Below are positions 1-64,000 of a stretch of 64,000 nt of DNA, piece after piece; position 1 is the stretch's first letter, and each line of letters starts with the position of its first letter. The notes under the pieces are model-generated. The model was not told the DNA's origin. It did not search any database and saw only the letters and a program-made list of their open reading frames with translations. Source of the DNA: Azohydromonas caseinilytica (GTDB taxonomy: Bacteria > Pseudomonadota > Gammaproteobacteria > Burkholderiales > Burkholderiaceae_C). The stretch spans positions 1 through 64,000 of the forward strand of contig NZ_JABBFW010000029.1 of assembly GCF_012927045.1 (NCBI RefSeq). Direction: 5' to 3'. The position numbers and the translations under genes were made by a program.

Positions 1-12
1 ATTGCAGCGTAG

Positions 13-322
13 GCCCTCGGGCCGGCGAACACCGGCGGGGAAAAACCAAGTCGGTACAGCGGCGACCTCCATGCCGCACGTGGCCATGCCTCTTCAAGGC
101 TACGTGGCGCTGTTTTCACACGGCCTCGGCTGAAATCGGGCATACCGCCCTAAAGACAGGATTGGAACGGATCAGGTGTTCGAGTTCGACGGCGATCGAA
201 TTCTGCGTGTGCGGATACAGCGCAATCCCGACAAGTTAGCGGCCCTGTCACAGCTTCATCGTTCCAAACGTCTTGTTGGTTGGGGAGGTCATGCCGGCCC
301 CCTCGCAACCCCTTTCATCTAA
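13..322 (+). pseudogene. Relic of an ECF41-type sigma factor C-terminal (SnoaL-like) region
   Basis: No intact reading frame covers this stretch, but two overlapping frames carry sigma-like pieces. Frame 1 (13-153) reads a Gly-rich segment (TGGEKP) that could be the degraded DGGGK-type motif of the family. Frame 2 (134-322) reads FEFDGDRILRVRIQRNPDKL, which closely resembles the conserved end of ECF41 sigma factors, whose fused SnoaL-like domain ends in an NPDKL motif. The frame change and the stop codons at 10 and 131 indicate a pseudogene. Anything upstream of the window is unseen. ECF41 sigma genes normally sit beside a carboxymuconolactone decarboxylase, oxidoreductase or epimerase gene, and a decarboxylase-type gene follows here at 336. 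The NPDKL match is direct; calling the rest of the stretch sigma-derived is inference. Confidence 0.55.
246..272 (+). promoter_or_regulatory. Putative ECF41-dependent promoter (TGTCACA-N16-CGTC)
   Basis: TGTCACA occupies 246-252 and CGTC occupies 269-272, separated by 16 bases. This matches the -35/-10 pattern described for ECF41 sigma factors in front of carboxymuconolactone decarboxylase-type target genes. The site lies in the 3' end of the sigma relic, about 64 bases before the gene start at 336, which is a plausible 5' leader. If correct, the gene is driven by an ECF41 sigma encoded elsewhere. Confidence 0.55.
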
Positions 323-335
323 GGAAACTCGACAC

Positions 336-785
336 ATGGATCGCGCTGTTTGGTACCAAGCATCTCCCGAGGGCGGCAAGGCTATGACCAGCCTGCACCA
401 TTTCGTCACGAAAGGCACCGAACTGCCAAGTTTGCTGACGCACCTTGTATTTCTGCGCGTCTCTCAGATCAACGGCTGCGCCCACTGCATCGACATTCAT
501 ACCCGCGACCTCATAGCTGAAGGGATGTCCGTCGACAAGCTCGTGCTCATTCCAGTATGGCGCGAAGCGGAATACCTGTTCTCCGAGCAAGAGCGCGCTG
601 CGCTGGCTTGGTCCGAGGAAGTGACGCTTGTAAGCGAAACACACGCCTCCGATGCGGCCTATGCAGCTGCGTTGGCTGTATTCGGCGAGAAGGATCTGGT
701 GGACCTAACGCTTACCGTCGCTGCCATGAACGCGATCAATCGCATGGGCATCAGCTTCCGCATGAAGCCGCGGGCTAAGGCTTGA
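336..785 (+). CDS. Carboxymuconolactone decarboxylase/AhpD-family protein
   Basis: A 149-residue all-helical AhpD-like protein. The motif CAHCID, about one third in, carries the CxxC pair and the downstream His/Asp typical of the peroxidase-type members (CxxC thiols acting as alkylhydroperoxide reductant partners). The ERAALAWSE segment is also characteristic. I chose the ATG at 336 because AAGGAA at 321-326 is a well placed ribosome binding site and the family normally starts close to the helix containing ASPEGGKAM. An ORF with a start at 273 would add 21 unlikely residues. It lies directly after an ECF41 sigma relic and an ECF41-like promoter, the usual partner arrangement for this family. 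The substrate is unknown. Confidence 0.85.
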   Translation: MDRAVWYQASPEGGKAMTSLHHFVTKGTELPSLLTHLVFLRVSQINGCAHCIDIHTRDLIAEGMSVDKLVLIPVWREAEYLFSEQERAALAWSEEVTLVSETHASDAAYAAALAVFGEKDLVDLTLTVAAMNAINRMGISFRMKPRAKA

Positions 786-840
786 GCTTGGGTGTTTCTG
801 CAAGCGTACGGCTGAAAATCTGCCACCAGAAAGCGTCGGC

Positions 841-867
841 ATGATTCTTTGCTCCACGAAGAATCAT
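841..867. repeat. Perfect 9-bp inverted repeat downstream of the AhpD-like gene
   Basis: ATGATTCTT (841-849) and AAGAATCAT (859-867) form a perfect 9-bp stem with a 9-base loop, between the convergent genes ending at 785 and 976. There is no T tract, so it could be a processing or weak termination hairpin or an operator. The rest of 786-975 shows no supportable gene; a 66-aa minus-strand ORF there has no recognisable features. Confidence 0.35.
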
Positions 868-975
868 GGGAGGAGACAGCGCGGCCTGTAATGTCTGCTT
901 CCGCTGCAGAGCGGTCACAGAGTAATCATTCAGCGGCCGCGACCAGACGGCCAGCAGACCGCGGCTTAAAAGCAA

Positions 976-1527
976 CTACCTAACATGCCCCCAATTCTTT
1001 TGGAAGTTTTCTCGGAATGTATTATATATTTTTTCATAGCGATCATTATCACTGATAGTTTTCGGTTGCGGCGCCATGGCAAAAACAATAGCCATATTTG
1101 CCTCTGACTCGCAAACCACTCCAATATGAGTTCCATCTTTTTCCCCTCTGGCTGATGTTTTTCTCTGAATTGACACCAGAGACAAACCTGATTCGTGCAA
1201 TGTTTTAGATGAATAAGCAGCACACCGAAGATCCCACTCCTCATTCTCCTTGTCATTGCGCTTGCCAGGCGAGGTGGAGCCGGGCATCAACTCCATTTGG
1301 AAGAAAATATCGCTTCCTTTTATTTCTTGCAGCGGAGACTTCTGTTGTTCAGGTGATTTTTGTTGTGCATTTTGAGCGACGGACTCGTTTAATCTTGCCT
1401 TCAGTGGGGCAACCGCAACATAATACTGTGCCACACTTGTAATCAGTGCGGTTATTACTGTTGCGGCAGCCGGAATAGCTATTGAAACATAAGAGTTGTG
1501 TTGTTTCGCTTGTTGATCTTTTTCCAT
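976..1527 (-). CDS. Hypothetical single-pass membrane protein, AT-rich
   Basis: A 183-residue protein I do not recognise. Residues about 14-36 form one hydrophobic segment (SIAIPAAATVITALITSVAQ). A polar, Gln-rich stretch follows (residues about 45-66), then a domain with three Cys. Its base composition is clearly lower in GC than the surrounding genes, and its codon use is unlike theirs, which suggests recent acquisition. It ends convergently with the AhpD-like gene. A hairpin (CCGAGC at 1566-1571, GCTCGG at 1577-1582) lies upstream of the start. The topology predicts a short cytoplasmic tail, one helix and a periplasmic domain. No function can be assigned from sequence. Confidence 0.6.
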   Translation of the reverse strand: MEKDQQAKQHNSYVSIAIPAAATVITALITSVAQYYVAVAPLKARLNESVAQNAQQKSPEQQKSPLQEIKGSDIFFQMELMPGSTSPGKRNDKENEEWDLRCAAYSSKTLHESGLSLVSIQRKTSARGEKDGTHIGVVCESEANMAIVFAMAPQPKTISDNDRYEKIYNTFRENFQKNWGHVR

Positions 1528-2177
1528 TTTGAGTTTTGATCCGTTTTAAGTCGACTGATGTGGTACCGAGCAGGTAGCTCGGCATTACAGGGGATCTCTC
1601 ATCTTGCTCGTGGTCGCCTCGGCCTTCGGCCATGAAGTCCGGCGAAAATCAAGCGAATTTTCTCAGCACGCCAGAAAGCGAGCGGTGTGCAGGAAGAATG
1701 CAAAGTTTTTCGCCAACCTGCTCGATCTCAAGATCGATATCCGTGCACTCTTAGACCAGATCGAACGGAATTCGGACGGCTTGGGAATTGCCGTTCCTGG
1801 AACACCCGGGTTGTATGCATTGCGGCTCCAGCATGGATGTACAGCGTGTGTACTTTGGCGCCATCTTGATGCAGCCGCATGTCGTGCCGTCCCTGAGGCA
1901 GGACGCCGCCAGCGTCGTCTACAGCCGCGTCGATCTGGAGCTGCGGCTCCACAGAGTGGCAGCCGACACCCGGGATCGGACCTTGAAGGCCAGTGGTACC
2001 GCTGATCTGTCCGGCCGCCTCACCCAGGCCCGCACTGGCAACCGTGTCCTGCAACACAAGGCCGGGCACGCAACCATCCCGGCATCGTCGAGCACTTGGC
2101 TCGTTGGGTACATGACTTGCCAAATCCTCGCAGTCCCATCGTCATGGCGGGACACCCAACCAAGAAAGGAACATCCC
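1528..2177. other. 650-base stretch with no supportable gene
   Basis: Short open frames exist on both strands but none has a good start, family-like motifs or consistent coding character. The stretch contains the hairpin CCGAGC-N5-GCTCGG (1566-1582) near the upstream end and the ribosome binding site AAGAAAGGA (2162-2170) of the next gene. It may include decayed coding sequence, which I cannot identify. Confidence 0.4.
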
Positions 2178-2702
2178 ATGAGCGCTCAGGACGACATTCG
2201 GAATCCAGCTGGCAAGGACGGCTCCCACCCGGTGGCCACGGGCACCGGAGCCGTGGTGGGTGGAGCGGCCGGTGGCATTGCCGGCGCGGCGGCCGCGGGC
2301 GCCGCGGTCGGCGGCATGACGGGTCCGGTGGGCGCGGCGGTTGGTGCCGTGGCGGGCGCGGTGGTGGGGGCCCTGGCCGGCAAGGGCATCGCGAACGCCG
2401 TCGACCCGGCAGCTGAAGACCAGTATTGGCGCGACAACTACTCGAGCCGCCCATACGCGAGCGGCGGGAGCTATGACGACTACGGGCCGGCCTACCGCTA
2501 TGGCGTGGATGCGTATACCCGCTACCCCAACCGGTCCTTCGACGACGTGGAGAGCGACCTGAGCAGGGACTGGAGCACCAACCGCGGGAGTTCGAGTCTT
2601 GAGTGGGAACGCGCGAAACATGCCTCGCGCGACGCGTGGCACCGTGTGAGCAATGCGGCTGAGCGCGCCATGCCGGGCGACTCGGACCGCGACGGCCGCT
2701 GA
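2178..2702 (+). CDS. Glycine-zipper protein of unknown function
   Basis: A 174-residue protein. Residues about 20-75 are a long Gly/Ala-rich glycine-zipper segment (repeated GxxxG, for example GAVVGGAAGGIAGAAAAGAA) that can pack as membrane-inserted or oligomerising helices. The remaining 100 residues are polar and rich in Tyr, Asp, Arg and Ser (EDQYWRDNYSSRPYASGGSY). There is no cleavable signal peptide before the zipper. The start at 2178 follows AAGAAAGGA at the right spacing; a much longer in-frame extension upstream lacks support. Similar stand-alone proteins in Burkholderiales are often stress-related, but that is only a family-level impression. Confidence 0.75.
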   Translation: MSAQDDIRNPAGKDGSHPVATGTGAVVGGAAGGIAGAAAAGAAVGGMTGPVGAAVGAVAGAVVGALAGKGIANAVDPAAEDQYWRDNYSSRPYASGGSYDDYGPAYRYGVDAYTRYPNRSFDDVESDLSRDWSTNRGSSSLEWERAKHASRDAWHRVSNAAERAMPGDSDRDGR

Positions 2703-2711
2703 ACGAGCCAG

Positions 2712-2729
2712 GGCGCGGGCTCCCGCGCC
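2712..2729 (+). terminator. GC hairpin after the glycine-zipper gene
   Basis: GGCGCGGG (2712-2719) and CCCGCGCC (2722-2729) are perfectly complementary ten bases after the stop codon. There is no following T run, so intrinsic termination is uncertain. The remaining bases to 2895 show no gene. Confidence 0.35.
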
Positions 2730-2895
2730 ATGCGCAGCGCCGAGCAGCCGGCGCTGGTGCAGGCCACCCTGGCGGTGGCCTGCAGCAAGTCCGTGACATG
2801 CCGCATGGCAAAGCCGGTGGCGTCCTGGCGGCGGAGGCCTTGCCGGCACCGCTGACCACCAGCCGGCCGATGGCGCCTCAGGCGTCAGGCGCGCG

Positions 2896-3966
2896 TCACG
2901 CCTTGGTGATCGCGTCGCACGCGGCCTGGGTCACCTGCGCGGTGGTGGCCTTGCCGCCGAGGTCGCCGGTGTGCAGCGCCGGGTTGGCCGTCACCTGTTC
3001 GATGGCCTTCATCACGCGCGCCGCGGCTTCATGCTCGCCCAGGTGCTCCAGCAGCATCACCACGGACCAGAAGGTGCCCACGGGGTTGGCGAGGCCCTTG
3101 CCCATGATGTCGAAGGCCGAGCCGTGGATGGGCTCGAACATCGACGGGTAGCGGTGCTCGGGGTCGATGTTGCCGGTGGGCGCGATGCCCAGGCTGCCGG
3201 CCAGCGCCGCGGCCAGGTCGCTGAGGATGTCGGCGTGCAGGTTGGTGGCGACTATGGTGTCGAGCGTGGCGGGCTTGTTGACCATGCGCGCCGTCATCGC
3301 GTCCACCAGCTCCTTGTCCCACTTCACGTCCGGGAACTCGGCGGCGATCTCGGCGGCGATCTGGTCCCACATCACCATGGCGTGGCGCTGGGCGTTGCTC
3401 TTGGTGACCACGGTGAGCTGCTTGCGCGGACGCGACTGCGCCAGCCTGAAGGCGAAGCGCAGGATGCGCTCCACGCCCACGCGGGTCATCAGGGTCACGT
3501 CGGTGGCGGCCTCGATGGGGTGGCCCTGGTGCACGCGGCCGCCCACGCCCGAGTACTCGCCTTCCGAGTTCTCGCGCACGATGACCCAGTTCAGGTCCTC
3601 GGGCTTGCAGCGCTTGAGCGGCGCGTCGATGCCGGGAAGGATGCGCGTGGGGCGCACGTTGGCGTACTGGTCGAAGCCCTGGCAGATCTTCAGGCGCAGG
3701 CCCCACAGCGTGATGTGGTCGGGGATGTCGGGGTCGCCGGCGGAGCCGAACAGGATCGCGTCCTTGTCGCGCAGCGCGTCCAGGCCGTCGGCGGGCATCA
3801 TCACGCCGTGCCGGCGGTAGTGGTCGCCACCCCAGTCGAAGTTCTGGAATTCGAAGCGGAAGTTGCAGTTGGCCGCGGCGAGCGCTTCCAGCACCTGCTG
3901 GCCGGCCGGAACGACTTCCTTGCCGATGCCGTCTCCGGGAATGGTGGCAATGCGATAGGTCTTCAT
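2896..3966 (-). CDS. dmlA: D-malate/tartrate dehydrogenase (isocitrate/isopropylmalate dehydrogenase family)
   Basis: A 356-residue NAD-dependent beta-decarboxylating dehydrogenase, the length of E. coli DmlA (about 360) and of tartrate dehydrogenases. It would oxidise D-malate to pyruvate and CO2, or act on tartrate or isopropylmalate. Visible family signatures are the N-terminal IPGDGIGKEV, the substrate-site segment VRENSEGEYSG, the catalytic Lys region VVTKSNAQRHAMVMW, the metal-binding Asp in ATNLHADILSDLAA, and the cofactor-loop sequence EPIHGSAFDIMGKG. The start at 3966 places MKTYRIATIPGDG at the conserved N-terminus; the longer frame to 4023 lacks support. It is divergent from a LysR gene 113 bases away, the classical dmlR-dmlA layout. 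D-malate versus tartrate specificity cannot be settled from sequence. Confidence 0.85.
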   Translation of the reverse strand: MKTYRIATIPGDGIGKEVVPAGQQVLEALAAANCNFRFEFQNFDWGGDHYRRHGVMMPADGLDALRDKDAILFGSAGDPDIPDHITLWGLRLKICQGFDQYANVRPTRILPGIDAPLKRCKPEDLNWVIVRENSEGEYSGVGGRVHQGHPIEAATDVTLMTRVGVERILRFAFRLAQSRPRKQLTVVTKSNAQRHAMVMWDQIAAEIAAEFPDVKWDKELVDAMTARMVNKPATLDTIVATNLHADILSDLAAALAGSLGIAPTGNIDPEHRYPSMFEPIHGSAFDIMGKGLANPVGTFWSVVMLLEHLGEHEAAARVMKAIEQVTANPALHTGDLGGKATTAQVTQAACDAITKA

Positions 3967-4079
3967 GGCTTGTCTTGCGTCGCGGATGGGTTGATGGCCG
4001 GACTGTAGGAACACGGACCCCACCGCGCACGGCGCTAAAGTGAAGCCAGCGTTAACCTGGGCTCAACAATCGAACCGCC

Positions 4080-5009
4080 ATGGCCACAGACATCCTGCCC
4101 GAGGACCTGGGCTTCTTCTCGGCCCTGGCCTCGGCCGGCAGCCTGAGCGCCGCGGCGCGCGAGCTGGGCATCACCACCCCTGCCGTGAGCAAGCGCCTGG
4201 CGCAGATGGAAGCGCGGCTGGGCATCGCGCTGGTCATCCGCACCACGCGGCGCATGAGCCTCACGCCGGAGGGCGAGCTCTACCTGGAGCATGCCCGGCG
4301 CATCCTCAGCGAGATCGACGACATGCAGGAGCTGCTGGGCGTGTCCAAGGCCGTGCCCAAGGGGCTGCTGCGCGTCAATGCCACGCTGGGCTTTGGCCGC
4401 AGCCACGTGGCGCCGCTGATCTCGCGCTTCGTGCGCAAGTACCCGCAGGTCGAGGTGCAGCTGCAACTATCGGTGAACCCGCCACCGCTGACCGAGGATG
4501 CCTTCGACGTGTGCATCCGCTTCGGCGCGCCGCCGGACACGCGCGTGATCGCGCGGCGCATCGCGCCCAACCGGCGGCTGCTGTGCGCCTCGCCGGCCTA
4601 CCTCGCCAAACACGGCACGCCCAAGGTGCCCAATGACCTGGCGCAGCACAACTGCATCGGCATCCGCCAGGGCGAGGAGGCCTACGGGGTGTGGCGGCTG
4701 CTGAGCGGGCGCGGCCGCAACGCCGTCACGGAGTCCGTGAAGATCCGCGGCAACCTCACCACCAACGACGGCGAGATCGCCGTGAACTGGGCGCTGGACG
4801 GCCACGGCATCCTGATGCGCGCCGAGTGGGACATCGGCCGCTACCTGCAAAGCGGGCGGCTGGTGCAGGTGCTGCCGCAGTACCACACGCCCGACGCCGA
4901 CATCCACGCGGTCTATCCGCAGCGCCACCAGACGGCGGTGCGCGTGCGGGCCTTCGTGGACTTCATCGCCCTGTCGTTCGCGCAGCAGACGACGGCCGGC
5001 AAGCCCTGA
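4080..5009 (+). CDS. LysR-family regulator, DmlR-like
   Basis: A 309-residue LysR-type transcription factor. Residues about 8-66 are the winged helix-turn-helix (FFSALASAGSLSAAARELGI, then SKRLAQMEARLG), followed by the linker helix and a two-lobe effector-binding domain ending in a conserved PQRHQ segment. It is transcribed away from the D-malate/tartrate dehydrogenase gene, so it probably activates that gene when the organic acid is present. The shared spacer (3967-4079) contains GTTAAC near 4050, a possible part of a LysR site, but no clear T-N11-A box. A second LysR begins 10 bases after its stop codon, so the two are probably co-transcribed. Confidence 0.85.
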   Translation: MATDILPEDLGFFSALASAGSLSAAARELGITTPAVSKRLAQMEARLGIALVIRTTRRMSLTPEGELYLEHARRILSEIDDMQELLGVSKAVPKGLLRVNATLGFGRSHVAPLISRFVRKYPQVEVQLQLSVNPPPLTEDAFDVCIRFGAPPDTRVIARRIAPNRRLLCASPAYLAKHGTPKVPNDLAQHNCIGIRQGEEAYGVWRLLSGRGRNAVTESVKIRGNLTTNDGEIAVNWALDGHGILMRAEWDIGRYLQSGRLVQVLPQYHTPDADIHAVYPQRHQTAVRVRAFVDFIALSFAQQTTAGKP

Positions 5010-5019
5010 CTGCGGCGCC

Positions 5020-6003
5020 ATGAAGACCACCCTCGACGAGCTCCAGGCCTTCACGGCGGTGCTGGACACCGGCTCGATCACGGCCGCGGCCGACCGGCTC
5101 GGCCAGACCGTCTCCGGCATCAGCCGCGCCCTGGGCCGGCTGGAGCGCAAGCTGGACACCACGCTGCTGCGGCGCACCACGCGCCGCATCGAGCTCACCG
5201 AGGAAGGCGCCACCTTCCTGAGCCACGCCCGGGCCATCCTGGCCGCCGTGGACCATGCCGAGGAGCAGATGGCCAGCCGCCAGCGCCAGCCCGCGGGCCG
5301 CCTGCGCGTCAATGCGGCAACGCCCTTCATGCTGCACGCCATCGTCCCGCTGCTGCCGGCCTTCGGCGCGCAGTTCCCCCAGATCCGGCTGGAGCTGGAC
5401 ACGGACGATCTCAACATCGACCTGCTGCAGCGGCGCACCGACGTGGCCGTCCGCATCGGCGCGCTGCAGGACTCGACGCTGCATGCCCGGCTGCTGGCCA
5501 GCAGCCGCATCCGCGTGCTGGCCAGCCCGGCCTACCTGGAGCGCCACGGCGCACCCGACAGCGTCGCCGACCTCGCGCGCCACGTGCTGCTGGGCTTCAC
5601 GCAGCCCGAGTCGCTCAACCGCTGGCCGCTGCGCGGCGAGCATGGCGAGGAGTGGCCCATCGTGCCCACGCTCAGCGCCTCCAGCGGCGAGACGCTGCGC
5701 CAGCTGGCGCTGCAGGGCGCGGGCATCGTCTGCCTCTCGGACTTCATGACGCAAGCCGATCGCCGCGAGGGCCGCCTGGCGCAGGTGCTGGCGCCGCACA
5801 CCGCGGAGGTGCGCCAGCCGATCCACGCCGTCTACTACCGCAACGTCCAGCTCGCCGCGCGCATTGCCTGCTTCCTGGACTTCGTGGCGGAACAGCTCTC
5901 GCGCAACGAGGAGCTGCGGCTCGGTCCTTCGGGCAGGCCCCGCGCCGCCGCGCCGCGCAGGACCACGGCTGCCGCCAGCACGCGCACGCGCCGCTCCGGC
6001 TGA
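5020..6003 (+). CDS. LysR-family regulator
   Basis: A 327-residue LysR-type regulator. The N-terminal HTH reads FTAVLDTGSITAAADRLGQT followed by GISRALGRLERKLDTTLLRR, and the C-terminal two thirds are the periplasmic-binding-protein-like effector domain. The C-terminus has an extra Ala/Arg-rich tail of about 25 residues. It begins 10 bases after the preceding LysR gene and is followed 98 bases later by an MFS exporter gene on the same strand. It could control the exporter, the dehydrogenase, or itself. The two tandem regulators are clearly different in sequence, so this is not a recent duplication. Confidence 0.85.
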   Translation: MKTTLDELQAFTAVLDTGSITAAADRLGQTVSGISRALGRLERKLDTTLLRRTTRRIELTEEGATFLSHARAILAAVDHAEEQMASRQRQPAGRLRVNAATPFMLHAIVPLLPAFGAQFPQIRLELDTDDLNIDLLQRRTDVAVRIGALQDSTLHARLLASSRIRVLASPAYLERHGAPDSVADLARHVLLGFTQPESLNRWPLRGEHGEEWPIVPTLSASSGETLRQLALQGAGIVCLSDFMTQADRREGRLAQVLAPHTAEVRQPIHAVYYRNVQLAARIACFLDFVAEQLSRNEELRLGPSGRPRAAAPRRTTAAASTRTRRSG

Positions 6004-6101
6004 TTGTTGAGCGCCGGGCAAGAATCATCTGTCCGGCGACGGCTGTTTCCGCGACGCTGCGGCAAGCACAGTGGCGCCCAACTCGTTTGTTGGAGCTTTC
6101 C

Positions 6102-7301
6102 ATGCCGCTTGCACTGCTCGCGCTCACCGTCAGCGCCTTCGCCATAGGCACGACGGAGTTCGTCATCGTCGGCCTCATCCCGACCATCGCCACCGACCTG
6201 GCGGTCAGCCTGCCCTCGGCCGGACTGCTGGTCAGCCTCTACGCCCTGGGCGTCGCCGTGGGTGCGCCCGTGCTCACCGCCCTGACCGGCCGCGTGCCGC
6301 GCAAGGCACTGCTGCTGGGCCTGATGGCGTTGTTCACCGCCGGCAACCTGCTGGCCTGGCAGGCGCCGGGCTACGGGCCGCTGATCGTGGCGCGCGTGCT
6401 CACCGGCCTGGCGCACGGCGTGTTCTTCTCCATCGGCTCGACCATCGCCACCAGCCTGGTGCCCAAGGACAAGGCCGCCGGCGCCATCGCCACCATGTTC
6501 ACCGGCCTGACGGTGGCGCTGGTCACCGGCGTGCCGCTGGGCACCTTCATCGGCCAGCACTTCGGCTGGCGCGAGACCTTCCTGGCCGTGTCGGCGCTGG
6601 GCCTCGTCGCCTTCGTCGCCAGCCTCATTGCCGTGCCGCGCGGCATCCCCCACGCACCGCCAGCCTCGCTGCGCCAGCAGGCCCGGGTGCTGACGCAACC
6701 ACGCCTGCTGCTGGTCTATGCGAAGACGGCCATCGGCTACGGCGGCTCGTTCATCCCCTTCACCTTCCTGGCGCCGATCCTTCAGGACGTGGCCGGCTTC
6801 AGCCAGGGCGCCGTGGCCTGGGTGCTGCTCGCCTATGGCGTGTCGGTGGCGGTCGGCAACGTCTGGGGCGGCCGGCTGGCCGACCGGCAAGGCCCGATCC
6901 CGGCGCTGCGCCTCATCTTCGCGGCGCTGGCCGGCGTGCTGTTCCTGCTCACCTTCACCGCGCACAGCCCCTGGCTGGTGGTGCTGACGGTGCTGGCCTG
7001 GGGCGCCGTGGCCTTCGGCAACGTGCCGGGCCTGCAGCTCTACGTGGTGCGGCAGGCCGAGCGCTTCGAGCCGCAGGCGGTGGACGTGGCCTCGGGCCTG
7101 AACATCGCCGCCTTCAACCTCGGCATCGCCGGCGCAGCCTGGGGCGGTGGGCTGATCGTGCAGCACCTGGGCCTGCTGCACACGCCGTGGATCGGCGCAG
7201 CCGTGGTGCTGCTGGCCCTGGCCCTCACGCAGCTCAGCGGGCGCCTGGACGGACGCGGCAGCCCGTCCCGCAGCGCGGTAACCGTGGCGTCGTCCTGCTG
7301 A
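6102..7301 (+). CDS. MFS transporter of the DHA1 drug/sugar efflux type
   Basis: A 399-residue inner-membrane transporter with 12 predicted helices. The start of helix 1 carries the AFAIGTTEFVIVGLIP signature of the AraJ/YdhP/NepI-type DHA1 exporters. The loop after helix 2 has GRVPRKALL, a variant of the MFS motif A, and GVPLGTFIGQHFGWRETF matches the antiporter motif C region. The start at 6102 places the Met a few residues before helix 1; the longer upstream frame overlaps the LysR gene and reads as a shadow. It probably exports small hydrophilic or drug-like compounds in exchange for protons. Substrate is unknown. The stretch 7302-7437 after it holds no gene. Confidence 0.85.
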   Translation: MPLALLALTVSAFAIGTTEFVIVGLIPTIATDLAVSLPSAGLLVSLYALGVAVGAPVLTALTGRVPRKALLLGLMALFTAGNLLAWQAPGYGPLIVARVLTGLAHGVFFSIGSTIATSLVPKDKAAGAIATMFTGLTVALVTGVPLGTFIGQHFGWRETFLAVSALGLVAFVASLIAVPRGIPHAPPASLRQQARVLTQPRLLLVYAKTAIGYGGSFIPFTFLAPILQDVAGFSQGAVAWVLLAYGVSVAVGNVWGGRLADRQGPIPALRLIFAALAGVLFLLTFTAHSPWLVVLTVLAWGAVAFGNVPGLQLYVVRQAERFEPQAVDVASGLNIAAFNLGIAGAAWGGGLIVQHLGLLHTPWIGAAVVLLALALTQLSGRLDGRGSPSRSAVTVASSC

Positions 7302-7437
7302 TTGCTTCCAGCACTGAAAGAGCCGCGCCCCGACGCTCCTGTGCAGGCCCGCCCGCGCGGCCATGAGGTGTGTGTGAGCCCGCAGCCATCGCGCGCTCTG
7401 GAATGAGGGCGGCGGTCCTGGAGCTGGAGCGGCGGCC

Positions 7438-7923
7438 CTACTCCAGCAGCAGCCGCATGCCCTGGTAGCGTTGCTCCAGCTCCTGGCGCAGTTGCCGCCG
7501 CACCTTGGCCTGTTCGTAACGGCGCTTCTCTTCCGGCGTGAACGGGCGCAGCGGCGGCACCGGTGCGGGCTTGCGCTCGTCGTCCACCGCCACCATCGTG
7601 AAGAAGCAGCTGTTGACGTGGCGCACCACCTGGGAGCGGATGTCTTCGGCGATGACCTTGATGCCCACCTCCATCGACGAGGTGCCGGTGTGGTTGACGC
7701 TGGCCAGGAACGTGACGAGCTCGCCGACATGGATGGGCTGGCGGAACATCACCTGGTCCACCGAGAGCGTGACCACGTAGCGCCCGGCGTAGCGGCTGGC
7801 ACAGGCGTAGGCCACCTGGTCCAGCAGCTTCAAGATCGTGCCGCCATGCACGTTGCCGGAGAAGTTGGCGGTGTCGGGCGTCATCAGCACCGTCATCGTG
7901 AGCTGATGGGCGGGCAGGTCCAT
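7438..7923 (-). CDS. Acyl-CoA thioesterase (hotdog fold, YciA-like)
   Basis: A 161-residue single-hotdog thioesterase hydrolysing acyl-CoA to free acid and CoA. The core motif NFSGNVHGGTILKLLDQVAY contains the catalytic Asn/Asp pair typical of the YciA/BACH group. The DQVMFRQPIHVGE and SSMEVGIKV strands follow. A charged C-terminal helix (residues about 125-160, Arg/Glu-rich) is a common extension in proteobacterial members. I chose the ATG at 7923 because GAAGGAC lies just upstream on the minus strand; an in-frame start at 7965 would add 14 residues before the conserved LTMTVLMTPD. It is flanked by the TerC-Usp gene upstream on the same strand, with no obvious functional link. Confidence 0.85.
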   Translation of the reverse strand: MDLPAHQLTMTVLMTPDTANFSGNVHGGTILKLLDQVAYACASRYAGRYVVTLSVDQVMFRQPIHVGELVTFLASVNHTGTSSMEVGIKVIAEDIRSQVVRHVNSCFFTMVAVDDERKPAPVPPLRPFTPEEKRRYEQAKVRRQLRQELEQRYQGMRLLLE

Positions 7924-8037
7924 GAAACGGGTCCTTCGAGAAAGGTTGAGCATCGGCGGTCGCAACGGCCGTGGCCGCCGCGCCTGCCTGGAATTGAAAG
8001 GCTGAAGAAGGTGCCGCCGGTCTTGTCCCGGCGCCTC

Positions 8038-9192
8038 TCAGGAGCGCACCACCAGCACGGGCATGCGGGCCGTCTGCAGCGTGCGGGCCGCCACGGAGCC
8101 CAGCAGCCCGCCGGTGTGCGAGCCCAGGCCCTGGGCGCCCATGACGATCAGGTCGCAGCCGGTGGCCGAAGCAAGCTCGGCAATGGTCGGCCCCGGGTCG
8201 CCCACCCGCAGATGCTCCTGGAAGGGCATGCCCGCGGCCTTCAGGGCCTCGCGCGTGGACTGCAGCGCCTGCTCCGCACGCTCATGGTGGTAGTCCTCCA
8301 GCGAGGTCTTCGGCACGAACGAGGCCACGTCGCCGGACACCGGCCGCTGCACGTTCACCACGTGCAGCTCCAGCGCCGCCGGGTCACGCAGTTGCCCGCG
8401 CAACGCCAGCAGCCGCTGCAGCGCCAGCCCCGCGCCGGGCGAACCGTCCGAGGCCAGCAGGATGCGCTGCAGCGGCGCCGGGCCGCCGGCCGCCAGCGTC
8501 GGCGCCGCGGCGGGCACGGCCGGAGCCGCACGCGCCGCCAGCGCCTTGCCGATCAGCACCACCGCCACCGCGCCGGCCAGCGGCGCGGCGTAGTGCAGCC
8601 AGGCGGCGCGGGTGTGAATCCAGTCGGCCACCACGGGGTCGCTGATGGCCATCTCGCCGGCCACCCAGCCCAGCAGCGCGGCGCCCAGCGTGATGATCAC
8701 CGGCCAGCGCTCCATCAGCGTCAGCAGCAGCCGGCTGGCGAAGACCACCAGCGGAATGGACACCGCCAGGCCGATGATGAGCAGGACGTTGTTGCCCTTG
8801 GCCGCCGCGGCCACGGCGATCACGTTGTCCAGGCTCATCACCAGGTCGGCCAGCAGGATGGTCTTGACCGCCGCGGCCATGCCGGTGACGGCCTCGCCAT
8901 GGCCGCCCTCCTCGGCCTCGGGCAGCAGCAGCTGCACCGCGATCCACAGCAGCAGCCCCGCACCGACCAGCTTCAGGTAGGGCAGGCGCAGCAGCTCCAC
9001 CGCCACCAGCGTCAGCACGATGCGCATCACCACCGCCGCGCCGCTGCCCCAGGCCACGGCGCGCTTCTGCTGCTCGGCCGGCAGGCCGCGCGCGGCCAGC
9101 GCGATCACCACGGCGTTGTCGCCCGAGAGCACGATGTTGACGCCGATGATCTGCAGCAACGCCACCCAGAAGCCGCTCGCGGCGATGTCCAT
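8038..9192 (-). CDS. TerC/YjbE-family membrane protein fused to a universal stress protein domain
   Basis: A 384-residue fusion. Residues about 1-205 are a TerC-family integral membrane domain with the duplicated acidic motifs NIVLSGDNAVVIALA and DLVMSLDNVIAVAAA, which line a putative metal-ion path (Mn export in Alx/YjbE relatives). After an Ala/Pro linker, residues about 235-384 form a UspA domain that begins RILLASDGSPGAG and ends with the ATP-binding pattern G-x2-G-x9-GS in GAQGLGSHTGGLLGS. TerC proteins are usually stand-alone or fused to CBS/CorC domains, so the Usp fusion is unusual. The start at 9192 is favoured since AAAGGG sits about nine bases upstream; 9198 would place it too close. 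No yybP-ykoY manganese riboswitch is evident upstream. Confidence 0.85.
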   Translation of the reverse strand: MDIAASGFWVALLQIIGVNIVLSGDNAVVIALAARGLPAEQQKRAVAWGSGAAVVMRIVLTLVAVELLRLPYLKLVGAGLLLWIAVQLLLPEAEEGGHGEAVTGMAAAVKTILLADLVMSLDNVIAVAAAAKGNNVLLIIGLAVSIPLVVFASRLLLTLMERWPVIITLGAALLGWVAGEMAISDPVVADWIHTRAAWLHYAAPLAGAVAVVLIGKALAARAAPAVPAAAPTLAAGGPAPLQRILLASDGSPGAGLALQRLLALRGQLRDPAALELHVVNVQRPVSGDVASFVPKTSLEDYHHERAEQALQSTREALKAAGMPFQEHLRVGDPGPTIAELASATGCDLIVMGAQGLGSHTGGLLGSVAARTLQTARMPVLVVRS

Positions 9193-9270
9193 GGTCATAC
9201 CCTTTGTTGTCTGTGGCACCGCCGGGGCAGTGCCAGGTTTTGGGCTGGTATCGAGCTCAGCGTGGCCTGT

Positions 9271-11982
9271 TTACAGCACGTGCGCGCAGGCGGCTTCCGG
9301 CGTGCGGGTGTCCATGTTGCGGCCGCGGTTGAGGTGGTCGTCGATCTCGGCGGCGGCGCCGATCATGCGGCCGTACAGGAACACGGTGAAGGCCGCGTTC
9401 TCCAGGTCGCGCACATCCAGCGTACCGGCCTTGTAGTCGGTCCACAGCAGGCCCAGCAGCAGCGCGGCGATGACCGCGTCCACGTTCACGCAGAACACGT
9501 ACGGCGTCGCCCCCACCTCGTACAGCGCCTGCGCCAGCTCGCGGTAGAAGGCATGGAAGACGTTGTACTTCCCCTGCTGCGCCATGAACTCGGCAATGAA
9601 GCGCTCGCGCGGATCGAAGTTCACCGGCTTGCCCTTGAACACCGGGTGGTGCACGCCAGGCAGCGCGCGCAGCTCCTGCCCCACTTCCTTGGCCGCCCGC
9701 TTTTCACTCTTGTAGGCGCGCGCGAAGGCGGTGGCCATGGCCTTCAGGTCCAGCCCGTGGTTCGGGTCGGACGGGTCCTTCAGCTCCAGCCCCTTGAACT
9801 GCTCCAGCAGGAAGGCCATGCCCTCGAAGCCGTTGCCGCCGTGGCTGTAGCCGGTGTGGGTGAGGAAGCCCACCATGGCCTTGTTGATCTGCACGCGCTG
9901 CGGCGTCTGCGGGCCGTCGGCCGACACCGCCCCCTTGGCGCCCTGCGCCGAGATCGAGCCGGGGCCGTTGGACACCAGCAGCCCGATGAGCATCTGCAGC
10001 GGCAGCGCCTGCTCCGCGGTGGGCTTGCGGCCGGTGATGGCCAGGCAGCACAAGTCCGCCATGGTCCAGCTGCCGTAGCGCTCGGCCTGCGAGATGCCCG
10101 CCAGCGAGCCCCACTGGTGCTTCTCCGCGGGAATGCTGGAGCCCACCATCACGCCGTAGAGGCGCAAATACCAGGGCAGCGTCTCGGCCGTGAGGCGGCT
10201 GATGCGCTTGCGCAGCAGCGGGCCCCAGGCGATGGTGGTGGCAATCGCCGCCAGGATGGCGTCGCGCGACAGCGGCATGTCCTGCGCCAGCAGGAAGTCC
10301 AGGAACACCGACTTCACCTTGCGCTTGCGCACCGCCTGCAGCATGGCCTTGGGATGCGAGTCCTTGGCCTCGTCCTCGCGCGGCTGGAACAGCGCGCGCG
10401 CGGCCGTGTCGAGCGTGATGCGGGAGAAGTCAAAGCCTTCCTGGCTGCCGTCCTTCAGGCCGGAGCCCAGGAACAGCTCGATGAGCGTGCGCGTGCAGGC
10501 CAGCGCGCGCTCCACGCGCTTGGGGCCGACGATGGCCGCCGCCGCCGCCATGATGGCGTTGGGCGCGTTGCCGGCGTCGCGCGCGGCCTGCGCCGCCACC
10601 AGCACCGGGTCGCCCACGAGGTTCACTTCGGCCGCCACCGCGATGTCGAGCAGCGCGCGCTCGTTCGGCCCGGCCACCTCGTGCACCAGCGGCAGTGCGA
10701 AGACCGCCTGCAGCGGCTGCTGAGCCAGGTCCAGCACCGGGTAGCCGTGCACCGAGGTCACCTGCGTGGCCGGGTCCATCACCGAGGCGCCGGACTTGTC
10801 CTTCATGTTCTGGCGCGCGATCACCGCGCCCACCTGCCGGCCCAGCGCCTCGATCTGGACAGCGTAGGGCTCGGGCGCGGGCACCGGCGGCAGCGCCAGC
10901 TCGGCGGGCAGGTTGAAACCCTGGTCATTGGCCAGCCAGGGCTTGAGGCTGAGGCTGCCGCGCGGGGCGAAGTCGGGCTTGGCGCCGCTGAGCGCCATCA
11001 CCGCGGTCAGCGCCGCCGGGATGTGGGCGATGTTGGTCACCACCGCGCCCTTCCTCGACACCACCGGGTTCTCGGGCGTGAAGATGGCGTCCACGCCCAG
11101 CGACTCCATGAACCAGCGTTCCTTGTCCTGCGCGCTGTCGCCGGAGCCGGCCATGGCGCCGGCGTGGCCCACGGCGCGCGTGAGCTTGGACTTCCAGCGC
11201 CCCACCACGCAGGCCACCACCGGCTTGCCGAAGTCCAGCCCCTGCTCGTAGTAGCCGCCCGGCTCGGCGTACAGCACCGCGGCACGCGAGCGGCCGTCGT
11301 TGCGGAAGGCCTGCGCGAAATCGCGCGCGGCGTAGTGGATGTAGACGTCCTTGCCCGAAGACACCAGCGTGGTCGTGCCCCAGCCCTCGCTGGCGAGGTA
11401 CTGCGCGATGGTGGTGGTGAAGCCGCCGGAGTTGGAGAAGATCGCCACCGAGCCCTGCAGCAGCGAGTCCTCCGGCAGGTCGCCGCCCAGCGCGCCGCCG
11501 ATGCGCACGCGGTTCCAGGAGTCGGCCACGCCCAGGCAGTTGCCGCCGATGACGTCCACGCCCGCGCTCTGCGCCATGGCGCGGATCTCGCGCGCGTCGT
11601 GCACCGCGATCTTCTCGGTGACGATGACGATCTTGCGCAGGCCCGGGTTCACGCGGATGAGCTCGGCCACGCCGTCGCGCACGCCCGAAGGCGGCAGGTA
11701 GACCACGCCGGTGTTGAACTCCAGGCCGGCGTTGAGGCCCTCGCGCACGTTGTTGAAGACGGGGATGTCGCCCGCCGGTGTCTTGAGCACCTGGCCGCCG
11801 CGCCCGGGCGAGGTGCCGAACACCACGTTGCCGCCGGAGAAGGCGTGGCTGGTGGGCGTGACCTGGCGCGACTCGCCGCCGAGGATGTTGAGAACGCACA
11901 CGCGGTCGCCGCGCGTAGCCAGGTCGGCCAGCGAGCCGATGCCCAGGTAGTACGGAAAGCCGGAAATGCCTCGTGCATGCAT
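9271..11982 (-). CDS. ATP-citrate-lyase-like large subunit: CoA-binding/ligase domain fused to citrate-synthase-like region
   Basis: A 903-residue protein. Residues about 1-330 form a succinyl-CoA-synthetase alpha-like CoA-binding and ligase region. It contains GGFTTTIAQYLASEGWG and the phosphohistidine loop VGHAGAMAG (His about 273). The C-terminal 500 residues resemble a citrate-synthase-like lyase module (GYSHGGNGFEGMAF, YVFCVNVDAVIAALLLGLLW). This order matches AclA/ATP-citrate lyase, which splits citrate with ATP and CoA, but the protein is about 300 residues longer than typical bacterial AclA (about 610). The ATG at 11982 follows GGAGACAC. It lies 17 bases after the ATP-grasp partner gene on the same strand. 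The acid used (citrate, citramalate or another) is not settled. Confidence 0.7.
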   Translation of the reverse strand: MHARGISGFPYYLGIGSLADLATRGDRVCVLNILGGESRQVTPTSHAFSGGNVVFGTSPGRGGQVLKTPAGDIPVFNNVREGLNAGLEFNTGVVYLPPSGVRDGVAELIRVNPGLRKIVIVTEKIAVHDAREIRAMAQSAGVDVIGGNCLGVADSWNRVRIGGALGGDLPEDSLLQGSVAIFSNSGGFTTTIAQYLASEGWGTTTLVSSGKDVYIHYAARDFAQAFRNDGRSRAAVLYAEPGGYYEQGLDFGKPVVACVVGRWKSKLTRAVGHAGAMAGSGDSAQDKERWFMESLGVDAIFTPENPVVSRKGAVVTNIAHIPAALTAVMALSGAKPDFAPRGSLSLKPWLANDQGFNLPAELALPPVPAPEPYAVQIEALGRQVGAVIARQNMKDKSGASVMDPATQVTSVHGYPVLDLAQQPLQAVFALPLVHEVAGPNERALLDIAVAAEVNLVGDPVLVAAQAARDAGNAPNAIMAAAAAIVGPKRVERALACTRTLIELFLGSGLKDGSQEGFDFSRITLDTAARALFQPREDEAKDSHPKAMLQAVRKRKVKSVFLDFLLAQDMPLSRDAILAAIATTIAWGPLLRKRISRLTAETLPWYLRLYGVMVGSSIPAEKHQWGSLAGISQAERYGSWTMADLCCLAITGRKPTAEQALPLQMLIGLLVSNGPGSISAQGAKGAVSADGPQTPQRVQINKAMVGFLTHTGYSHGGNGFEGMAFLLEQFKGLELKDPSDPNHGLDLKAMATAFARAYKSEKRAAKEVGQELRALPGVHHPVFKGKPVNFDPRERFIAEFMAQQGKYNVFHAFYRELAQALYEVGATPYVFCVNVDAVIAALLLGLLWTDYKAGTLDVRDLENAAFTVFLYGRMIGAAAEIDDHLNRGRNMDTRTPEAACAHVL

Positions 11983-11999
11983 GGTTTGTGTCTCCTCGA

Positions 12000-13280
12000 T
12001 CAGGCGGCGTTCTTGAGGCCCAGCTGGGCAGCGATGGCGGCACGGCCGCCGGCCTTCATCCACTCGTCGATGCGCTTGGCGTAGTTGACGACCTCGGAGA
12101 TGGCGCTGTCGAAGCCGAAGAAGCGGTAGGGCAGCCCCAGCGCCTCGCAGGTGTCGGCCAGGGCGCCGAAGCCGCGCACGAGGTTGGGCCCGCCGCGGCC
12201 GACCACCACGTACAGCGGCGTGGGCCCGTGCGTGGCGAAGTGCTCGCGCAGCGCGTCGCCCATGGCGCGCAGCGTCTCGTGGATGTCGGTGTTGTTGGAT
12301 TTGCCGCCGATGATGAACAGCACGTTGGACTGCGCCAGGAAGTGCCGGTAGCAGATGCGCGCGACCTGCTTCATCTTCTCGTAGGGCGGGTTGCCGCCGA
12401 AGTCGGAGGAGATGCTCGCCGCCTCGCCCAGCACCTCGGTCACCAGCGAGTTGGCGCCGCCGCCGAAGGTGGGCGCCAGGATGGTGCCGCGCTCGTTGAT
12501 CACGAACACGTCGGACTGGCCCTGGTGGGTGCGCAGCTCGTTGACCTCCTGCTCGAAGGCGCCGACGTCGGCGGCGAACAGGTGCCGCGGCAGGTTCAGC
12601 CGCGCCACGCGCGGGTCGTCGCGGTCGAAGCCGCACTTGAAGTCGCAGGCCACCGGCGTGAGCTTGCCGTTGCCGTCCACGCGCATGCGGATGGGGTTGA
12701 GCTCCAGCGTGGTCATGCCGTAGTGGTGCATCAGCTCCCAGAGCTTGGGCAGGTGCTGCACCAGCGGCGAGATGATCTCCTTCGGAGCCCCGATGTCGGT
12801 GAGCGCGTTGGCGACCACGAAGGCCTTCAGGCCCGTGAGCGCGTCGAAGGGCACGGTGGCGATTTCCGACTTGTCCAGCTCCTCGATGTCCACGCCGCCG
12901 CGGTGCGTGAGCGTCATGGTCGGGGCGCGAAAGCGCGTGTCGTCGGTGATGGCGAAGTACACCTCGTGCTCGGCCGGCACGCCGCCCTCGAAGGTCACGC
13001 CGTTGGCCTTGGCCGTGGCGTTGCCGTGGCGGTGCTCGGCAAAGTACAGGCGCTCCTTCTCGGCCAGCGCGGTGCGCAGGTCGCTGGCGCGGCCGATCAG
13101 GCCGGACTTGCCCTTCTTGCCCACGCCGCCCTTGAACAGCGGCTTGATGAACACCTGCCCGTGGCGGCGGATCAGCGCCTGGATCTCGTCCTCCGACGCG
13201 TCGGGGCCGAGCACTTGCGCGGTCGGAAAATCGACGTGCCGCAGCAGCTGCGCGCCGTAAAGCATGCCGGTGAGTTGCAT
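12000..13280 (-). CDS. ATP-grasp subunit of an ATP-citrate-lyase/succinyl-CoA-synthetase-type enzyme
   Basis: A 426-residue protein resembling the small AclB subunit or SucC. The N-terminal ATP-grasp half contains VFIKPLFKGGVGKKGKSGL (nucleotide-binding Lys and Gly loop) and the metal-site segment TTLELNPIRM. The C-terminal half carries the citrate-binding/ligase segment ILAPTFGGGANSLVTEVLG, FGGNPPYEKM and VVVGRGGPNLVRGF. The start at 13280 is supported by AGGAGA upstream; the frame reaching 13355 includes an unlikely N-terminal extension. It is the first gene of a two-gene operon with the CoA-binding/citrate-synthase-like subunit, supplying the ATP-grasp part that activates the carboxylate before CoA transfer. 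The upstream region has a strong hairpin at 13512-13542. Confidence 0.75.
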   Translation of the reverse strand: MQLTGMLYGAQLLRHVDFPTAQVLGPDASEDEIQALIRRHGQVFIKPLFKGGVGKKGKSGLIGRASDLRTALAEKERLYFAEHRHGNATAKANGVTFEGGVPAEHEVYFAITDDTRFRAPTMTLTHRGGVDIEELDKSEIATVPFDALTGLKAFVVANALTDIGAPKEIISPLVQHLPKLWELMHHYGMTTLELNPIRMRVDGNGKLTPVACDFKCGFDRDDPRVARLNLPRHLFAADVGAFEQEVNELRTHQGQSDVFVINERGTILAPTFGGGANSLVTEVLGEAASISSDFGGNPPYEKMKQVARICYRHFLAQSNVLFIIGGKSNNTDIHETLRAMGDALREHFATHGPTPLYVVVGRGGPNLVRGFGALADTCEALGLPYRFFGFDSAISEVVNYAKRIDEWMKAGGRAAIAAQLGLKNAA

Positions 13281-13511
13281 GGAATCTCCTTCAGGTTGAA
13301 CCAGGGCGGCGAAGCTCAATTTGCTTCGCCAATTTCCGAGAACACGAAACTGCAATACGGGCGCTGCCGGAAGACGCGCACAAAATCAGCGGACAAAACC
13401 CTGCCCGGCGCCTGTCATTGCGACAGGCCGCTGGTTGTGGCTTGGTTCGCCCGGGCGGCTCGGACAGTGCAATAGTGCGCAGTATTCGGAGTTGCGCTGT
13501 CAGTCTGCTGT

Positions 13512-13542
13512 CAGGTTACCTAGGAAAACCCCCTAGGACCTG
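13512..13542. promoter_or_regulatory. Imperfect palindrome with CCTAGG half-sites upstream of the lyase-like operon
   Basis: CAGGT (13512-13516) and CCTAGG (13519-13524) pair with CCTAGG (13532-13537) and ACCTG (13538-13542) around a 7-base AAAACCC loop. The result is an 11-bp stem with a two-base bulge, within the 488-base spacer between the ATP-grasp gene and the porin gene. It lies 232 bases upstream of the ATP-grasp start. It could be a regulator's operator or a 5' hairpin. A second perfect palindrome (GCCCATG-G-CATGGGC, 13726-13740) lies near the porin 3' end. The rest of 13281-13768 holds no gene. Confidence 0.4.
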
Positions 13543-13768
13543 TCGTTGCGCACCGCGGTGATCGGGGCCGCCCGGAACCGAATTGAAGTGCCGGCAATTC
13601 TTGAAATTGCAATCTCTTGGCGTGCCGCAGTGAATTGCCACGCCCTGCGCCGGCCGCCAGAATAATCAGGGGTCTCAAAAGTCCGGGACGAAACGCCGAG
13701 CGGCGTCGTCAATTTTCGGACCGGCGCCCATGGCATGGGCCAGTGATTTTTCGCCAGTCCGGCGCCAC

Positions 13769-14845
13769 TCAGAAACTGTGGCGCATGCCCATTTCGACAC
13801 CGCGCGACGAGCCGCCCGCTGCAAGGCCACTGGGGCCTCCGGGCACCACGTAGGCCAGGCCACGGTTGTCGATGTGCGACAGCGTGCCGTACAGCGCCGT
13901 CCGCTTGGACAGGTTGTGCACGTAGCCCAGGCCAAGCTGGTGCGCGCGACGGCCTTCCAACGCCGTGGCGCCGACCCGGCCCGAGAACTTCGCGCGCACC
14001 CAGGAAGCCTTGATCTCGCCGTTGCCCACGGGAATCCAGGCGCCCACCAGCAGGTTGTTCTGCGTGGCGTTCGCCTGGTCGAAGCGGCGCAGCGCCAGCG
14101 ACACGCGCACCGGGCCGAAGTCGTAGAGGCCGGCCACGACACGGTCGTCGAATCGGTCCGTGGTGGTGAGGTCGTTTCTCGTGCGCGTGACGGCGGCGGA
14201 AACCACCCCCGGCCCGGCGGCATAGCCCAGCCGCGCGCCGCGCACCTGGTGCTGGCCGTTGGCCGCGGTGCCGTTCTCATCCTCCGCGGCCATCACGCCA
14301 CCTTCCAATCCGCCCCAGCCGGCGGGCAGCAGCCACTGCAGCGAGTTGCTGGTGCGCGTGGTGGTGTTCGGAGCCGAGCCGAAGGCCGAGCGGATGGGCC
14401 CTGTCGGCGTGGCCGAGACGAAGTTGTTGGAGCCGGCCACGCCGACGTGGCTGAACGGATCGAAGCGCACCCAGTTGACGTAGCTGGGCACGTAGTCCCG
14501 CCCGAGACGCAGCTCGCCCCAGGCCTTGCTCGCCAGGCTCAGCGTGGCGCGCCGGTCCCAGAAATTGGTGCTGGAAGTGCTGGCCCCGGTGTCCAGCGCA
14601 ACGCCGCTTTCCAGGTGGAAGCCTGCCGACAGGTCGCCGCCCAGGTTCTCGGTGCCGCGCAGGACGATGCGGCTGGTTGCATTGGAACCGCTGACGAGCG
14701 AGCTCATCCCGCCCAGGCCTTCGTTGCGGACGTGACGGATCGCGGAATCGGCGATACCGCCGAGCGTGACACCCTGCGCCCAGGCAGCGGCAACAGGGAT
14801 CGTCCCCAGCGCGAGGCCCAGCATCGCCTTCATGGGCTTGCTCAT
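13769..14845 (-). CDS. Gram-negative outer-membrane porin (OmpC-like, Burkholderiales type)
   Basis: A 358-residue trimeric general porin. The signal peptide ends at AWAQ (residues about 1-23), followed by the typical first strand GVTLGGIADSAIRHVRNEG. Alternating beta strands and the RRATLSLASKAWGELRLGRD segment near the constriction loop follow, and the protein ends in the expected aromatic residue (MGMRHSF*), the outer-membrane insertion signal. It is the last gene of a minus-strand run Bug protein, ModA-like binding protein, porin. The porin presumably lets an anionic substrate into the periplasm for the binding proteins. Substrate is unknown. A similar porin lies at 18743. Confidence 0.9.
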   Translation of the reverse strand: MSKPMKAMLGLALGTIPVAAAWAQGVTLGGIADSAIRHVRNEGLGGMSSLVSGSNATSRIVLRGTENLGGDLSAGFHLESGVALDTGASTSSTNFWDRRATLSLASKAWGELRLGRDYVPSYVNWVRFDPFSHVGVAGSNNFVSATPTGPIRSAFGSAPNTTTRTSNSLQWLLPAGWGGLEGGVMAAEDENGTAANGQHQVRGARLGYAAGPGVVSAAVTRTRNDLTTTDRFDDRVVAGLYDFGPVRVSLALRRFDQANATQNNLLVGAWIPVGNGEIKASWVRAKFSGRVGATALEGRRAHQLGLGYVHNLSKRTALYGTLSHIDNRGLAYVVPGGPSGLAAGGSSRGVEMGMRHSF

Positions 14846-14896
14846 GACTTGTCTCCTTGGATGTTCTTGTTTGCGGCCCTGGTGTTGCCGCCTTTC

Positions 14897-15694
14897 TTAT
14901 TTCTGCTGGGCCTTGGCCACCGGCTCCAGGCCCGAGGCCTTCACGATGGGCGCCGCCGCCGGCGAGGCCAGGAACTTCACCAGCTGCGCCGCCAGTTCCG
15001 GCTCCTTGCTGCCCACGGCCAGGCCGGCCGAGAAGAACACCTTCTGCTGCAATTCCTCGGGCAGCGGCCCGACGAACTCGATGTCCTTGAAGGGCAGCAG
15101 CTCGCTGACCTGCTGGAAGCCCAGGTCGGCGTCGCCGCGCGTGAGCACCGCACCCACGCGCTCGCTCATGATCTTGCGCGACTTGTCCTTGATCTGCTCC
15201 CACACGCCCAGCTTCGGGAACAGTTCGTTGGACAGGTAGGTGCCGCTGGCGCTGGCGGAGTAGGCGATGGACTTGGCGTCCAGCACCGCCTTCTTCACGC
15301 CCTCGACGGTCGAGATGTCCGGCTTGGGCAGGCCCTTGCGCACTGACACGCCGATGAGCGAGCGCCCCAGGTCCACGCGCGTGTTGGGCACCACCTTGCC
15401 CTGCTTCACCAGTGATTCCAGCGCCGAGTCGGCCAGGATCACGATGTCGAACTGCTCACCGCGGGCGAGGCGGCTGGGGATGGAGTCCTGCGCGTTGCCC
15501 ATGGAGGCGCCGTAGGCCGTGACGACCTTGTGCCCGGTGGCGGCCTCGAACAGCGGCACCAGCTCGTTGTAGGCCGCGGTGAAGCCGCCGGAGCTGACGA
15601 CGCGGATCTCGCCGGCAAAGGCCGATACCGCGGCGCCCAGCGCCAGGCCGGCCACCAGGAAGGCGCGGCGGGAGCCCTTGAGGAAGTTGCCCAT
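14897..15694 (-). CDS. Periplasmic substrate-binding protein, ModA-like type 2 fold
   Basis: A 265-residue secreted protein with a signal peptide of about 28 residues ending SAFAG. The mature part has the molybdate-binding-protein-like pattern: IRVVSSGGFTAAYNELVPLF at the N-terminus, an internal GEQFDIVILADSALESLVKQG segment, and IAYSASASGTYLSNELF. Many such ModA-like proteins in Burkholderiales do not bind molybdate and lack a linked ABC transporter; none is encoded next to this one. It sits between a Bug protein gene and a porin gene on the same strand with short gaps (52 bases to both), suggesting one operon. The ligand is probably a small oxyanion or carboxylate, by inference from context. 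Confidence 0.8.
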   Translation of the reverse strand: MGNFLKGSRRAFLVAGLALGAAVSAFAGEIRVVSSGGFTAAYNELVPLFEAATGHKVVTAYGASMGNAQDSIPSRLARGEQFDIVILADSALESLVKQGKVVPNTRVDLGRSLIGVSVRKGLPKPDISTVEGVKKAVLDAKSIAYSASASGTYLSNELFPKLGVWEQIKDKSRKIMSERVGAVLTRGDADLGFQQVSELLPFKDIEFVGPLPEELQQKVFFSAGLAVGSKEPELAAQLVKFLASPAAAPIVKASGLEPVAKAQQK

Positions 15695-15746
15695 GAAACT
15701 TGTCTCCGATGTCGTAGGTATTGGATCTGGCTGGACGGGCGAGAGC

Positions 15747-16727
15747 TCAGTCCTCGCGCATCTGCGCCGCCTTGGCGATGGGCGCCAGGCGCGCCTTTTC
15801 GGTGGCCAGGAACTTCTTGAAGTCCTCGCGGCTGCCGCCCACCGGATCGATGGCCATGGGAATGAGCTTGGCGCGCAACTCGGGCGACTTCAGCGCCGCG
15901 TTCACGGCGGCGTTGAGCTTGTCCAGGATCGCTTCGGGCGTGCCCTTGGGCGCGAACACGCCGGACCAGTGGCCGATCACGATGTCCTTGAAGCCCTGCT
16001 CCTCCGCCGTGGGCAGGTCCGGCAGCGCGGCGATGCGGCGGTTCCAGGTCGAGGCGATGGGCTTGAGCTTGTTGCCCTTGATCTGCGGCAGCACCACGGG
16101 GCTGGCCTCGGAGGTCACGTCCACCTGCTTGCCGACCACGGCCGCCATGCCTTCGGAGCCGCTCTTGTAGGGCACGATCTGCATCTTGGCGCCGGCCTTG
16201 AGGTTGAGCATCTCGGCCACGAAGTGCGGCGTGCTGCCCGTGCCGGCGGTGGAGAAGTTCAGGCCCTGGCCGCTCTTCGACGCGGCGACCAGGCCCTTGA
16301 GGTCCTTGATGGGCGAGTCCGCCGGCACCACGATCACCGAGGGGCTGACGGCCATCATCACGACGGGCACCAGGTCCTCCTCCTTGTAGGGCATGCGCGA
16401 CTTGATCATCGCGTTGGTGATCACGCCGGCCGCCGGCGCCAGAAACGTGTAGCCGTCCGGCGCCGACTTGGCGACGAGATCGGCGCCCAGCATCGAGCCG
16501 GCGCCCGGCTTGTTCTCGATGATGATCGTCTGCCCCAGCTGCTTGGCGGCCTGCTCGGCCACGGTGCGCGCCACCAGGTCGTTGGCGCCGCCCGGGCCGA
16601 AGGGCACCACGAACTTGATGGGCTTGGTCGGCCAGGCCGGGGCCTGGGCCTGCGCGGCCTGGCCAGCCAGGGCGCAGCCGGCCATCGCGATCAAGGCCGC
16701 GCGCCGCGGCAGGGAAGTCAAAGCCAT
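15747..16727 (-). CDS. Bug/TctC-family tripartite tricarboxylate transporter binding protein
   Basis: A 326-residue periplasmic binding protein. It has a signal peptide ending near QAQA, then the characteristic start PIKFVVPFGPGGANDLVART and the second-lobe motifs KPGAGSMLGADLVAKSAPDGY and STAGTGSTPHFVAE. Such proteins bind carboxylates or other small polar molecules in a closed pocket with little charge. No TctA/TctB membrane genes are present in the window, as is common for the large Bug families. Its gene is divergent from the LysR gene at 16818, with a shared 90-base control region. It is the first gene of the Bug, ModA-like, porin run. Confidence 0.9.
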   Translation of the reverse strand: MALTSLPRRAALIAMAGCALAGQAAQAQAPAWPTKPIKFVVPFGPGGANDLVARTVAEQAAKQLGQTIIIENKPGAGSMLGADLVAKSAPDGYTFLAPAAGVITNAMIKSRMPYKEEDLVPVVMMAVSPSVIVVPADSPIKDLKGLVAASKSGQGLNFSTAGTGSTPHFVAEMLNLKAGAKMQIVPYKSGSEGMAAVVGKQVDVTSEASPVVLPQIKGNKLKPIASTWNRRIAALPDLPTAEEQGFKDIVIGHWSGVFAPKGTPEAILDKLNAAVNAALKSPELRAKLIPMAIDPVGGSREDFKKFLATEKARLAPIAKAAQMRED

Positions 16728-16770
16728 GAGGTGTCTCCTGGGAGTTGTGCAATCGATGCACTCATCCTAG

Positions 16771-16831
16771 AAAGTGCTCATTGATCTGTGAATTGCATTG
16801 TTTTTAAGATTCAATGCATGTCACGCATTAA
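16771..16831. promoter_or_regulatory. LysR-type control region shared by the Bug gene and LysR gene
   Basis: The divergent spacer carries CATTGATCTGTGAATTGC (16779-16796) and an AATGC repeat near the LysR start (TTCAATGCATGTCACGCATT). A closely similar sequence, with CATTGATCCGTGAAGTGC, lies upstream of the other Bug gene at 32098-32160, where no adjacent LysR gene exists. Both segments stand at about the same distance from their Bug start codons, so I read them as operators for the same or related LysR protein. Confidence 0.5.
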
Positions 16832-17747
16832 TTTTGGGCTGGAAGAGCTGCAGGCCTTCGTGGCCGTGGCGGACCGCAGCAGCTTCCGCATGGCGGCGGA
16901 GCACCTGTACATCTCGCAGCCGGCGCTGAGCCGGCGCATCGACAAGCTGGAAGCCGCGCTGGGCCTGCGCCTGCTGGAGCGCACCACGCGCCAGGTGGAC
17001 CTGACCGCCGCCGGGCGCCAGTTCCTGGAGCGGGCGCGGCAGGCGCTGGAGGACCTGGAGGACGCCGTCACGCGGCTGTCGGACGACGCGCAGGCCCGGC
17101 GCGGGCAGGTGACGGTGGCCTGCGTGCCCTCGGTGGCGCAGCATGTGCTGCCCGGCATCGCCAAGGCCTTCGCGCAGAAGCAGCCGCATGTGCGCCTGCG
17201 CGTCATCGACGACAGCGCGCACCGCGTGCTGGCCAGCGTAGTCTCGGGCGAAGCCGATTTCGGGCTCAACTTCACCGGCGCGCAGGAGCCCGACGTGGAG
17301 TTCGAGGTGCTGGGCCGCGACGACTACGCCCTGGTGCTGCCGCATGACCACCCGCTGGCCACCCGCGCCGGCGTGGCCTGGGCTGACCTGGCGGACCAGA
17401 AGATGGTGGCGGTGTCGCGCCAGAGCGCCAACCGGCTGCTGGTGGACCATGCGCTGGCCGCCCTGCCCCGGCGCCCGGTGTGGTTCTACGAGACCGAGCA
17501 CGTGGCCGGCGCGCTGGGCCTGGTGTCGGCCGGCCTGGGCCTGGCGGCGCTGCCCCGGCTGTCGGTGCCGCCGGACCATCCGAGCCTGCGCTGCGTCCCG
17601 CTGGTCGAGCCGGTGGTGAGCCGCGTGGTGGGCCTGGTCACGCGCCGCGGACGCACGCTGTCGCCCACCGCCTGCCAGCTGTGCGAGCTGGTGCGGCGGG
17701 ATTTCGGGGCGGAGGCTGGGGGCTGCTCGTCACGGGCCGGGGGCTGA
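16818..17747 (+). CDS. LysR-family regulator of the adjacent Bug/porin operon
   Basis: A 309-residue LysR protein. Residues about 5-62 hold the HTH (VADRSSFRMAAEHLYISQPA, then SRRIDKLEAALGLRLLERTT), followed by the effector domain with VTVACVPSVAQHVLPGI. The ATG at 16818 was chosen because the conserved N-terminal MSRINFGLEELQAFV then falls in the family position; an upstream in-frame start at 16788 extends into the control region. No strong ribosome binding site precedes it. It is divergent from the Bug binding-protein gene and likely regulates that operon. A twin operator at 32098 suggests that it may also act on the Bug gene at 31062. Confidence 0.85.
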   Translation: MSRINFGLEELQAFVAVADRSSFRMAAEHLYISQPALSRRIDKLEAALGLRLLERTTRQVDLTAAGRQFLERARQALEDLEDAVTRLSDDAQARRGQVTVACVPSVAQHVLPGIAKAFAQKQPHVRLRVIDDSAHRVLASVVSGEADFGLNFTGAQEPDVEFEVLGRDDYALVLPHDHPLATRAGVAWADLADQKMVAVSRQSANRLLVDHALAALPRRPVWFYETEHVAGALGLVSAGLGLAALPRLSVPPDHPSLRCVPLVEPVVSRVVGLVTRRGRTLSPTACQLCELVRRDFGAEAGGCSSRAGG

Positions 17748-17888
17748 GGGCGGGTCGCGCCGGGGAGCCAGCGCTGCCCGCGGTGGCAGGACGGTCAGTC
17801 ATCACCAGCGCTGGGTGAACGAAGGCAAGCGGCCCAGCCGAGTACCGCGGCAAAGGGCAGATTGCCTCGTCGCAGTGCGGGGGTCAGC

Positions 17889-18668
17889 TCAGTGAGACAG
17901 CGTGCCAGTGGCGACCAGCACGACGGTGAGACCCGAGCCCAGCCAGCCCAGTTGCGCGACCGTTTCGCGCAGGCTCAACCTGCGCTGCAGTTGCGGCAGC
18001 AGGTCCGCCACCGCCACGTAGAGAAAGCTGCCCGCGGCCACCACCAGCAGGTAGGGAAACAGCGGCTTCCACGGCTCCACCGCCAGGTAGCCCACCACGC
18101 CGCCCGCCACGCCGGCCAAGCCTGAGGCGGCGTTGTAGACGAGCGCGCGCCGGCGTGAAAACCCGGCGTTGAGCAGCACGATGTAGTCGCCGACCTCCTG
18201 CGGTATCTCGTGCAGGATCACGGCCAACGCCGTGGCGATGCCCAATTGCGTGTCCGCCAGGAAGGCCGCCGCGATGATGATGCCGTCGCAGAAGTTGTGG
18301 ATGCTGTCGCCCAGCAGCACGCTCCAGCCGCCCTTGCCCGCCTGCTCGGCGTCGAAGCCGTGGTAGTGGCGGTGGTGCGGGTCGTCGCCTTCGTGGTGGT
18401 GGCCGTGGCGGTACAGCTCGGCCTTCTCCAGCAGGAAGAAAAACAGCAGGCCCCCGAGCAGCGCCAGGAACAGGCTGTGCGGGTCCGCCCCGCCCTCGAA
18501 GGCCTCGGGCAGCACGTTGAGCAGCGCCGTGCCCAGCAGCACGCCGGCCGAAAGGCTCACCAGGCTCTTGACCAGCCGGCCCAGCACGCCAAGCGTGAGC
18601 TGCGCGGCGAGCAGGACCGACAGCAGCCCGCCGAGGCCGGTGGCGGCAACGATGTAGGCAAGCGTCAT
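17889..18668 (-). CDS. ZIP-family metal transporter
   Basis: A 259-residue inner-membrane protein with about eight helices. The conserved metal site of ZIP proteins is visible as HNFCDG (residues 124-129) in helix IV and HEIPQE (153-158) in helix V. A His-rich cytoplasmic loop (residues 88-103, HGHHHEGDDPHHRHYH) lies between helices III and IV. The predicted role is uptake of Zn2+ or another divalent cation. The gene is the last in a minus-strand series that includes a COG0523 metallochaperone GTPase and HyuA/HyuB. That context suggests a metal-supply role, though the 74-base gap and the porin gene between leave co-transcription unproven. No gene lies in 17748-17888. Confidence 0.9.
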   Translation of the reverse strand: MTLAYIVAATGLGGLLSVLLAAQLTLGVLGRLVKSLVSLSAGVLLGTALLNVLPEAFEGGADPHSLFLALLGGLLFFFLLEKAELYRHGHHHEGDDPHHRHYHGFDAEQAGKGGWSVLLGDSIHNFCDGIIIAAAFLADTQLGIATALAVILHEIPQEVGDYIVLLNAGFSRRRALVYNAASGLAGVAGGVVGYLAVEPWKPLFPYLLVVAAGSFLYVAVADLLPQLQRRLSLRETVAQLGWLGSGLTVVLVATGTLSH

Positions 18669-18742
18669 GGGCTACTGGCAAGGCAGGGGCAGCCGCGCCC
18701 GGTGCGGCGGCTGCTGTTGCGAACGGCTACCTTGGATGCAGC

Positions 18743-19852
18743 TCAGAAATCGTGGCGCAGGCCGAATTCGTAGGCCGTCGAGCGTTGTCCGCCGAAGAAG
18801 TTGGGCGCCGCCGGGTTGCCGCTCACGGCCGGTCCGCCGGCAACGGCAAAACTGGCGGCGCCGTCGTTGGAGATGCGCGAGGCATGCGCATACAGCGCGG
18901 TGCGCTTGGACAAGCTGTAGACGTAGCCGGCCCCGATGAGATGGGCGTCGTTGTCGCTCAGCGCGGCGGTCGCGCCCTTCTGGTCGGCCCTCACGTAGGT
19001 GAGCTTGACCACGCCAGGTCCGGCTGGAATGGCGGCGGCCACCAGGGTGTTGACCGTGCGATCGCTGGCGTAGACCCAGCGCCGCTGCGCCAGGCTCAGC
19101 TTGACGACGCCGAAGTCGTAGGACGCACCGTAGACCTGGTCCTTGAAGTCCTCTCCCGCCGTCGCGTTGCGGGTGGTGAACTGGGCGGCCGCCACGTCGA
19201 GACCCTTGCCCTTCCACCCCAGGCGAAAGCCATTGCCCTTGGTGAAGCCTGCGGCCGTCGTGCCGCCTTCACCGGCCGTCACGATGAGCTGGCCGTAGAA
19301 GCCGCCGAGCTCCGCGGGCAGGAAATACTCCACCGCGTTGCTCACGCGCAGCGTGGGGTTGGCCTGCTGCGCTTCGGGCAGGGTGCCGAAGGCCTGGCCC
19401 AGGGCGCGCGAGGCCGCGAAGTTGCGAAAGCTGTTGGCGCCGGCGATGCCCAGCGTGGCGAAGGGATCGAAGCCACTCCACACCAGGTGCGTGGGCACCC
19501 AGTCGCGGCCCAGGCGCAACTCGCCCAGGCGCGAATGGGCCAGGCTCACGGTGGCGCGTCGGTCCCACAGCTGCCCAGCCGGCGTGCTGGCCCCGGCGGC
19601 GCCGGTGTCGGCCAGGATGGTGCCGTCCAGATAGAAGCCGGCGCTCAGCCCGTCGCCCAGTTGCTCGGTGCCACGGATGATCAGCTTGCTCGTCGAGTTG
19701 GCGCCGCTGGCCTCCGAGGTGATCGACCCGAGCGACCCGTTCTTGACATGGCGGACACTGAGGTCCACGGTGCCGCCGATCGTCACCGATGACTGGGCCA
19801 GTGCCGAAAGACAGGCCATGCCCAGGCCGGTCGCCCATATTGTTTTCAACAT
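18743..19852 (-). CDS. Gram-negative outer-membrane porin (OmpC-like)
   Basis: A 369-residue porin. A short signal peptide ends at ALAQ, followed by SSVTIGGTVDLSVRHVKNGS as the first strands. It has the RATVSLAHSRLGELRLGRDW element around the eyelet loop and ends with the C-terminal strand AYEFGLRHDF (terminal Phe). It resembles the porin at 13769 along its whole length but is clearly diverged. It lies downstream of a Bug binding-protein gene (138-base gap) in the HyuA/HyuB series, so it probably serves uptake of the same substrate. Between it and the Bug gene there is no ORF worth calling. Confidence 0.9.
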   Translation of the reverse strand: MLKTIWATGLGMACLSALAQSSVTIGGTVDLSVRHVKNGSLGSITSEASGANSTSKLIIRGTEQLGDGLSAGFYLDGTILADTGAAGASTPAGQLWDRRATVSLAHSRLGELRLGRDWVPTHLVWSGFDPFATLGIAGANSFRNFAASRALGQAFGTLPEAQQANPTLRVSNAVEYFLPAELGGFYGQLIVTAGEGGTTAAGFTKGNGFRLGWKGKGLDVAAAQFTTRNATAGEDFKDQVYGASYDFGVVKLSLAQRRWVYASDRTVNTLVAAAIPAGPGVVKLTYVRADQKGATAALSDNDAHLIGAGYVYSLSKRTALYAHASRISNDGAASFAVAGGPAVSGNPAAPNFFGGQRSTAYEFGLRHDF

Positions 19853-19990
19853 TTCCCGGTCTCCGTGGTTCCCGGCGTCGTGGCGCCGGGCTGATGGATG
19901 TGGCGAGACCCCTGTCCCCGCAGCGTGCGGAATGCCATCGGGGCTCGGGCACGCACCCGTGTGGCAAGCGTCGGGAGAAGGCTTCGCGCG

Positions 19991-20962
19991 CTATTCCGGC
20001 TTGAAGCCGGCGCTCTTGAGCAACTCGGCGCTCTGCGCCACGTCGCTGGCGATGTAGCGCTTGAACTGTTCGGTGCTCTCTGTCACGGGCTCGATACCAA
20101 GCTTGGCGTAGGCGCCCGACTTCCCGATTTCCGACACCGCCGCGTTGATCGTGGTGTTGAGGAACGCGATGCGCTCCGCCGGCGTGTCCTTCGGAGCCCA
20201 CACGCCGTACCAGGAGGCGTAGGAGAAGTTCGGGATGCCGCTTTCCTGCACTGTCGGGATCTCGGGCGCGAGCGGGCTGCGCTTGGCGGACGTGATGGCG
20301 ATAGGCTTGACCTTGCCCGACTTGGCCAGCGGCAGCACCGAGATCATCGAGTCCATCAACAGGTCCACATGGCCGCCCCCGACGTCGATCATGGCCGGCT
20401 GCGTGCCCTTGTAGGGCACGTAGGAGAAAGTGACGTTGCCCTGCTTGGCCAGCAACAGCGTGGCCAGGTGGCTCGGTGCACCGGTCGCGGGAATGGCGGC
20501 CGTCCACTTGCCGGGCTGCTGCTTGGCCGCGGCCAGCACCTCGCCGAGCTTTTGCTGTTCTTTCTGCGGCGCGATGACCAGCACCAGCGGCGCCTCGCCC
20601 ACCCGGGCCACCGGCGCAAAGTCGGCCTGCGGGTCGTAGGGCGCGTTGCTGAGCACCTGCTTGGCCAGCACGTGGGTGGCGGCCGAGAACAGCAGCGTGT
20701 AGCCGTCGGCGGGCGCTGTCTGCACGGCCTTGCCGCCGAGCGTGCCGTTGGCTCCGGCGCGGTTTTCCACCAGCACCGTCATGCCGAGCTGCTTGCGCAA
20801 CTGCTCGCCCAGCAGCCGCGCGGCGTTGTCCACGCCGCCGCCTGCGGCAAAGGGCACGATGATGCGGATCGTCTTGCCGCTCTCCGGGAACTTGGGCGCC
20901 TGGGCCCAGGCCGGCGCGACGAGCAGGGCCAGGCCTGCCGCCAGAAAACTCTGCAGCTTCAT
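19991..20962 (-). CDS. Bug/TctC-family periplasmic binding protein
   Basis: A 323-residue secreted binding protein. The signal peptide runs to about AWAQ. The mature start KTIRIIVPFAAGGGVDNAAR is the classical Bug signature, and the second lobe has ENRAGANGTLGGKAVQTAPA. It lies 33 bases after the COG0523 GTPase gene and before the porin gene on the same strand. The position predicts that it captures the substrate of the HyuA/HyuB-FAH pathway. No membrane subunits TctA or TctB are nearby, a common arrangement for orphan Bug proteins, which may use a shared transporter encoded elsewhere. Confidence 0.9.
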   Translation of the reverse strand: MKLQSFLAAGLALLVAPAWAQAPKFPESGKTIRIIVPFAAGGGVDNAARLLGEQLRKQLGMTVLVENRAGANGTLGGKAVQTAPADGYTLLFSAATHVLAKQVLSNAPYDPQADFAPVARVGEAPLVLVIAPQKEQQKLGEVLAAAKQQPGKWTAAIPATGAPSHLATLLLAKQGNVTFSYVPYKGTQPAMIDVGGGHVDLLMDSMISVLPLAKSGKVKPIAITSAKRSPLAPEIPTVQESGIPNFSYASWYGVWAPKDTPAERIAFLNTTINAAVSEIGKSGAYAKLGIEPVTESTEQFKRYIASDVAQSAELLKSAGFKPE

Positions 20963-20995
20963 CTTGTCTCCTACGGGTTGTGAAAGGTCGCGGCA

Positions 20996-22087
20996 CTAGG
21001 GTGTCGGGCGCCGTCGTCTCCTGTGGCGGGCCAGCAGCACGTCGAGCGTCTCCTCCAGCGCCTCGCGATCGACGCCGCGCGTGATGAACACGATGCGCGT
21101 GCGCCGGTCCCCGCTCGGCCAAGCGGGCAGCCACTGCGGCGGGTGGAAGAGGTGCTGCACGCCGTGGATGACCAGCGGCTGATCCGGCTGGTCGTCGAGA
21201 TGGACAAGGCCCTTGACGCGCAGCAGGTCCTCGCCGCGGCTGGCCACGAGCAGGTCCATCCAGGCGAAGAAGGCCTCCCGCGGCAGCGGCTCCTCGCGCA
21301 CCAGCACGAAGGCCGAGATGCCGTCGCGGTGCCGGGGCGCGTCCGCTGCCGGAGCAGCGGAGCCGACGGGCCTGTAGAACGGGGCGGCAGCCTGCGCACC
21401 CCGCTGCCAGGCAGCCGGCGTCTGCCCGCCCCGGTGCTGCATCAGGTCGCGCAGGGCATCGGGCAGGTGGTCGCGATCGAGGTGCAGCGTGGCGCTGGCG
21501 TTGAGGGATCGCAGCCGCTCCAGCAGCGCCGGCGCGGGCGGGCCGTCCAGCAGGTCCAGCTTGGTCAGGAGCAGCGCATCGGCCACCGCCACCTGCTGCA
21601 CGGACTCGGGATGTGCGTCCAGCGTCTTGTCACCCAGCACCGCGTCCACCGTGCAGGCCACGCCGGCCAGCACGAAACGCTGCCGGATGGCAGCTTCGCC
21701 CATGAGCGTGCGCAGGATGGGCCCCGGGTCGGCCAGGCCGCTGGTCTCCAGCAGCACCTGGCGCAGCGGCTCTCCCGCCACTTCGCCCTGATCGGCCAGC
21801 CGCGTGAAGGCCTCGACCAGGTCGCCGCGCAGGGCGCAGCACAGGCAGCCGTTGGGCAGCAGGATGGTGTCGTCGCTGGCCTGGGCGATCAGGTCCTGGT
21901 CGATGCCCACGGTGCCGAACTCGTTGACGATGACGGCGGTGCCCTGCAGGTCGGGCAGCCTGAGCAGCCGGTTGAGCAGCGTCGTCTTGCCGCTGCCCAG
22001 GAAGCCGGTGAGCACCGTGACGGGCACGCGCTCGCCATGTTCCTCCCGGGCCCCGGCGGCCAGCAGCGAAGTGAAATGCCCGCTCAT
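20996..22087 (-). CDS. COG0523/CobW-family GTPase (putative metallochaperone)
   Basis: A 363-residue G3E-type GTPase. Walker A is GFLGSGKT at residues 28-35, the metal-binding motif is GCLCC (Cys81, Cys83, Cys84), and the switch Glu segment LLETSGLADPGPI follows. The C-terminal domain runs from about residue 250. Family members insert Zn, Co or other metals into client enzymes. The start at 22087 follows four bases after the stop of the 126-aa gene, indicating tight coupling. Its neighbours HyuA and HyuB belong to a family that includes metal-dependent carboxylases and hydrolases, so they are the obvious clients. Clients and metal are inferred, not seen. Confidence 0.9.
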   Translation of the reverse strand: MSGHFTSLLAAGAREEHGERVPVTVLTGFLGSGKTTLLNRLLRLPDLQGTAVIVNEFGTVGIDQDLIAQASDDTILLPNGCLCCALRGDLVEAFTRLADQGEVAGEPLRQVLLETSGLADPGPILRTLMGEAAIRQRFVLAGVACTVDAVLGDKTLDAHPESVQQVAVADALLLTKLDLLDGPPAPALLERLRSLNASATLHLDRDHLPDALRDLMQHRGGQTPAAWQRGAQAAAPFYRPVGSAAPAADAPRHRDGISAFVLVREEPLPREAFFAWMDLLVASRGEDLLRVKGLVHLDDQPDQPLVIHGVQHLFHPPQWLPAWPSGDRRTRIVFITRGVDREALEETLDVLLARHRRRRRPTP

Positions 22088-22091
22088 CGCT

Positions 22092-22472
22092 TCAGCCCTG
22101 GCCCTTGGGGCCGTGCAGCTCGGCGAAGGAACGCAAGGTGCGCTCCAGCCGCGGCAGCAGCCAGGCGGCCACCTCGCCCGGCAGCCGCTCCTGCTGCATG
22201 TCATGCAGCAGGGCCAGCAGCGGCTGCGAGGGCTGCGGTGCGGCCTGCAGCGCCTGGAAGAAGCCCACCACCGCCGCGACTTCACAGCGCAGGCCGGCGT
22301 CCTCCAGGTAGCCGACGATGTCGAGCTCGAAGTCCTCCAGCCGCAGGCTCACTCCGCCCACGCCGCAGGCGCAGCCCGAGCCCAGGACGACGTGGTGGGC
22401 CGAGAGCTGGCTCCACAGATCCAGCAGCGCGCCGGCCTTGTGCGCGAGGTCGTCGGCCACGGCGGTGCTCAC
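22092..22472 (-). CDS. Small protein of unknown function between HyuB and the metallochaperone
   Basis: A 126-residue acidic protein without a signal peptide or membrane segment. It has a distinctive Cys motif, VLGSGCACGVGGVSLRL (CxC at residues about 34-36), followed by a helix-rich region (DIVGYLEDAG, VVGFFQALQA). The gene overlaps the HyuB stop by four bases and is followed by the COG0523 gene after four bases, so it belongs to the operon. Small third subunits of this size occur in some acetophenone/acetone-carboxylase-type complexes, but I cannot claim homology. The CxC pair could bind metal. A subunit or metal-handling adaptor role is inference. Confidence 0.7.
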   Translation of the reverse strand: MSTAVADDLAHKAGALLDLWSQLSAHHVVLGSGCACGVGGVSLRLEDFELDIVGYLEDAGLRCEVAAVVGFFQALQAAPQPSQPLLALLHDMQQERLPGEVAAWLLPRLERTLRSFAELHGPKGQG

Positions 22473-24277
22473 TGGCCGGCCCAGGCAAGGTCGTCGGCGG
22501 CGCCGTCAGCGCTGGCAGGGCCTGCCTGGCGCAACGCGGCCGTCGCGTCATGGTCCACGTGGCCCTTGGGATCGAGGACAACCTTGTAGACCTCGCGCGC
22601 CACCTCCGGGCTCACGTAGCCCTCGCGCACGTCCTCGGCCACCTTGTCGAGCTCGCGCTCCAGCGGGTTGCCGAAGCCGCCGCCGCCGCCCGAGAGCATC
22701 TTGTAGGCGTCGCCGCGCTCCAGGCGCACGTTGAAGATCTTGGCGTTGGGGTGGTCGGTCTTCCACTCGCCCTTGTGGCGCACGGCCAGGCCGTTGCCCA
22801 TGGCATCGCCGCCGCCTTCCAGGCCCCAGGGCTTGCAATGCACCCGGTCGATGCGGGTGGTGACGGTGAAGGGCGACAGCGCCTGCACCACCATCTCCGC
22901 GCCCAGGCCGCCGCGGTACTGGCCCGCGCCACCGCTGTCCTTGCGGATCTCGTACTTCTCCACCAGCACCGGGTATTTGGCCTCCAACTGCTCGGTGGGG
23001 CTGTTGTGGGTGTCGCCGTCGTTGATGCACACCGTCACCGACACGCCGTCCTCCCTGGACTTGGCACCCCAGCCACCGCCCAGCGGGCCGATGCCCACGA
23101 TGAAGAGGCGCCCGTCCTCCGGCGAGATGCCGTGGATGTTGGGGAACACCAGGTCGGCGTGGTGGCCGGCAATGGAGCGGTCGGGGATGGCCGGCGCCAG
23201 CGCCTTGAAGATGGTGTCGATCACCGTCATCGGGAAGGTCATCCACACCCGCATCGGGTACGGGCGCTCCGCGCTGATGACGGTGCCCATGGGCATGACG
23301 ACCTTCAGCGGCCTGAAACTGCCGTCGTTGACGGGGTAATCGGTGGGCGTGGTCAGGCACTTGTAGGCCACCTGCGCGCAGGCGATGCCGGTGGTGAAGC
23401 CCGAGTTGTAGAAGCCCCGCACCTGCTTGCTGACGTCGGAGAGGTCCACCGTCATCTCGTCGCCCTTGACGATGACCTTGACGCGGATCGGGATGCGCTT
23501 GCCGATCTCCAGGCCGTCGTCGTCCATGAAGGACTCGGCCTCGTAGGTGCCGTCGGGGATGGACAGCGTGTTCTTGCGGGCCACGGCCTCCGAGGAATCC
23601 ATGATCTGGCGGATCGAGCCGTTCACGGCCTCGGCGCCGTAGCGCTGCAGCAGCTCCACGTAGCGCCGCTCGCCGGTGGTGATGGCGGTGATCTGCGCGC
23701 GCAGGTCGCCCAGGGCGCGCTCGGCCAGGCGCACGTTCATGGCGATGATGTCGATGAGGTCCTGGTTGACCACGCCCTCGCGCTGGTACTTCATGATGGG
23801 GATCTGAATCCCCTCGCTGAAGATGTCGGTGGTCACGTTGCCCAGCGTGCCGCCCACGTCCAGCCAGTGCGCCATGCAGCAGGTGAAGCCCTCCAGCTGG
23901 CCCTCATGGAACACCGGCATGGTGAAGGTGAAGTGGTTGAGGTGGCTGCCGGTGGTGTAGGCGTCGTTGGTGACCAGGATGTCGCCGGGCTTGATGTTCT
24001 CGTAGCCGAAGTGGCGGATCTTGGCCTTGACGGTCTCCGACATGCCGCGGATGAACATCGGCAGCCCCAGGCCGATGGAGACCGTGTCACCCTCCTTGGT
24101 GAACAGGCCCACCGTGAAGTCCAGTGCCTCGTAGATGATGAGGTTGTAGGCCGTGCGGGTCAGGTTGGTCTTCATCTCCTCCGTCACGGCGTAGAGGCCG
24201 TTGCGGATGATCTCGACGGTGACCGGATCGACGGTGGCCGCAGCGTTGGTGGCCATGGTGTTGGTGGCGGTGTTCAT
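22469..24277 (-). CDS. Hydantoinase B/oxoprolinase-family subunit (HyuB-like)
   Basis: A 602-residue protein of the HyuB/oxoprolinase C/acetone-carboxylase alpha family. Signature segments include DPVTVEIIRNGLYAVTEEMK at the N-terminus, GDILVTNDAYTTGSHLNH, the HWLDVGGTLGNVTTDIFSEG metal-region segment, and the Gly-rich SGGGGGFGNPLERELDKV near the C-terminus. HyuA plus HyuB usually form an ATP-dependent enzyme acting on cyclic amides or carboxylating ketones. The gene start overlaps the HyuA stop by one base and its stop overlaps the 126-aa gene, so all are coupled. The C-terminal tail after about 580 is Ala/Asp-rich and variable. The actual substrate is unknown. Confidence 0.85.
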   Translation of the reverse strand: MNTATNTMATNAAATVDPVTVEIIRNGLYAVTEEMKTNLTRTAYNLIIYEALDFTVGLFTKEGDTVSIGLGLPMFIRGMSETVKAKIRHFGYENIKPGDILVTNDAYTTGSHLNHFTFTMPVFHEGQLEGFTCCMAHWLDVGGTLGNVTTDIFSEGIQIPIMKYQREGVVNQDLIDIIAMNVRLAERALGDLRAQITAITTGERRYVELLQRYGAEAVNGSIRQIMDSSEAVARKNTLSIPDGTYEAESFMDDDGLEIGKRIPIRVKVIVKGDEMTVDLSDVSKQVRGFYNSGFTTGIACAQVAYKCLTTPTDYPVNDGSFRPLKVVMPMGTVISAERPYPMRVWMTFPMTVIDTIFKALAPAIPDRSIAGHHADLVFPNIHGISPEDGRLFIVGIGPLGGGWGAKSREDGVSVTVCINDGDTHNSPTEQLEAKYPVLVEKYEIRKDSGGAGQYRGGLGAEMVVQALSPFTVTTRIDRVHCKPWGLEGGGDAMGNGLAVRHKGEWKTDHPNAKIFNVRLERGDAYKMLSGGGGGFGNPLERELDKVAEDVREGYVSPEVAREVYKVVLDPKGHVDHDATAALRQAGPASADGAADDLAWAGQ

Positions 24278-26352
24278 CAGCGGTCGCTCCCGATGGAGAT
24301 TTGCAGGTTGCCGAGTTCATCCACGCGCAGCTCGTCGCCGGGCTGCACGACCGTGGTGGAGGCGTGTTCCTCGATCAGCGCCGGGCCGGCAATGACGTTG
24401 CCCGAGCGCAGGTTGTCGCGGATGTAGACCGGCGTGTCGGCCCAGCCGCCCTGGCGGAAATACACCGGCTTGACGGCGCGCACCGCGTTCTTCTCGGGCA
24501 TTGCAGTGCCCGACTCCACGCTGTGCCTGGGCGGCTTCTTCATGGTGCCCAGCACCGTGACGCGCAGGCTCACCAGGTCGGCCGGCTCCTTGGGCGCCGA
24601 GGTGCCGTAGCGCACCTTGTGCAGCTCGTCGAACTGCTGCTTGATGGCCGAGCGGTCCCTGGACTCGAAGAAGGCCATCGGCAGGTCCACCGTGACGGCA
24701 TGCTCCTGGCCGACGTAGCGCATGTCCGCGGCGCGCTCGATCACGACGCCGTCGGGCTTGACGCCGGACTGCGCCAGCGCCGCGCGCCCCTCGTCCTCCA
24801 TCGTCCTGTAGGCGGCCTCGATCTCCTCGAACGAGACGTCGCCCAGCTTGCGGAACACCGAGCGCACGTAGTCATAGCGCAGGTCCGAGAACAGCATGCC
24901 GTAGGCCGAGAAATAGCCCGGCGCATACGGGATGAGCACCTTGCGGATGCCGATCTCGCGGGCGATGGCCGAGGCGTGCAGCGGGCCGGCGCCGCCGTAC
25001 ACCACCATCGTGAAGCTGCCCGCGTCCAGGCCGCGCTCGGTGGTCACGGCCTTCACGGCGTGCGACATCTGCGTCACGGCGATGCGCAGGATGCCGTCGG
25101 CGGCTTCCGTCGGGTCCAGGCCGAGGGGCTTGGCCACGCGCTCGCGCATCTGCTTCTGGCAGCCGTCGAGGTCGAGCTTGAGCTCACCGCCGAGGAAGTG
25201 GTCGGCGTCCAGGCGGCCCAGCAGCAGGTTGGCGTCGGTCACGGTCGGCTCGGTGCCGCCGCGGCCGTAGGCCACCGGGCCCGGGATGGAGCCGGCGCTT
25301 TGCGGACCCACGCGCAGCGCGTTGCCGGTCTCGACGCGGGCGATGGAGCCGCCGCCGGTGCCGACCTCGTGGATGTCCATCATCGGGATCTGGATCGGCA
25401 GCGCGCGCTCGTAGCCGCCGATCAGCGCCGACCCGGTGGTCAGCGGCCGGCCCTCGCTGATCACGCCGGCCTTGGCCGTGGTGCCGCCCATGTCGAAAGC
25501 GATGGCGTCGCCCATGCCCAGCTGCGCGCAGATGGCCTGCGCGCCGATCACGCCGGCCGCGGGGCCGGACTCCAGCATGCGCACGCAGCCGACCTTGGCA
25601 TGCTCCACCGGGAAGAGCCCGCCGGTGGACTGCACGATGTAGAAGTCGCCGTCGAAACCCTTGCTGCCCAGGTGGCTCTCCAGCTGGCCCAGGTACTCCG
25701 AGACGCGCGGGCCGACGTAGGCGTTGGCCACGGCGGTGGAGACGCGCTCGAACTCGCGGTACTCCTGCGAGAGCTCGTGCGAGGCGCAGACGAAGGCGCC
25801 GGGAATCTCCTCCTGGATGATCTGCTTGACGCGCTGCTCGTGCGCCGGGTTGCGGTACGAGTGCAGCAGCAGCACGGCCACGGCCTCGACACCCTCGCCC
25901 TTGAGCTCGCGCGCGAGCTCGCGCACGGCGGCCTCGTCCAGCGGCTTGTGCGTGCTGCCGTCGGCGCGCAGCCGCTCGGCCACCTCGAAGCGCAGCGAGC
26001 GCTTGACCAGCGGCGTGTGCTTGTTGAAGAACAGGTTGTAGGCGTCGGGGCGGTTGACGCGGCCGATCTCGTAGATGTCGCGGAAGCCCTCGGTGATCAG
26101 CAGTGCCGTCCTGGCGCCGTTGCGCTCCAGCAGCGTGTTGATGGCGATGGTCGAGCCGTGCAGGAACAGGTGGCCGTCGCGCCAGTCGATGTCGGCGCTG
26201 TCGATGGTGGCCTGGATGCCGTTGACGAGCTCTCCATGCGTGGACAGCGCCTTGCCGAAGAGCAGCTTGCCGCTGGCCTCGTCGAATGCGGCCATGTCGG
26301 TGAAGGTGCCGCCGATGTCAACGGCGATGCGCAGTTGGGGCTTGTTTGCCAT
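24277..26352 (-). CDS. Hydantoinase A/oxoprolinase-family subunit (HyuA-like)
   Basis: A 691-residue ATP-binding subunit of the HyuA/acetone-carboxylase beta family. The N-terminal actin-like phosphate loop reads RIAVDIGGTFTDMAAFD, a second nucleotide motif is FDMGGTTAKAGVI, and the segment GAGPLHASAIAREIGI is also typical. The length is normal for the family. It probably phosphorylates the substrate while HyuB completes the hydrolysis or carboxylation. The gene lies 28 bases after the FAH-family gene and overlaps HyuB by one base (ATGA). The clustered metal chaperone, ZIP transporter, Bug protein and porin make an uptake and catabolic operon likely. Whether it is a true hydantoinase or a carboxylase is undecided. 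Confidence 0.85.
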   Translation of the reverse strand: MANKPQLRIAVDIGGTFTDMAAFDEASGKLLFGKALSTHGELVNGIQATIDSADIDWRDGHLFLHGSTIAINTLLERNGARTALLITEGFRDIYEIGRVNRPDAYNLFFNKHTPLVKRSLRFEVAERLRADGSTHKPLDEAAVRELARELKGEGVEAVAVLLLHSYRNPAHEQRVKQIIQEEIPGAFVCASHELSQEYREFERVSTAVANAYVGPRVSEYLGQLESHLGSKGFDGDFYIVQSTGGLFPVEHAKVGCVRMLESGPAAGVIGAQAICAQLGMGDAIAFDMGGTTAKAGVISEGRPLTTGSALIGGYERALPIQIPMMDIHEVGTGGGSIARVETGNALRVGPQSAGSIPGPVAYGRGGTEPTVTDANLLLGRLDADHFLGGELKLDLDGCQKQMRERVAKPLGLDPTEAADGILRIAVTQMSHAVKAVTTERGLDAGSFTMVVYGGAGPLHASAIAREIGIRKVLIPYAPGYFSAYGMLFSDLRYDYVRSVFRKLGDVSFEEIEAAYRTMEDEGRAALAQSGVKPDGVVIERAADMRYVGQEHAVTVDLPMAFFESRDRSAIKQQFDELHKVRYGTSAPKEPADLVSLRVTVLGTMKKPPRHSVESGTAMPEKNAVRAVKPVYFRQGGWADTPVYIRDNLRSGNVIAGPALIEEHASTTVVQPGDELRVDELGNLQISIGSDR

Positions 26353-26380
26353 GGTGGTGAACCGGTTGCGTGGGAGTGCG

Positions 26381-27232
26381 TCAGGCGGCCGTGCCGACGG
26401 GGTTGCGGAGGATGCCCAGGCCGGTGATCTCGACCTCGACCACGTCGCCGTCCTTCATGTAGAGCGGGGGCTGGCGCTTGTCGCCCACGCCGCCGGGCGT
26501 GCCGGTGGCGATCACGTCGCCGGGGGACAGCGGCGTGAAGCGCGAGATGTATTCGATGACCACCGGGATGGTGAAGATCAGGTCCGACAACGAGGCCTTC
26601 TGCACGACTTCACCATTGAGGCGCGTCTGCAGCGTGAGCGCGTTGACGTCGCCAACCTCGTCGGCGGTGACCATGTACGGGCCAAAGGCGCCGGTGCCAG
26701 GGAAGTTCTTGCCCGGCGTCCACTGGTGGGTGTGGCGCTGCCAGTCACGCACCGACCCGTCGTTGAAGCAGGCATAGCCGGCGATGTGGTCGAAGGCGTC
26801 GGCCTGCGCGATGTGGCGGCCGCCCTTGCCGATGACGATGGCCAGCTCGCCCTCGTAGTCGAAGCGCTCGGAGAAGCTCGGGCGCAGCATCGTGTCGCCC
26901 GCGGCGATCAGGCTGTCGGCAAAGCGCACGAAGATGGCCGGGTAGTCCGCGTCGGCGCGCTTCATCTCCGCCACGTGGGTCTTGTAGTTCAGGCCCACGC
27001 AAAAGATCTTGCCCGGCGCCGGGATCACCGGCAGGGCCTGCACGGCGTCGAGCTGCACCTTGGTGCCGCTGCTGCGCACCGCAGCCTCCAGGTCAGCAAG
27101 CGCGCCGGCGCGCAGCACCGAGGCCAGATCAGGAAAGCGGTTCAGGAAGTCGGCCGCGGGAACAAGGTACTGGTCGCCATGGACCACGCCGTAAGCGACG
27201 CGACCTTGGTAGGTGAAGCTGGCGAGTTTCAA
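26381..27232 (-). CDS. Fumarylacetoacetate hydrolase-family protein
   Basis: A 283-residue FAH-superfamily enzyme. The N-terminal half is the variable domain (MKLASFTYQGRVAYGVVHGD). The catalytic C-terminal domain has CVGLNYKTHVAEM, the metal-ligand Glu pattern in FDYEGELAIVIGKGGR, and the downstream Asp in YACFNDGSVRDWQ, plus the conserved GDVIATGTPGGVG. Family members cleave C-C bonds of acylpyruvates, beta-diketo acids or related compounds in a Mg/Mn-dependent manner. It is the first gene of the HyuA/HyuB series and is divergent from a LysR gene 157 bases away. It may cleave the product of the HyuAB reaction. The specific reaction is not deducible. Confidence 0.9.
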   Translation of the reverse strand: MKLASFTYQGRVAYGVVHGDQYLVPAADFLNRFPDLASVLRAGALADLEAAVRSSGTKVQLDAVQALPVIPAPGKIFCVGLNYKTHVAEMKRADADYPAIFVRFADSLIAAGDTMLRPSFSERFDYEGELAIVIGKGGRHIAQADAFDHIAGYACFNDGSVRDWQRHTHQWTPGKNFPGTGAFGPYMVTADEVGDVNALTLQTRLNGEVVQKASLSDLIFTIPVVIEYISRFTPLSPGDVIATGTPGGVGDKRQPPLYMKDGDVVEVEITGLGILRNPVGTAA

Positions 27233-27328
27233 AAGTGGCTCCTCTTGTGGACCGCTGGGGTGTCGCGCCGGGGTGGGAGGGGCGCTGTCAGCGTATGGAG
27301 CGCACTGTAGAAATGCGGTGAGTTCTCG

Positions 27329-27371
27329 CCTAGATAGAATTCATAGGTTTCAGATATGCCCTGATTGGCAT
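27329..27371. promoter_or_regulatory. LysR-type operators between the FAH and LysR genes
   Basis: Two interrupted palindromes lie in the divergent spacer. The first is CCTA (27329-27332) and TAGG (27344-27347), 11 bases apart, a T-N11-A arrangement. The second is ATGCC (27356-27360) and GGCAT (27367-27371). They stand about 19 bases before the LysR start at 27390 and 96 bases or more before the FAH start, where a LysR regulator would bind to control itself and the operon. Confidence 0.5.
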
Positions 27372-27389
27372 GGAACGTAGGTGTAAACC

Positions 27390-28388
27390 ATGAACATTGC
27401 CAGCGTCCGACTATTCCTAGAGGTGGCCGAGGCAGGCAGCATCAGCAAGGTGGCCGCGCGCCGGCAGACCGTGCAGTCGCACATCAGCCGCCAGATCAGC
27501 GACTTCGAAGCGCAGTGCGGCAGCCAGCTGTTTCGGCGCACCGGGCGCGGCGTGGCGCTGACGGAAGTCGGCGAGTACACCGCCACGCGGCTGCGCCGCT
27601 GGCTGCAGGACACCGAGCAGCTCATGGACGAGCTGCGCGCGGATGCCGGCAAGGTGGTGGGCGAGGTGCGGCTGGGCATCGTGCCCACGGCCGCGCATCC
27701 GCTCATGACGCGGCTGTTCGAGCGGCTGCAGCTTGAGCATCCCGGCATCCGGCTCAACATCACGGAGGCGCAGGGCACGGAGCTCGACGCCCTGCTCGAC
27801 ACCGGCACGGTCGATCTGGCGATCCTGTTTCGCTTCCAGCGCCCGAGCGGGCGCGAGGAGAAGCTGCTGTGCGAGGCCCACACTTTCGTGGTATCCGCGC
27901 CGGGCGACGCGCTCACCAGCGCGCCCACGGTGGACTTCGCAAAGCTGGCCGGCCTCAGGCTGGTGTTGCCTCGGCGCCCCAGCCACTGGCGCCACGCCTT
28001 GGACGAGACGGCGCGCGGCCTGGGCTTCAAGCTCCAGACGGTGGTGGAAGCGGACTCGCTGACCGTGCAGAAGGAGCTCGTGATCCACACGCCCGGGCTG
28101 TACTCGGTGCTCGGCCCCTATTCGGTGAAGGCGGAGCTGGAACGTGGCCAGTTGCAGGCCAGCCGGCTGGTGAAGCCGGACCTGGTTCGTCACGTGACCT
28201 TGGGATTTCCCAGGCAGGGCAAGCTTTTTCCGGCATCCCGGGTGGTGGCGGAGACGGTGCAGCAGCTGGTGGAGTCCTGGGGGAACCAGCTCATGGAGCC
28301 CTCGACGGATATCGCGGTGGACCAGCGGCTTTCCACACCAGCGGGCACGACCCGCCGGCGTCGAGATGCCAGGACGGGCACCGCCTGA
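27390..28388 (+). CDS. LysR-family regulator of the FAH-HyuAB operon
   Basis: A 332-residue LysR protein. The HTH reads FLEVAEAGSISKVAARRQTV, then HISRQISDFEAQCGSQLF. The effector domain begins at about residue 92 (VGEVRLGIVPTAAHPLMTRL). The C-terminus after residue 305 has an extra basic tail (GTTRRRRDARTGTA) with no family counterpart, perhaps an extension into the neighbouring remnant. Divergent orientation to the FAH gene and operator-like palindromes in the spacer indicate control of that operon. The probable inducer is the operon's substrate or an intermediate. Confidence 0.85.
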   Translation: MNIASVRLFLEVAEAGSISKVAARRQTVQSHISRQISDFEAQCGSQLFRRTGRGVALTEVGEYTATRLRRWLQDTEQLMDELRADAGKVVGEVRLGIVPTAAHPLMTRLFERLQLEHPGIRLNITEAQGTELDALLDTGTVDLAILFRFQRPSGREEKLLCEAHTFVVSAPGDALTSAPTVDFAKLAGLRLVLPRRPSHWRHALDETARGLGFKLQTVVEADSLTVQKELVIHTPGLYSVLGPYSVKAELERGQLQASRLVKPDLVRHVTLGFPRQGKLFPASRVVAETVQQLVESWGNQLMEPSTDIAVDQRLSTPAGTTRRRRDARTGTA

Positions 28389-28392
28389 AAGT

Positions 28393-28604
28393 TGCCAGGC
28401 AAACCGGCTCGCCAGTTCTTCCCCGCAGCGGTTGCCCAGGTACAGGGCATCGAAGAAGCCCTTGGCATCGCGCGCCGCGATGGCGGACTCCACCGCGCGG
28501 TAGCGGTCCTCGATGGCGTTGGAAAAGTCGTCCGCGGCCATCGCGGCCGGCAGCCAGGCGGCGCCAAGGGCCAGGCCCGCGGCACCAGCAGGTGGCAGCG
28601 TGCG
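28393..28604 (-). pseudogene. Remnant of a secreted NTF2/SnoaL-like protein gene
   Basis: The minus strand reads a signal-peptide-like segment (AAGLALGAAWLPAAMAADDF) followed by NAIEDRYRAVESAIAARDAK and GFFDALYLGN, the N-terminal helix pattern of NTF2/ketosteroid-isomerase-like (DUF4440-type) domains. The reading frame then runs into the LysR 3' end without the rest of the fold. A neighbouring frame upstream (28610-28700) carries another coding-like stretch (ENAEIQTAMTCCADVLRT), so frameshifts are likely. I interpret this as a broken gene. Apart from this the 388-base gap 28389-28776 is empty. Confidence 0.35.
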
Positions 28605-28776
28605 CCCGGCCGCGTGCGCAGGACGTCGGCGCAGCAGGTCATGGCGGTCTGGATCTCGGCGTTCTCCAGCTCGGAGCCCTGCGCGCGCAGCTCGGCGCCG
28701 ACGGCGCCGGGCCGGCCGGGCCAGCCGTTTGCCGCCCCCACCCACCGCTTCAACCCCTCAGCAAGGACGCCCCACG

Positions 28777-29844
28777 ATGATCCCCACCCGAGGCTATGCC
28801 GCCGTCTCCGCCAGCTCGCCGCTGCGCCTGTTCGGCTTCGAGCGCCGCGACCCCGGTCCGAATGACGTGCAGATCGAGATCCTGTACTGCGGCGTGCGCC
28901 ACTCCGACCTGCACACCGCGCGCAACGAGTGGCAGAACACGCTGTACCCCTCGGTGCCCGGCCACGAGATCGTCGGCCGCGTGGTGGCGACCGGTGCGCT
29001 GGTCACGCGCTTCCGGGCCGGCGACCTCGCCGGCGTGGGCTGCATGGTGGACAGCTGCCGCCGCTGCGGCGCCTGCCTCGAAGGCCTGGAGCAGTATTGC
29101 GAGCCCGGCTTCACCGGCACCTACAACGGCCCCGAGCAGGGCACGGGCGCCAACACCTATGGCGGCTACGCCGAGAGCATCGTGGTGGACGAGGCCTTCG
29201 TGCTGCGCGTCACCCACGGCCTGGAGCACCTGAGCGCCGTCGCGCCGTTGATGTGCGCGGGCATCACCACCTACTCGCCGCTGCGCCAGTGGGGCGCCGG
29301 GCCGGGCAAGAAGGTGGGCATCGTCGGCCTGGGCGGGCTGGGCCACATGGGCGTGAAGATCGCGCACGCGCTGGGCGCGCAGGTGGTGCTGTTCACCACC
29401 TCGCCGGGCAAGAGCGAGGACGCCAGGCGACTGGGCGCCGACGAGGTCATCGTTTCCAGGGAGCCGGAGCAGATGGCCGCGCACGCCGACAGCTTCGACC
29501 TGATCGTGGACACCGTGGCCGCGCCGCATGACCTCGACGCCCTGCTGCTGACGCTGCGCCGCGACGGCACCCTGGTGCTGGTGGGCGCGCCGCCCACGCC
29601 GCACCCCTCGCCGCAGGTCTTCAACCTCATCTTCCGGCGCCGCCGCCTGGCGGGCTCGCTCATCGGCGGCATCGCCGAGACCCAGGAAATGCTGGACTTC
29701 TGCGGCCAGCACGGCCTCACCGCGGACATCGAGATGATCCGCATGGACCAGATCAACGAGGCCTACGAGCGCATGCTGCGCTCGGACGTGAAGTACCGCT
29801 TCGTCATCGACATGGCCTCGCTGCGCGAGCAGCCCGCGGCCTGA
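28777..29844 (+). CDS. Zinc-dependent NAD(P) alcohol dehydrogenase (YahK/CAD type)
   Basis: A 355-residue medium-chain dehydrogenase that reduces aldehydes to alcohols or the reverse. Catalytic zinc ligands appear as Cys38 (YCGVRHSD), His63 and Glu64 (PGHEIVG); a structural zinc site is formed by Cys94, Cys97, Cys100 and Cys108. The nucleotide-binding loop is VGIVGLGGLGHMGVK. The loop AGVGCMVDSC is typical for the cinnamyl-alcohol/YahK class. The start at 28777 follows AAGGAC at a normal spacing; the in-frame upstream extension reads through the pseudogene region. The gene is alone on its strand, ending 43 bases before the convergent chromate transporter gene. Confidence 0.9.
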   Translation: MIPTRGYAAVSASSPLRLFGFERRDPGPNDVQIEILYCGVRHSDLHTARNEWQNTLYPSVPGHEIVGRVVATGALVTRFRAGDLAGVGCMVDSCRRCGACLEGLEQYCEPGFTGTYNGPEQGTGANTYGGYAESIVVDEAFVLRVTHGLEHLSAVAPLMCAGITTYSPLRQWGAGPGKKVGIVGLGGLGHMGVKIAHALGAQVVLFTTSPGKSEDARRLGADEVIVSREPEQMAAHADSFDLIVDTVAAPHDLDALLLTLRRDGTLVLVGAPPTPHPSPQVFNLIFRRRRLAGSLIGGIAETQEMLDFCGQHGLTADIEMIRMDQINEAYERMLRSDVKYRFVIDMASLREQPAA

Positions 29845-29887
29845 GCCGCGGCCGCCCGGGCCGGCACCGGGCGGACGGCCCCGTCCG

Positions 29888-30472
29888 CTACACCCAGCCC
29901 AGTCCGCCCAGCAGCGCCCCGCCGGCCAGCAGCCACAGCAGGTGGATGCGTGTGCGCCACACCAGCAGCGTGACCACGGCCGACAGGCCCCAGAGCCGGG
30001 CGTCGCGCGACCAGTCGCCCGAAGCCCGGCCGAGCAGCCAGGCGGTGGACAGCAGCACGCCGACCACGATGGGCGCCATGCCCTGGCGGAAGGCGCGCAC
30101 CGACAGCCGCTCGCGGTTGCGGTGCCCCCAGCGCGTGGCCAGCAGCGTCAGCAGCGAGCTCGGCGCCAGGATGCCCACCGTGCACACCGCCACGCCCAGC
30201 GCTGCCAGCGCCAGGCTCCAGGCCGTGCCGGCGCCCGGCCCGGCGGCGTTCAGGCCCAGGTTCCAGCCCAGCAGGGCGACGAAAAGCATGTTGGGCCCCG
30301 GCGCGGCCTGCGCCAGGGTGATGGAGGCGCTGAACTGCGCCTCGCTCAGCCAGCCCTGCCCCTGCACCAGGAACCGGTGCAGGTCCGGCGCCAGCGTCAC
30401 CGCGCCGCCCACGGCCAGCAGCGACAGCGACAGCTGGTACAGCAGCAAGTGCACCCAATCGAGCAGGCTCAT
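29888..30472 (-). CDS. Chromate transporter, C-terminal-half type (short-chain ChrA)
   Basis: A 194-residue membrane protein corresponding to one half of the CHR family. Motifs include VGGAVTLAPDLHRFLV, the WLS segment and AAPGPNMLFVALLGWNLG, with about five or six helices. Short CHR proteins act as pairs, and its partner gene lies immediately upstream with a four-base ATGA overlap (30469-30472). Its role would be export of chromate or transport of another oxyanion in exchange for protons. Here the pair is coupled to a Bug protein gene, which argues for an organic or oxyanion substrate rather than chromate specifically. Confidence 0.85.
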   Translation of the reverse strand: MSLLDWVHLLLYQLSLSLLAVGGAVTLAPDLHRFLVQGQGWLSEAQFSASITLAQAAPGPNMLFVALLGWNLGLNAAGPGAGTAWSLALAALGVAVCTVGILAPSSLLTLLATRWGHRNRERLSVRAFRQGMAPIVVGVLLSTAWLLGRASGDWSRDARLWGLSAVVTLLVWRTRIHLLWLLAGGALLGGLGWV

Positions 30473-31065
30473 GAGGCCTCCCCGCGCCGCAGCCGCCGCC
30501 AGGTCAGCGCGCAGGCCACGCCGCCCAGCCCCAGCACGACCGCCACCAGCGGCAGATGCAGCAGCACCAGGGCGGCAAAGGCACCGGTGGCCACCGCGAC
30601 CACCAGCGCCAGCCCCAGCGGGTGCCGGCGCAGTTGCGCCAGCAGCTTCAGGCTGGTGCCGCCAATCAGCCCGGCCGCCACCGCGCCCATGCCGCGCAGC
30701 GCACCGACCGCGGCGGCGTGGCCGGCGAGCTGGCCGTAGAGGGTGGCCGCGGACAACAGCAGCACCAGCGGCAGCGCCAGCAGCCCGGCCAGCGCCGTGG
30801 CGGCACCGCGCCAGCCGAAATGCCGGTCGCCGAACATCAGCGCCAGGTTGCAGACGTTGGGGCCCGGCATGACCTGGGCCACGGCCCAGTCCTCCACGAA
30901 CTCCTCGTTGCCGAGCCAGCCGCGCTTCTCGACCAGCTCGCGCTGCACCACCGCCAGCACGCCGCCGAAGCCCTGCAGCGACAGCCACGAGAAGGCCCAG
31001 AACAGCTCCGGCAGCGAGCGCGGGCCGGCACGGGCCGCGAGCTGCGCAGCGGCGCGCCCGGTCAT
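30469..31065 (-). CDS. Chromate transporter, N-terminal-half type (short-chain ChrA)
   Basis: A 198-residue membrane protein. It has the CHR-family N-terminal elements LSLQGFGGVLAVVQRELVEK, RGWLGNEEFVEDWAVAQVMP and PGPNVCNLALMFG, the conserved proline/glycine-rich loop of ChrA. It is translationally coupled on both sides: its start overlaps the Bug-protein stop by four bases, and its stop overlaps the second half gene by four. The two halves together equal one full-length ChrA. This three-gene operon of binding protein, ChrA-N and ChrA-C is not a standard arrangement. Confidence 0.85.
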   Translation of the reverse strand: MTGRAAAQLAARAGPRSLPELFWAFSWLSLQGFGGVLAVVQRELVEKRGWLGNEEFVEDWAVAQVMPGPNVCNLALMFGDRHFGWRGAATALAGLLALPLVLLLSAATLYGQLAGHAAAVGALRGMGAVAAGLIGGTSLKLLAQLRRHPLGLALVVAVATGAFAALVLLHLPLVAVVLGLGGVACALTWRRLRRGEAS

Positions 31066-32042
31066 TGGAGGGTGATCTTGCGCTCGCGGATCACGCGGCC
31101 CCAGGTGGCGGACTCGCGCGCGATCTCCTGCGCCAGCGCCTCGCGCGTGCCCGGTTGCGGCGTCAACCCGTGCACGTCCAGCTCCTTCACCACCTCGGGT
31201 GCCTTGAGCACCTTCACCAGCTCGGTGTTCCAGCGCTCCAGCACCGGCTTGGGCACCTTGGACGAGGCCACGAACGCGTACCAGTTGGTGGCGCTGTAGC
31301 CGGGGTAGCCGGACTCGGCGATGGTCGGCACCTTGGGCAGCGCCGGCAGCCGCTGGGGACCGGTGCTGGCCAGCGGAATGAGCCGGCCCGACTCGATGTG
31401 CGGCAACGCCGTGGACAGCGTCGAGTAGTACGCCGCCACGCGCCCGCCCAGCAGGTCCTGCAGCGCCGGCGCACCGCCCTTGTAGGGAATGTGCGTGGTG
31501 CTGATCTTGGCCATGTCGTCCAGCAGCTCGCCGGCCATGTGCGCGGCCGAGCCCGGGCCGGTGGAGGCGTAGTCCAGCTTGCCGGGGTTCTTCTTGGCGT
31601 AGGCCACGAACTCGGCAAAGGTCTTGATGCCCAGCCCCGAATGCACCACCAGCACGTTCGGGAAGTTCACGCCCATGGTGATGGGCGCCAGGTCCTTGGC
31701 CGGGTCGTAGGGCACCTTCATCAGGTGCGGCGCGATGGTCAGCGGACCGACCGAGCCGAACAGGATCACGCTGCCGTCGGCCGGGCCCTGCGCCGCGTAC
31801 TGGTGGGCGATGTTGCCGCCCGCGCCCGGCCGGTTGTCGATCACCACCGGCACGCCCAGGTTCTCGCCCAGCTTCTTGCCGATGATGCGCGCCGCCGTGT
31901 CGGCCGCCCCGCCGGCCGCGAAGCCGACCACGATGGTCACGTTCTTCTTGGGCGGGAAGTCCTGGGCCTGCGCCCAGGCCGGCATGAGCACAGCGGCAGC
32001 GGCGCAGGCGCCGGTAACGCGCAGCAGGTCGCGCTTGTTCAT
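31062..32042 (-). CDS. Bug/TctC-family periplasmic binding protein coupled to a split ChrA transporter
   Basis: A 326-residue secreted protein. The signal peptide (MNKRDLLRVTGACAAAAVLM, cleavage near AQAQ) may be Tat-like in having Arg residues but lacks the twin-Arg motif. The mature start is NVTIVVGFAAGGAADTAARI, with the second-lobe DNRPGAGGNIAHQYAAQGPA. The stop overlaps the ChrA-N start by four bases (31062-31065). Bug proteins usually work with TctA/TctB or an unknown carrier, and the coupling here points to ChrA as a possible partner. Its control region (32098-32160) matches that of the Bug gene at 15747. It lies next to tcu genes on the same strand. Confidence 0.9.
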   Translation of the reverse strand: MNKRDLLRVTGACAAAAVLMPAWAQAQDFPPKKNVTIVVGFAAGGAADTAARIIGKKLGENLGVPVVIDNRPGAGGNIAHQYAAQGPADGSVILFGSVGPLTIAPHLMKVPYDPAKDLAPITMGVNFPNVLVVHSGLGIKTFAEFVAYAKKNPGKLDYASTGPGSAAHMAGELLDDMAKISTTHIPYKGGAPALQDLLGGRVAAYYSTLSTALPHIESGRLIPLASTGPQRLPALPKVPTIAESGYPGYSATNWYAFVASSKVPKPVLERWNTELVKVLKAPEVVKELDVHGLTPQPGTREALAQEIARESATWGRVIRERKITLQ

Positions 32043-32097
32043 GAGGTGTCTCCTGTTCAGTGGTGTCGTGGGCCGGCCATGGCGTGGCCATGCTAGG

Positions 32098-32160
32098 AAG
32101 CGCGCATTGATCCGTGAAGTGCTTTGTTTCGATGAACCAATGCGTGAGGCGCATCAATGC
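32098..32160. promoter_or_regulatory. LysR-type control region of the second Bug operon, without a neighbouring LysR gene
   Basis: The sequence CATTGATCCGTGAAGTGC (32105-32122), followed by TTTGTTTC and CAATGCGTGAGGCGCATCAA, aligns with the control region at 16771-16831 over about 60 bases at roughly 70% identity by eye. Only the operator is retained here; no LysR reading frame follows before the tcuB 3' end at 32202. It probably responds to a LysR encoded elsewhere, such as the one at 16818. Confidence 0.45.
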
Positions 32161-32201
32161 GGTGCGCCGGGTCCCGGGAAAGGCTGGCCGTGCCGCGGAC
32201 C

Positions 32202-33368
32202 TCAGTCGGCCCCAAGGCCGATCGGATTGGGCTGCCGCTTCTCGACCGCGTGGCGCAGCAGCGCGGCGCCGCGGTAGACGGCATGGGCGAACTTGCCGTA
32301 GGGCAGCGTGACGAACAGCGCCATCACCGCGCCCAGGTGCAGGCACAGCAGCAGCGCCAGCGCCGGGGTGCCGCGGCCCAGCCACAGCGCCAGCCCGCTG
32401 GCGCTGGTGAGGAACAGCAGCGCGATGAAGCCGAGGTCCATGGGCTTCTGCGCCACGTCGCCCTGCCGCGGATGGCGGCGCCGGCGCAACTGCCACAGCC
32501 CGGCCGTGCCGATGCACAGGCTCACCCCACCGGCCACGCCCAGCAGCTTGGGCAGCGACGGCAGCTCATGAGGCGCCACCCAGCCGAAGAAGTAGTGGTA
32601 GATGGTCGCCACGCTGGTGGCGGCGAAGCACAGCATGAAGCCGTAGAAGGTGAAGTGGTGGAAGCGCCGGCGCCACAGGGTGTAGGCGTCGTCCTCGTTG
32701 TTGCAGCCCTGGCCGTGCCCGCCGTCCAGGTATTTCAAGCGCAGCACGTCGTGCGTGGCCTCGGCGATGGCGGGCGCGCTGGCCGGCTGCCCGCTGGTGG
32801 CCGGCGTCACGTTGCGCCAGAAGTTGCGCGCGCCCATGCCCAGCGCCAGCACCACGAAGGCGAACACCGGCCCGAACAGGCTCACCAGCAGCCCATGCTG
32901 GAACAGCTCGTGGAAGCTGCCGCCCACGCCCCACAGCGCGCCCCGGGTCGCCAGCATCAGCCCCAGGAAGGCCGAGAAGGCCAGCACCAGCGCCAGGCCC
33001 AGCGTGAGCCCGTTGCGCTTGTAGAGCGCGCCCAGCGCCGGCGGCCAGGCGTAGTCGGCGTAGGTCTGGCCGCGCACCTTGGCCATGGCCTGCGGCACGT
33101 TGATGGCGAACTCGTGCGGCGGCGCGTACTGGCAGGCGTGCAGGCAGGCGCCGCAGTTGTGGCAGAGGTTGGCCAGGAAATGCACGTCGGCCTTGCCGAA
33201 CTCCAGCCGCCGCGTCATGGCCGGGAACACCGCGCAGAAGCCCTCGCAGTAGCGGCAGGCGTTGCACACGGTCATCTGCCGCGCCACCTCGGCCTCGGGC
33301 GCGGTGATGACGATCTCGCCCTCGGCCAGGGCCCGGGCCTCGCGGGTGAGCAGCTCAAGCGACTGCAT
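32202..33368 (-). CDS. tcuB: Tricarballylate utilization 4Fe-4S membrane protein TcuB
   Basis: A 388-residue inner-membrane iron-sulfur protein that passes electrons from TcuA to the quinone pool, reoxidising the FAD of TcuA. The N-terminus holds two Cys clusters, [11 protein letters not shown] and [12 protein letters not shown], typical of two 4Fe-4S centres. Downstream there are about six transmembrane helices with His residues that may bind haem, as in TcuB/CitB. It overlaps the tcuA 3' end by 14 bases (33355-33368), so the two are co-translated. A TcuC permease gene, usually next in Salmonella, is absent. Confidence 0.9.
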
Positions 33369-34767
33369 GGTCTTGTCCTTGCGTCAGGGCGGCGCGTGCC
33401 GCGTTGGTGCCGGCGATGCGGCCGAAGGCGGTGCCGATGGACATGCCCACCCCGGCGGTGTAGCCCTTGCCCAGCACGTTGCCGGCCATCATTTCGCCCG
33501 CAACGAAGAGGTTGGCGCTGGGCACGCCGCCGAAGCGCACGGCCGCCGTGTCGTCGGTGCGCAGCCCCAGGTACGTGAAGGTCACGCCGGGCCGCACCGC
33601 GTAGGCGTGGAAGGGCGGCGTGTCGATGGGCCGCGCCCAGTGCGTCTTGGGCGGCGCCAGGCCCTCGGTGCGGCAGTCGTCGAGCCGGGTGTGGTCGAAG
33701 CTGCCCGGCCGGCACGCCGCGTTGTAGTCCTGCAGCGTGCGCATGAAGGTGCCCACGTCCAGGCCGAGCTTGGCCGCCAGCTCCGGCAGGCTGCCGGCCT
33801 GCACGCCGGGGAACACCGGCGGCATGAAGCGGCCGATGGCCTTGGCGTCGATGATCGAGTAGGCGATCTGCCCGGGCTGCTGCGCCACCAGCCGGCCCCA
33901 GATGGCGTAGCGCTTGGGCCAGAAGTCCTCGCCCTCGTCGTAGAAGCGCTCGCCCTGGCGGTTCACCACCACGCCCAGCGACACGCAGTCGATGCGGGTG
34001 CAGATGCCGCCGTCGTACAGCGGCGCGCGGGCGTCGATGGCCACCATGTGCGCCTGGGTCGGATCGCCGATGCGGTCGGCGCCATGGTCATCCAGCAGGT
34101 GCTTCAACAGCACGCCCTGGTTGAAGCGCGTGCCGCGGATCAGGAAATTGTCGGCCGGCCACTCGCCGCGCTCGTTGCGGCCCCAGGCCTCGCGCAGCCA
34201 CTCGCGGTTCGATTCGAAGCCGCCGGCAGCCAGCACGCAGGCCCGGGCGCTGATGCGCTCGCCCTTGACCCAGGCCGCGACGAAGCGGCGCTCGCCGTCG
34301 AGCTCGATGCGCTCCACCGGCGCCTCGTAGCGCACCCGCACGCCCAGCTTCTCGGCGCTGCGGTAGTAGGCGTTGACCAGCGCCTTGCCGCCGCCCATGA
34401 AGAAGGCGTTGGTGCGCGCCACGTGCAGCGCACCCGAGAGCGGCGGCTGGAAGTGCACGCCGTGCTTGCGCATCCAGTCGCGGCAGGTGCTGGAGGCGCG
34501 GATGGTCAGCCGCGCCAGGTGCTCGTCGGTGAGCCCGCCCGTGACCTTGAGCAGGTCCTGCCAGAACTCCTCCTCGGGGTAGGCCTCGACCAGCACGTCC
34601 TGCGGCGCGTCGTGCATGCAGCGCAGGTTGCGCGTGTGCTGCGAGTTGCCGCCGCGCCACTCGCGCGGCGAGGCTTCGAGCAGCAGCACCGAGGCGCCCG
34701 CCTCGGCGGCCATCAGCGCCGCGCACAGGGCGGCGTTGCCGCCGCCGATGACCAGCACATCCACCAT
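33355..34767 (-). CDS. tcuA: FAD-dependent tricarballylate dehydrogenase TcuA
   Basis: A 470-residue flavoprotein of the fumarate-reductase/succinate-dehydrogenase family. The FAD-binding start reads [20 protein letters not shown], and later segments [14 protein letters not shown] and the C-terminal [18 protein letters not shown] are typical. It oxidises tricarballylate to cis-aconitate, which feeds the TCA cycle. Start choice: an ATG at 34782 is possible, but GGAGACA lies just before the ATG at 34767, so the shorter form is favoured. It follows the LysR gene tcuR by 75 bases and is followed by tcuB. The Burkholderiales orthologue could act on a related tricarboxylate, which sequence cannot decide. 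Confidence 0.9.
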
Positions 34768-34842
34768 GTCACTTGTCTCCATGGCGGTGGACTGTAGGCA
34801 GCGGGCCGCGGGCCCGGTAGCCGTCCCCGGGGCAAGAGGTGT

Positions 34843-35778
34843 TCAGGAATCGTGAAGGGTGGCGCCCGGCCACTGCCCCGCGGCCACCAGCGCGGCGGCC
34901 ACGTCGCGCAGCACCACGCGCGCGGCGAGGGCGGCCGGCGCCAGCTCGTCGTCGCACAGGCTGGCCAGCAGGTTCGGGCGCCGCGCGTCCTGGTCGGCGA
35001 TCTCGATGCGCAGCATCGCCTCGGACGCCACCCGGGCCGTGGCGGCACCGGGCTGGATGGTCGCGCCGATGCCGCCGCACACCGCGTCCATCAGCACCGC
35101 CAGGCCGTCCACTTCCAGCACGACGGCGGACGGGCATTTCGCGCGCGCGAAGGCGGCATCGACGATGGCGCGCAGCCCGTGCGAGCCGCTGGGCAGCACC
35201 AGCGGCACGCCGGCCAGCCGGGCGATGCGCACGCGGCGGCCAGGCTGCAGCTCGGCCATGCCCGGCGTGTCGCGCAGGCCGATGAGGAACAGCCGCTCGT
35301 GCAGCAGCGGCAGCACGCTCCAGCGCCGGTCCACGCCGGTGTCGAACAGCACGGCGATGTCGAGCTGCCGCGTGTTGAGCAGGTCCGCGAGGTTGCCCGA
35401 CAGGCTCTCCACCAGGCGCAGCCGGATGTCGGGGTAGCGCTCGCGCATGGCGCGCAGGAAGGGCAGCGCCAGCACGGCCGAGGTGGACGGCGCCAGCCCG
35501 ACGCTGACATGGCCCGACAGCCGCGCCTGCTGCGCCGCCTGCACCGCGTCGTCGGCGTGGCGCAGCGCGAGCTGGGCCTGCTTGAAGAAGGCCAGCCCGG
35601 CGTCGGTGGCGCGCGCCCCGCCGGCGGAACGCTGCAGCAGCCGGGTGGAGAGCTCGCCTTCAAGGCGGCTGATCTGCTGGCTCAGCGCCGAGGTCACCAC
35701 GCCCAGGTCCTGGGCCGCCTTGCCCATGCTGCCCAATTCGACGACGCGGACGAAATAGCGGAGCTGGCGCAGTTCCAT
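34843..35778 (-). CDS. tcuR: LysR-family regulator TcuR of the tricarballylate genes
   Basis: A 311-residue LysR regulator. The HTH is near residues 1-60 (MELRQLRYFVRVVELGSMGK, then ALSQQISRLEGELSTRLLQR), followed by the effector domain with the VSVGLAPSTSAVLALPFLRA strand. TcuR in Salmonella represses or activates tcuABC depending on tricarballylate. The gene lies directly upstream of tcuA and reads in the same direction, so the tcuR-tcuA-tcuB arrangement is conserved. The segment 34768-34842 holds the tcuA promoter or leader region. There is no tcuC. Confidence 0.85.
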   Translation of the reverse strand: MELRQLRYFVRVVELGSMGKAAQDLGVVTSALSQQISRLEGELSTRLLQRSAGGARATDAGLAFFKQAQLALRHADDAVQAAQQARLSGHVSVGLAPSTSAVLALPFLRAMRERYPDIRLRLVESLSGNLADLLNTRQLDIAVLFDTGVDRRWSVLPLLHERLFLIGLRDTPGMAELQPGRRVRIARLAGVPLVLPSGSHGLRAIVDAAFARAKCPSAVVLEVDGLAVLMDAVCGGIGATIQPGAATARVASEAMLRIEIADQDARRPNLLASLCDDELAPAALAARVVLRDVAAALVAAGQWPGATLHDS

Positions 35779-35951
35779 GGGAGTCTCAGGTTCGGCAAGG
35801 ACAAGCGCGCCATGGTGGCATGCGCTGGGCGAATCGCCGGGCGGCCTGCGCCGCGATCCGCGCCCGGACGGCTCAAGTCTTCCCGGCCGTTGCCGATTCC
35901 CTGCCTGGGAGCGGCGTCACGCGGCGATCAGGAAAGAACCAATATTCTCAA

Positions 35952-36494
35952 ATGGGCCCCACCACCTACGCGCTGTGCCAGAAACCCGTCATCGGCATCG
36001 TGATGTGGATCACCGCGCTGTGCGGCTTTCCGCCGCTGTTCGCAGATGAACCCATCGCGTTGTCCCGCGAAGGATCGACCATCACGCGGGAGTTCGAGGC
36101 GCCCGTGGACCTGAAATACCCGTTGAACATCGATTTCGAGTTCGAATCGACACAGGCCCGGTTGGACGATTCCATCGTCGGATACCGATTCGATGCAAAC
36201 TGCTGGGGCAACAAGCGTTATGACGATATTCCCGAGCGGCAGCGCGAAGGCCTGGGCCGCCCCATGCCCTTCCGGGTGATGATCCGCCATGCCGCCGACC
36301 GTGCCGTCGTGCTGGACCGGGTATTTGACTCACTGTGCATCACCTCGCACCGGGACAACCTGAAAACCCGGACCATCGGCTGGCTGGAATTGCGGCGCGG
36401 CCAATACACCGCCGAGGTCACGAACCTCGAAGCCCAGGCGGGGCTTGAGCATGTGGTGACGCGTGTTTCACTGGTTGGTGGACGATTCAAGTGA
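35952..36494 (+). CDS. Hypothetical secreted or membrane-anchored protein
   Basis: A 180-residue protein of unknown function. Residues about 10-32 are hydrophobic (VIGIVMWITALCGFPPLFAD), which may be a signal peptide. The mature part looks like a beta-sandwich with strands TREFEAPVDLKYPLNIDFEF and WLELRRGQYTAEVTNLEAQA. It resembles in general layout small Burkholderiales proteins of the DUF5625 kind, but I am not sure. The ATG at 35952 was chosen because the upstream extension is Arg-rich and lacks a ribosome binding site. The composition is lower in GC than the adjacent LysR gene. It stands alone, convergent with fliB. Confidence 0.55.
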   Translation: MGPTTYALCQKPVIGIVMWITALCGFPPLFADEPIALSREGSTITREFEAPVDLKYPLNIDFEFESTQARLDDSIVGYRFDANCWGNKRYDDIPERQREGLGRPMPFRVMIRHAADRAVVLDRVFDSLCITSHRDNLKTRTIGWLELRRGQYTAEVTNLEAQAGLEHVVTRVSLVGGRFK

Positions 36495-36557
36495 GCATCG
36501 GCACCTCGTGCCCATGCCGCGGCACCAATTCCGTCGACGCAATGCCCACAGCCGCCT

Positions 36558-37796
36558 TCAGCTCCTGAGAAACCGGTACAGCTTCTCCAGCTTGCCCCAG
36601 CCGCTGTTGTTGAGGACTTGGCTCACCTGCTGCGCGAAGTTCGGGTCATGCTGGAAACGCCTGCAATACACCTGCACGGTATTCGACAAGGCAACCGCAT
36701 CCGGCAGGGTCGCGTTGGCATTGCACTGGGCTGCCAGCATCAGGCGGAGCAAGCCAAAGCGGGAAATCAGCTTCAGATAATCTTCATAAGGCGAAGCCCC
36801 ACCGAAAGGAAATAATTCCAGGAACATCTCGTTGAGAATATAGTGCTCCAGAAGCCGTGGGGTCGCCTCCAGAGCCTTGTGCAGGCGCTCGATGCCGCGG
36901 CTGTAGTTTTCAACCAACCGCTCCGAGCCGAGTTGTCCGGTTTCGCCGTTCGCGCCCAAGCCTTGGGAAACGGCCTCGGATACCGATTTCTGTACCGCGG
37001 ACCCCGTCGCCGTTGCCTTGAATTGCCAGAGGAGCGCAAAAATTTGGGCTTGCGCGGCATAGTCGGGCTGCAGCTTGGCGAGCGCGTCCCCCACAAGCCC
37101 CTGTTCCACGATGGCGACGTACTCCTCCATGAGGGCAGGAACGGCGGCATTTCCGCTCTCCGCCAAGGTGGCGGTCAAGCCCTCGCAAAAACCCCCGAGC
37201 ACCGCCAGCTTTTCCCACAGCGCCAGTCCTTGGGTCTGCAGCAATTGAATGCAGAAGATCCGCACTTCGTTCATCAGCTCGAGCGGCATTCCCAGCCTGG
37301 GCGCGACCTCCGCCACCACGTTATCCCGCAACTTGACCGGCGCCTCCACGAATTCAAAGGCATCTTCCACCAGCAGCGCTTGGCGCGCCGCTTCTGGGCA
37401 GGACAGCGTCAGCGCCAATTCATACTGCCCCGCGAATTTCCTCGAAACGCGCGGATACGTGAAGCAGGTATTGGACAAGTAACTCTCGCCGAGATTTTTC
37501 TGAACGGCGCAGAGATTGTCACGCATCAACGGACACGCCTTGGTTTCGGCATGAAGCTGGATGCGCGCATAATCCGCGTTGGTTTCCTGGCTTCTCCGGC
37601 GCTGCACATTTTCGGAAAGGCTGTTGCCCAACTCCTTGTTTTTTACCTGCCGGTAGGCCTTGAAAGTCTTCTTGTCGATACTGACCGCCCAGCCCGTGCA
37701 GCAGTTGTCCTCGCACGCGGCGCCAATGCAGCCGAAGCGACTGACGTAGCGGGGAATCAATGCCGTGGTGACGCGTGCGGAGTGAAGTTCGCTCAT
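36558..37796 (-). CDS. FliB-family flagellin lysine N-methylase-like protein
   Basis: A 412-residue protein matching the FliB family. The N-terminal Cys motif is FGCIGAACEDNCCTGW (Cys23, Cys28, Cys32, Cys33), and further Cys at 88, 96 and 111 lie in KACPLMRDNLCAVQK and YLSNTCFTYPR. These Cys are thought to hold an Fe-S cluster or metal in the enzyme that methylates surface-exposed lysines of flagellin in Salmonella. No flagellar genes are in the window. The start at 37796 (MSELHSARVT) agrees with the family N-terminus; a frame reaching 38012 is unlikely. GC is lower than in the core genes, a sign of transfer. Another target protein is possible. Confidence 0.8.
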   Translation of the reverse strand: MSELHSARVTTALIPRYVSRFGCIGAACEDNCCTGWAVSIDKKTFKAYRQVKNKELGNSLSENVQRRRSQETNADYARIQLHAETKACPLMRDNLCAVQKNLGESYLSNTCFTYPRVSRKFAGQYELALTLSCPEAARQALLVEDAFEFVEAPVKLRDNVVAEVAPRLGMPLELMNEVRIFCIQLLQTQGLALWEKLAVLGGFCEGLTATLAESGNAAVPALMEEYVAIVEQGLVGDALAKLQPDYAAQAQIFALLWQFKATATGSAVQKSVSEAVSQGLGANGETGQLGSERLVENYSRGIERLHKALEATPRLLEHYILNEMFLELFPFGGASPYEDYLKLISRFGLLRLMLAAQCNANATLPDAVALSNTVQVYCRRFQHDPNFAQQVSQVLNNSGWGKLEKLYRFLRS

Positions 37797-38112
37797 GAGA
37801 AGTGCTTGATGGCCTCGCCAGGAATCGTCCTGTCCGTTGAAGTTGCGAACAGGACGGCGGAAATACCAGAGAGCCGGTAGGGTCCCCAGGAGCGGGCAGG
37901 GCCGACTGGTACTCCTATTCTCGCGATGCTCTTCGCATGGCGGCCTTGCGGCACGCTCCCCAGAGTGCCTTACGAGACGACCCCATCTGCCCGCTTCTGA
38001 GGATGCCGCCAATATTTCCCGACCATTCCCCGAACAAGGGCCGGTTTACACGCCTGATTTGCTTGGTGTCTCACTGCGCCGCCCGCCGGACCGGCACGGC
38101 AGCGAGCGGCTT

Positions 38113-38135
38113 CAAAAAACACCGCCGGGTGGCGG
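38113..38135 (-). terminator. Rho-independent terminator on the minus strand
   Basis: Read on the minus strand, GGCGG... pairs to give stem CCGCC/GGCGG (38122-38126 with 38131-38135), followed by TGTTTTTT (38113-38120). It lies just downstream of the remnant stop at 38150, so it probably once ended that gene's transcript. The stretch 37797-38112 otherwise shows no gene. Confidence 0.5.
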
Positions 38136-38149
38136 GCGGCAAATGGCCG

Positions 38150-38345
38150 TCAAGCCTTCGGCCCATGTTCCAGGCGCACCGACACCCGCTCACCCCAGCG
38201 CTCCTGCGCGACGTGAGACTCGTAGGCCAGCACCATGTTGGCAAAGGCCGTGTCGCCGCCGCCGGCCGGCAGCTTCGTGACGCATGGGAACGAGCCCCGG
38301 ATCGGCGCGGCATCGCAGGATTCGCCGGGGTGCCGGCCTTCTCAT
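38150..38345 (-). pseudogene. 3' remnant of an unidentified gene
   Basis: The minus strand reads a coding-like sequence of about 60 codons without a start: ...GESCDAAPIRGSFPCVTKLP and AFANMVLAYESHVAQERWGE, then VSVRLEHGPKA and a stop at 38150-38152. An in-frame TGA at about 38343-38345 closes it upstream. A hairpin terminator lies 15 bases beyond. The pattern is a truncated 3' end. I do not recognise the family. The rest of 38346-38705 has no supportable gene. Confidence 0.4.
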
Positions 38346-38705
38346 TGAGCGGGCAACGAAGTTCACGAGGCGTCGTTCCCGCAGGCACGCGCGCCTCGAC
38401 GCCGTCGAGGCCGGTCTGCCGCTCCCGCTTTTGGCGCCGTCCGTCCGGTGCTGTTGACCACGACGCCATCGCGCGCAATTTAAGATTCACAACATTTGCC
38501 AAGCAGGCGTGAAAATCCCGCCCAAAACACATTTTAGTGACAGCCGAAATGCCGGATTCCCAGCCCGGCGCGTCCCATCCAGGATGAATTAAGCCGGGCA
38601 CGCGGCGCTTTTGATGCGGGACACCGCGGCGCCCGCCTGATTCGAATACCGGGCTGCGCGCCGGCATTTCTCCGCACGCACGGAAATCCTGTTGGAGACG
38701 CGCCA

Positions 38706-39044
38706 ATGAAACTCTTCCTCACGACCTCGCTGGCCGCCCCGGCGCTGGCCGGCGTCGGCTCCAGCGCCAGCCTCACCGGGCTGCGCTACGAGCTGGTGGA
38801 CCTCGACCCCAACGACGGCGTCACGCCCTACGTCCGGTTCACCGGGCAGTCGCAGGCGCTGTCCCTCCTGGGCCCGCGCTGCGCCGGCGTCTGCGACAAC
38901 CAGACCGGCAGCTTCACGCTACCGGCCTTCGCCTCCCGCATCGACAGCGACACTCAAGGCGCCGGCACCCCCAGCGCCGCGAAGTGCAGCACCCACTCCC
39001 GTGCCGGGTCCACGTCCACCAGCGCGGCGGCCTCCTCGTCGTAG
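38706..39044 (+). pseudogene. Truncated secreted protein gene (PEP-CTERM-type N-terminus)
   Basis: The frame begins with a signal peptide (MKLFLTTSLAAPALAGVGSS) followed by LTGLRYELVDLDPNDGVTPY, a segment often seen at the start of Burkholderiales secreted PEP-CTERM-associated proteins. Coding-like sequence stops near 38950; from there to 39044 the frame is only the antisense of the downstream sagB-like gene end. The body and any C-terminal anchor are missing, so it is a broken gene. Confidence 0.4.
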
Positions 39045-40858
39045 AAGGCGCCCACGGCGCAGGCGCCGAGGCCGCGTGCGGCGGCCTCCAGGTAGATGCG
39101 CTCGCCCACCAGCCCGGCCTCCAGGAAGGCGTGGCGGTAGCCGCGCGCGGCGCCCCAGGGGTCGGCCGCCAGCGCCGCGCGCTGCGCCGACAGCACCAGC
39201 ACGGCGTGCGCGTCGCCGATCACGTCCTGGTCCAGCGCCGCGGCGCGGGCCTGCGCGCGCAGCTCGCGCACCCGGCGCGGCAGCAGCGCATGCCGCACGG
39301 GCTCGTAGCGATAGGCACCGGGCGCAAGGCCCGCCACCGCATGCGCCACCAGGTCCACGCGCAGCGCAGGCGACAGCAGCGGCGCCTGCAGCCCCAGGCC
39401 CGCCAGCAGGCCCGAGAGCGCCTCCAGCGGCAGCGGCGTGTCGCCGAAACGCCGCAGCGAGCGCCGCGTGGCGATCAGGCGCAGCACGTCGCGCCGGGGT
39501 GCCGGCGCGCGCGGCAGCTCGATGGCCTGGGCACCGGGCCGGGAGACGACGGCCGGCGGCGGCATCTGCCCATCGAGGCTGCCCCCGCGCCGCGGCACGC
39601 TGCCCAGCGACGTGGCCCGGTGCACGGCCCCGGTCACGCCCAGGGGCGGCAACTCGCGCGGCAGCGGTGGCGTCGAAAAGGCTGCCGCGGCGGGAACGGC
39701 GCCCTGCGGCGGCGGCCCGCCGCGGCGCAGGGCCAGCAGGGCCAGCACGCCCTCTTCCTCCTCGTCCACGCCCAGCGTGGCCGCCAGGCGCGGACCGTCG
39801 AAGGCGGCCATGAGCTGCGCCTGCAGGCCCACCGCCGCGGCGGCGGCGCGCAGGTTCTCCAGCGCATGGCCGAGGTCGGCCAGCACGTAGCGGTAGCTGC
39901 GATCCCGGTACTTGCGCCCGGTGCGGCGGAACACGGCGGTGGCGATGACGCAGGCCACGGCGCCGTCCAGCCCGGTTGTGCCGGGCAGTCCGAGCGCGTC
40001 GGATGAAGGCGCCCCGGATCGCAGCCGCTCCAGCGCATGCGTTTGGGCGTCGTAGTGCCACAGGCCCGGCGCCAGCCCGCGCGCCGACAGCGCCGCGACG
40101 TAGAGCTCGGTGGAGAACAGCGCTCCCGACGAGGGCGAGGCGCGCAAGTTGAAACCCGCGCGCCGCTCGGTGACGCCGGCCGTGTGCCACAGCGCCGTGC
40201 CCAGGGCCACCGGGTCGCCGGGCTGCGGGCCCGACGCCCGTGCCGGCGCAGGCAAGGGCAGGCGCGGCGCCTGCGGGTAGCGCTTGAAGGCCGGCGGCGC
40301 GTCGCCCCAGTTCACGGCCGGCAAGCCGGTGAAGGAGGCGCGCCGCGACTGCGCGGAGTGGGCGTGGAAGCGCTCCACCACGGCCATGGCCGCCTCTGCC
40401 CCCGTGGCGGTATCGGCAGCCGCATTGCCCGCGATCACGCCGCGCTCGTTGCGTCCCAGCCGCAGCCCGGCCAGGAAGGCGGCGCCCACGGCCAGCACGC
40501 CCAGTCCGGCCAGCCCCGAGCCCAGCACCCAGCGCCGCCCGGCCGCCACCTCGCGCACCGCCGGCGGCGGGCGGCGCGTCAGGGTGCGCCAGGCGCTGCC
40601 GAAGTTCAGCGACAGGTGCAGCGCCAGCAGCAGCAGCGTCGCGTAGCCGAACAGGTAATGCCAGTCGAACACCGGCAGTTGCTGCTGCGCCACCCAGAAC
40701 AGGCCAAGCGCCGCGGTGGCGGCGAGGTAGATCAGCAGCAGCACGCTGGTCCAGGCATTGAGCGCCCGCCGCGCCGGCATGCGCCCGCGCAGCACCTGCC
40801 AGGCCAGGCCACCCAGCGCCAGCAGCAGGGGCAGCAGCACCCAGACCAGTTTCGGCAT
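38954..40858 (-). CDS. Membrane-anchored double nitroreductase (SagB/ThcOx-like)
   Basis: A 634-residue protein. Residues about 1-145 are four hydrophobic segments (WVLLPLLLALGGLAWQVL; SVLLLIYLAATAALGLFW; LFGYATLLLLALHLSLNF; LGSGLAGLGVLAVGAAFLAG) with conserved-looking His residues, reminiscent of a small haem-binding b561-type module. From about 200 on are two nitroreductase-fold units in tandem, the second beginning LRLIATRRSLRRFGDTPLP, which is the SagB/ThcOx FMN signature. The start at 40858 is preceded by GGAG at good spacing. SagB proteins form thiazole/oxazole rings with partners or act as flavin reductases; no ring-forming partner is nearby. A respiratory-type flavin oxidoreductase is a reasonable alternative. 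Confidence 0.75.
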   Translation of the reverse strand: MPKLVWVLLPLLLALGGLAWQVLRGRMPARRALNAWTSVLLLIYLAATAALGLFWVAQQQLPVFDWHYLFGYATLLLLALHLSLNFGSAWRTLTRRPPPAVREVAAGRRWVLGSGLAGLGVLAVGAAFLAGLRLGRNERGVIAGNAAADTATGAEAAMAVVERFHAHSAQSRRASFTGLPAVNWGDAPPAFKRYPQAPRLPLPAPARASGPQPGDPVALGTALWHTAGVTERRAGFNLRASPSSGALFSTELYVAALSARGLAPGLWHYDAQTHALERLRSGAPSSDALGLPGTTGLDGAVACVIATAVFRRTGRKYRDRSYRYVLADLGHALENLRAAAAAVGLQAQLMAAFDGPRLAATLGVDEEEEGVLALLALRRGGPPPQGAVPAAAAFSTPPLPRELPPLGVTGAVHRATSLGSVPRRGGSLDGQMPPPAVVSRPGAQAIELPRAPAPRRDVLRLIATRRSLRRFGDTPLPLEALSGLLAGLGLQAPLLSPALRVDLVAHAVAGLAPGAYRYEPVRHALLPRRVRELRAQARAAALDQDVIGDAHAVLVLSAQRAALAADPWGAARGYRHAFLEAGLVGERIYLEAAARGLGACAVGAFYDEEAAALVDVDPAREWVLHFAALGVPAP

Positions 40859-40995
40859 CGCACGGCACTCCAACCACGGGAGCCGGCAGGCACTGGACCC
40901 GGTTTGGCCCCCCTGAGGCGTTGACTCGATAACGGCCCTACGGTCAAGCCCAAGGTGTGTCGATCTGAAACCCGAGTCGGCAGGGGGCGCCTAAA

Positions 40996-41012
40996 TTGCT
41001 GCATTGCAGCAA
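40996..41012. promoter_or_regulatory. PhaR-type operator before the phasin-like gene
   Basis: TTGCTGCATTGCAGCAA is an almost perfect palindrome (one central base) containing CTGC-N3-GCAG. PhaR repressors of the polyhydroxyalkanoate system recognise such TGC-rich repeats. The site is 153 bases before the phasin start at 41165, within a 306-base spacer that otherwise holds no gene. Confidence 0.6.
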
Positions 41013-41164
41013 AATCAAAGCAGCCGCCCCGGACACCCAGGAGACAAAGGGGCCGCGCCCGGTGCCACGGTGCCGGCGCAGCCGATGGACGCTCGTCGAT
41101 CCAGAACCGGGGCGGAGCCCATCGCCGAGCACTTTCCGCAACCCGTCTGTCACCAGGAGCTCAC

Positions 41165-41536
41165 ATGCCTACCGACGCCTTTGAAACCCTGCTCGCCCCG
41201 TACAGCAAGCTGGCCCGGGCCAACATGGAACTGTTCGCCAGGTTCTCCTCGTCCCCGGAGATCCTGAACCAGACCCTGGGCACGGCCCAGAAGCTGGCCA
41301 CCGAGGGCCGCGATCCGAACGCCGGCCTGCCCGGCGCCAATGCCTACATGGACTTCGTGATGGGCCTGGTCAAGAACTGGCTGGACTTCTGGACCGACCT
41401 GGGCCAGAGCGCGCTGGGCCTGATGGACCAGGGCCAGGACCTGTTCAAGAAAGCCCCGGGTTTTGCGGCTGACGCGGCCCGCGCCGTCACGGATATCCAG
41501 CCCAAACCGCCGCGCACGCGCCCGGCCGCAGCCTGA
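41165..41536 (+). CDS. Small phasin-like polyhydroxyalkanoate granule protein
   Basis: A 123-residue amphipathic, helix-rich protein without signal peptide. The N-terminal YSKLARANMELFARFS and the middle DFVMGLVKNWLDFWTDLGQS have the alternating hydrophobic pattern of phasins, which coat polyhydroxyalkanoate granules. The C-terminus is an Ala/Pro-rich tail. The function call rests on the helix pattern, the size and the PhaR-type operator upstream. The start at 41165 follows a CAGGAG ribosome binding site. No phaC, phaA or phaB lies in the window. A different small helical protein is possible. Confidence 0.6.
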   Translation: MPTDAFETLLAPYSKLARANMELFARFSSSPEILNQTLGTAQKLATEGRDPNAGLPGANAYMDFVMGLVKNWLDFWTDLGQSALGLMDQGQDLFKKAPGFAADAARAVTDIQPKPPRTRPAAA

Positions 41537-41600
41537 CGCGCCCTTAAGATCCGCTCCCTCGCGCCGGGCCTTTGCCCGGCGCATTCATTTGAAGCGGCCC

Positions 41601-41921
41601 ATGTACACCTCGACCTTCATTTTCGCCAAGGGCGATGACGACGACGAATTCCATCGCCTCGACGCCGCCATCGCGGACGCGGCCAAGTCCATCCCCGGCT
41701 ACCTGGGCGAGGAATCCTGGGAGAACCCGGCCACCGGCCTCATTTCCAACGTCTATTACTGGGATTCGCTGGAAGCGCTGCAGGCGCTGATGCAGCTCCC
41801 GAGCCACCTGGAAGCCAAGGCGCGGCAGGACAAATGGCTCAACGGCTACCAGGTGGTGGTGGCGCAGGTGCTGCGGGCTTATGGGGACGGCAAGGTGCCG
41901 CATCCCACCGCCGGTATTTGA
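41601..41921 (+). CDS. Antibiotic-biosynthesis-monooxygenase-fold protein
   Basis: A 106-residue ferredoxin-like alpha/beta protein. MYTSTFIFAKGDDDDEFHRL is the first strand and helix, and IPGYLGEESWENPATGLISN and VYYWDSLEALQALMQLPSHL form the ABM-like core. Family members are dimers acting as small monooxygenases, haem-degrading enzymes or unknown-function proteins. The start is at 41601. It is 64 bases after the phasin gene and convergent with the PEP-CTERM gene. Substrate is unknown. Confidence 0.65.
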   Translation: MYTSTFIFAKGDDDDEFHRLDAAIADAAKSIPGYLGEESWENPATGLISNVYYWDSLEALQALMQLPSHLEAKARQDKWLNGYQVVVAQVLRAYGDGKVPHPTAGI

Positions 41922-41930
41922 CGGGCCGGC

Positions 41931-43025
41931 TCAGGCCCGGCTGGGCTGAATATCGCGCCGGCCGTGGCCGCGCCGGCGCCGCCACGTCACGGTGCCTACC
42001 AGCCCCAGCCCGCACAGCAGCAGCGCCTGGCTCTCCAATTCAGGAACCGGGGTGGCGATATAGGAAATCCGGCCCAGACCCTGCTTCCAGCCATAGCCGA
42101 AAACCTGGCCGCTGTCGTTGATTTCCAGGGCCGCCTGCAGCCGCACTCCTTGCGGAGCATGGACCAGCAGATCGGCAAGGTCATGCACCCGGCCGCCCCG
42201 GAACAGTTGCGCTTCGAATCCACCCGTGTCCCCATCGCGATAACCGGCCACCCAGCCCCGGTCATTGAGGTCGCTGCCGTAAAAGCCATCCAGCGTGCGC
42301 AGGGAGCCGTCGCTGTCGCGGATCACCGTCCGGACGGGCCTGAAAATGCTCTGCCTGATCCCTCCCAGTACCTGATCGGCATTGTTGATGTCCCTGGGCA
42401 TCAGTCGGTCCAGGTACGTCACCTGGCCATGGTCATAAATGAACCCGCCACTTCTTCCCGCGGGGTCGTTGATGTTCCCGACGATGACGCCCGCGTCGTT
42501 CAAACCCCAGGCCAGCACATCCGCGTTTTCACTCGCCCCCACATCCACGAAACGACTCCGTTGTCCGTCATAAAAGAACGTCTTTCCCCCGTAATAACCC
42601 ACCACCTGGGCTGATTCATTGATATCTTTGACCATACCCGGAAAGAACGGACGATTTGCCGCGCCTTCGGGCGTGATGTCGATCAACTGCCCGTCTTTCA
42701 GCACATAAGGCCGCTCCCTGTCGCTGGCCCCATCATTGAGGGTCAGCGCGATATCCCGCTTGTTGTTCATGGCAGTCAGCCAGACGCCGCCGACCTTGCT
42801 CGGGTCCAGGGCATCGACGGGACGGTAACTGCCCTGGCTGTATATGACCGGCCCACTGTTCCCTCGCCCCAGCACCTCGCCGTGGTCGTTCATGTCGTAG
42901 GAATCAAAAGTTACCCAACGGTCCGGAAGTGGCGGCAGGATTTCGACCCGGTATTTCGGAGCCGCCTGCGCCTGGCCGGCCAGCAGTACCGCCATGGTGA
43001 GCACCATGCATGGGGTCGGCTTCAT
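41931..43025 (-). CDS. Secreted PEP-CTERM-type protein with HAF repeats (first copy)
   Basis: A 364-residue exported protein. The signal peptide (MKPTPCMVLTMAVLLAGQAQ) is followed by several NDxGxVxG-like HAF repeats (YDMNDHGEVLGRGNS, INESAQVVGYYGG, LNDAGVIVGNIND, INDSGQVFGYG). The C-terminus is an exosortase-type sorting signal: VPELESQALLLCGLGLVGTV, then an Arg-rich tail. The motif is VPELES where the standard is VPEPES. Exosortase enzymes are not encoded in the window. The neighbouring gene at 43096 is a paralogue with the same architecture, so they arose by tandem duplication. Function on the cell surface is unknown. Confidence 0.8.
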   Translation of the reverse strand: MKPTPCMVLTMAVLLAGQAQAAPKYRVEILPPLPDRWVTFDSYDMNDHGEVLGRGNSGPVIYSQGSYRPVDALDPSKVGGVWLTAMNNKRDIALTLNDGASDRERPYVLKDGQLIDITPEGAANRPFFPGMVKDINESAQVVGYYGGKTFFYDGQRSRFVDVGASENADVLAWGLNDAGVIVGNINDPAGRSGGFIYDHGQVTYLDRLMPRDINNADQVLGGIRQSIFRPVRTVIRDSDGSLRTLDGFYGSDLNDRGWVAGYRDGDTGGFEAQLFRGGRVHDLADLLVHAPQGVRLQAALEINDSGQVFGYGWKQGLGRISYIATPVPELESQALLLCGLGLVGTVTWRRRRGHGRRDIQPSRA

Positions 43026-43095
43026 TTCTTCTCCTGCACTGGAAAACCACGAATATCAACGGGCACCGTCTGGATTTCAGGCCGGTTTGGACGGC

Positions 43096-44166
43096 CTATA
43101 GCGCCGGAGTCCGGCCATGCCGCCGCGCCACGGCGCCCACCATGCCCAGGCCGCACAGCAGCAGGGCCCAGCTCTGCGATTCCGGCACCGGCGTCGCCAA
43201 GAACCACTCGTCACCGCTGCCTCCCAGGCGCGAGCCGATGCCGAGAATCTGGCCGGCATCGTTCATTTCATAACTCAGGCGCAAGGTCCAGCGCTGCTGC
43301 TGGGATTCGAGCAGCAGGTGATTCAAATCCATGCTCTGGCCGTCCCGGTACAAGAAGGCGCGGGCATCGTCGGCATAAGGCGGGAAGGTCCAGCCGGTGG
43401 CCCAGCCGACGTTATTGAAATCGCTGATGAAAAATCCCGGCTCATTCAGGGTGTCGTCGGCATTGCGAATCACCATCGCGCCGGCCTGCGTGATGGCCAG
43501 GATCTGGTGGCGGTTGTTGATGCCCAGCGGGCGCAAGCCCTGCAGGAAAGTTATCTGGCCTCGGTCGTACATGAATCCATTCCAGTTCAGGCGCGGGTCG
43601 CGAATGCTGCCGACGATCACGTCCGCGTCATTCATGCCCCGCGCCAGAGCCACTTCGCCGTCGTTGAGGCCCAGGTCCAGATAACGGCTGCGCGTGCCGT
43701 CATAAAAGAACAGGCCATCCCGGTAATTCCCCACCACATGGCCCGAGCGGCTCAGCCCGGCCACGTCGGTGGAACCATCTTCGGAACCCACGGCGCCCTC
43801 GGGCGTGAGGTCTTTCAAAATACCGTCGGTGTAGAGCCAGGGCCGCGGACCGCCCTGGCCGAAAATGGTCATGGCAATCTGCCCGCGGTCATTGAGATAG
43901 CGGGGGTTGACAGAGAAACCGTTGGCGGCGGAGGTGTCGATTTCGCGGTAGCGGCCCTCGCCGAGCACGAAGGCGCGGTATTGCTCGCTGCCCGGCGGGG
44001 CACCGTAGCCCAATATCTCGCCCCGGTTGTTGATGTCCTGGTAATCGACCGACTGCAGGCTCTGCGGCAGAAGCGGCAGCGCCTCGACGCGGTATTTGAC
44101 CGCCGCCTGCGCATGAGTTGCCGCCAGCGCAGCCGCCGCCATCACCAGCCACCTGATTTGCCGCAT
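43096..44166 (-). CDS. Secreted PEP-CTERM-type protein with HAF repeats (second copy)
   Basis: A 356-residue paralogue of the protein at 41931. It has a signal peptide (MRQIRWLVMAAAALAATHAQ), HAF-type repeats (DINNRGEILGYGAP, LNDGEVALARGMNDADVIVG, MNDAGQILGIG) and a C-terminal TPVPESQSWALLLCGLGMVG followed by RRHGR. The sorting motif VPESQS departs from the consensus VPEP. The start codon follows a modest ribosome binding site. The two genes share gene order and strand with a 70-base gap. They may encode surface or matrix proteins sorted by an exosortase system located elsewhere. Confidence 0.8.
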   Translation of the reverse strand: MRQIRWLVMAAAALAATHAQAAVKYRVEALPLLPQSLQSVDYQDINNRGEILGYGAPPGSEQYRAFVLGEGRYREIDTSAANGFSVNPRYLNDRGQIAMTIFGQGGPRPWLYTDGILKDLTPEGAVGSEDGSTDVAGLSRSGHVVGNYRDGLFFYDGTRSRYLDLGLNDGEVALARGMNDADVIVGSIRDPRLNWNGFMYDRGQITFLQGLRPLGINNRHQILAITQAGAMVIRNADDTLNEPGFFISDFNNVGWATGWTFPPYADDARAFLYRDGQSMDLNHLLLESQQQRWTLRLSYEMNDAGQILGIGSRLGGSGDEWFLATPVPESQSWALLLCGLGMVGAVARRHGRTPAL

Positions 44167-44506
44167 GCCGTTCTCCTGGGCCAGGAAATCGCGGGAACCA
44201 GGCGCACGACGAGATTTATCAGCTCAATCCAGGCCAGCACCCCGGCGGAAGCTTAGGCCCGGGCTTCGGCAGCAGTGCCGAATATCCCTGTTCAACAGCA
44301 TTGGGGTATCCAGATTGTTTCAATGTCCTCAAAACCCGGTTGCCGACCGCCCGCCTTTCGGGGAGGAGCATGGCAAGGAAAGCGGCTCGATGGCTGCCTG
44401 GCCGCCGTGCCGCGCGGCTGGAAGCGCCACCGGGCACGGCGCGCCCATAAGGGAATGCGAAATATCCCTCGCCGCGAAGCGCACACGAAAATTGGAATGC
44501 CGGCGG
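44167..44506. other. 340-base gap without a supportable gene
   Basis: Open frames on both strands here look like shadows. Near 44498-44512 GCCGGCGGTTACCGGC forms a short inverted repeat just past the stop of the peptidase gene at 44507; it may act as a weak terminator for that minus-strand gene. Nothing else stands out. Confidence 0.4.
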
Positions 44507-45490
44507 TTACCGGCAGGAAAGACTGGACCTGATTTTTTTGGCAAGCTCCACATACTGCAGCGCGAAATCTTTGGCCACCTTCTCAATCGGCTGCCTCTTC
44601 ACGCTTTCCATGACGTAAATATACCTGTTTATGATATTTTCCGCCCTCGCGACCCCATTGGTATGGCTATCCGCCGGCTGAGAGCCACAATCTATGCCGG
44701 TATAAACGACGAATGAATTGATGAGGGTCGGATTGACGATGTCAAACGTGGTGGCTCCCAGGACAATGGCCTTGTCCGTGGCCCACAAATCGGCCTCGTC
44801 TTCCTGCTGCCGGGATCTGGTATTCAGGCGCAGGAACTCGTCCATCCGCCGCTTGTCGTCGCTGATGGCTCTCAGCGTCAACTCATAGTCAACGGGCTGG
44901 TGCCCCAGCGCGATATGTCCCATTTCGTGCAGCACGCCTAGAATCAGCACCGAGGACAGATTTTTGTCCCGCACGTTACGCAGGCGCTCCTCGATGGGAA
45001 AGTATTTGTGGAAATCCTGGCAGATGGCCCGCTGGCCTAAGGAAAATTCTTCCGGCGCGGTCAACCGCCCACCCGGCCCGCCTGAGGCAAGGCTGCCCTT
45101 GATCTGCGACAGTTGCCGGGTGAGGTGCAATTGGTACTGCATGGCGCAGTCCTGGTATCCAGGCCTTGTCGAGGCGACCAGGGCAGCGTCCGCCAGATAA
45201 TTGACCAGCAAATAGTATTCCGCCGACACGAATACGGTGTGCCCCGAACCGTCCTTGGACACCGACAGATTTGCAAAGCCGTGGGGACCGATGTTGAACC
45301 TGGTATTGTTGAAAATATTGCGCAGCTGCAGGTCCCCTCTGGCTGAAATCATGCGCCCCAAGCGAGATATTGAGCTTCGCGCCATAAAATCGCTCCACCG
45401 CAGGTCTTCCTCGTAGCTGCCGGCCCGGGCCGGAAACGCCCCAATGAGCAGGGCGCCGATCATGGCCCCGGAAAACAAATACTTTTTCAT
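44507..45490 (-). CDS. Secreted HExxH zinc metallopeptidase-like protein
   Basis: A 327-residue exported protein with signal peptide (MKKYLFSGAMIGALLIGAFP, cleavage near ARA). HEMGH at residues 188-192 within VLHEMGHIALGH is a gluzincin zinc site (HExxH, with a second His downstream), and EDEADLWA (230-237) supplies the likely third ligand Glu, as in M48-type peptidases. The rest of the chain does not resemble a family I can name. It is probably a periplasmic zinc protease. It is encoded 12 bases downstream of a two-helix membrane protein gene on the same strand, so the pair forms an operon. GC is low, suggesting acquisition. Substrate is unknown. Confidence 0.7.
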   Translation of the reverse strand: MKKYLFSGAMIGALLIGAFPARAGSYEEDLRWSDFMARSSISRLGRMISARGDLQLRNIFNNTRFNIGPHGFANLSVSKDGSGHTVFVSAEYYLLVNYLADAALVASTRPGYQDCAMQYQLHLTRQLSQIKGSLASGGPGGRLTAPEEFSLGQRAICQDFHKYFPIEERLRNVRDKNLSSVLILGVLHEMGHIALGHQPVDYELTLRAISDDKRRMDEFLRLNTRSRQQEDEADLWATDKAIVLGATTFDIVNPTLINSFVVYTGIDCGSQPADSHTNGVARAENIINRYIYVMESVKRQPIEKVAKDFALQYVELAKKIRSSLSCR

Positions 45491-45502
45491 GGCCGACTCC
45501 TG

Positions 45503-46243
45503 TCAATCTTCAAGCATTTTCAGCATGTCGTCATACCGCGCTCTCTCCGGAGGGCTCATGTCCTGGTAGACCTTGCTGTTTTGCAGAATACGGCCTCTAG
45601 TTTCCCTGAATTTTTCTATTTCCGCCGCGCCGTACAGTTCTTCCTGCAGCAACGATTCGATCTGGCCGATACGCTCGCCGGCAAGGTTCTTGGAGTTCTG
45701 GTCCATGACCGAATTCTCCAGGATCTCCTTTTTCAGGAACTTCGCGCCGAACAAGGCATCCCTGAGCCTGGTCTCGCGCCCAGAAATGATGCCGCCGCGG
45801 GCATAGATTGAAGTACTCTGGAATGCCTGGCCATTGGCCACGGTATTCTGCTGCTCCGCACCGGAATTGTCTTTGCCTTCCACTACTCTTTTCAGAGGAT
45901 AGCTCAGGCTGGTGACCAGGATGAGCATGCCAAAGGAGGCAAAGAATACGCCGGGGCCTACCCTCTTGATGGAGAGCTTGTTTCCGGCAGCTTCAGCCGT
46001 CAATTCCCCAAACTCCTGATATGCCTTCTCGAACAATTTATAGCCAAAGTATATGGAGGCACCACCAAAAAGCACCACGATAAGGCGCTCCACGCCCCTG
46101 AATATCTCTATACCTTCCATTGCGACCCTTTCGTCAGGAGTTGCGGTCCCGCGCTCCGACGCGGCGGCACCGGCCATGGCTGCTGAAAATAGCCATGGCG
46201 CGGCCTGGACGACATGGAGTTTTCCAGTGAGCAGTCCACGCAT
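45503..46243 (-). CDS. Two-helix membrane protein, putative partner of the adjacent peptidase
   Basis: A 246-residue protein with hydrophobic segments at about residues 50-72 (VERLIVVLFGGASIYFGYKL) and 100-120 (VGPGVFFASFGMLILVTSL). The C-terminal half is a charged helical or coiled-coil region rich in Glu, Arg and Lys. The predicted start at 46243 has GGGGAGAG upstream; an internal ATG at 46120 (MEGIEIFRG), preceded by AAAGGG, is an alternative that would leave just the two helices. It precedes the HExxH peptidase gene by 12 bases. It may anchor, recruit or regulate that peptidase, but no family is recognised. Confidence 0.55.
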   Translation of the reverse strand: MRGLLTGKLHVVQAAPWLFSAAMAGAAASERGTATPDERVAMEGIEIFRGVERLIVVLFGGASIYFGYKLFEKAYQEFGELTAEAAGNKLSIKRVGPGVFFASFGMLILVTSLSYPLKRVVEGKDNSGAEQQNTVANGQAFQSTSIYARGGIISGRETRLRDALFGAKFLKKEILENSVMDQNSKNLAGERIGQIESLLQEELYGAAEIEKFRETRGRILQNSKVYQDMSPPERARYDDMLKMLED

Positions 46244-46451
46244 TGAAGGCTCTCCCCTGTCAGGCGTTGCATGAGCCGGATCGCCCGTCACGGCGACAGG
46301 AACAAGGGAGCAGGGGCCACGTCCCGCACTGTGGTCCCGCGTCCGAAAGCGAAGCACTGACCAAAGGCCCATTGCATCCACGGCCGATGCCTGCCGGGCG
46401 CGGCCGCTCAAGGGTGAAGCCGCGTCCCGGCGACGGCCTTGCGGCGCCTCC

Positions 46452-47813
46452 TCAGCGCGGCGCCGACGCCGCCTCCGCCGCCCTGTCGCAGTCCGGCGCT
46501 TCCTCGCTCCCGCGCGGGCTGTCCTTTAGCCGCGCCAGGATGCGCGTCCCGGAGCGTCCGGTTTCCGGCAGCTCCAGCCGGAATTCCTCGGCGCGGATCG
46601 CCGCGGCGGTGCGCGGGCCGTCGCGGCCGTCGGGCGTGACCTCGCAGTGGCCGCGCCGGCGCAGCAGCGCCTGCAGCTCCTTCAGGTCGCGGCGCGAGAG
46701 TATCGGGTCGTCGGTGGGCCAGGCTCTCCTCGGCGGCGGCGCGCCGCGCAGCGCGTCGGCCAGCAGCCCGATGGCCAGGCCGTAGGCATCGGCGCGGTTG
46801 TAGCGCCAGATCGCCTGGTAGTTGGGCGTCACCAGCCAGGCCGGCCCGTCACTCCCGACGGGCATCAGCAGCGCGGTGCGCAGCTCGCCGCTCCAGCCCG
46901 GCGCCGCGCCCTCGCCCAGCAGGGGCCGGCCGTCGGCACGCTTGACGCCGTCCGCCGCCCACTGCGCCAGCGTGCGGCAGTTGCCCGCCGGCTGCCCGCG
47001 CTCCAGGCAGCGGTGGCCGGACTCCGGGGCGTTGAAGCGCTCCAGCGCCGCGTCGGGCAGCGTCACTTCCACGCCCCAGGGCAGGCCGCTGCGCCAGCCC
47101 AGCCCGGCCAGGTAGCGCGCGGTGGTGGCCAGCGCGTCGGGCGTGCTGCCCACGATGTCCACCGTGCGCGCGCCCTCGACGGCGCCGTCCATGTAAGCCA
47201 CGAAGGTGGCCGGCATGAACTGCGTCTGCCCGAAGGCGCCGGCCCAGGAGCCCAGGAAGGTGTCGGGCTGCACGTGCCCTTCCTGCAGCAGCCACAACGC
47301 GGCGAAGAAGTTGCGCCGCCGCTCGGCGCTGTCTAGGTTCAGGCAGGCGCGGCTCAGCGTGGCGTCCACCACCGGGTAGCGGCCCTGCACGCGGCCGTAG
47401 TCGGTCTCGATGCCGAACACCGCCACGTTGGTGGCCGCGTCCACGCCGTGGCGCTTGTCGATGGCGGCCAGCGCCGCGGCTTCGCGCGCCAGCAGCGCGC
47501 GGCCGTCGGCGATGCGCTCCTCGTCCACGCGCCGCATCAGGTAGTCCCAGATCGGCACCTGGAACTCCGGCTGCGCGGCGGTGGCGGCCTCGATCACCGG
47601 GCGCAGGTCCTGCGCCGCGCGCGTGTAGCGCTCGAAGGTGCGCACGCTCACCTGCGGCTGCTGTTCGGGCAGCCGCTTGCGCAGCGCCGCGATGCACGGC
47701 GCCAGGCCGTTGTCGGCGCTCTCAGGCTCGGCCTCGGGCTCGGCCGCCACGGCGCCCAGGGCCGCGAGGCTCAGCGTCGCCAGCAGGGCGGCGCGTCCGG
47801 GAAAGGATTTCAA
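46452..47813 (-). CDS. MltB-type lytic murein transglycosylase with a C-terminal peptidoglycan-binding domain
   Basis: A 453-residue periplasmic enzyme. The signal peptide is FPGRAALLATLSLAALGAVA. The SLT_2 domain has the catalytic Glu136 in VAVFGIETDYGR, followed by the substrate-site FGQTQFMPATFVAYMDGA. Toward the C-terminus SRRDLKELQALLRRRGHCEV is a PG_binding_1 helix. It cleaves murein to anhydro-muropeptides. I prefer a TTG start at 47813, where AAGGAG sits at proper spacing; an ATG at 47852 would add 13 residues. The gene is divergent from tssJ, 142 bases away, so it could prepare the wall for the T6SS. Confidence 0.85.
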   Translation of the reverse strand: MKSFPGRAALLATLSLAALGAVAAEPEAEPESADNGLAPCIAALRKRLPEQQPQVSVRTFERYTRAAQDLRPVIEAATAAQPEFQVPIWDYLMRRVDEERIADGRALLAREAAALAAIDKRHGVDAATNVAVFGIETDYGRVQGRYPVVDATLSRACLNLDSAERRRNFFAALWLLQEGHVQPDTFLGSWAGAFGQTQFMPATFVAYMDGAVEGARTVDIVGSTPDALATTARYLAGLGWRSGLPWGVEVTLPDAALERFNAPESGHRCLERGQPAGNCRTLAQWAADGVKRADGRPLLGEGAAPGWSGELRTALLMPVGSDGPAWLVTPNYQAIWRYNRADAYGLAIGLLADALRGAPPPRRAWPTDDPILSRRDLKELQALLRRRGHCEVTPDGRDGPRTAAAIRAEEFRLELPETGRSGTRILARLKDSPRGSEEAPDCDRAAEAASAPR

Positions 47814-47955
47814 AGGGGGCTCCTTCTCAAGGCGGGTGATGGATGAAGTCATGGCTCGCGAGCCAGGGGACAAGGATCGTGCAAGCACGCCGGTGACCTT
47901 GGTCACGAGGCAGGCCGCGCGCGGCTGCCTATGCTGGGCCGCACAGGAGGTCCGC

Positions 47956-48462
47956 ATGGTGTCCAACGGCGTCGCTCCGGTCGTGGCGGTGAGTGTGGCC
48001 CTGGCGCTGGGCGGTTGCGCCGGCAAGCCCCCTCCGCCGCCGCCGCCCACGCTGGTCGTGGGCAGCATCGAGGCCGCGGCCGACCTCAATCCGAGCATCT
48101 CGCGGCGGCCCTCGCCGCTGCTGGTGCGCGTCTACGAGCTGAAGTCGGCCACGGCCTTCAACAACGCCGATTTCGTCTCGCTCTACCAGCGCGACCAGGC
48201 CGAGCTGGGTGCGGACCTCGTCGCGCGCGAGGAGTTCATGCTCGCGCCCGGCAGCTCGCGCCCCATCGAGCGCACGCTGGCGCCGGAGGTGCGCTTCATC
48301 GGCGTGCTGGGCGCCTTCCGCGACCTGGAGCACGCCACCTGGCGCAGCGTGCTGCCGGTGGAGCCCAACCGCACGCAGCAGGTGCGCATCCAGGCCCAGG
48401 GCCTGCGCCTGGCGGCCACCGTGCAGGTGCAGCCGCCGCAGCCGCAGGGGAAGAAGCGATGA
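47956..48462 (+). CDS. tssJ: T6SS outer-membrane lipoprotein TssJ
   Basis: A 168-residue outer-membrane lipoprotein. The lipobox LGGC ends with Cys21, followed by a Pro-rich spacer. The transthyretin-like fold has strands VVGSIEAAADLNPSISRRPS, PLLVRVYELKSATAFNNADF and FIGVLGAFRDLEHATWRSVL, as in TssJ. It anchors the T6SS membrane complex by binding the periplasmic end of TssM. The start at 47956 follows AGGAGG. The next gene tssK begins after 61 bases, so it is the first gene of a tssJKLM run. Confidence 0.9.
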   Translation: MVSNGVAPVVAVSVALALGGCAGKPPPPPPPTLVVGSIEAAADLNPSISRRPSPLLVRVYELKSATAFNNADFVSLYQRDQAELGADLVAREEFMLAPGSSRPIERTLAPEVRFIGVLGAFRDLEHATWRSVLPVEPNRTQQVRIQAQGLRLAATVQVQPPQPQGKKR

Positions 48463-48523
48463 GCCGGGTCCGGCGCCTTGCGGCTCACGGCGGTGCCGCG
48501 GTGGCGTTGGAGCGCGTGCGCCC

Positions 48524-49861
48524 ATGAGCCGCCACAGCCCGGTCGTGTGGTCGCAGGGCATGTTCCTGCTGCCGCACCACTTCCAGCAGCAGGCGCGCCA
48601 TGTCGAGTACCTGGTGGACATGCGCGCCCAGGCCGTGGGCTCCGCCTACGGCTGGGGCTTCTTCGAGCTGGTGCTGGACGAGGCGCTGCTGGCCGTGGGC
48701 CGCGTCGGCGTGGTGCGCGCCAGCGGCGTGCTGCCCGACGGCACGCCGGTGCGCATCCCGCAGACCGACGCACCGCCGCCGCCCCTGGACATCCCGCCCG
48801 ACATGAAGGACGAGCTGGTCTGCCTGGCCGTGCCGCTGGCGCGCGAGGGCGTCAACGAGGTGGATTTCGACGAGTCCGCCTCGCCGCGCCCGGCGCGCTG
48901 GCTGGCGGTGGAGGAACCGCTGCGCGACCACACGCATGCCGAGGACGAGCCCGAGGCGGTGCAGACCGGCGCCTTGCGGCTGCGGCTGCTGCGCGCACGC
49001 GACGCCGCGGCGGGGCATGCGGCGCTGGGCCTGGCGCGCGTGCGCGAGCTGCGCAGCGACCGCCAGGTGGTGCTGGACCGCGGCTACATCGCGCCGCAGA
49101 CGCGGCTGGACGCCACCGCGCAGCTCTCGGCCATGGCCACGCTGCTGCACGGCCTGATGCGCCAGCAGGCGCAGCAGCTGGTGCAGGGCATGGGGCAGCT
49201 CAGCCACGGCGTGTCGGAGATGGCCGGCTTCATGACGCTGCAGTCGCTCAATCGCGCCGAGCCGGTGTTCCGCCAGCTGGCGCTGGCGCCGCAGGTGCAC
49301 CCCTTCCTGCTGCACCAGGCCTGCCTGCAGCTCGCCGGCGATCTCGCAACGCTGTTGAGCCCGGCGCGCCGCCCGCCCGACTACCCGCTGTACCGGCACG
49401 ACGACCTGCAGGGCTCCTTCGCGCCGCTGGTGGAGGAGCTGCGCCGGCTGCTGACGCTGGCGCCGGAGCGCCATGCGCTGCAGATCGAGCTGGTCGAGCG
49501 CACCCACAGCGTGCGCACCGCGCTCATTCCCGACCCGGATCTGGCGCGCAAGGCCGGCTTCGTGCTGGCGGTCAACGCGCAGGTGGCCAGCGAGCAGCTG
49601 CGCCAGCGCTTCCCGGCGCAGTCCACGCTGGGGCCGGCGGACCGCATCCGCGATCTCGTGAACCTGCACCTGCCCGGCGTGCCGCTGCGGCTGCTGCCGG
49701 TGGCGCCGCGCCAGCTGCCCTTCCACGCCGGCTTCCACTACTTCGAGCTGGAGCGCGGCGGCGAGCTGTGGAAGCACATCGAGCGCAGCGGCAGCCTGGC
49801 GCTGCACGTGGCCGGGGACTTCCCCGGGCTGGAGCTGGAGCTGTGGGCGATCCGGCCATGA
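48524..49861 (+). CDS. tssK: T6SS baseplate protein TssK
   Basis: A 445-residue cytoplasmic protein. The N-terminal family signature PVVWSQGMFLLPHHFQQQAR is plain, as are YLVDMRAQAVGSAYGWGFFE and the C-terminal HAGFHYFELERGGELWKHIE. TssK joins the baseplate (TssEFG) to the membrane complex TssJLM as a trimer. The length is typical (about 445). The gene follows tssJ closely and is followed 128 bases later by tssL with a GGAG ribosome binding site. No other baseplate genes are in the window. Confidence 0.95.
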   Translation: MSRHSPVVWSQGMFLLPHHFQQQARHVEYLVDMRAQAVGSAYGWGFFELVLDEALLAVGRVGVVRASGVLPDGTPVRIPQTDAPPPPLDIPPDMKDELVCLAVPLAREGVNEVDFDESASPRPARWLAVEEPLRDHTHAEDEPEAVQTGALRLRLLRARDAAAGHAALGLARVRELRSDRQVVLDRGYIAPQTRLDATAQLSAMATLLHGLMRQQAQQLVQGMGQLSHGVSEMAGFMTLQSLNRAEPVFRQLALAPQVHPFLLHQACLQLAGDLATLLSPARRPPDYPLYRHDDLQGSFAPLVEELRRLLTLAPERHALQIELVERTHSVRTALIPDPDLARKAGFVLAVNAQVASEQLRQRFPAQSTLGPADRIRDLVNLHLPGVPLRLLPVAPRQLPFHAGFHYFELERGGELWKHIERSGSLALHVAGDFPGLELELWAIRP

Positions 49862-49989
49862 GGGGGCGCAGCGCGCTACGCAGAGGCTTGCCGGACCTGC
49901 GTCGCGAGCCGAGCCGCTTCGCGCGTCCCCTCGTCGCTTCCGCACAGCGGTAGCCCCAGCCTGCGCCCTACGTCGATCGGAGCGACCCC

Positions 49990-51333
49990 ATGACCGACCG
50001 CGCCGCCTTCACCGACCCCTTCGCCGCCGGCGACGAGCAGCCGACCTTCATCCGGCCGAACCCGGGCGGACGCGGCGCGCCGCCGCGTCCGACGCCCTCG
50101 CCAGCCGACGGTGCCGCGCCGGAGGCCGCCGAGGCCGCGCTGCCCGACAGCGGCCTGAACCCGCTGGTGGCGCTGGCCAACCCGCTGCTGCTGGCGGTGC
50201 CCCAATTGCGCGCCACGCGCCGCATGGATGACCCGGCGGCGCTGCGCGCGTCGCTGGCCCAGGGCGTGCGCGACTTCGCCACCCGCGCCGCGTCCGCCGG
50301 CGTGCCGGCCGAGCGCGTGATGGCCGCGCGCTACGTGCTGTGCACCATGCTCGACGAGGCCGCGGCCGACACGCCCTGGGGCGGCAGCGGCGCGTGGGCA
50401 GGCCAGAGCCTGCTGGCGCTGTTCCACAACGAGGTGCAGGGCGGCGAGAAGGTGTTCCAGCTCATGGCGCGGCTGGCCGAGAAGCCCGCCGAGCACCGCG
50501 ACCTGCTGGAGCTCATCTACTGCGCCCTGGCGCTGGGCTTCGAAGGCCGCTACCGCCTCATTCCCAACGGCCGCGCCCAGTTGGAGGCGGTGCGCGACAA
50601 GCTGGCGCAGATCCTGCGCCGCGAGCGCGGCGACTACCCGGCGCCGCTGGCGCAGCACTGGCAGGTGCAGGCCGCGCCGCGCCGCGCGCTGCACAGCAGC
50701 CTGCCGCTGGCCGCCGCGGCGGCCGTGGCGGCGCTGGCGCTGGCCGGCACCTACCTGGGCCTGTCGGCCTCGCTGGGCCGGCGCTCGGACGCGGTCTTTG
50801 CCGACATCCAGCGCCTGCGCCTGTCGCCGCCCGCGCTGGCGCTGCCCGCCGTGGCGGCCCCGGCGGCGCCGCCCCCCGTGCGCCCCGCCGCGCCGCCGCG
50901 GCTGGCGGGCTTCCTGCAGCCGGAAATCCAGGCCGGGCTGGTGGCGGTGCGCGACGACGTGGACCGCAGCATCGTGACGCTGCGCGGCGACGGCCTGTTC
51001 CCGCCCGGCAGCGCCACGCCCGCCGCGGCGCGCGAGGCCCTGCTGCAGCGCATCGGCGACGCGCTGGCGCAGGCGGGCGGCGCGGTGCTGGTCACCGGCC
51101 ACACCGACAGCGAGCCGATCCGCACTGCGCGCTTCCCTTCCAACTGGCACCTGTCCGAGGCGCGGGCGCAGGCCGTGCGCGAGCGCCTGATCGCGCGCGG
51201 CGTGCCGGCCGGGCGCGTGCGCGCCGAAGGGCGCGCCGCCGGCGAGCCGGTGGCGCCCAATGACTCGGACATCAACCGCGCACGCAACCGCCGGGTGGAG
51301 ATCACGCTGTTCGTGCCGGGCGGCAAGGGGTGA
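49990..51333 (+). CDS. tssL: T6SS inner-membrane protein TssL with C-terminal OmpA-like domain
   Basis: A 447-residue IcmH/DotU-type protein. Residues about 50-225 are the cytoplasmic DotU domain (PLVALANPLLLAVPQLRATR; ARYVLCTMLDEAAADTPWGG). One helix at about 235-258 (LAAAAAVAALALAGTYLGLS) follows. The periplasmic C-terminal region (from about 310) is an OmpA-like peptidoglycan-binding domain, with VTGHTDSEPIRT, SNWHLSEARAQAV and ARNRRVEITLF. This extended form binds the cell wall directly. It interacts with TssM and TssK. Three bases separate it from tssM. Confidence 0.95.
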   Translation: MTDRAAFTDPFAAGDEQPTFIRPNPGGRGAPPRPTPSPADGAAPEAAEAALPDSGLNPLVALANPLLLAVPQLRATRRMDDPAALRASLAQGVRDFATRAASAGVPAERVMAARYVLCTMLDEAAADTPWGGSGAWAGQSLLALFHNEVQGGEKVFQLMARLAEKPAEHRDLLELIYCALALGFEGRYRLIPNGRAQLEAVRDKLAQILRRERGDYPAPLAQHWQVQAAPRRALHSSLPLAAAAAVAALALAGTYLGLSASLGRRSDAVFADIQRLRLSPPALALPAVAAPAAPPPVRPAAPPRLAGFLQPEIQAGLVAVRDDVDRSIVTLRGDGLFPPGSATPAAAREALLQRIGDALAQAGGAVLVTGHTDSEPIRTARFPSNWHLSEARAQAVRERLIARGVPAGRVRAEGRAAGEPVAPNDSDINRARNRRVEITLFVPGGKG

Positions 51334-51336
51334 GAC

Positions 51337-54300
51337 ATGTTCAGGAAGCTGCTGGGCCTGGTCTTCAACCGCTGGGTGCTGCTGGCGGTGCTGCTGCTGG
51401 CGGCGGCACTGGTGCTGTGGATCGTCGGGCCGCTGCTGGCCATCGGCGAGCACCGACCGCTGGAAACCGAGCGCGAGCGCTGGATCGCCATCGCCGCCCT
51501 GGCCGGCGCCACGGCGCTGATGCTGGCCTGGAAGGCCTGGCGCGCGCGCCGGGGCAACCAGGCCGTGGTCGATCAGCTGCTGGCCGCGCCGCCCACGCCG
51601 GCCGAGGTGGAAAGCCCCGACCTCGCCGCCGTGCGCGAGCGCTTCGAGCGCGCGCTGCTGACGCTGCGCCGCGCGCGCTTCGGCGCCGCCGGGCTGCTCT
51701 CGGGCTGGGCCGCGCGCCTGAACGGACGCTACCTCTACGAGCTGCCCTGGTACCTCATCATCGGCGCGCCGGGCTCGGGCAAGACCACGGCGCTGCGCAA
51801 TTGCGGGCTCAACTTCCCGCTGGCGCAGGCCATGGGGCAGGACGTGCTGCGCGGCGTGGGTGGCACGCGCAACTGCGACTGGTGGTTCACCGACCGCGCC
51901 GTGCTCATCGACACCGCCGGGCGCTTCACCACGCAGGACAGCGACCGCGACAACGACCGCACCACCTGGGGCGGCTTTCTCAAGCTGCTCAAGCAGGCGC
52001 GCCCGCGCCAGCCGCTCAACGGCGTGCTGGTGACGGTGTCGGTGCCGGACCTGCTCACGCGCGGCGCCATCGACCGCGCCGAGTACGCCGCGCATGTGCG
52101 CCAGCGCGTGCAGGAGCTGCACGAGCAGCTGGGCCTGCGGCTGCCGATCTACCTGCTGGTCACCAAGTGCGACCTGATGGCCGGCTTCGCCGAAACCTTC
52201 AGCCACCTGGGCAAGGCCGAGCGCGCCGAGCCCTGGGGCTTCACCTTCGATCTCGCAGGCAAGACGCAGGAGCACCTGCAGCGCTTCGGGCCGGAGCTCG
52301 ACGCGCTGCAGCAGCGGCTCGGCGACGGGCTGATCGACCGGCTGCAGGACGAGCGCGACGCCGCCCGGCGCGCGCGCGTCTACGGCTTCCCCGGGCAGTT
52401 CGCGGCGCTGCGCGCGCCGCTGCAGGAGTTCGTCGACGCCGCCTTCTCGCCCTCGCCCTACGAGGTCGAGCCGCTGCTGCGCGGCGTGTACTTCGTCAGC
52501 GGCACGCAGGAGGGCACGCCCATCGACCGCGTGCTCGCCGCCGTGGCACGCAGCCACCGGCTGGAGCACGCCATTCCCGCGCCGCAGGCGGGCACGGGCA
52601 AGAGCTTCTTCCTGTCCCGGCTGATCACCGAGGTGGTGTTCGCCGAAAGCGGCGTGGCCGGCACCAACCTGGCCTGGGAGCGGCGCCGCGGCCTGCTCAT
52701 GCTGGGCGGCTACGCCGCGCTGGCGCTGGTGACCACGCTGGCGCTGGCGGCCTGGATCAGCAGTTACGCCGGCAACCGCCGCTACCTGGACGGCGTGGCC
52801 GCGCGCGTGGACGCGGTACAGCGCCTGGTGCAGGGCACGCCCAACCGGGCCTCGGCCGAGCTGCAGCCCATCGTCCCGGCGCTGGAGGCCACGCGCGCCC
52901 TGGCCCGCGCCGGGCAGGACGACGAGGTGCCCTGGCTGGGCTTCGGACTGGATCAGGGCCGCAAAATGGACAGCGCCGCGCAGGCCGCCTACGAGCGCAT
53001 GCTGGTGGACGCGCTGCTGCCGCGGCTGGCGCTGCGCATCGAGGCCCAGCTGCGCGGCACGAGCAGTGCGCCGGAGGCCGACTACGAGGCGCTCAAGGCC
53101 TACCTGATGCTGTACGACCCGACGCACTACGACGCCGCGGCGCTCAAGCGTCATGTCGAGGCGCTGTGGGACGCGGACTTCGGCCGCTCGCTCGACGCCG
53201 AGCGGCGCGCGGCGCTGTCGGTGCACCTGGAGGCGCTGCTGGCGCAGCGCATGGTGGTGTCGCCGCTGCCCCGCGACGACGCGCTGGTGCAGCAGGCGCG
53301 GCTGCGGCTGGCGGCGGTGCCGCTGCCGCAGCGCGTGTACCGGCGGCTGCGGCACCAGGGGCTGGGGCGCGAGTTCCCGGAGTTCACCATTGCGCGCGCC
53401 GCCGGCGCCAATGCCGCGCTGGTGTTCCAGCGCGCCAGCGGCGCACCGCTGACACGCGGCGTGCCAGGGCTGTTCTCCTACGACGGCTACCACCGCGGCT
53501 TCCAGAAGCAGGTGGCCCAGGTGGCCGAGGAGCTGGCCCAGGAGCAGGGTTGGGTGCTGGGCGTCGAGGAGGCCGCGGGCGGCGCAGCAGCACGGCTGAC
53601 GGCCACCCCGGCGCTGGTGGACGAGGTGCGGCGCCTGTACCTGAACGATTACGCCTCGGCCTGGGAAGGCTTCATTGCCGACATCCGGCTGCAGCCGCCG
53701 GGCAACCTAACGCAGGCCATCCAGCTGGCGCGGCTGCTGTCGGTGCCCGATAACCCGCTGGCGCCGCTGCTCAGGGCCATCTCGCGCGAGACCACACTGG
53801 GCGCGCCGGACAAGGCGGCCGGCGTGATCGGCAAGACCGGGCAACAGGCGGGGCAGACCGTGGACAAGCTGCGCGGCCAGATCCTGGGCACGCTCACCGG
53901 CGGCACCACGCCAGCGAGCGACGGGCCGGGGCTGGAGGTGCAGCTGGTGGACGAGCGCTTTGCCGGGCTGCGCCAGCTCGTCACCGCGCCGGAGGGTGGC
54001 AAGGCGCCGCTGGAGGACACGATGGGCCTGATCGCGGAGCTGCACCTGCAGCTCACCGCCGCCGACATGGCGCTCAAGGGCGGCTCCGCCCCGCCGCCCT
54101 CGCCCGTGCCCGCCAAGGCGCGGGCCGAGGCCGCGCGCATGCCGCAGCCGCTGCGCGGGCTGCTCGACACCCTGGCCGCGAGCAGCGCGCAAGTCTCGCA
54201 GACCGTGCTGCGCCAGAGCCTGTCCAACGAGGTGCGCTCGGCGGTGGGCGAGTTCTGCCGTCAGGCCGTGGCCGGGCGCTACCCGCTGGACCGCCATGCC

Positions 54301-54915
54301 GCGCGCGACGTGACGCAGGCCGACTTCGCGCTGCTGTTCGGCCCGGGCGGCAAGATCGACCAGCTGTTCCAGCAGAAGCTCGCCGCCTACGTGGACACCA
54401 CCACGCGGCCCTGGCGCTTCCGCGCCGTGGAAGGCACGCCGCTGGGTGGCGACAGCGGCTCGCTGCCGCAGTTCCAGCGCGCCGCCGCGATCCGCGAGAC
54501 TTTCTTTGCCGGCGGGCCCACACCCTCGCTGCGGCTGGAGTTCAAGCCGCTGGAGATGGACCCGGGCATCTCGCAGTTCACGCTGGACGTGGACGGCCAG
54601 CTGGTGCGCTATGCCCACGGCCCGGCCATCCCGATGGCGGTGCAGTGGCCCGGGCCGCGCGGCAGCTCCCAGGTGCGGGTGCAGCTCATGCCGCCCAGCC
54701 CCACCGGCGCCTCGGGACTGGTCAAGGAAGGGCCGTGGGCGCTGTTCCGGCTCTTCGACAGCGTGCGCATCGACCCGGGCGGCGCGCCCGAGCGCTTCAA
54801 GGCGACTTTCGACATCGACGGCCGCCGCGCGGTGTTCGAGGTCACGGCCAGCAGCGTGCGCAACCCGTTCCGGCTGAACGAGCTGGCGGAGTTTTCCTGT
54901 CCGGCGGGGCTGTGA
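51337..54915 (+). CDS. tssM: T6SS inner-membrane protein TssM (IcmF)
   Basis: An 1192-residue protein spanning the inner membrane with three segments (residues about 13-35, 49-67, 455-475). The cytoplasmic domain has an intact Walker A, GAPGSGKT (143-150), and a Walker-B-like VLIDTAGRFTTQ. The long periplasmic part includes the TssM-C region and ends with a beta-rich domain that contacts TssJ. The length is normal. It follows tssL after three bases. A piece of its 3' end, 54790-54830, recurs at 57750-57790 downstream of the patatin gene. Confidence 0.95.
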   Translation: MFRKLLGLVFNRWVLLAVLLLAAALVLWIVGPLLAIGEHRPLETERERWIAIAALAGATALMLAWKAWRARRGNQAVVDQLLAAPPTPAEVESPDLAAVRERFERALLTLRRARFGAAGLLSGWAARLNGRYLYELPWYLIIGAPGSGKTTALRNCGLNFPLAQAMGQDVLRGVGGTRNCDWWFTDRAVLIDTAGRFTTQDSDRDNDRTTWGGFLKLLKQARPRQPLNGVLVTVSVPDLLTRGAIDRAEYAAHVRQRVQELHEQLGLRLPIYLLVTKCDLMAGFAETFSHLGKAERAEPWGFTFDLAGKTQEHLQRFGPELDALQQRLGDGLIDRLQDERDAARRARVYGFPGQFAALRAPLQEFVDAAFSPSPYEVEPLLRGVYFVSGTQEGTPIDRVLAAVARSHRLEHAIPAPQAGTGKSFFLSRLITEVVFAESGVAGTNLAWERRRGLLMLGGYAALALVTTLALAAWISSYAGNRRYLDGVAARVDAVQRLVQGTPNRASAELQPIVPALEATRALARAGQDDEVPWLGFGLDQGRKMDSAAQAAYERMLVDALLPRLALRIEAQLRGTSSAPEADYEALKAYLMLYDPTHYDAAALKRHVEALWDADFGRSLDAERRAALSVHLEALLAQRMVVSPLPRDDALVQQARLRLAAVPLPQRVYRRLRHQGLGREFPEFTIARAAGANAALVFQRASGAPLTRGVPGLFSYDGYHRGFQKQVAQVAEELAQEQGWVLGVEEAAGGAAARLTATPALVDEVRRLYLNDYASAWEGFIADIRLQPPGNLTQAIQLARLLSVPDNPLAPLLRAISRETTLGAPDKAAGVIGKTGQQAGQTVDKLRGQILGTLTGGTTPASDGPGLEVQLVDERFAGLRQLVTAPEGGKAPLEDTMGLIAELHLQLTAADMALKGGSAPPPSPVPAKARAEAARMPQPLRGLLDTLAASSAQVSQTVLRQSLSNEVRSAVGEFCRQAVAGRYPLDRHAARDVTQADFALLFGPGGKIDQLFQQKLAAYVDTTTRPWRFRAVEGTPLGGDSGSLPQFQRAAAIRETFFAGGPTPSLRLEFKPLEMDPGISQFTLDVDGQLVRYAHGPAIPMAVQWPGPRGSSQVRVQLMPPSPTGASGLVKEGPWALFRLFDSVRIDPGGAPERFKATFDIDGRRAVFEVTASSVRNPFRLNELAEFSCPAGL
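54790..54830 (+). repeat. 41-bp direct repeat, copy 1 (within the tssM 3' end)
   Basis: The 41 bases starting GAGCGCTTCAAGGCGACTTT in the tssM coding region are repeated at 57750-57790 with a single mismatch (54802 G versus 57762 C). In copy 1 it codes for ERFKATFDIDGRRA, part of the tssM C-terminal domain. The two copies bracket the tssM 3' end and the patatin gene, a span of about 2.96 kb. Confidence 0.9.
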
Positions 54916-55068
54916 GCTCGCACATCGCGTGGGTGCCGCCGCCCCGGGCACGGCGCGATCGTGCCGCCACGTCGGCCTCCAGTGCCGGCGAGCGGTCCGA
55001 GGCGCCGGCCCAGTGTTGGAATCGACGCTGAACCGCGGCACCGTCCGCCCATCGCCGAGGAGAAAAAG

Positions 55069-57705
55069 ATGACAAATGACCTTGAGCAGTCAGTCCAGCA
55101 GGCCCGCGACATCATCGCGGGACGGGACGTCTCGCCATCCGACGCCTTGTCGCTGGCGCAACGGTTGATGAAAGGCCGGCGCATCGGCCTGGCCCGCAAG
55201 GTGCTCGCCCGGGCCGCCGCGCATGACAGCCTGCGCCAGGACGCCGCGCTGCGGCTGCGCGTGGCGCAGAGGCAGGCCCTGTGCACCTACAAGGACCCGG
55301 ACCTGCAGGAGGAGATCAAGCTCGACGCGGCGCAGAGCATCCTCAGCGAGGTCGAGGACCTGGAAACCACGGTCAACCAGGAAACGCTGGGCCTGGCCGG
55401 CGCGATCTACAAGCGCCGATGGGAGCAGACCGCGCAAGTACGCGAACTCGAAACGGCGCTGACCTACTACTACCGCGGGCTGGAGCAAGGCATCGCCGGC
55501 GATGTGGGCTACACGGCGATCAACGCGGCGTTCGTGCTGGATCAGCTGGCCGACCAGCAACGCATCGCCGGCCAGCCCGAAGCGCTGCAGTCCCTGGCCG
55601 CGCATCGCCAGGCGCTGGCGCGTGGCATCCGGGAGCAGATCGTCGAGATCCTGCCCGGCCTGCCCGCGCAGCCCGGCAAGGCCGAGCTGTCGGGCACCTG
55701 GTGGTACCTCGTGACGCTGGGCGAAGCCTTCTTTGGCCTGGGCCGCTTCGAGGAGGCGCGCCAATGGCTGCTGCGCGCCGCCGCACTCGGCGGCGTGCCC
55801 GACTGGGAGCGCGAGAGCACCGCGCGGCAGCTCGGCGCGCTGCTGCTCATGCGGCAGCGCGCCGGCGGCACACCGGACGAGCCAGCCCACGCGGAGGCGG
55901 TGGCCGTGCTCCGGGAGTTCCTCGGCCAGGACGCCGCCGCGCTGGAGTCGGTGTTGCGCGGCCGGGTGGGCCTGGCACTGTCAGGCGGCGGCTTCCGCGC
56001 CTCGCTCTACCACATCGGCGTGCTGGCCCGGCTGGCCGAGCTCGACCTGCTGCGCCATGTCGAGTACCTGTCCTGCGTGTCGGGTGGCTCGATCATCGGC
56101 GCGCACTACTACCTGGAGGTGCAGCGCCTGCTGCAGAGCAAGAAAGACGAGGAGATCGGCCGCGACGACTACATCAAGATCGTCAAGGACATCGAGCGGG
56201 AGTTCGTGGCCGGTGTCGGCACCAACATCCGCACGCGCATCGCCGCGGAGTGGTGGACCAATCTCAAGCTGATCTTCAAGCCCTCGTACTCCCGCACGCT
56301 GCGCGCGGGCGAGCTCTACGAGGAAAAGATCTTCTCGCGCGTGGCCGACGAGCGCGGCAACGAGCCGCGCCACCTGTCCGACCTGATGTTCACCCCCAAG
56401 GGGGCCGACGACGATTTCTCGCCCAAGGACTGCAACTGGCGGCGCTCGGCCAAGGTACCGATCCTGGTGCTGAACGCGACCTCGCTCAACACCGGCCACA
56501 ACTGGCAGTTCACGGCCAGCTGGATGGGCGAGCCGCCGGCGGGCATCAACGCCGAGGTGGATGCCAACTACCGGCTGCGCCGCATGTACCTGGGAGATGC
56601 GCCCGAGGCGTACCGGCAGATCCGGCTGGGCCATGCCGTGGCGGCCTCGTCCTGCGTGCCCGGCATTTTCGAGCCCTTGTCGCTGCCCGACCTCTACGAG
56701 CGCATGCCTGGCGAGAAGCGCTCGGCAGTGCGTCCGCTGGTGCGGCTGGTCGATGGCGGGGTGTTCGACAACCAGGGCACCGCGGCGCTGCTGGAACAGG
56801 GCTGCTCGGTGCTGCTGGTCAGCGACGCCAGCGGCCAGATGGACGATTGCGACTTTCCCTCCAACGGGCTGCTGGGCGTGCCGCTGCGCGCCAACAGCAT
56901 CCTGCAGGCGCGCGTGCGCGTGAGCCAGTTCGAGGAGCTGGCCAGCCGCCGCCGCGGCGGGCTGCTCAAGGGGCTGATGTTCGTCCATCTCAAGCAGGGC
57001 CTGGACAACCAGCCCGTGGACTGGATCGGCTGCACCGACCCCTCGCCCACGCCCGTGGAGATGCCCATACTGCCCCACGGCGTGCAGCGGCAGGTGCAGC
57101 GCCGGCTCGCCGCCATCCGCACCGACCTGGACTCCTTCTCGGAGATCGAGGCGAAGTCGCTGATGGGCTGCGGCTACCTGAGCACGGTGCATGCCCTGAA
57201 GCGGCCGGTGCTGGGCTTTGCCGCCGGGCCCGGGCAGCGCCACGACTGGGACTTCCTCAAGGTGCTGCCGCTGCTGAGCGACCCGCGCCCCGACCCGGCC
57301 TACCTGCGCCAGCTCGATGTCGCGGGCAAGCTCTTCTTCAAGGTCTGGATGCTGATGCGGCAGCTGCAGCTGCTCGCCGGCGTGCTGGCCATGGCCTTGC
57401 TGGGCATCGCGCTGCGGGTGGCCTGGCTGCAGTGGGACCAGCCGGTGCTGAACCTGAAGGTCAGCGACTTCGCCATCGGCCTGGCATTGGCCGCGCTGTC
57501 GGCGCTGGGGCTGGGCTTCATCGGCAAGGCGCTGCGCTTTCGCAAGACGGCCAACGACGTGCTCATCGGCGTGGGCGCGGCCACCCTGGGCTTCCTGGTC
57601 GCGCGGCTGCACCTGCATGTGCTTGACCGCCTCTTCCTGCACCAGGGCCGGCTGGACCGTCTCAAGGACAACCGCCCGCCCAGCGCGGCACGCCCGGCGC
57701 CTTGA
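55069..57705 (+). CDS. Large patatin-like phospholipase with N-terminal helical domain and C-terminal membrane helices
   Basis: An 878-residue protein. Residues about 1-300 are an all-helical, TPR-like domain resembling the TRAFs-binding type. The patatin domain follows: oxyanion loop SGGGFRA (305-311), nucleophile Ser341 in CVSGGSIIG, and the catalytic Asp in VDGGVFDNQ (Asp562). Two or three helices lie near the C-terminus (residues about 770-860: LLAGVLAMALLGIALRVAWL, GLALAALSALGLGFIGKALR). The start at 55069 has a GAGGAGAA ribosome binding site. It lies 153 bases after tssM on the same strand, and 41-bp direct repeats flank this region. A T6SS effector, a housekeeping lipase or an accessory factor are all possible. 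Confidence 0.85.
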   Translation: MTNDLEQSVQQARDIIAGRDVSPSDALSLAQRLMKGRRIGLARKVLARAAAHDSLRQDAALRLRVAQRQALCTYKDPDLQEEIKLDAAQSILSEVEDLETTVNQETLGLAGAIYKRRWEQTAQVRELETALTYYYRGLEQGIAGDVGYTAINAAFVLDQLADQQRIAGQPEALQSLAAHRQALARGIREQIVEILPGLPAQPGKAELSGTWWYLVTLGEAFFGLGRFEEARQWLLRAAALGGVPDWERESTARQLGALLLMRQRAGGTPDEPAHAEAVAVLREFLGQDAAALESVLRGRVGLALSGGGFRASLYHIGVLARLAELDLLRHVEYLSCVSGGSIIGAHYYLEVQRLLQSKKDEEIGRDDYIKIVKDIEREFVAGVGTNIRTRIAAEWWTNLKLIFKPSYSRTLRAGELYEEKIFSRVADERGNEPRHLSDLMFTPKGADDDFSPKDCNWRRSAKVPILVLNATSLNTGHNWQFTASWMGEPPAGINAEVDANYRLRRMYLGDAPEAYRQIRLGHAVAASSCVPGIFEPLSLPDLYERMPGEKRSAVRPLVRLVDGGVFDNQGTAALLEQGCSVLLVSDASGQMDDCDFPSNGLLGVPLRANSILQARVRVSQFEELASRRRGGLLKGLMFVHLKQGLDNQPVDWIGCTDPSPTPVEMPILPHGVQRQVQRRLAAIRTDLDSFSEIEAKSLMGCGYLSTVHALKRPVLGFAAGPGQRHDWDFLKVLPLLSDPRPDPAYLRQLDVAGKLFFKVWMLMRQLQLLAGVLAMALLGIALRVAWLQWDQPVLNLKVSDFAIGLALAALSALGLGFIGKALRFRKTANDVLIGVGAATLGFLVARLHLHVLDRLFLHQGRLDRLKDNRPPSAARPAP

Positions 57706-57749
57706 GCGGCGGCGGCCCGGTATGCAGGGCTTGCCGCCTGTACCGTGGT

Positions 57750-57790
57750 GAGCGCTTCAAGCCGACTTTCGACATCGACGGCCGCCGCGC
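57750..57790 (+). repeat. 41-bp direct repeat, copy 2 (orphan tssM fragment)
   Basis: A near-identical copy (one mismatch) of tssM bases 54790-54830, lying 45 bases after the patatin stop and 10 bases before the stop of the opposite-strand VOC gene. The only plausible source is tssM, so it is a scar of a rearrangement that placed the patatin gene here. No other tssM sequence adjoins it. Confidence 0.9.
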
Positions 57791-57799
57791 CAGCCTCCC

Positions 57800-58183
57800 T
57801 CACGCCTCGTACAACTCCAGCGGCAACCCGTCCGGATCGGCGAAGAATGTAAAGCGCTTGCCCGTGAACTCGTCGCGCCGCACCGGCTCGACGGCCACGC
57901 CCCGCGCCTCCAGCCGTGCCTTGGCCTGCTCGACGTCTTCGACTGCAAACGCCAAATGCCGCAGCCCGCGCGCTTCCGGGTAGGAAGGGCGCGGCGGCGG
58001 ATCGGGGAAGGAGAACAGCTCGATCTGCGCGCCGTCGGGCAGCGCCAGGTCCAGCTTCCAGGAGCCGCGTGGCGCCCGGTGGTGCTCGCCCAGCACCTTC
58101 AGCCCCAGCACCTCGACGTAAAAACGCTTCGAGGCCTCGTAGTCGGAGCAGATGACGGCGGCGTGGTGGATGCGAAGCAGCAT
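57800..58183 (-). CDS. VOC/glyoxalase-family metalloenzyme
   Basis: A 127-residue VOC-superfamily protein, YaeR/GloA-like. Metal ligands can be seen as His in LLRIHHAAVICSDYE, Glu in IELFSFPD, His in GLRHLAFAVED and Glu in GLPLELYEA. It has a paired beta-alpha-beta3 arrangement. Probably a small lyase, dioxygenase or unknown-function member; the substrate is not apparent. The start at 58183 lies 17 bases downstream of pppA, on the same strand, so it seems to be the last gene of the tagH-pppA operon, although the function has no obvious link to secretion. Confidence 0.85.
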   Translation of the reverse strand: MLLRIHHAAVICSDYEASKRFYVEVLGLKVLGEHHRAPRGSWKLDLALPDGAQIELFSFPDPPPRPSYPEARGLRHLAFAVEDVEQAKARLEARGVAVEPVRRDEFTGKRFTFFADPDGLPLELYEA

Positions 58184-58200
58184 GGCGGGTGGGTGGGAAT

Positions 58201-58962
58201 TCAGGCCAGGGGTTGCGGCAAGTTTCCCACCCACACCCCCACCGCCGTGAAGTTGTCCTGCCCCGGCGCCGCGCGCGCCTCGATGCGCGCGCACATGCCC
58301 TGCAGCCACGCTTCCACGCAGGAGGACTGCGCCAGCGTGTCGGCCAGGTCCTGCGGCTGCAGCGCGCCCCACCAGCCGTCGCTGCACAGCAGGTAGACGT
58401 CGCCCTCCTCCAGCACCGCGGCCGCGGCCGGCGTGTGCGGCTCCACCTCCTCGGGCATGCCCAGCGCGGCCATGAGCTGGTTGCGGCGCGGATGCTCCAG
58501 CGCCTGGCGCTCGGTCAGCAGCCCGGCGTCGCGCAGCTGCTGCACCAGGCTGTCGTCGCGGGTGAGCAGCTCCACGGCGCCGCCGCGCAGGCGGTACAGG
58601 CGCGAGTCGCCCACGTGCGACCACAGCACGCGCCGGTCCGGCGCGTCGAGCCACAGCGCCACCACCGTGGCATGCATGCGCTCCTGGCCCACGGCGCCCT
58701 GCTGCGCCTGCCGCAGCTGCTCATGCGCGTCCGCGACCACGCGCGTCAGGATCGCCGGCTCGAGCGCGGCATCCGGGGCGGACAGCCCGGCCGCGACCGC
58801 CTCCACCACGCAGCGCGCGGCCAGCGCGCCGTCGCGATGGCCACCCGCGCCGTCGGCCAGCACGGCCCAGCGCCGCGCGCCCTCGCCGCCGGTGCGCCAG
58901 TCGTCCTCGTTGCGCTGGCGCGCGCCGCAGCCGCTGCGCCCGGCCATGGCGACCTCACTCAT
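58201..58962 (-). CDS. pppA: T6SS PP2C-type protein phosphatase (PppA/Stp)
   Basis: A 253-residue PP2C Ser/Thr phosphatase. The metal-binding Asp residues occur in RNEDDW, WAVLADGAGGH, the LCSDGWWGAL and APGQDNFTAV segments, all in the standard PP2C order. In T6SS loci the phosphatase reverses PpkA-kinase phosphorylation of FHA proteins, lowering secretion. Its start overlaps the tagH stop by eight bases (58955-58962). A shorter start than the ORF limit at 58971 was chosen since MSEVAMAGRSG fits the family N-terminus. No ppkA kinase gene lies in the window. Confidence 0.85.
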   Translation of the reverse strand: MSEVAMAGRSGCGARQRNEDDWRTGGEGARRWAVLADGAGGHRDGALAARCVVEAVAAGLSAPDAALEPAILTRVVADAHEQLRQAQQGAVGQERMHATVVALWLDAPDRRVLWSHVGDSRLYRLRGGAVELLTRDDSLVQQLRDAGLLTERQALEHPRRNQLMAALGMPEEVEPHTPAAAAVLEEGDVYLLCSDGWWGALQPQDLADTLAQSSCVEAWLQGMCARIEARAAPGQDNFTAVGVWVGNLPQPLA

Positions 58963-60502
58963 GGCTGCCACGTTCCGCCGACCCGGAGCCCGGCCGCGCC
59001 TGCCGCAGCCGCTGCAGCTGCTGCTCGTAGGCCGCCAGGAAGGCCTTGCCGAAGAGCGTGTCGAAGTCCTCCTGCGCCTCGCCGCGGATGGCCTCGAAAT
59101 GCTGCAGGTACAGCTCCCACAGCCGGGCCCGGCGGTTCATGGGCAGCACGCTGTCGAGCATGGAGCGTGCGCCGAGCTTGGCCTCCAGCGCCTGCGGCGC
59201 GAAGCGGCCCAGCACGCCCTCCAGCGCGGCGCGGGTGCCGGCCATGGTGCCGATGGCGTGGCCGACCAGGTCCTGCATGGCGTCGGTCATGGCGGCCGGG
59301 CCGTCCAGGAAGCCGCGCATCGGCGGCTGCAGCAGCTGCTCCAGGGCCGACTGCGCATCGGGCGAGAATTTCAGCGGGTTGTTGTTGCGGGCCTGGATGA
59401 CGGTGACGTCGGCATGCAGCTCCTGCTTGGTGGTGGCGCGCACCGACATCAGCTCCAGCGTGCCCTCCACCGCGTTGCGCAGCAGCTGCCCGGCCGCGCG
59501 CATCGTCTCGGCCGTCGGCCCCTGCGGCAGCTTGGGCCGCACGCCGGCGCCTTCGCAGAAGGCGTCCCACAGCCCGGCCTCGTCCGCGACCGGCCGCGCC
59601 AGGGCCGCCGCGGCGCCGGGCGGTGCCACCGGGGCCGGGATCGGCGTCGGGGTCGGCGCCATGACCGGCACGGCCTTGGGCGGATTGAAGACGGCGTGCA
59701 GCTCCGGCGTGTCGTCGGGCCGCGAGGCCGCGCCGGCCGCGGCGGGCGGCGCGGCGCCGAACAGCACCAGCGGATCGCGGCTCAGCGCCGCCGCGTCCGC
59801 CGTGTCGCGCGTCGGCACGCCGAGCTGGGCCACGAAGTCGCCCAGCGGGTCGTCCCCCGCGCGCAGGTTGAACGCCTCGTCGATGGGGCGCGGCGCGGCA
59901 CCGGGAATGAGGTCGTCGAACAGACCTTCGCCCCTGGGCGCGGCGCCGGCCCCGGCGCCGGCGGGGCGCGGCGGCGCGAAGGGGTCGAAATCGTCGGGCA
60001 GGCGCGGCGCGGGCGCCGCGGCGTCGGCCCGGGATGCCGTGGGCAGCTCCGGCAGGTCGGCAAAGGGATCGCCGGACAGCGCCTGTGGCGGCACGCCGTC
60101 GAGGCGCGGCGGCAGCGGCGTCGGCGTGGCGTCCACGGCGCGCGCGGACCCGGCGGGCAGCAGCGCCGTGGCGTCAACATCGACATCGCCCTCGTCGAGC
60201 ACTTCGAGCAGGTAGCCGCCGATGCGGACCTGGTCGTGGTGCGCCAGCGGCATGGACTGTCCTTGCGCCAGCGCCTGGCCGCGCACGCTGATGGGGTTGG
60301 CACTGCCGACGTTGGTGATGACGAAGCCCGCGGCGTTGCGGCTGATCTGCGCCTGCTGGCGCGAGATGTGGCGCTCCGGGTCGGGCAGCGCCAGCGTGTT
60401 GTGGTCGGAGCGGCCGATGGTGCCCTCGCGCTCGAAGCGCGCCATGATGGGCCGCGACAGCGGCTGATCGTTGAGCGACACGGCGCGCAAGGTGAGGCTC
60501 AT
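58955..60502 (-). CDS. tagH: T6SS-associated FHA-domain protein TagH
   Basis: A 515-residue protein. The FHA domain occupies residues about 20-95 (GTIGRSDHNTLALPDPERHI, then SRQQAQISRNAAGFVITNVG), binding phosphothreonine. A Pro/Ala-rich spacer follows, and the C-terminal TagH domain from about residue 330 includes MRAAGQLLRNAVEGTLELMS and FKARFEAIRGEAQEDF-like helical segments (FEAIRGEAQEDFDTLFGKAF). It is a positive regulator phosphorylated by PpkA and dephosphorylated by PppA. It lies 72 bases after the TIGR02270 gene and overlaps pppA. Regulation by threonine phosphorylation is inferred. Confidence 0.9.
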   Translation of the reverse strand: MSLTLRAVSLNDQPLSRPIMARFEREGTIGRSDHNTLALPDPERHISRQQAQISRNAAGFVITNVGSANPISVRGQALAQGQSMPLAHHDQVRIGGYLLEVLDEGDVDVDATALLPAGSARAVDATPTPLPPRLDGVPPQALSGDPFADLPELPTASRADAAAPAPRLPDDFDPFAPPRPAGAGAGAAPRGEGLFDDLIPGAAPRPIDEAFNLRAGDDPLGDFVAQLGVPTRDTADAAALSRDPLVLFGAAPPAAAGAASRPDDTPELHAVFNPPKAVPVMAPTPTPIPAPVAPPGAAAALARPVADEAGLWDAFCEGAGVRPKLPQGPTAETMRAAGQLLRNAVEGTLELMSVRATTKQELHADVTVIQARNNNPLKFSPDAQSALEQLLQPPMRGFLDGPAAMTDAMQDLVGHAIGTMAGTRAALEGVLGRFAPQALEAKLGARSMLDSVLPMNRRARLWELYLQHFEAIRGEAQEDFDTLFGKAFLAAYEQQLQRLRQARPGSGSAERGSHE

Positions 60503-60574
60503 GGCATCGGTCCCGATGGCAAGGTCGTACCGGCCATGCTCGCCTTCGTTGCCGGCATGCTCAAGCTACGAAAG

Positions 60575-61846
60575 TCATGCCGCCAGCCTGCGCTGCTGCC
60601 GCCAGGCGGGCATGCGGACGTTGAACAGCGCCCGCCCGGGCTCCAGCAGCACCAGGGCGCGCGCCGCGAGCAGGCGCTGGCGCTGCGTGCCCTCGCGCAG
60701 CACGCGCGCGGCCTGCTGCGCCGAGGGCGGCTCGCCCATGAAGACGCGCCGGCCCGGCGCCAGGCTGGAGGCCCGCGCCTCCCACCAGCGCTGCACGCGC
60801 TCGCGGTCGGGCCAGGGCAGGCTCTCGTCCTCGTCAAGGGCCACGTCGTCGTCGCGCGGATCGCCGCTCGGCCCGCCGGCCGGCACGGGCGGACGGCGCT
60901 CCAGGTCCAGGTCCGCCAGGTCGGCGCCGGTGACGAGCGAGAAGGCCTCGCCGGCCAGGCGCGCCAGGGCCGGGTCGTCCATCAGCCCGATGAGCCAGGG
61001 CAGGTGCCGCACATCGCCCAGCACGCCGACGGCGCGCACCAGCCGCCGCCGCAGCGCGGGCGCCTGCCGCGCGCGCTGCGACAGCGCAGCCACCAGCTCC
61101 TGCGCGGCCGCAAACGCCGAGGCCTGCAGCAGCAGGCCCAGCGCCGCCTCGGCCGCGGGCTCCTCACCCTGCGCCAGTGCCGCCAGCCGGCGCAGCGCGG
61201 GGCCACGGTCGCCCAGCAGGCAGGCAGCCCAGGCCGCCTGCGGCCCGACCTCGGCATCGTCCAGCGCGGCCAGCGCGTGCTCCAGCAGATCGGCCCGGCC
61301 CAGGACCGCGGCCGTGCGCAGGGCCTCGGCGCGCAGCACCGGCGCCTCGCCGCGCAGGGCCGCCAGCAGCGGCGCGCCGGGGTCCACACCATGCAGCCGG
61401 CAGGCGGCCAGGCCCAGGGCGCGGCGCGACGCATCAGGTGCCAACAGCAGCGCCTGCACCGTGCCCTGCAGCGAGCCTGCCGACAGCCAGCCCAGAGCGG
61501 ACAGCAGCCCGCGCCGCGCATCCGGTACTTCGGCGGCGACGGCCAGCAGGCGCTCCAGCGCGGGCTGGTCGCGCTCGCCCAGGGCCAGGACCGCGGCGGC
61601 GAACACCGCGCCCGCGCCCGGGCTGGCCAGCGCCTCGGTGCACAGCCGCCGGCCGTACGCTCCGGCCACCACCAGGCCGTCGAGGTGGGCGGCGATGCGA
61701 TCGTCCAGGCGCCGCAGGTGGCGCAGCCGCACATGCGGGGCGCGCACCAGCACCGAGCGCACGTGGCGCAGGTGCGCGCAGTCCTCGGCGTGCTGCTGCA
61801 CGACGGCGGCGACGGGCGGGCGGTCCAGGCCTTGCATCGCGCCCAT
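60575..61846 (-). CDS. TIGR02270-family T6SS-associated protein (HEAT-like repeats)
   Basis: A 423-residue, Leu/Ala-rich, all-helical protein that matches the T6SS-linked TIGR02270 family. Repeated paired helices are seen (for example AEALRTAAVLGRADLLEHAL; AAWAACLLGDRGPALRRLAA), suggesting HEAT-like repeats. The C-terminal domain contains RVFMGEPPSAQQAARVLREG and LRARALVLLEPGRALFNVR-type segments. It is usually encoded beside T6SS genes, but its role is unknown; it may be a scaffold or cargo-related protein. The start at 61846 or 61837 cannot be settled. It is divergent from the LysM lipoprotein gene, 106 bases away. Confidence 0.8.
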   Translation of the reverse strand: MGAMQGLDRPPVAAVVQQHAEDCAHLRHVRSVLVRAPHVRLRHLRRLDDRIAAHLDGLVVAGAYGRRLCTEALASPGAGAVFAAAVLALGERDQPALERLLAVAAEVPDARRGLLSALGWLSAGSLQGTVQALLLAPDASRRALGLAACRLHGVDPGAPLLAALRGEAPVLRAEALRTAAVLGRADLLEHALAALDDAEVGPQAAWAACLLGDRGPALRRLAALAQGEEPAAEAALGLLLQASAFAAAQELVAALSQRARQAPALRRRLVRAVGVLGDVRHLPWLIGLMDDPALARLAGEAFSLVTGADLADLDLERRPPVPAGGPSGDPRDDDVALDEDESLPWPDRERVQRWWEARASSLAPGRRVFMGEPPSAQQAARVLREGTQRQRLLAARALVLLEPGRALFNVRMPAWRQQRRLAA

Positions 61847-61952
61847 GCTGGGCCGCCAGGGCGCCGGGACAAGCGACCAAAGTCACGCGCCAGCCGGACG
61901 TGGAAAGGCGACACTGCAACCAGTCAAGTCACGCCCGTGCCGGGGCCATGCC

Positions 61953-63038
61953 ATGAACAGCAAGCTCAATCTCCAGGTGCAGGCCGGTGTGCTGTGGGCG
62001 GTGGCCGCGGCACTGGGGGGTTGCGCGGCCAATGACCCGGCCGGCAAGCCCGAAGCGTCGGCCGACGCGCCCTCACCCGTTGCGACCACGCCGGCCCCGG
62101 CGCCGCAGCCCGCGGTGTTGCCCGTGCCGGGACCGGCCTCGCCGGCGGCGCAGCAGCAGGCGCAGAAGATGGCATTGGGGGCGGTGAGCACGCTGGAAGC
62201 GGGCCAGGAGGTGCAGGCCCGCGCCGAGCTGCAGCGCGCGCTGGCGCTGGACCCGCAGAACAAGCTCGCGCAGAGCCTGCTGCGCCAGATGAGCGAGCCG
62301 GTGATCACGCCGCGCGAGTCCTTCAGTTACACCGTGCGCCCGGGCGACACGCTCTCCAGCATCGCCGAGCGCTTCATGGGCGACAAGTTCCTGTTCTACG
62401 CGCTGGCGCGCTTCAACGACATCAAGGTGCCGCGCCAGCTCTCCAGCGGCCAGGCGCTGCGCGTGCCGGGCACCGGGCAGCCGGCCGTGGTCGAGCGCGA
62501 GCGCCCGGCGCCACGGGCCCAGGCGCCGGAGCCCGTGCGCAGGCCGCCCACGGCCGTGGCCGAAAAGCCCGCCCCCGTGACCGAGAAGGCCGGCCCCGTG
62601 GCCGAGAAATCCCCGCCGGTGTCCGAAAGACACGTGCCGCCGGCCGAGAAGCCCGCTGCGCCCGTACCGGTGGTTGCGCCGGTGACGGCCCCGCCGGCGC
62701 CTGCGGCCGCGCCGCCCGGGCCCTCGCCGGCCGAGCGCGCGCTGCTCAGCGCCGAGGCGGCGGAGCGGGCAGGCAATGTGGAGAAGGCGATGGCCGAGGT
62801 CCAGCAGGTGTCGGGACTGGAGCCGGGCTCGCCGCTGGCCTCGCGGCAGGTGGCGCTGAAGAAGAAGCTGGTGGGCCGCATGGCCAGCAACGCCCGCGGC
62901 GCCTTCGCCCGCCAGGACCTGGACGGCGCCATCCGCCACTGGGACCGCGTGCTGCAGCTCGACCCGGGCAACGACACCGCGCGGCTGGAGCGGCAGCGGG
63001 CGGTGGCGTTGAAGGAGAAGGTAGGGACGTTGAAGTAA
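61953..63038 (+). CDS. LysM-domain lipoprotein with TPR-like regions
   Basis: A 361-residue lipoprotein. The signal ends at lipobox LGGC with Cys24. Residues about 70-115 form a short TPR-like pair (LEAGQEVQARAELQRALALD), then LysM at about 123-170 (YTVRPGDTLSSIAERFMGD, ARFNDIKVPRQLSSGQALRV) for murein binding. A long Pro/Ala-rich linker with EKP-type repeats follows, and a C-terminal TPR (ARQDLDGAIRHWDRVLQLDP). It may brace the T6SS membrane complex to the wall or help recruit a transglycosylase. The divergent T6SS neighbour genes support the link. The start follows a weak ribosome binding site. Confidence 0.8.
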   Translation: MNSKLNLQVQAGVLWAVAAALGGCAANDPAGKPEASADAPSPVATTPAPAPQPAVLPVPGPASPAAQQQAQKMALGAVSTLEAGQEVQARAELQRALALDPQNKLAQSLLRQMSEPVITPRESFSYTVRPGDTLSSIAERFMGDKFLFYALARFNDIKVPRQLSSGQALRVPGTGQPAVVERERPAPRAQAPEPVRRPPTAVAEKPAPVTEKAGPVAEKSPPVSERHVPPAEKPAAPVPVVAPVTAPPAPAAAPPGPSPAERALLSAEAAERAGNVEKAMAEVQQVSGLEPGSPLASRQVALKKKLVGRMASNARGAFARQDLDGAIRHWDRVLQLDPGNDTARLERQRAVALKEKVGTLK

Positions 63039-63077
63039 GGCTCCGGGGGAGCGGGGGCGGGCGGGACGGAGCCGCCG

Positions 63078-64000
63078 TCACGCCGCCAGCGCGGCACCGA
63101 GCAGGTCCAGGAAGCGCTGCGCCGCCACGCCCAGCGGGCGCTGCTTCGGCACGATGGCGCGGTAGGGCTCCAGCGCCTGGTGCAGGCGCAACGGCAGCAC
63201 GCGCAGCAGGCCTTCCAGCTCGTGCCGCGCCGCCAGGGCGGCCGGCAGAACCGCCACCATCGGCGCCTCGCTGATGAGGAACACGGTGGTGTGCATGGAG
63301 GCCGTCTCCACCAGGTTGCGCGGCGTGTCCAGCCCGTGCAGCCGGAATTCCTGCTCCAGCAGCTCGCGCATTGGCGAAGGCCGCGGCTGCAGCACCCAGG
63401 GATCGCGCATCAGCGCCGGCAGCGTGAGCTCCTTGTCGCGCGCACGCGAGTTGCGGGGCCCGACGACCACGCTCAGGGGCTCGGCCGCCAGTACCGTGGA
63501 GTCGTAGTCGCCATGGGCATGGCCCTCGGTGATGCGGCCAATGACCAGGTCCAGCTCGCCCTGGTCCAGCAAGTCGAGCAGGTGATCGCTCGTTTCCGTA
63601 ACGATGCGCACCTTCAGCAGCGGCCGCTCGCGCTTGAGCGCGGCCACGGCCCGCACCAGCAGCGTGGGCGAGGACGCCGCGATGCAGCCCACCGCCAGCA
63701 CGCCACCCCCGCCTTCGCGCAGTCCCTCCAGCGTGCGCGCCAGCGCCTCCAGCGACCCGTGCAGCCCTTCGAAGTGCGCCATCACGGCGGCACCCGCAGC
63801 GGTCGGGCGCAGGCCACGGCCGGCGCGCTCGAACAGCGGCAGCTCCAGCGTCGCCTCCAGCTCCTGGAGCATCTGCGTCGCTGCCGGCTGCGTCATGCCC
63901 AGCTCGGCCGCCGCCGCGCGCAGGGTGCCCAGGCGTTGCAGCGCCAGCAGCAGCGCCACTTGGCGCAGCCGCAGGCGCTGCAGCAGATGACGAGCGGAAA
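63078..64000 (-). CDS. LysR-family regulator (5' end beyond window)
   Basis: The open frame runs to the window edge and its start is not seen. The 307 visible codons hold the complete effector domain and most of the HTH (LQRLGTLRAAAAELGMTQPA, then QMLQELEATLELPLFERAGR). The segment before the HTH (HLLQRLRLRQVALLLA) matches the LysR N-terminal helix, so only a few residues should be missing. It converges with the LysM lipoprotein gene, 39 bases away. Targets and effector are not visible in the window. Confidence 0.85.
   Translation of the reverse strand, partial: SARHLLQRLRLRQVALLLALQRLGTLRAAAAELGMTQPAATQMLQELEATLELPLFERAGRGLRPTAAGAAVMAHFEGLHGSLEALARTLEGLREGGGGVLAVGCIAASSPTLLVRAVAALKRERPLLKVRIVTETSDHLLDLLDQGELDLVIGRITEGHAHGDYDSTVLAAEPLSVVVGPRNSRARDKELTLPALMRDPWVLQPRPSPMRELLEQEFRLHGLDTPRNLVETASMHTTVFLISEAPMVAVLPAALAARHELEGLLRVLPLRLHQALEPYRAIVPKQRPLGVAAQRFLDLLGAALAA

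Follow-up and report, generated by a model that had tools for sequence, protein, structure and literature searches.

A 41-bp tssM fragment as the probable scar of a gene replacement in a T6SS block of Azohydromonas caseinilytica

Background

In Agrobacterium tumefaciens and Pseudomonas aeruginosa, TagF binds Fha and represses the T6SS, as described in passages of PMC5995506. Duplication of gene ends is treated in passages of PMC3240628: the E. coli lacZ clones studied there mostly carried a partial gene duplication derived from an integrated plasmid with a shortened gene end, and homology-facilitated illegitimate recombination (HFIR), which generally couples an insertion with a deletion of similar size, is given as rare in E. 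coli. Our literature search returned nothing on partial duplications of tssM.

The locus reported here lies in a 64,000-nucleotide stretch of A. caseinilytica DNA (contig NZ_JABBFW010000029.1, positions 1 to 64,000), which was analysed as a whole and is called the window. The order of genes at its T6SS block is tssM, a TPR-S/patatin gene, a short second copy of a piece of tssM, a convergent VOC gene, a PP2C gene and an FHA gene, with the tssK and tssL genes upstream of tssM. The tssM gene (IcmF; 51337..54915, plus strand; Pfam IcmF-related_N, IcmF-related and IcmF_C) is intact to its stop codon and is the likely source of the fragment. It is followed by a gene of 878 aa for a TPR-S/patatin-like phospholipase (55069..57705, plus strand), by a VOC/glyoxalase-family gene of 127 aa (57800..58183, minus strand; Pfam PF00903) and by a gene for a PppA-like PP2C phosphatase (58201..58971, minus strand; Pfam PF13672), which forms the conserved right border.

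The block of tssK, tssL, tssM, PP2C and FHA genes spans 46452-63038, and no sheath gene was seen among the window proteins scanned; two genes for VipB are present in the host genome, on contigs C47 and C3, and at least three of its contigs (C1, C35 and C22) carry tssM. A run of genes at 35820-46411 has a lower third-position GC (0.65-0.82 in all but one), and five of the eight genes scanned in it have no Pfam match.

Results

A preliminary description of this DNA claimed that bases 54790-54830 recur at 57750-57790 with one mismatch, and the repeat search confirms it: the two sites form a direct repeat of 41 nt, identical at 40 positions, with a start-to-start spacing of 2960. No direct repeat in the window scores higher than this pair, at 37; the runner-up reaches 20. 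When up to three mismatches are allowed, the 41-bp pattern is found at two sites only in the window, at the same two only across the 6.65-Mb host genome, with no third copy, and not once in 100 dinucleotide shuffles; a chance origin is ruled out by the genome-wide pattern search, the shuffles and the repeat ranking taken together. Of 33 further loci with a length of at least 9 kb, 5 hold a direct repeat scoring 37 or more (counting repeats of unspecified kinds), so repeats of this strength do occur elsewhere; the nine T6SS loci in this set have none, their best scoring 26. An exact search of named genome contigs, a set that may not include the window's own genome, gave no match to the 41 bp, and neither did plasmid DNA in megablast mode.

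Copy 1 (54790..54830, plus strand) lies in frame in tssM, encodes ERFKATFDIDGRRA of TssM and terminates 85 bp short of the end of the gene. Copy 2 (57750..57790, plus strand) is an orphan fragment between the patatin stop and the VOC gene, as had been claimed: the patatin stop codon (57703-57705) is followed by 44 bases, by copy 2, by 9 further bases and by the stop codon of the VOC gene (57800-57802). The orphan is oriented as tssM, and its side of the patatin gene is the one on which the old end of tssM, and tagF after it, would be expected. Both its edges are abrupt; the tssM sequence is not continued past 57790, and the DNA then runs into the 3' end of the VOC gene.

The region 54300-58700 was searched as a query in 100 genomes, the window's own included, of which 65 match somewhere. 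The genus search covered four genomes, again with the window's own, at one genome per species. In a species of the same genus (G002), the aligned stretches, at 78-85% identity, extend from 46528 up to the tssM stop at 54915, and the alignment resumes at 58234, inside the PP2C gene; the changed segment is therefore placed at about 54916-58200. Between tssM and the PP2C gene, G002 has a gap of about 970 bases with tagF inside (Pfam TagF_N), the start of tagF overlapping the tssM stop. Two genomes of other genera in the same family (G037 and G049) share the order tssM, tagF, PP2C, FHA, and the tagF-bearing gaps of all three are about 0.8-1.0 kb long. The other two genus relatives give weak matches (66 and 69%) where the tssM protein is 33-40% like that of the window (L052, L053, L070), so the within-genus comparison rests on one genome. 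More broadly, tagF follows tssM in 7/7 relatives' T6SS blocks laid out (L043-L049), with the PP2C and FHA genes next in three of them; one relative with a match to the tssM end, G033 (L014), was left out of these layouts.

Since a different gene, tagF, stands between the same conserved borders in G002, G037 and G049 and is missing here, the segment 54916..58200, about 3.3 kb, replaces it. The segment has no recognisable remnant of tagF (best protein E 1.8); outside tssM, the strongest short DNA match between it and the G002 gap covers 14 nt (E 0.011). Although tagF is absent from the window's block, two such genes exist elsewhere in the host genome, on contigs C1 and C35, beside other tssM genes. 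In windows of 400 bases, GC is mostly 0.65-0.71 in the patatin and VOC genes (one value of 0.76), 0.71-0.77 in tssM and at least 0.74 in the PP2C gene.

It had been proposed to compare the tssM-VOC junction in related strains lacking the patatin gene; in the relatives G002, G037 and G049 the gap between tssM and PP2C contains neither the patatin gene, nor the VOC gene, nor a second tssM fragment. The proposal that an insertion placed the patatin gene after tssM holds in part: the gene is a lineage-specific arrival, missing from the block of the three relatives and lower in GC, but the repeat does not mark the ends of an insertion, and the changed segment includes the VOC gene and lacks tagF. 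Copy 1 lies inside native tssM and the VOC gene lies beyond copy 2, so the repeat does not delimit the replacement. On sequence comparison, the event is a gene replacement in which a piece of tssM stayed behind at a junction within the new segment, and the loss of tagF and the gain of the TPR-S patatin and VOC genes apparently took place later than the split from the sister species.

Copy 2 differs from its own tssM at one position, from that of G002 at 9, of G049 at 10 and of G037 at 13. At the base that distinguishes the two copies, all three relatives have G, as in copy 1; because they agree with copy 1, it is copy 2 and not tssM that changed. Judged from these mismatches, copy 2 most likely derives from the lineage's own tssM after the split from G002, although its likeness to tssM could have come about through later gene conversion.

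The patatin gene has both domains of a TPR-S/patatin-like phospholipase above the Pfam cut-offs (PF20308, 57.5 bits against 27.6; PF01734, 59.8 bits against 27.7); the C-terminal part of the protein looks hydrophobic by eye. We found no literature on TPR-S patatins. The three genus relatives yield no match to the gene at E <= 1e-20; at this level it is matched in 4 of 299 genomes of the family, the own one included, and near full length only in G185, and at 1e-30 in 6 of 399 genomes of the order, again with the own one. The named homologues are scattered over several phyla, with 37-53% identity in the 20 longer of 22 matches. Among 33 patatin loci, several of them with short flanks and some being one place counted two or three times, T6SS genes like those of the window are found only at the window's own.

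The VOC gene has nothing above 34% in the three genus relatives, while relatives at 64-79% identity occur in 35 other genomes of the 299 in the family. No T6SS genes like the window's stand beside the VOC gene in 23 other loci (L063-L066, L077-L095) with flanks of 1.5-6 kb, taken from 21 of these 35 genomes and from G066 and G086 of other families. In ten of the 35, no common flank after the VOC gene that would place the right border was seen by eye.

Discussion

We believe, with a probability of about 0.9, that the orphan has no function and is a scar left when a rearrangement swapped tagF for the patatin and VOC genes. How the scar arose is a matter of much lower confidence. We give about an even chance to a route of two steps, a partial duplication of tssM later trimmed by the deletion that removed tagF, and prefer it to a patch made in one step. 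A segment with the last 126 bp of tssM and then the patatin gene would have been duplicated or integrated beside tssM, the event being either a single crossover or a duplication in tandem, giving the intermediate order tssM, patatin, second tssM 3' end, tagF. A later deletion, coupled to the arrival of the VOC gene, would then have taken away tagF together with the second tssM end, of which only 41 bp were spared. A parallel to this route is given by the partial gene duplications of E. coli in PMC3240628. Against it, the route takes two events, its intermediate was not found, the species being represented by one genome, HFIR is rare in E. coli, and no patatin locus but the window's own, of the 33 compared, has T6SS genes like these.

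Short-patch illegitimate recombination occurs in naturally transformable bacteria, although our search found no literature on it. By a process of this sort, 41 tssM bases could have been copied as filler into the patatin-VOC junction, either in one illegitimate joining or by a template switch at a replication fork. A single event suffices here, and copy 2 has abrupt edges on both sides and sits at the junction of two foreign genes not found together elsewhere; we nevertheless hold this origin, the main rival of the two-step route, to be the less likely one. Because no Ku gene was found in the host genome, Ku-dependent end joining is unlikely; of 14 genomes searched in the same way as controls, one was positive (Bacillus subtilis). 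The preliminary description suggested recombination between tssM-like ends, and this is not supported: a plain crossover in tssM should leave an orphan that reaches the tssM stop and is followed by tagF, whereas the one present ends after 41 bases and the tssM 3' end is not continued. The abrupt edges, the failure to find a recombinase between the copies and the absence of tssM sequence after the orphan are the reasons why both the simple crossover and an att-site model fail. In the latter, which we consider quite improbable, the 41 bp would be attL and attR of an integrative element that entered the tssM 3' end; in its favour is a direct repeat of plausible length near the 3' end of a gene. 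Such an element should bring a recombinase and leave the displaced gene end in place. The patatin gene, however, takes up the space between the copies, and no Pfam match was obtained for the 12 ORFs of 100 aa or more that overlap this space in other frames, nor for a 93-aa ORF at 57702. The right copy is not followed by the displaced tssM end, the changed segment runs beyond that copy to the PP2C gene, and no tRNA was found in the window. Patatin homologues occur in no phage record (E <= 1e-5) and in two plasmid records, both below 40% identity (E <= 1e-20).

A target-site duplication of a transposon was rejected: the repeat is 41 bp long with a mismatch, copy 1 lies inside an intact gene and the interval has no transposase domain; terminal inverted repeats were looked at among the 25 longest of 104 pairs. 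It is similarly improbable that the second copy is an artefact of assembly. The genome is a draft in 98 contigs, but the site is interior to a contig of 68.6 kb, and the one-base difference and the different flanks are unlike a collapsed or mis-joined repeat.

The opposite of a functionless scar would be a copy 2 that acts, either through transcripts reading out of the VOC gene, which would carry 41 nt antisense to tssM, or through a small ORF giving a TssM-like peptide. The orientation suits antisense and no terminator-like site was found in 54700-58300. The predicted antisense duplex (-127.6) is above the average of 200 random tssM pieces (mean -100, sd 7.9), yet it is not unique, the lowest of them reaching -132. 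The frame is open from 57702 to 57983, where a 93-aa ORF with a TTG start overlaps the patatin stop and keeps copy 2 in the tssM frame; such a match of frames is expected by chance in 1 case of 3, and the ORF, which overlaps the VOC gene in antisense and is without a Pfam match, probably does not represent a gene. The hairpin at 57700-57805 is modest (z -2.1), with 7 of 200 shuffles folding equally well. Having no terminator-like site, modest folding and pairing that is above average but not unique, copy 2 gives no sign of acting, and we consider a function very improbable. Still less credible is that the orphan was kept as an antisense patch, by which RNA transcribed from the FHA-PP2C-VOC strand would include a 41-nt complement of the tssM mRNA; if true, this would be an RNA-level return of the negative T6SS control lost with tagF.

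Taken as a scar, copy 2 marks a gene swap in which the gene of the TagF repressor disappeared from a T6SS block and genes for a TPR-S patatin and a VOC protein came in. By analogy, the loss of tagF could have freed the block from TagF control, but two other tagF genes remain in the genome. A scar in a gene replacement is best read as an ordinary kind of trace of DNA rearrangement. It matters mainly for annotators of the cluster, who might take the patatin for a T6SS effector; against this label, the patatin homologues are scattered and have no T6SS linkage in the loci examined.

Conclusions

With short-patch illegitimate recombination and template-switch insertions the locus has in common a short patch that comes from elsewhere and has abrupt edges. 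With the single-crossover or trimmed duplications of gene ends and the HFIR treated in passages of PMC3240628 it shares a partial gene-end duplication and an insertion coupled with a deletion; compared with the system described in those passages, only 41 bp are left here, cut off abruptly at either edge, and no intermediate is seen. The third comparison is with the post-translational regulation of the T6SS by TagF, PppA and Fha, as presented in passages of PMC5995506: the tssM, PP2C and FHA genes are common to both, and the block in the window differs from the system presented there in having the patatin and VOC genes in place of tagF.
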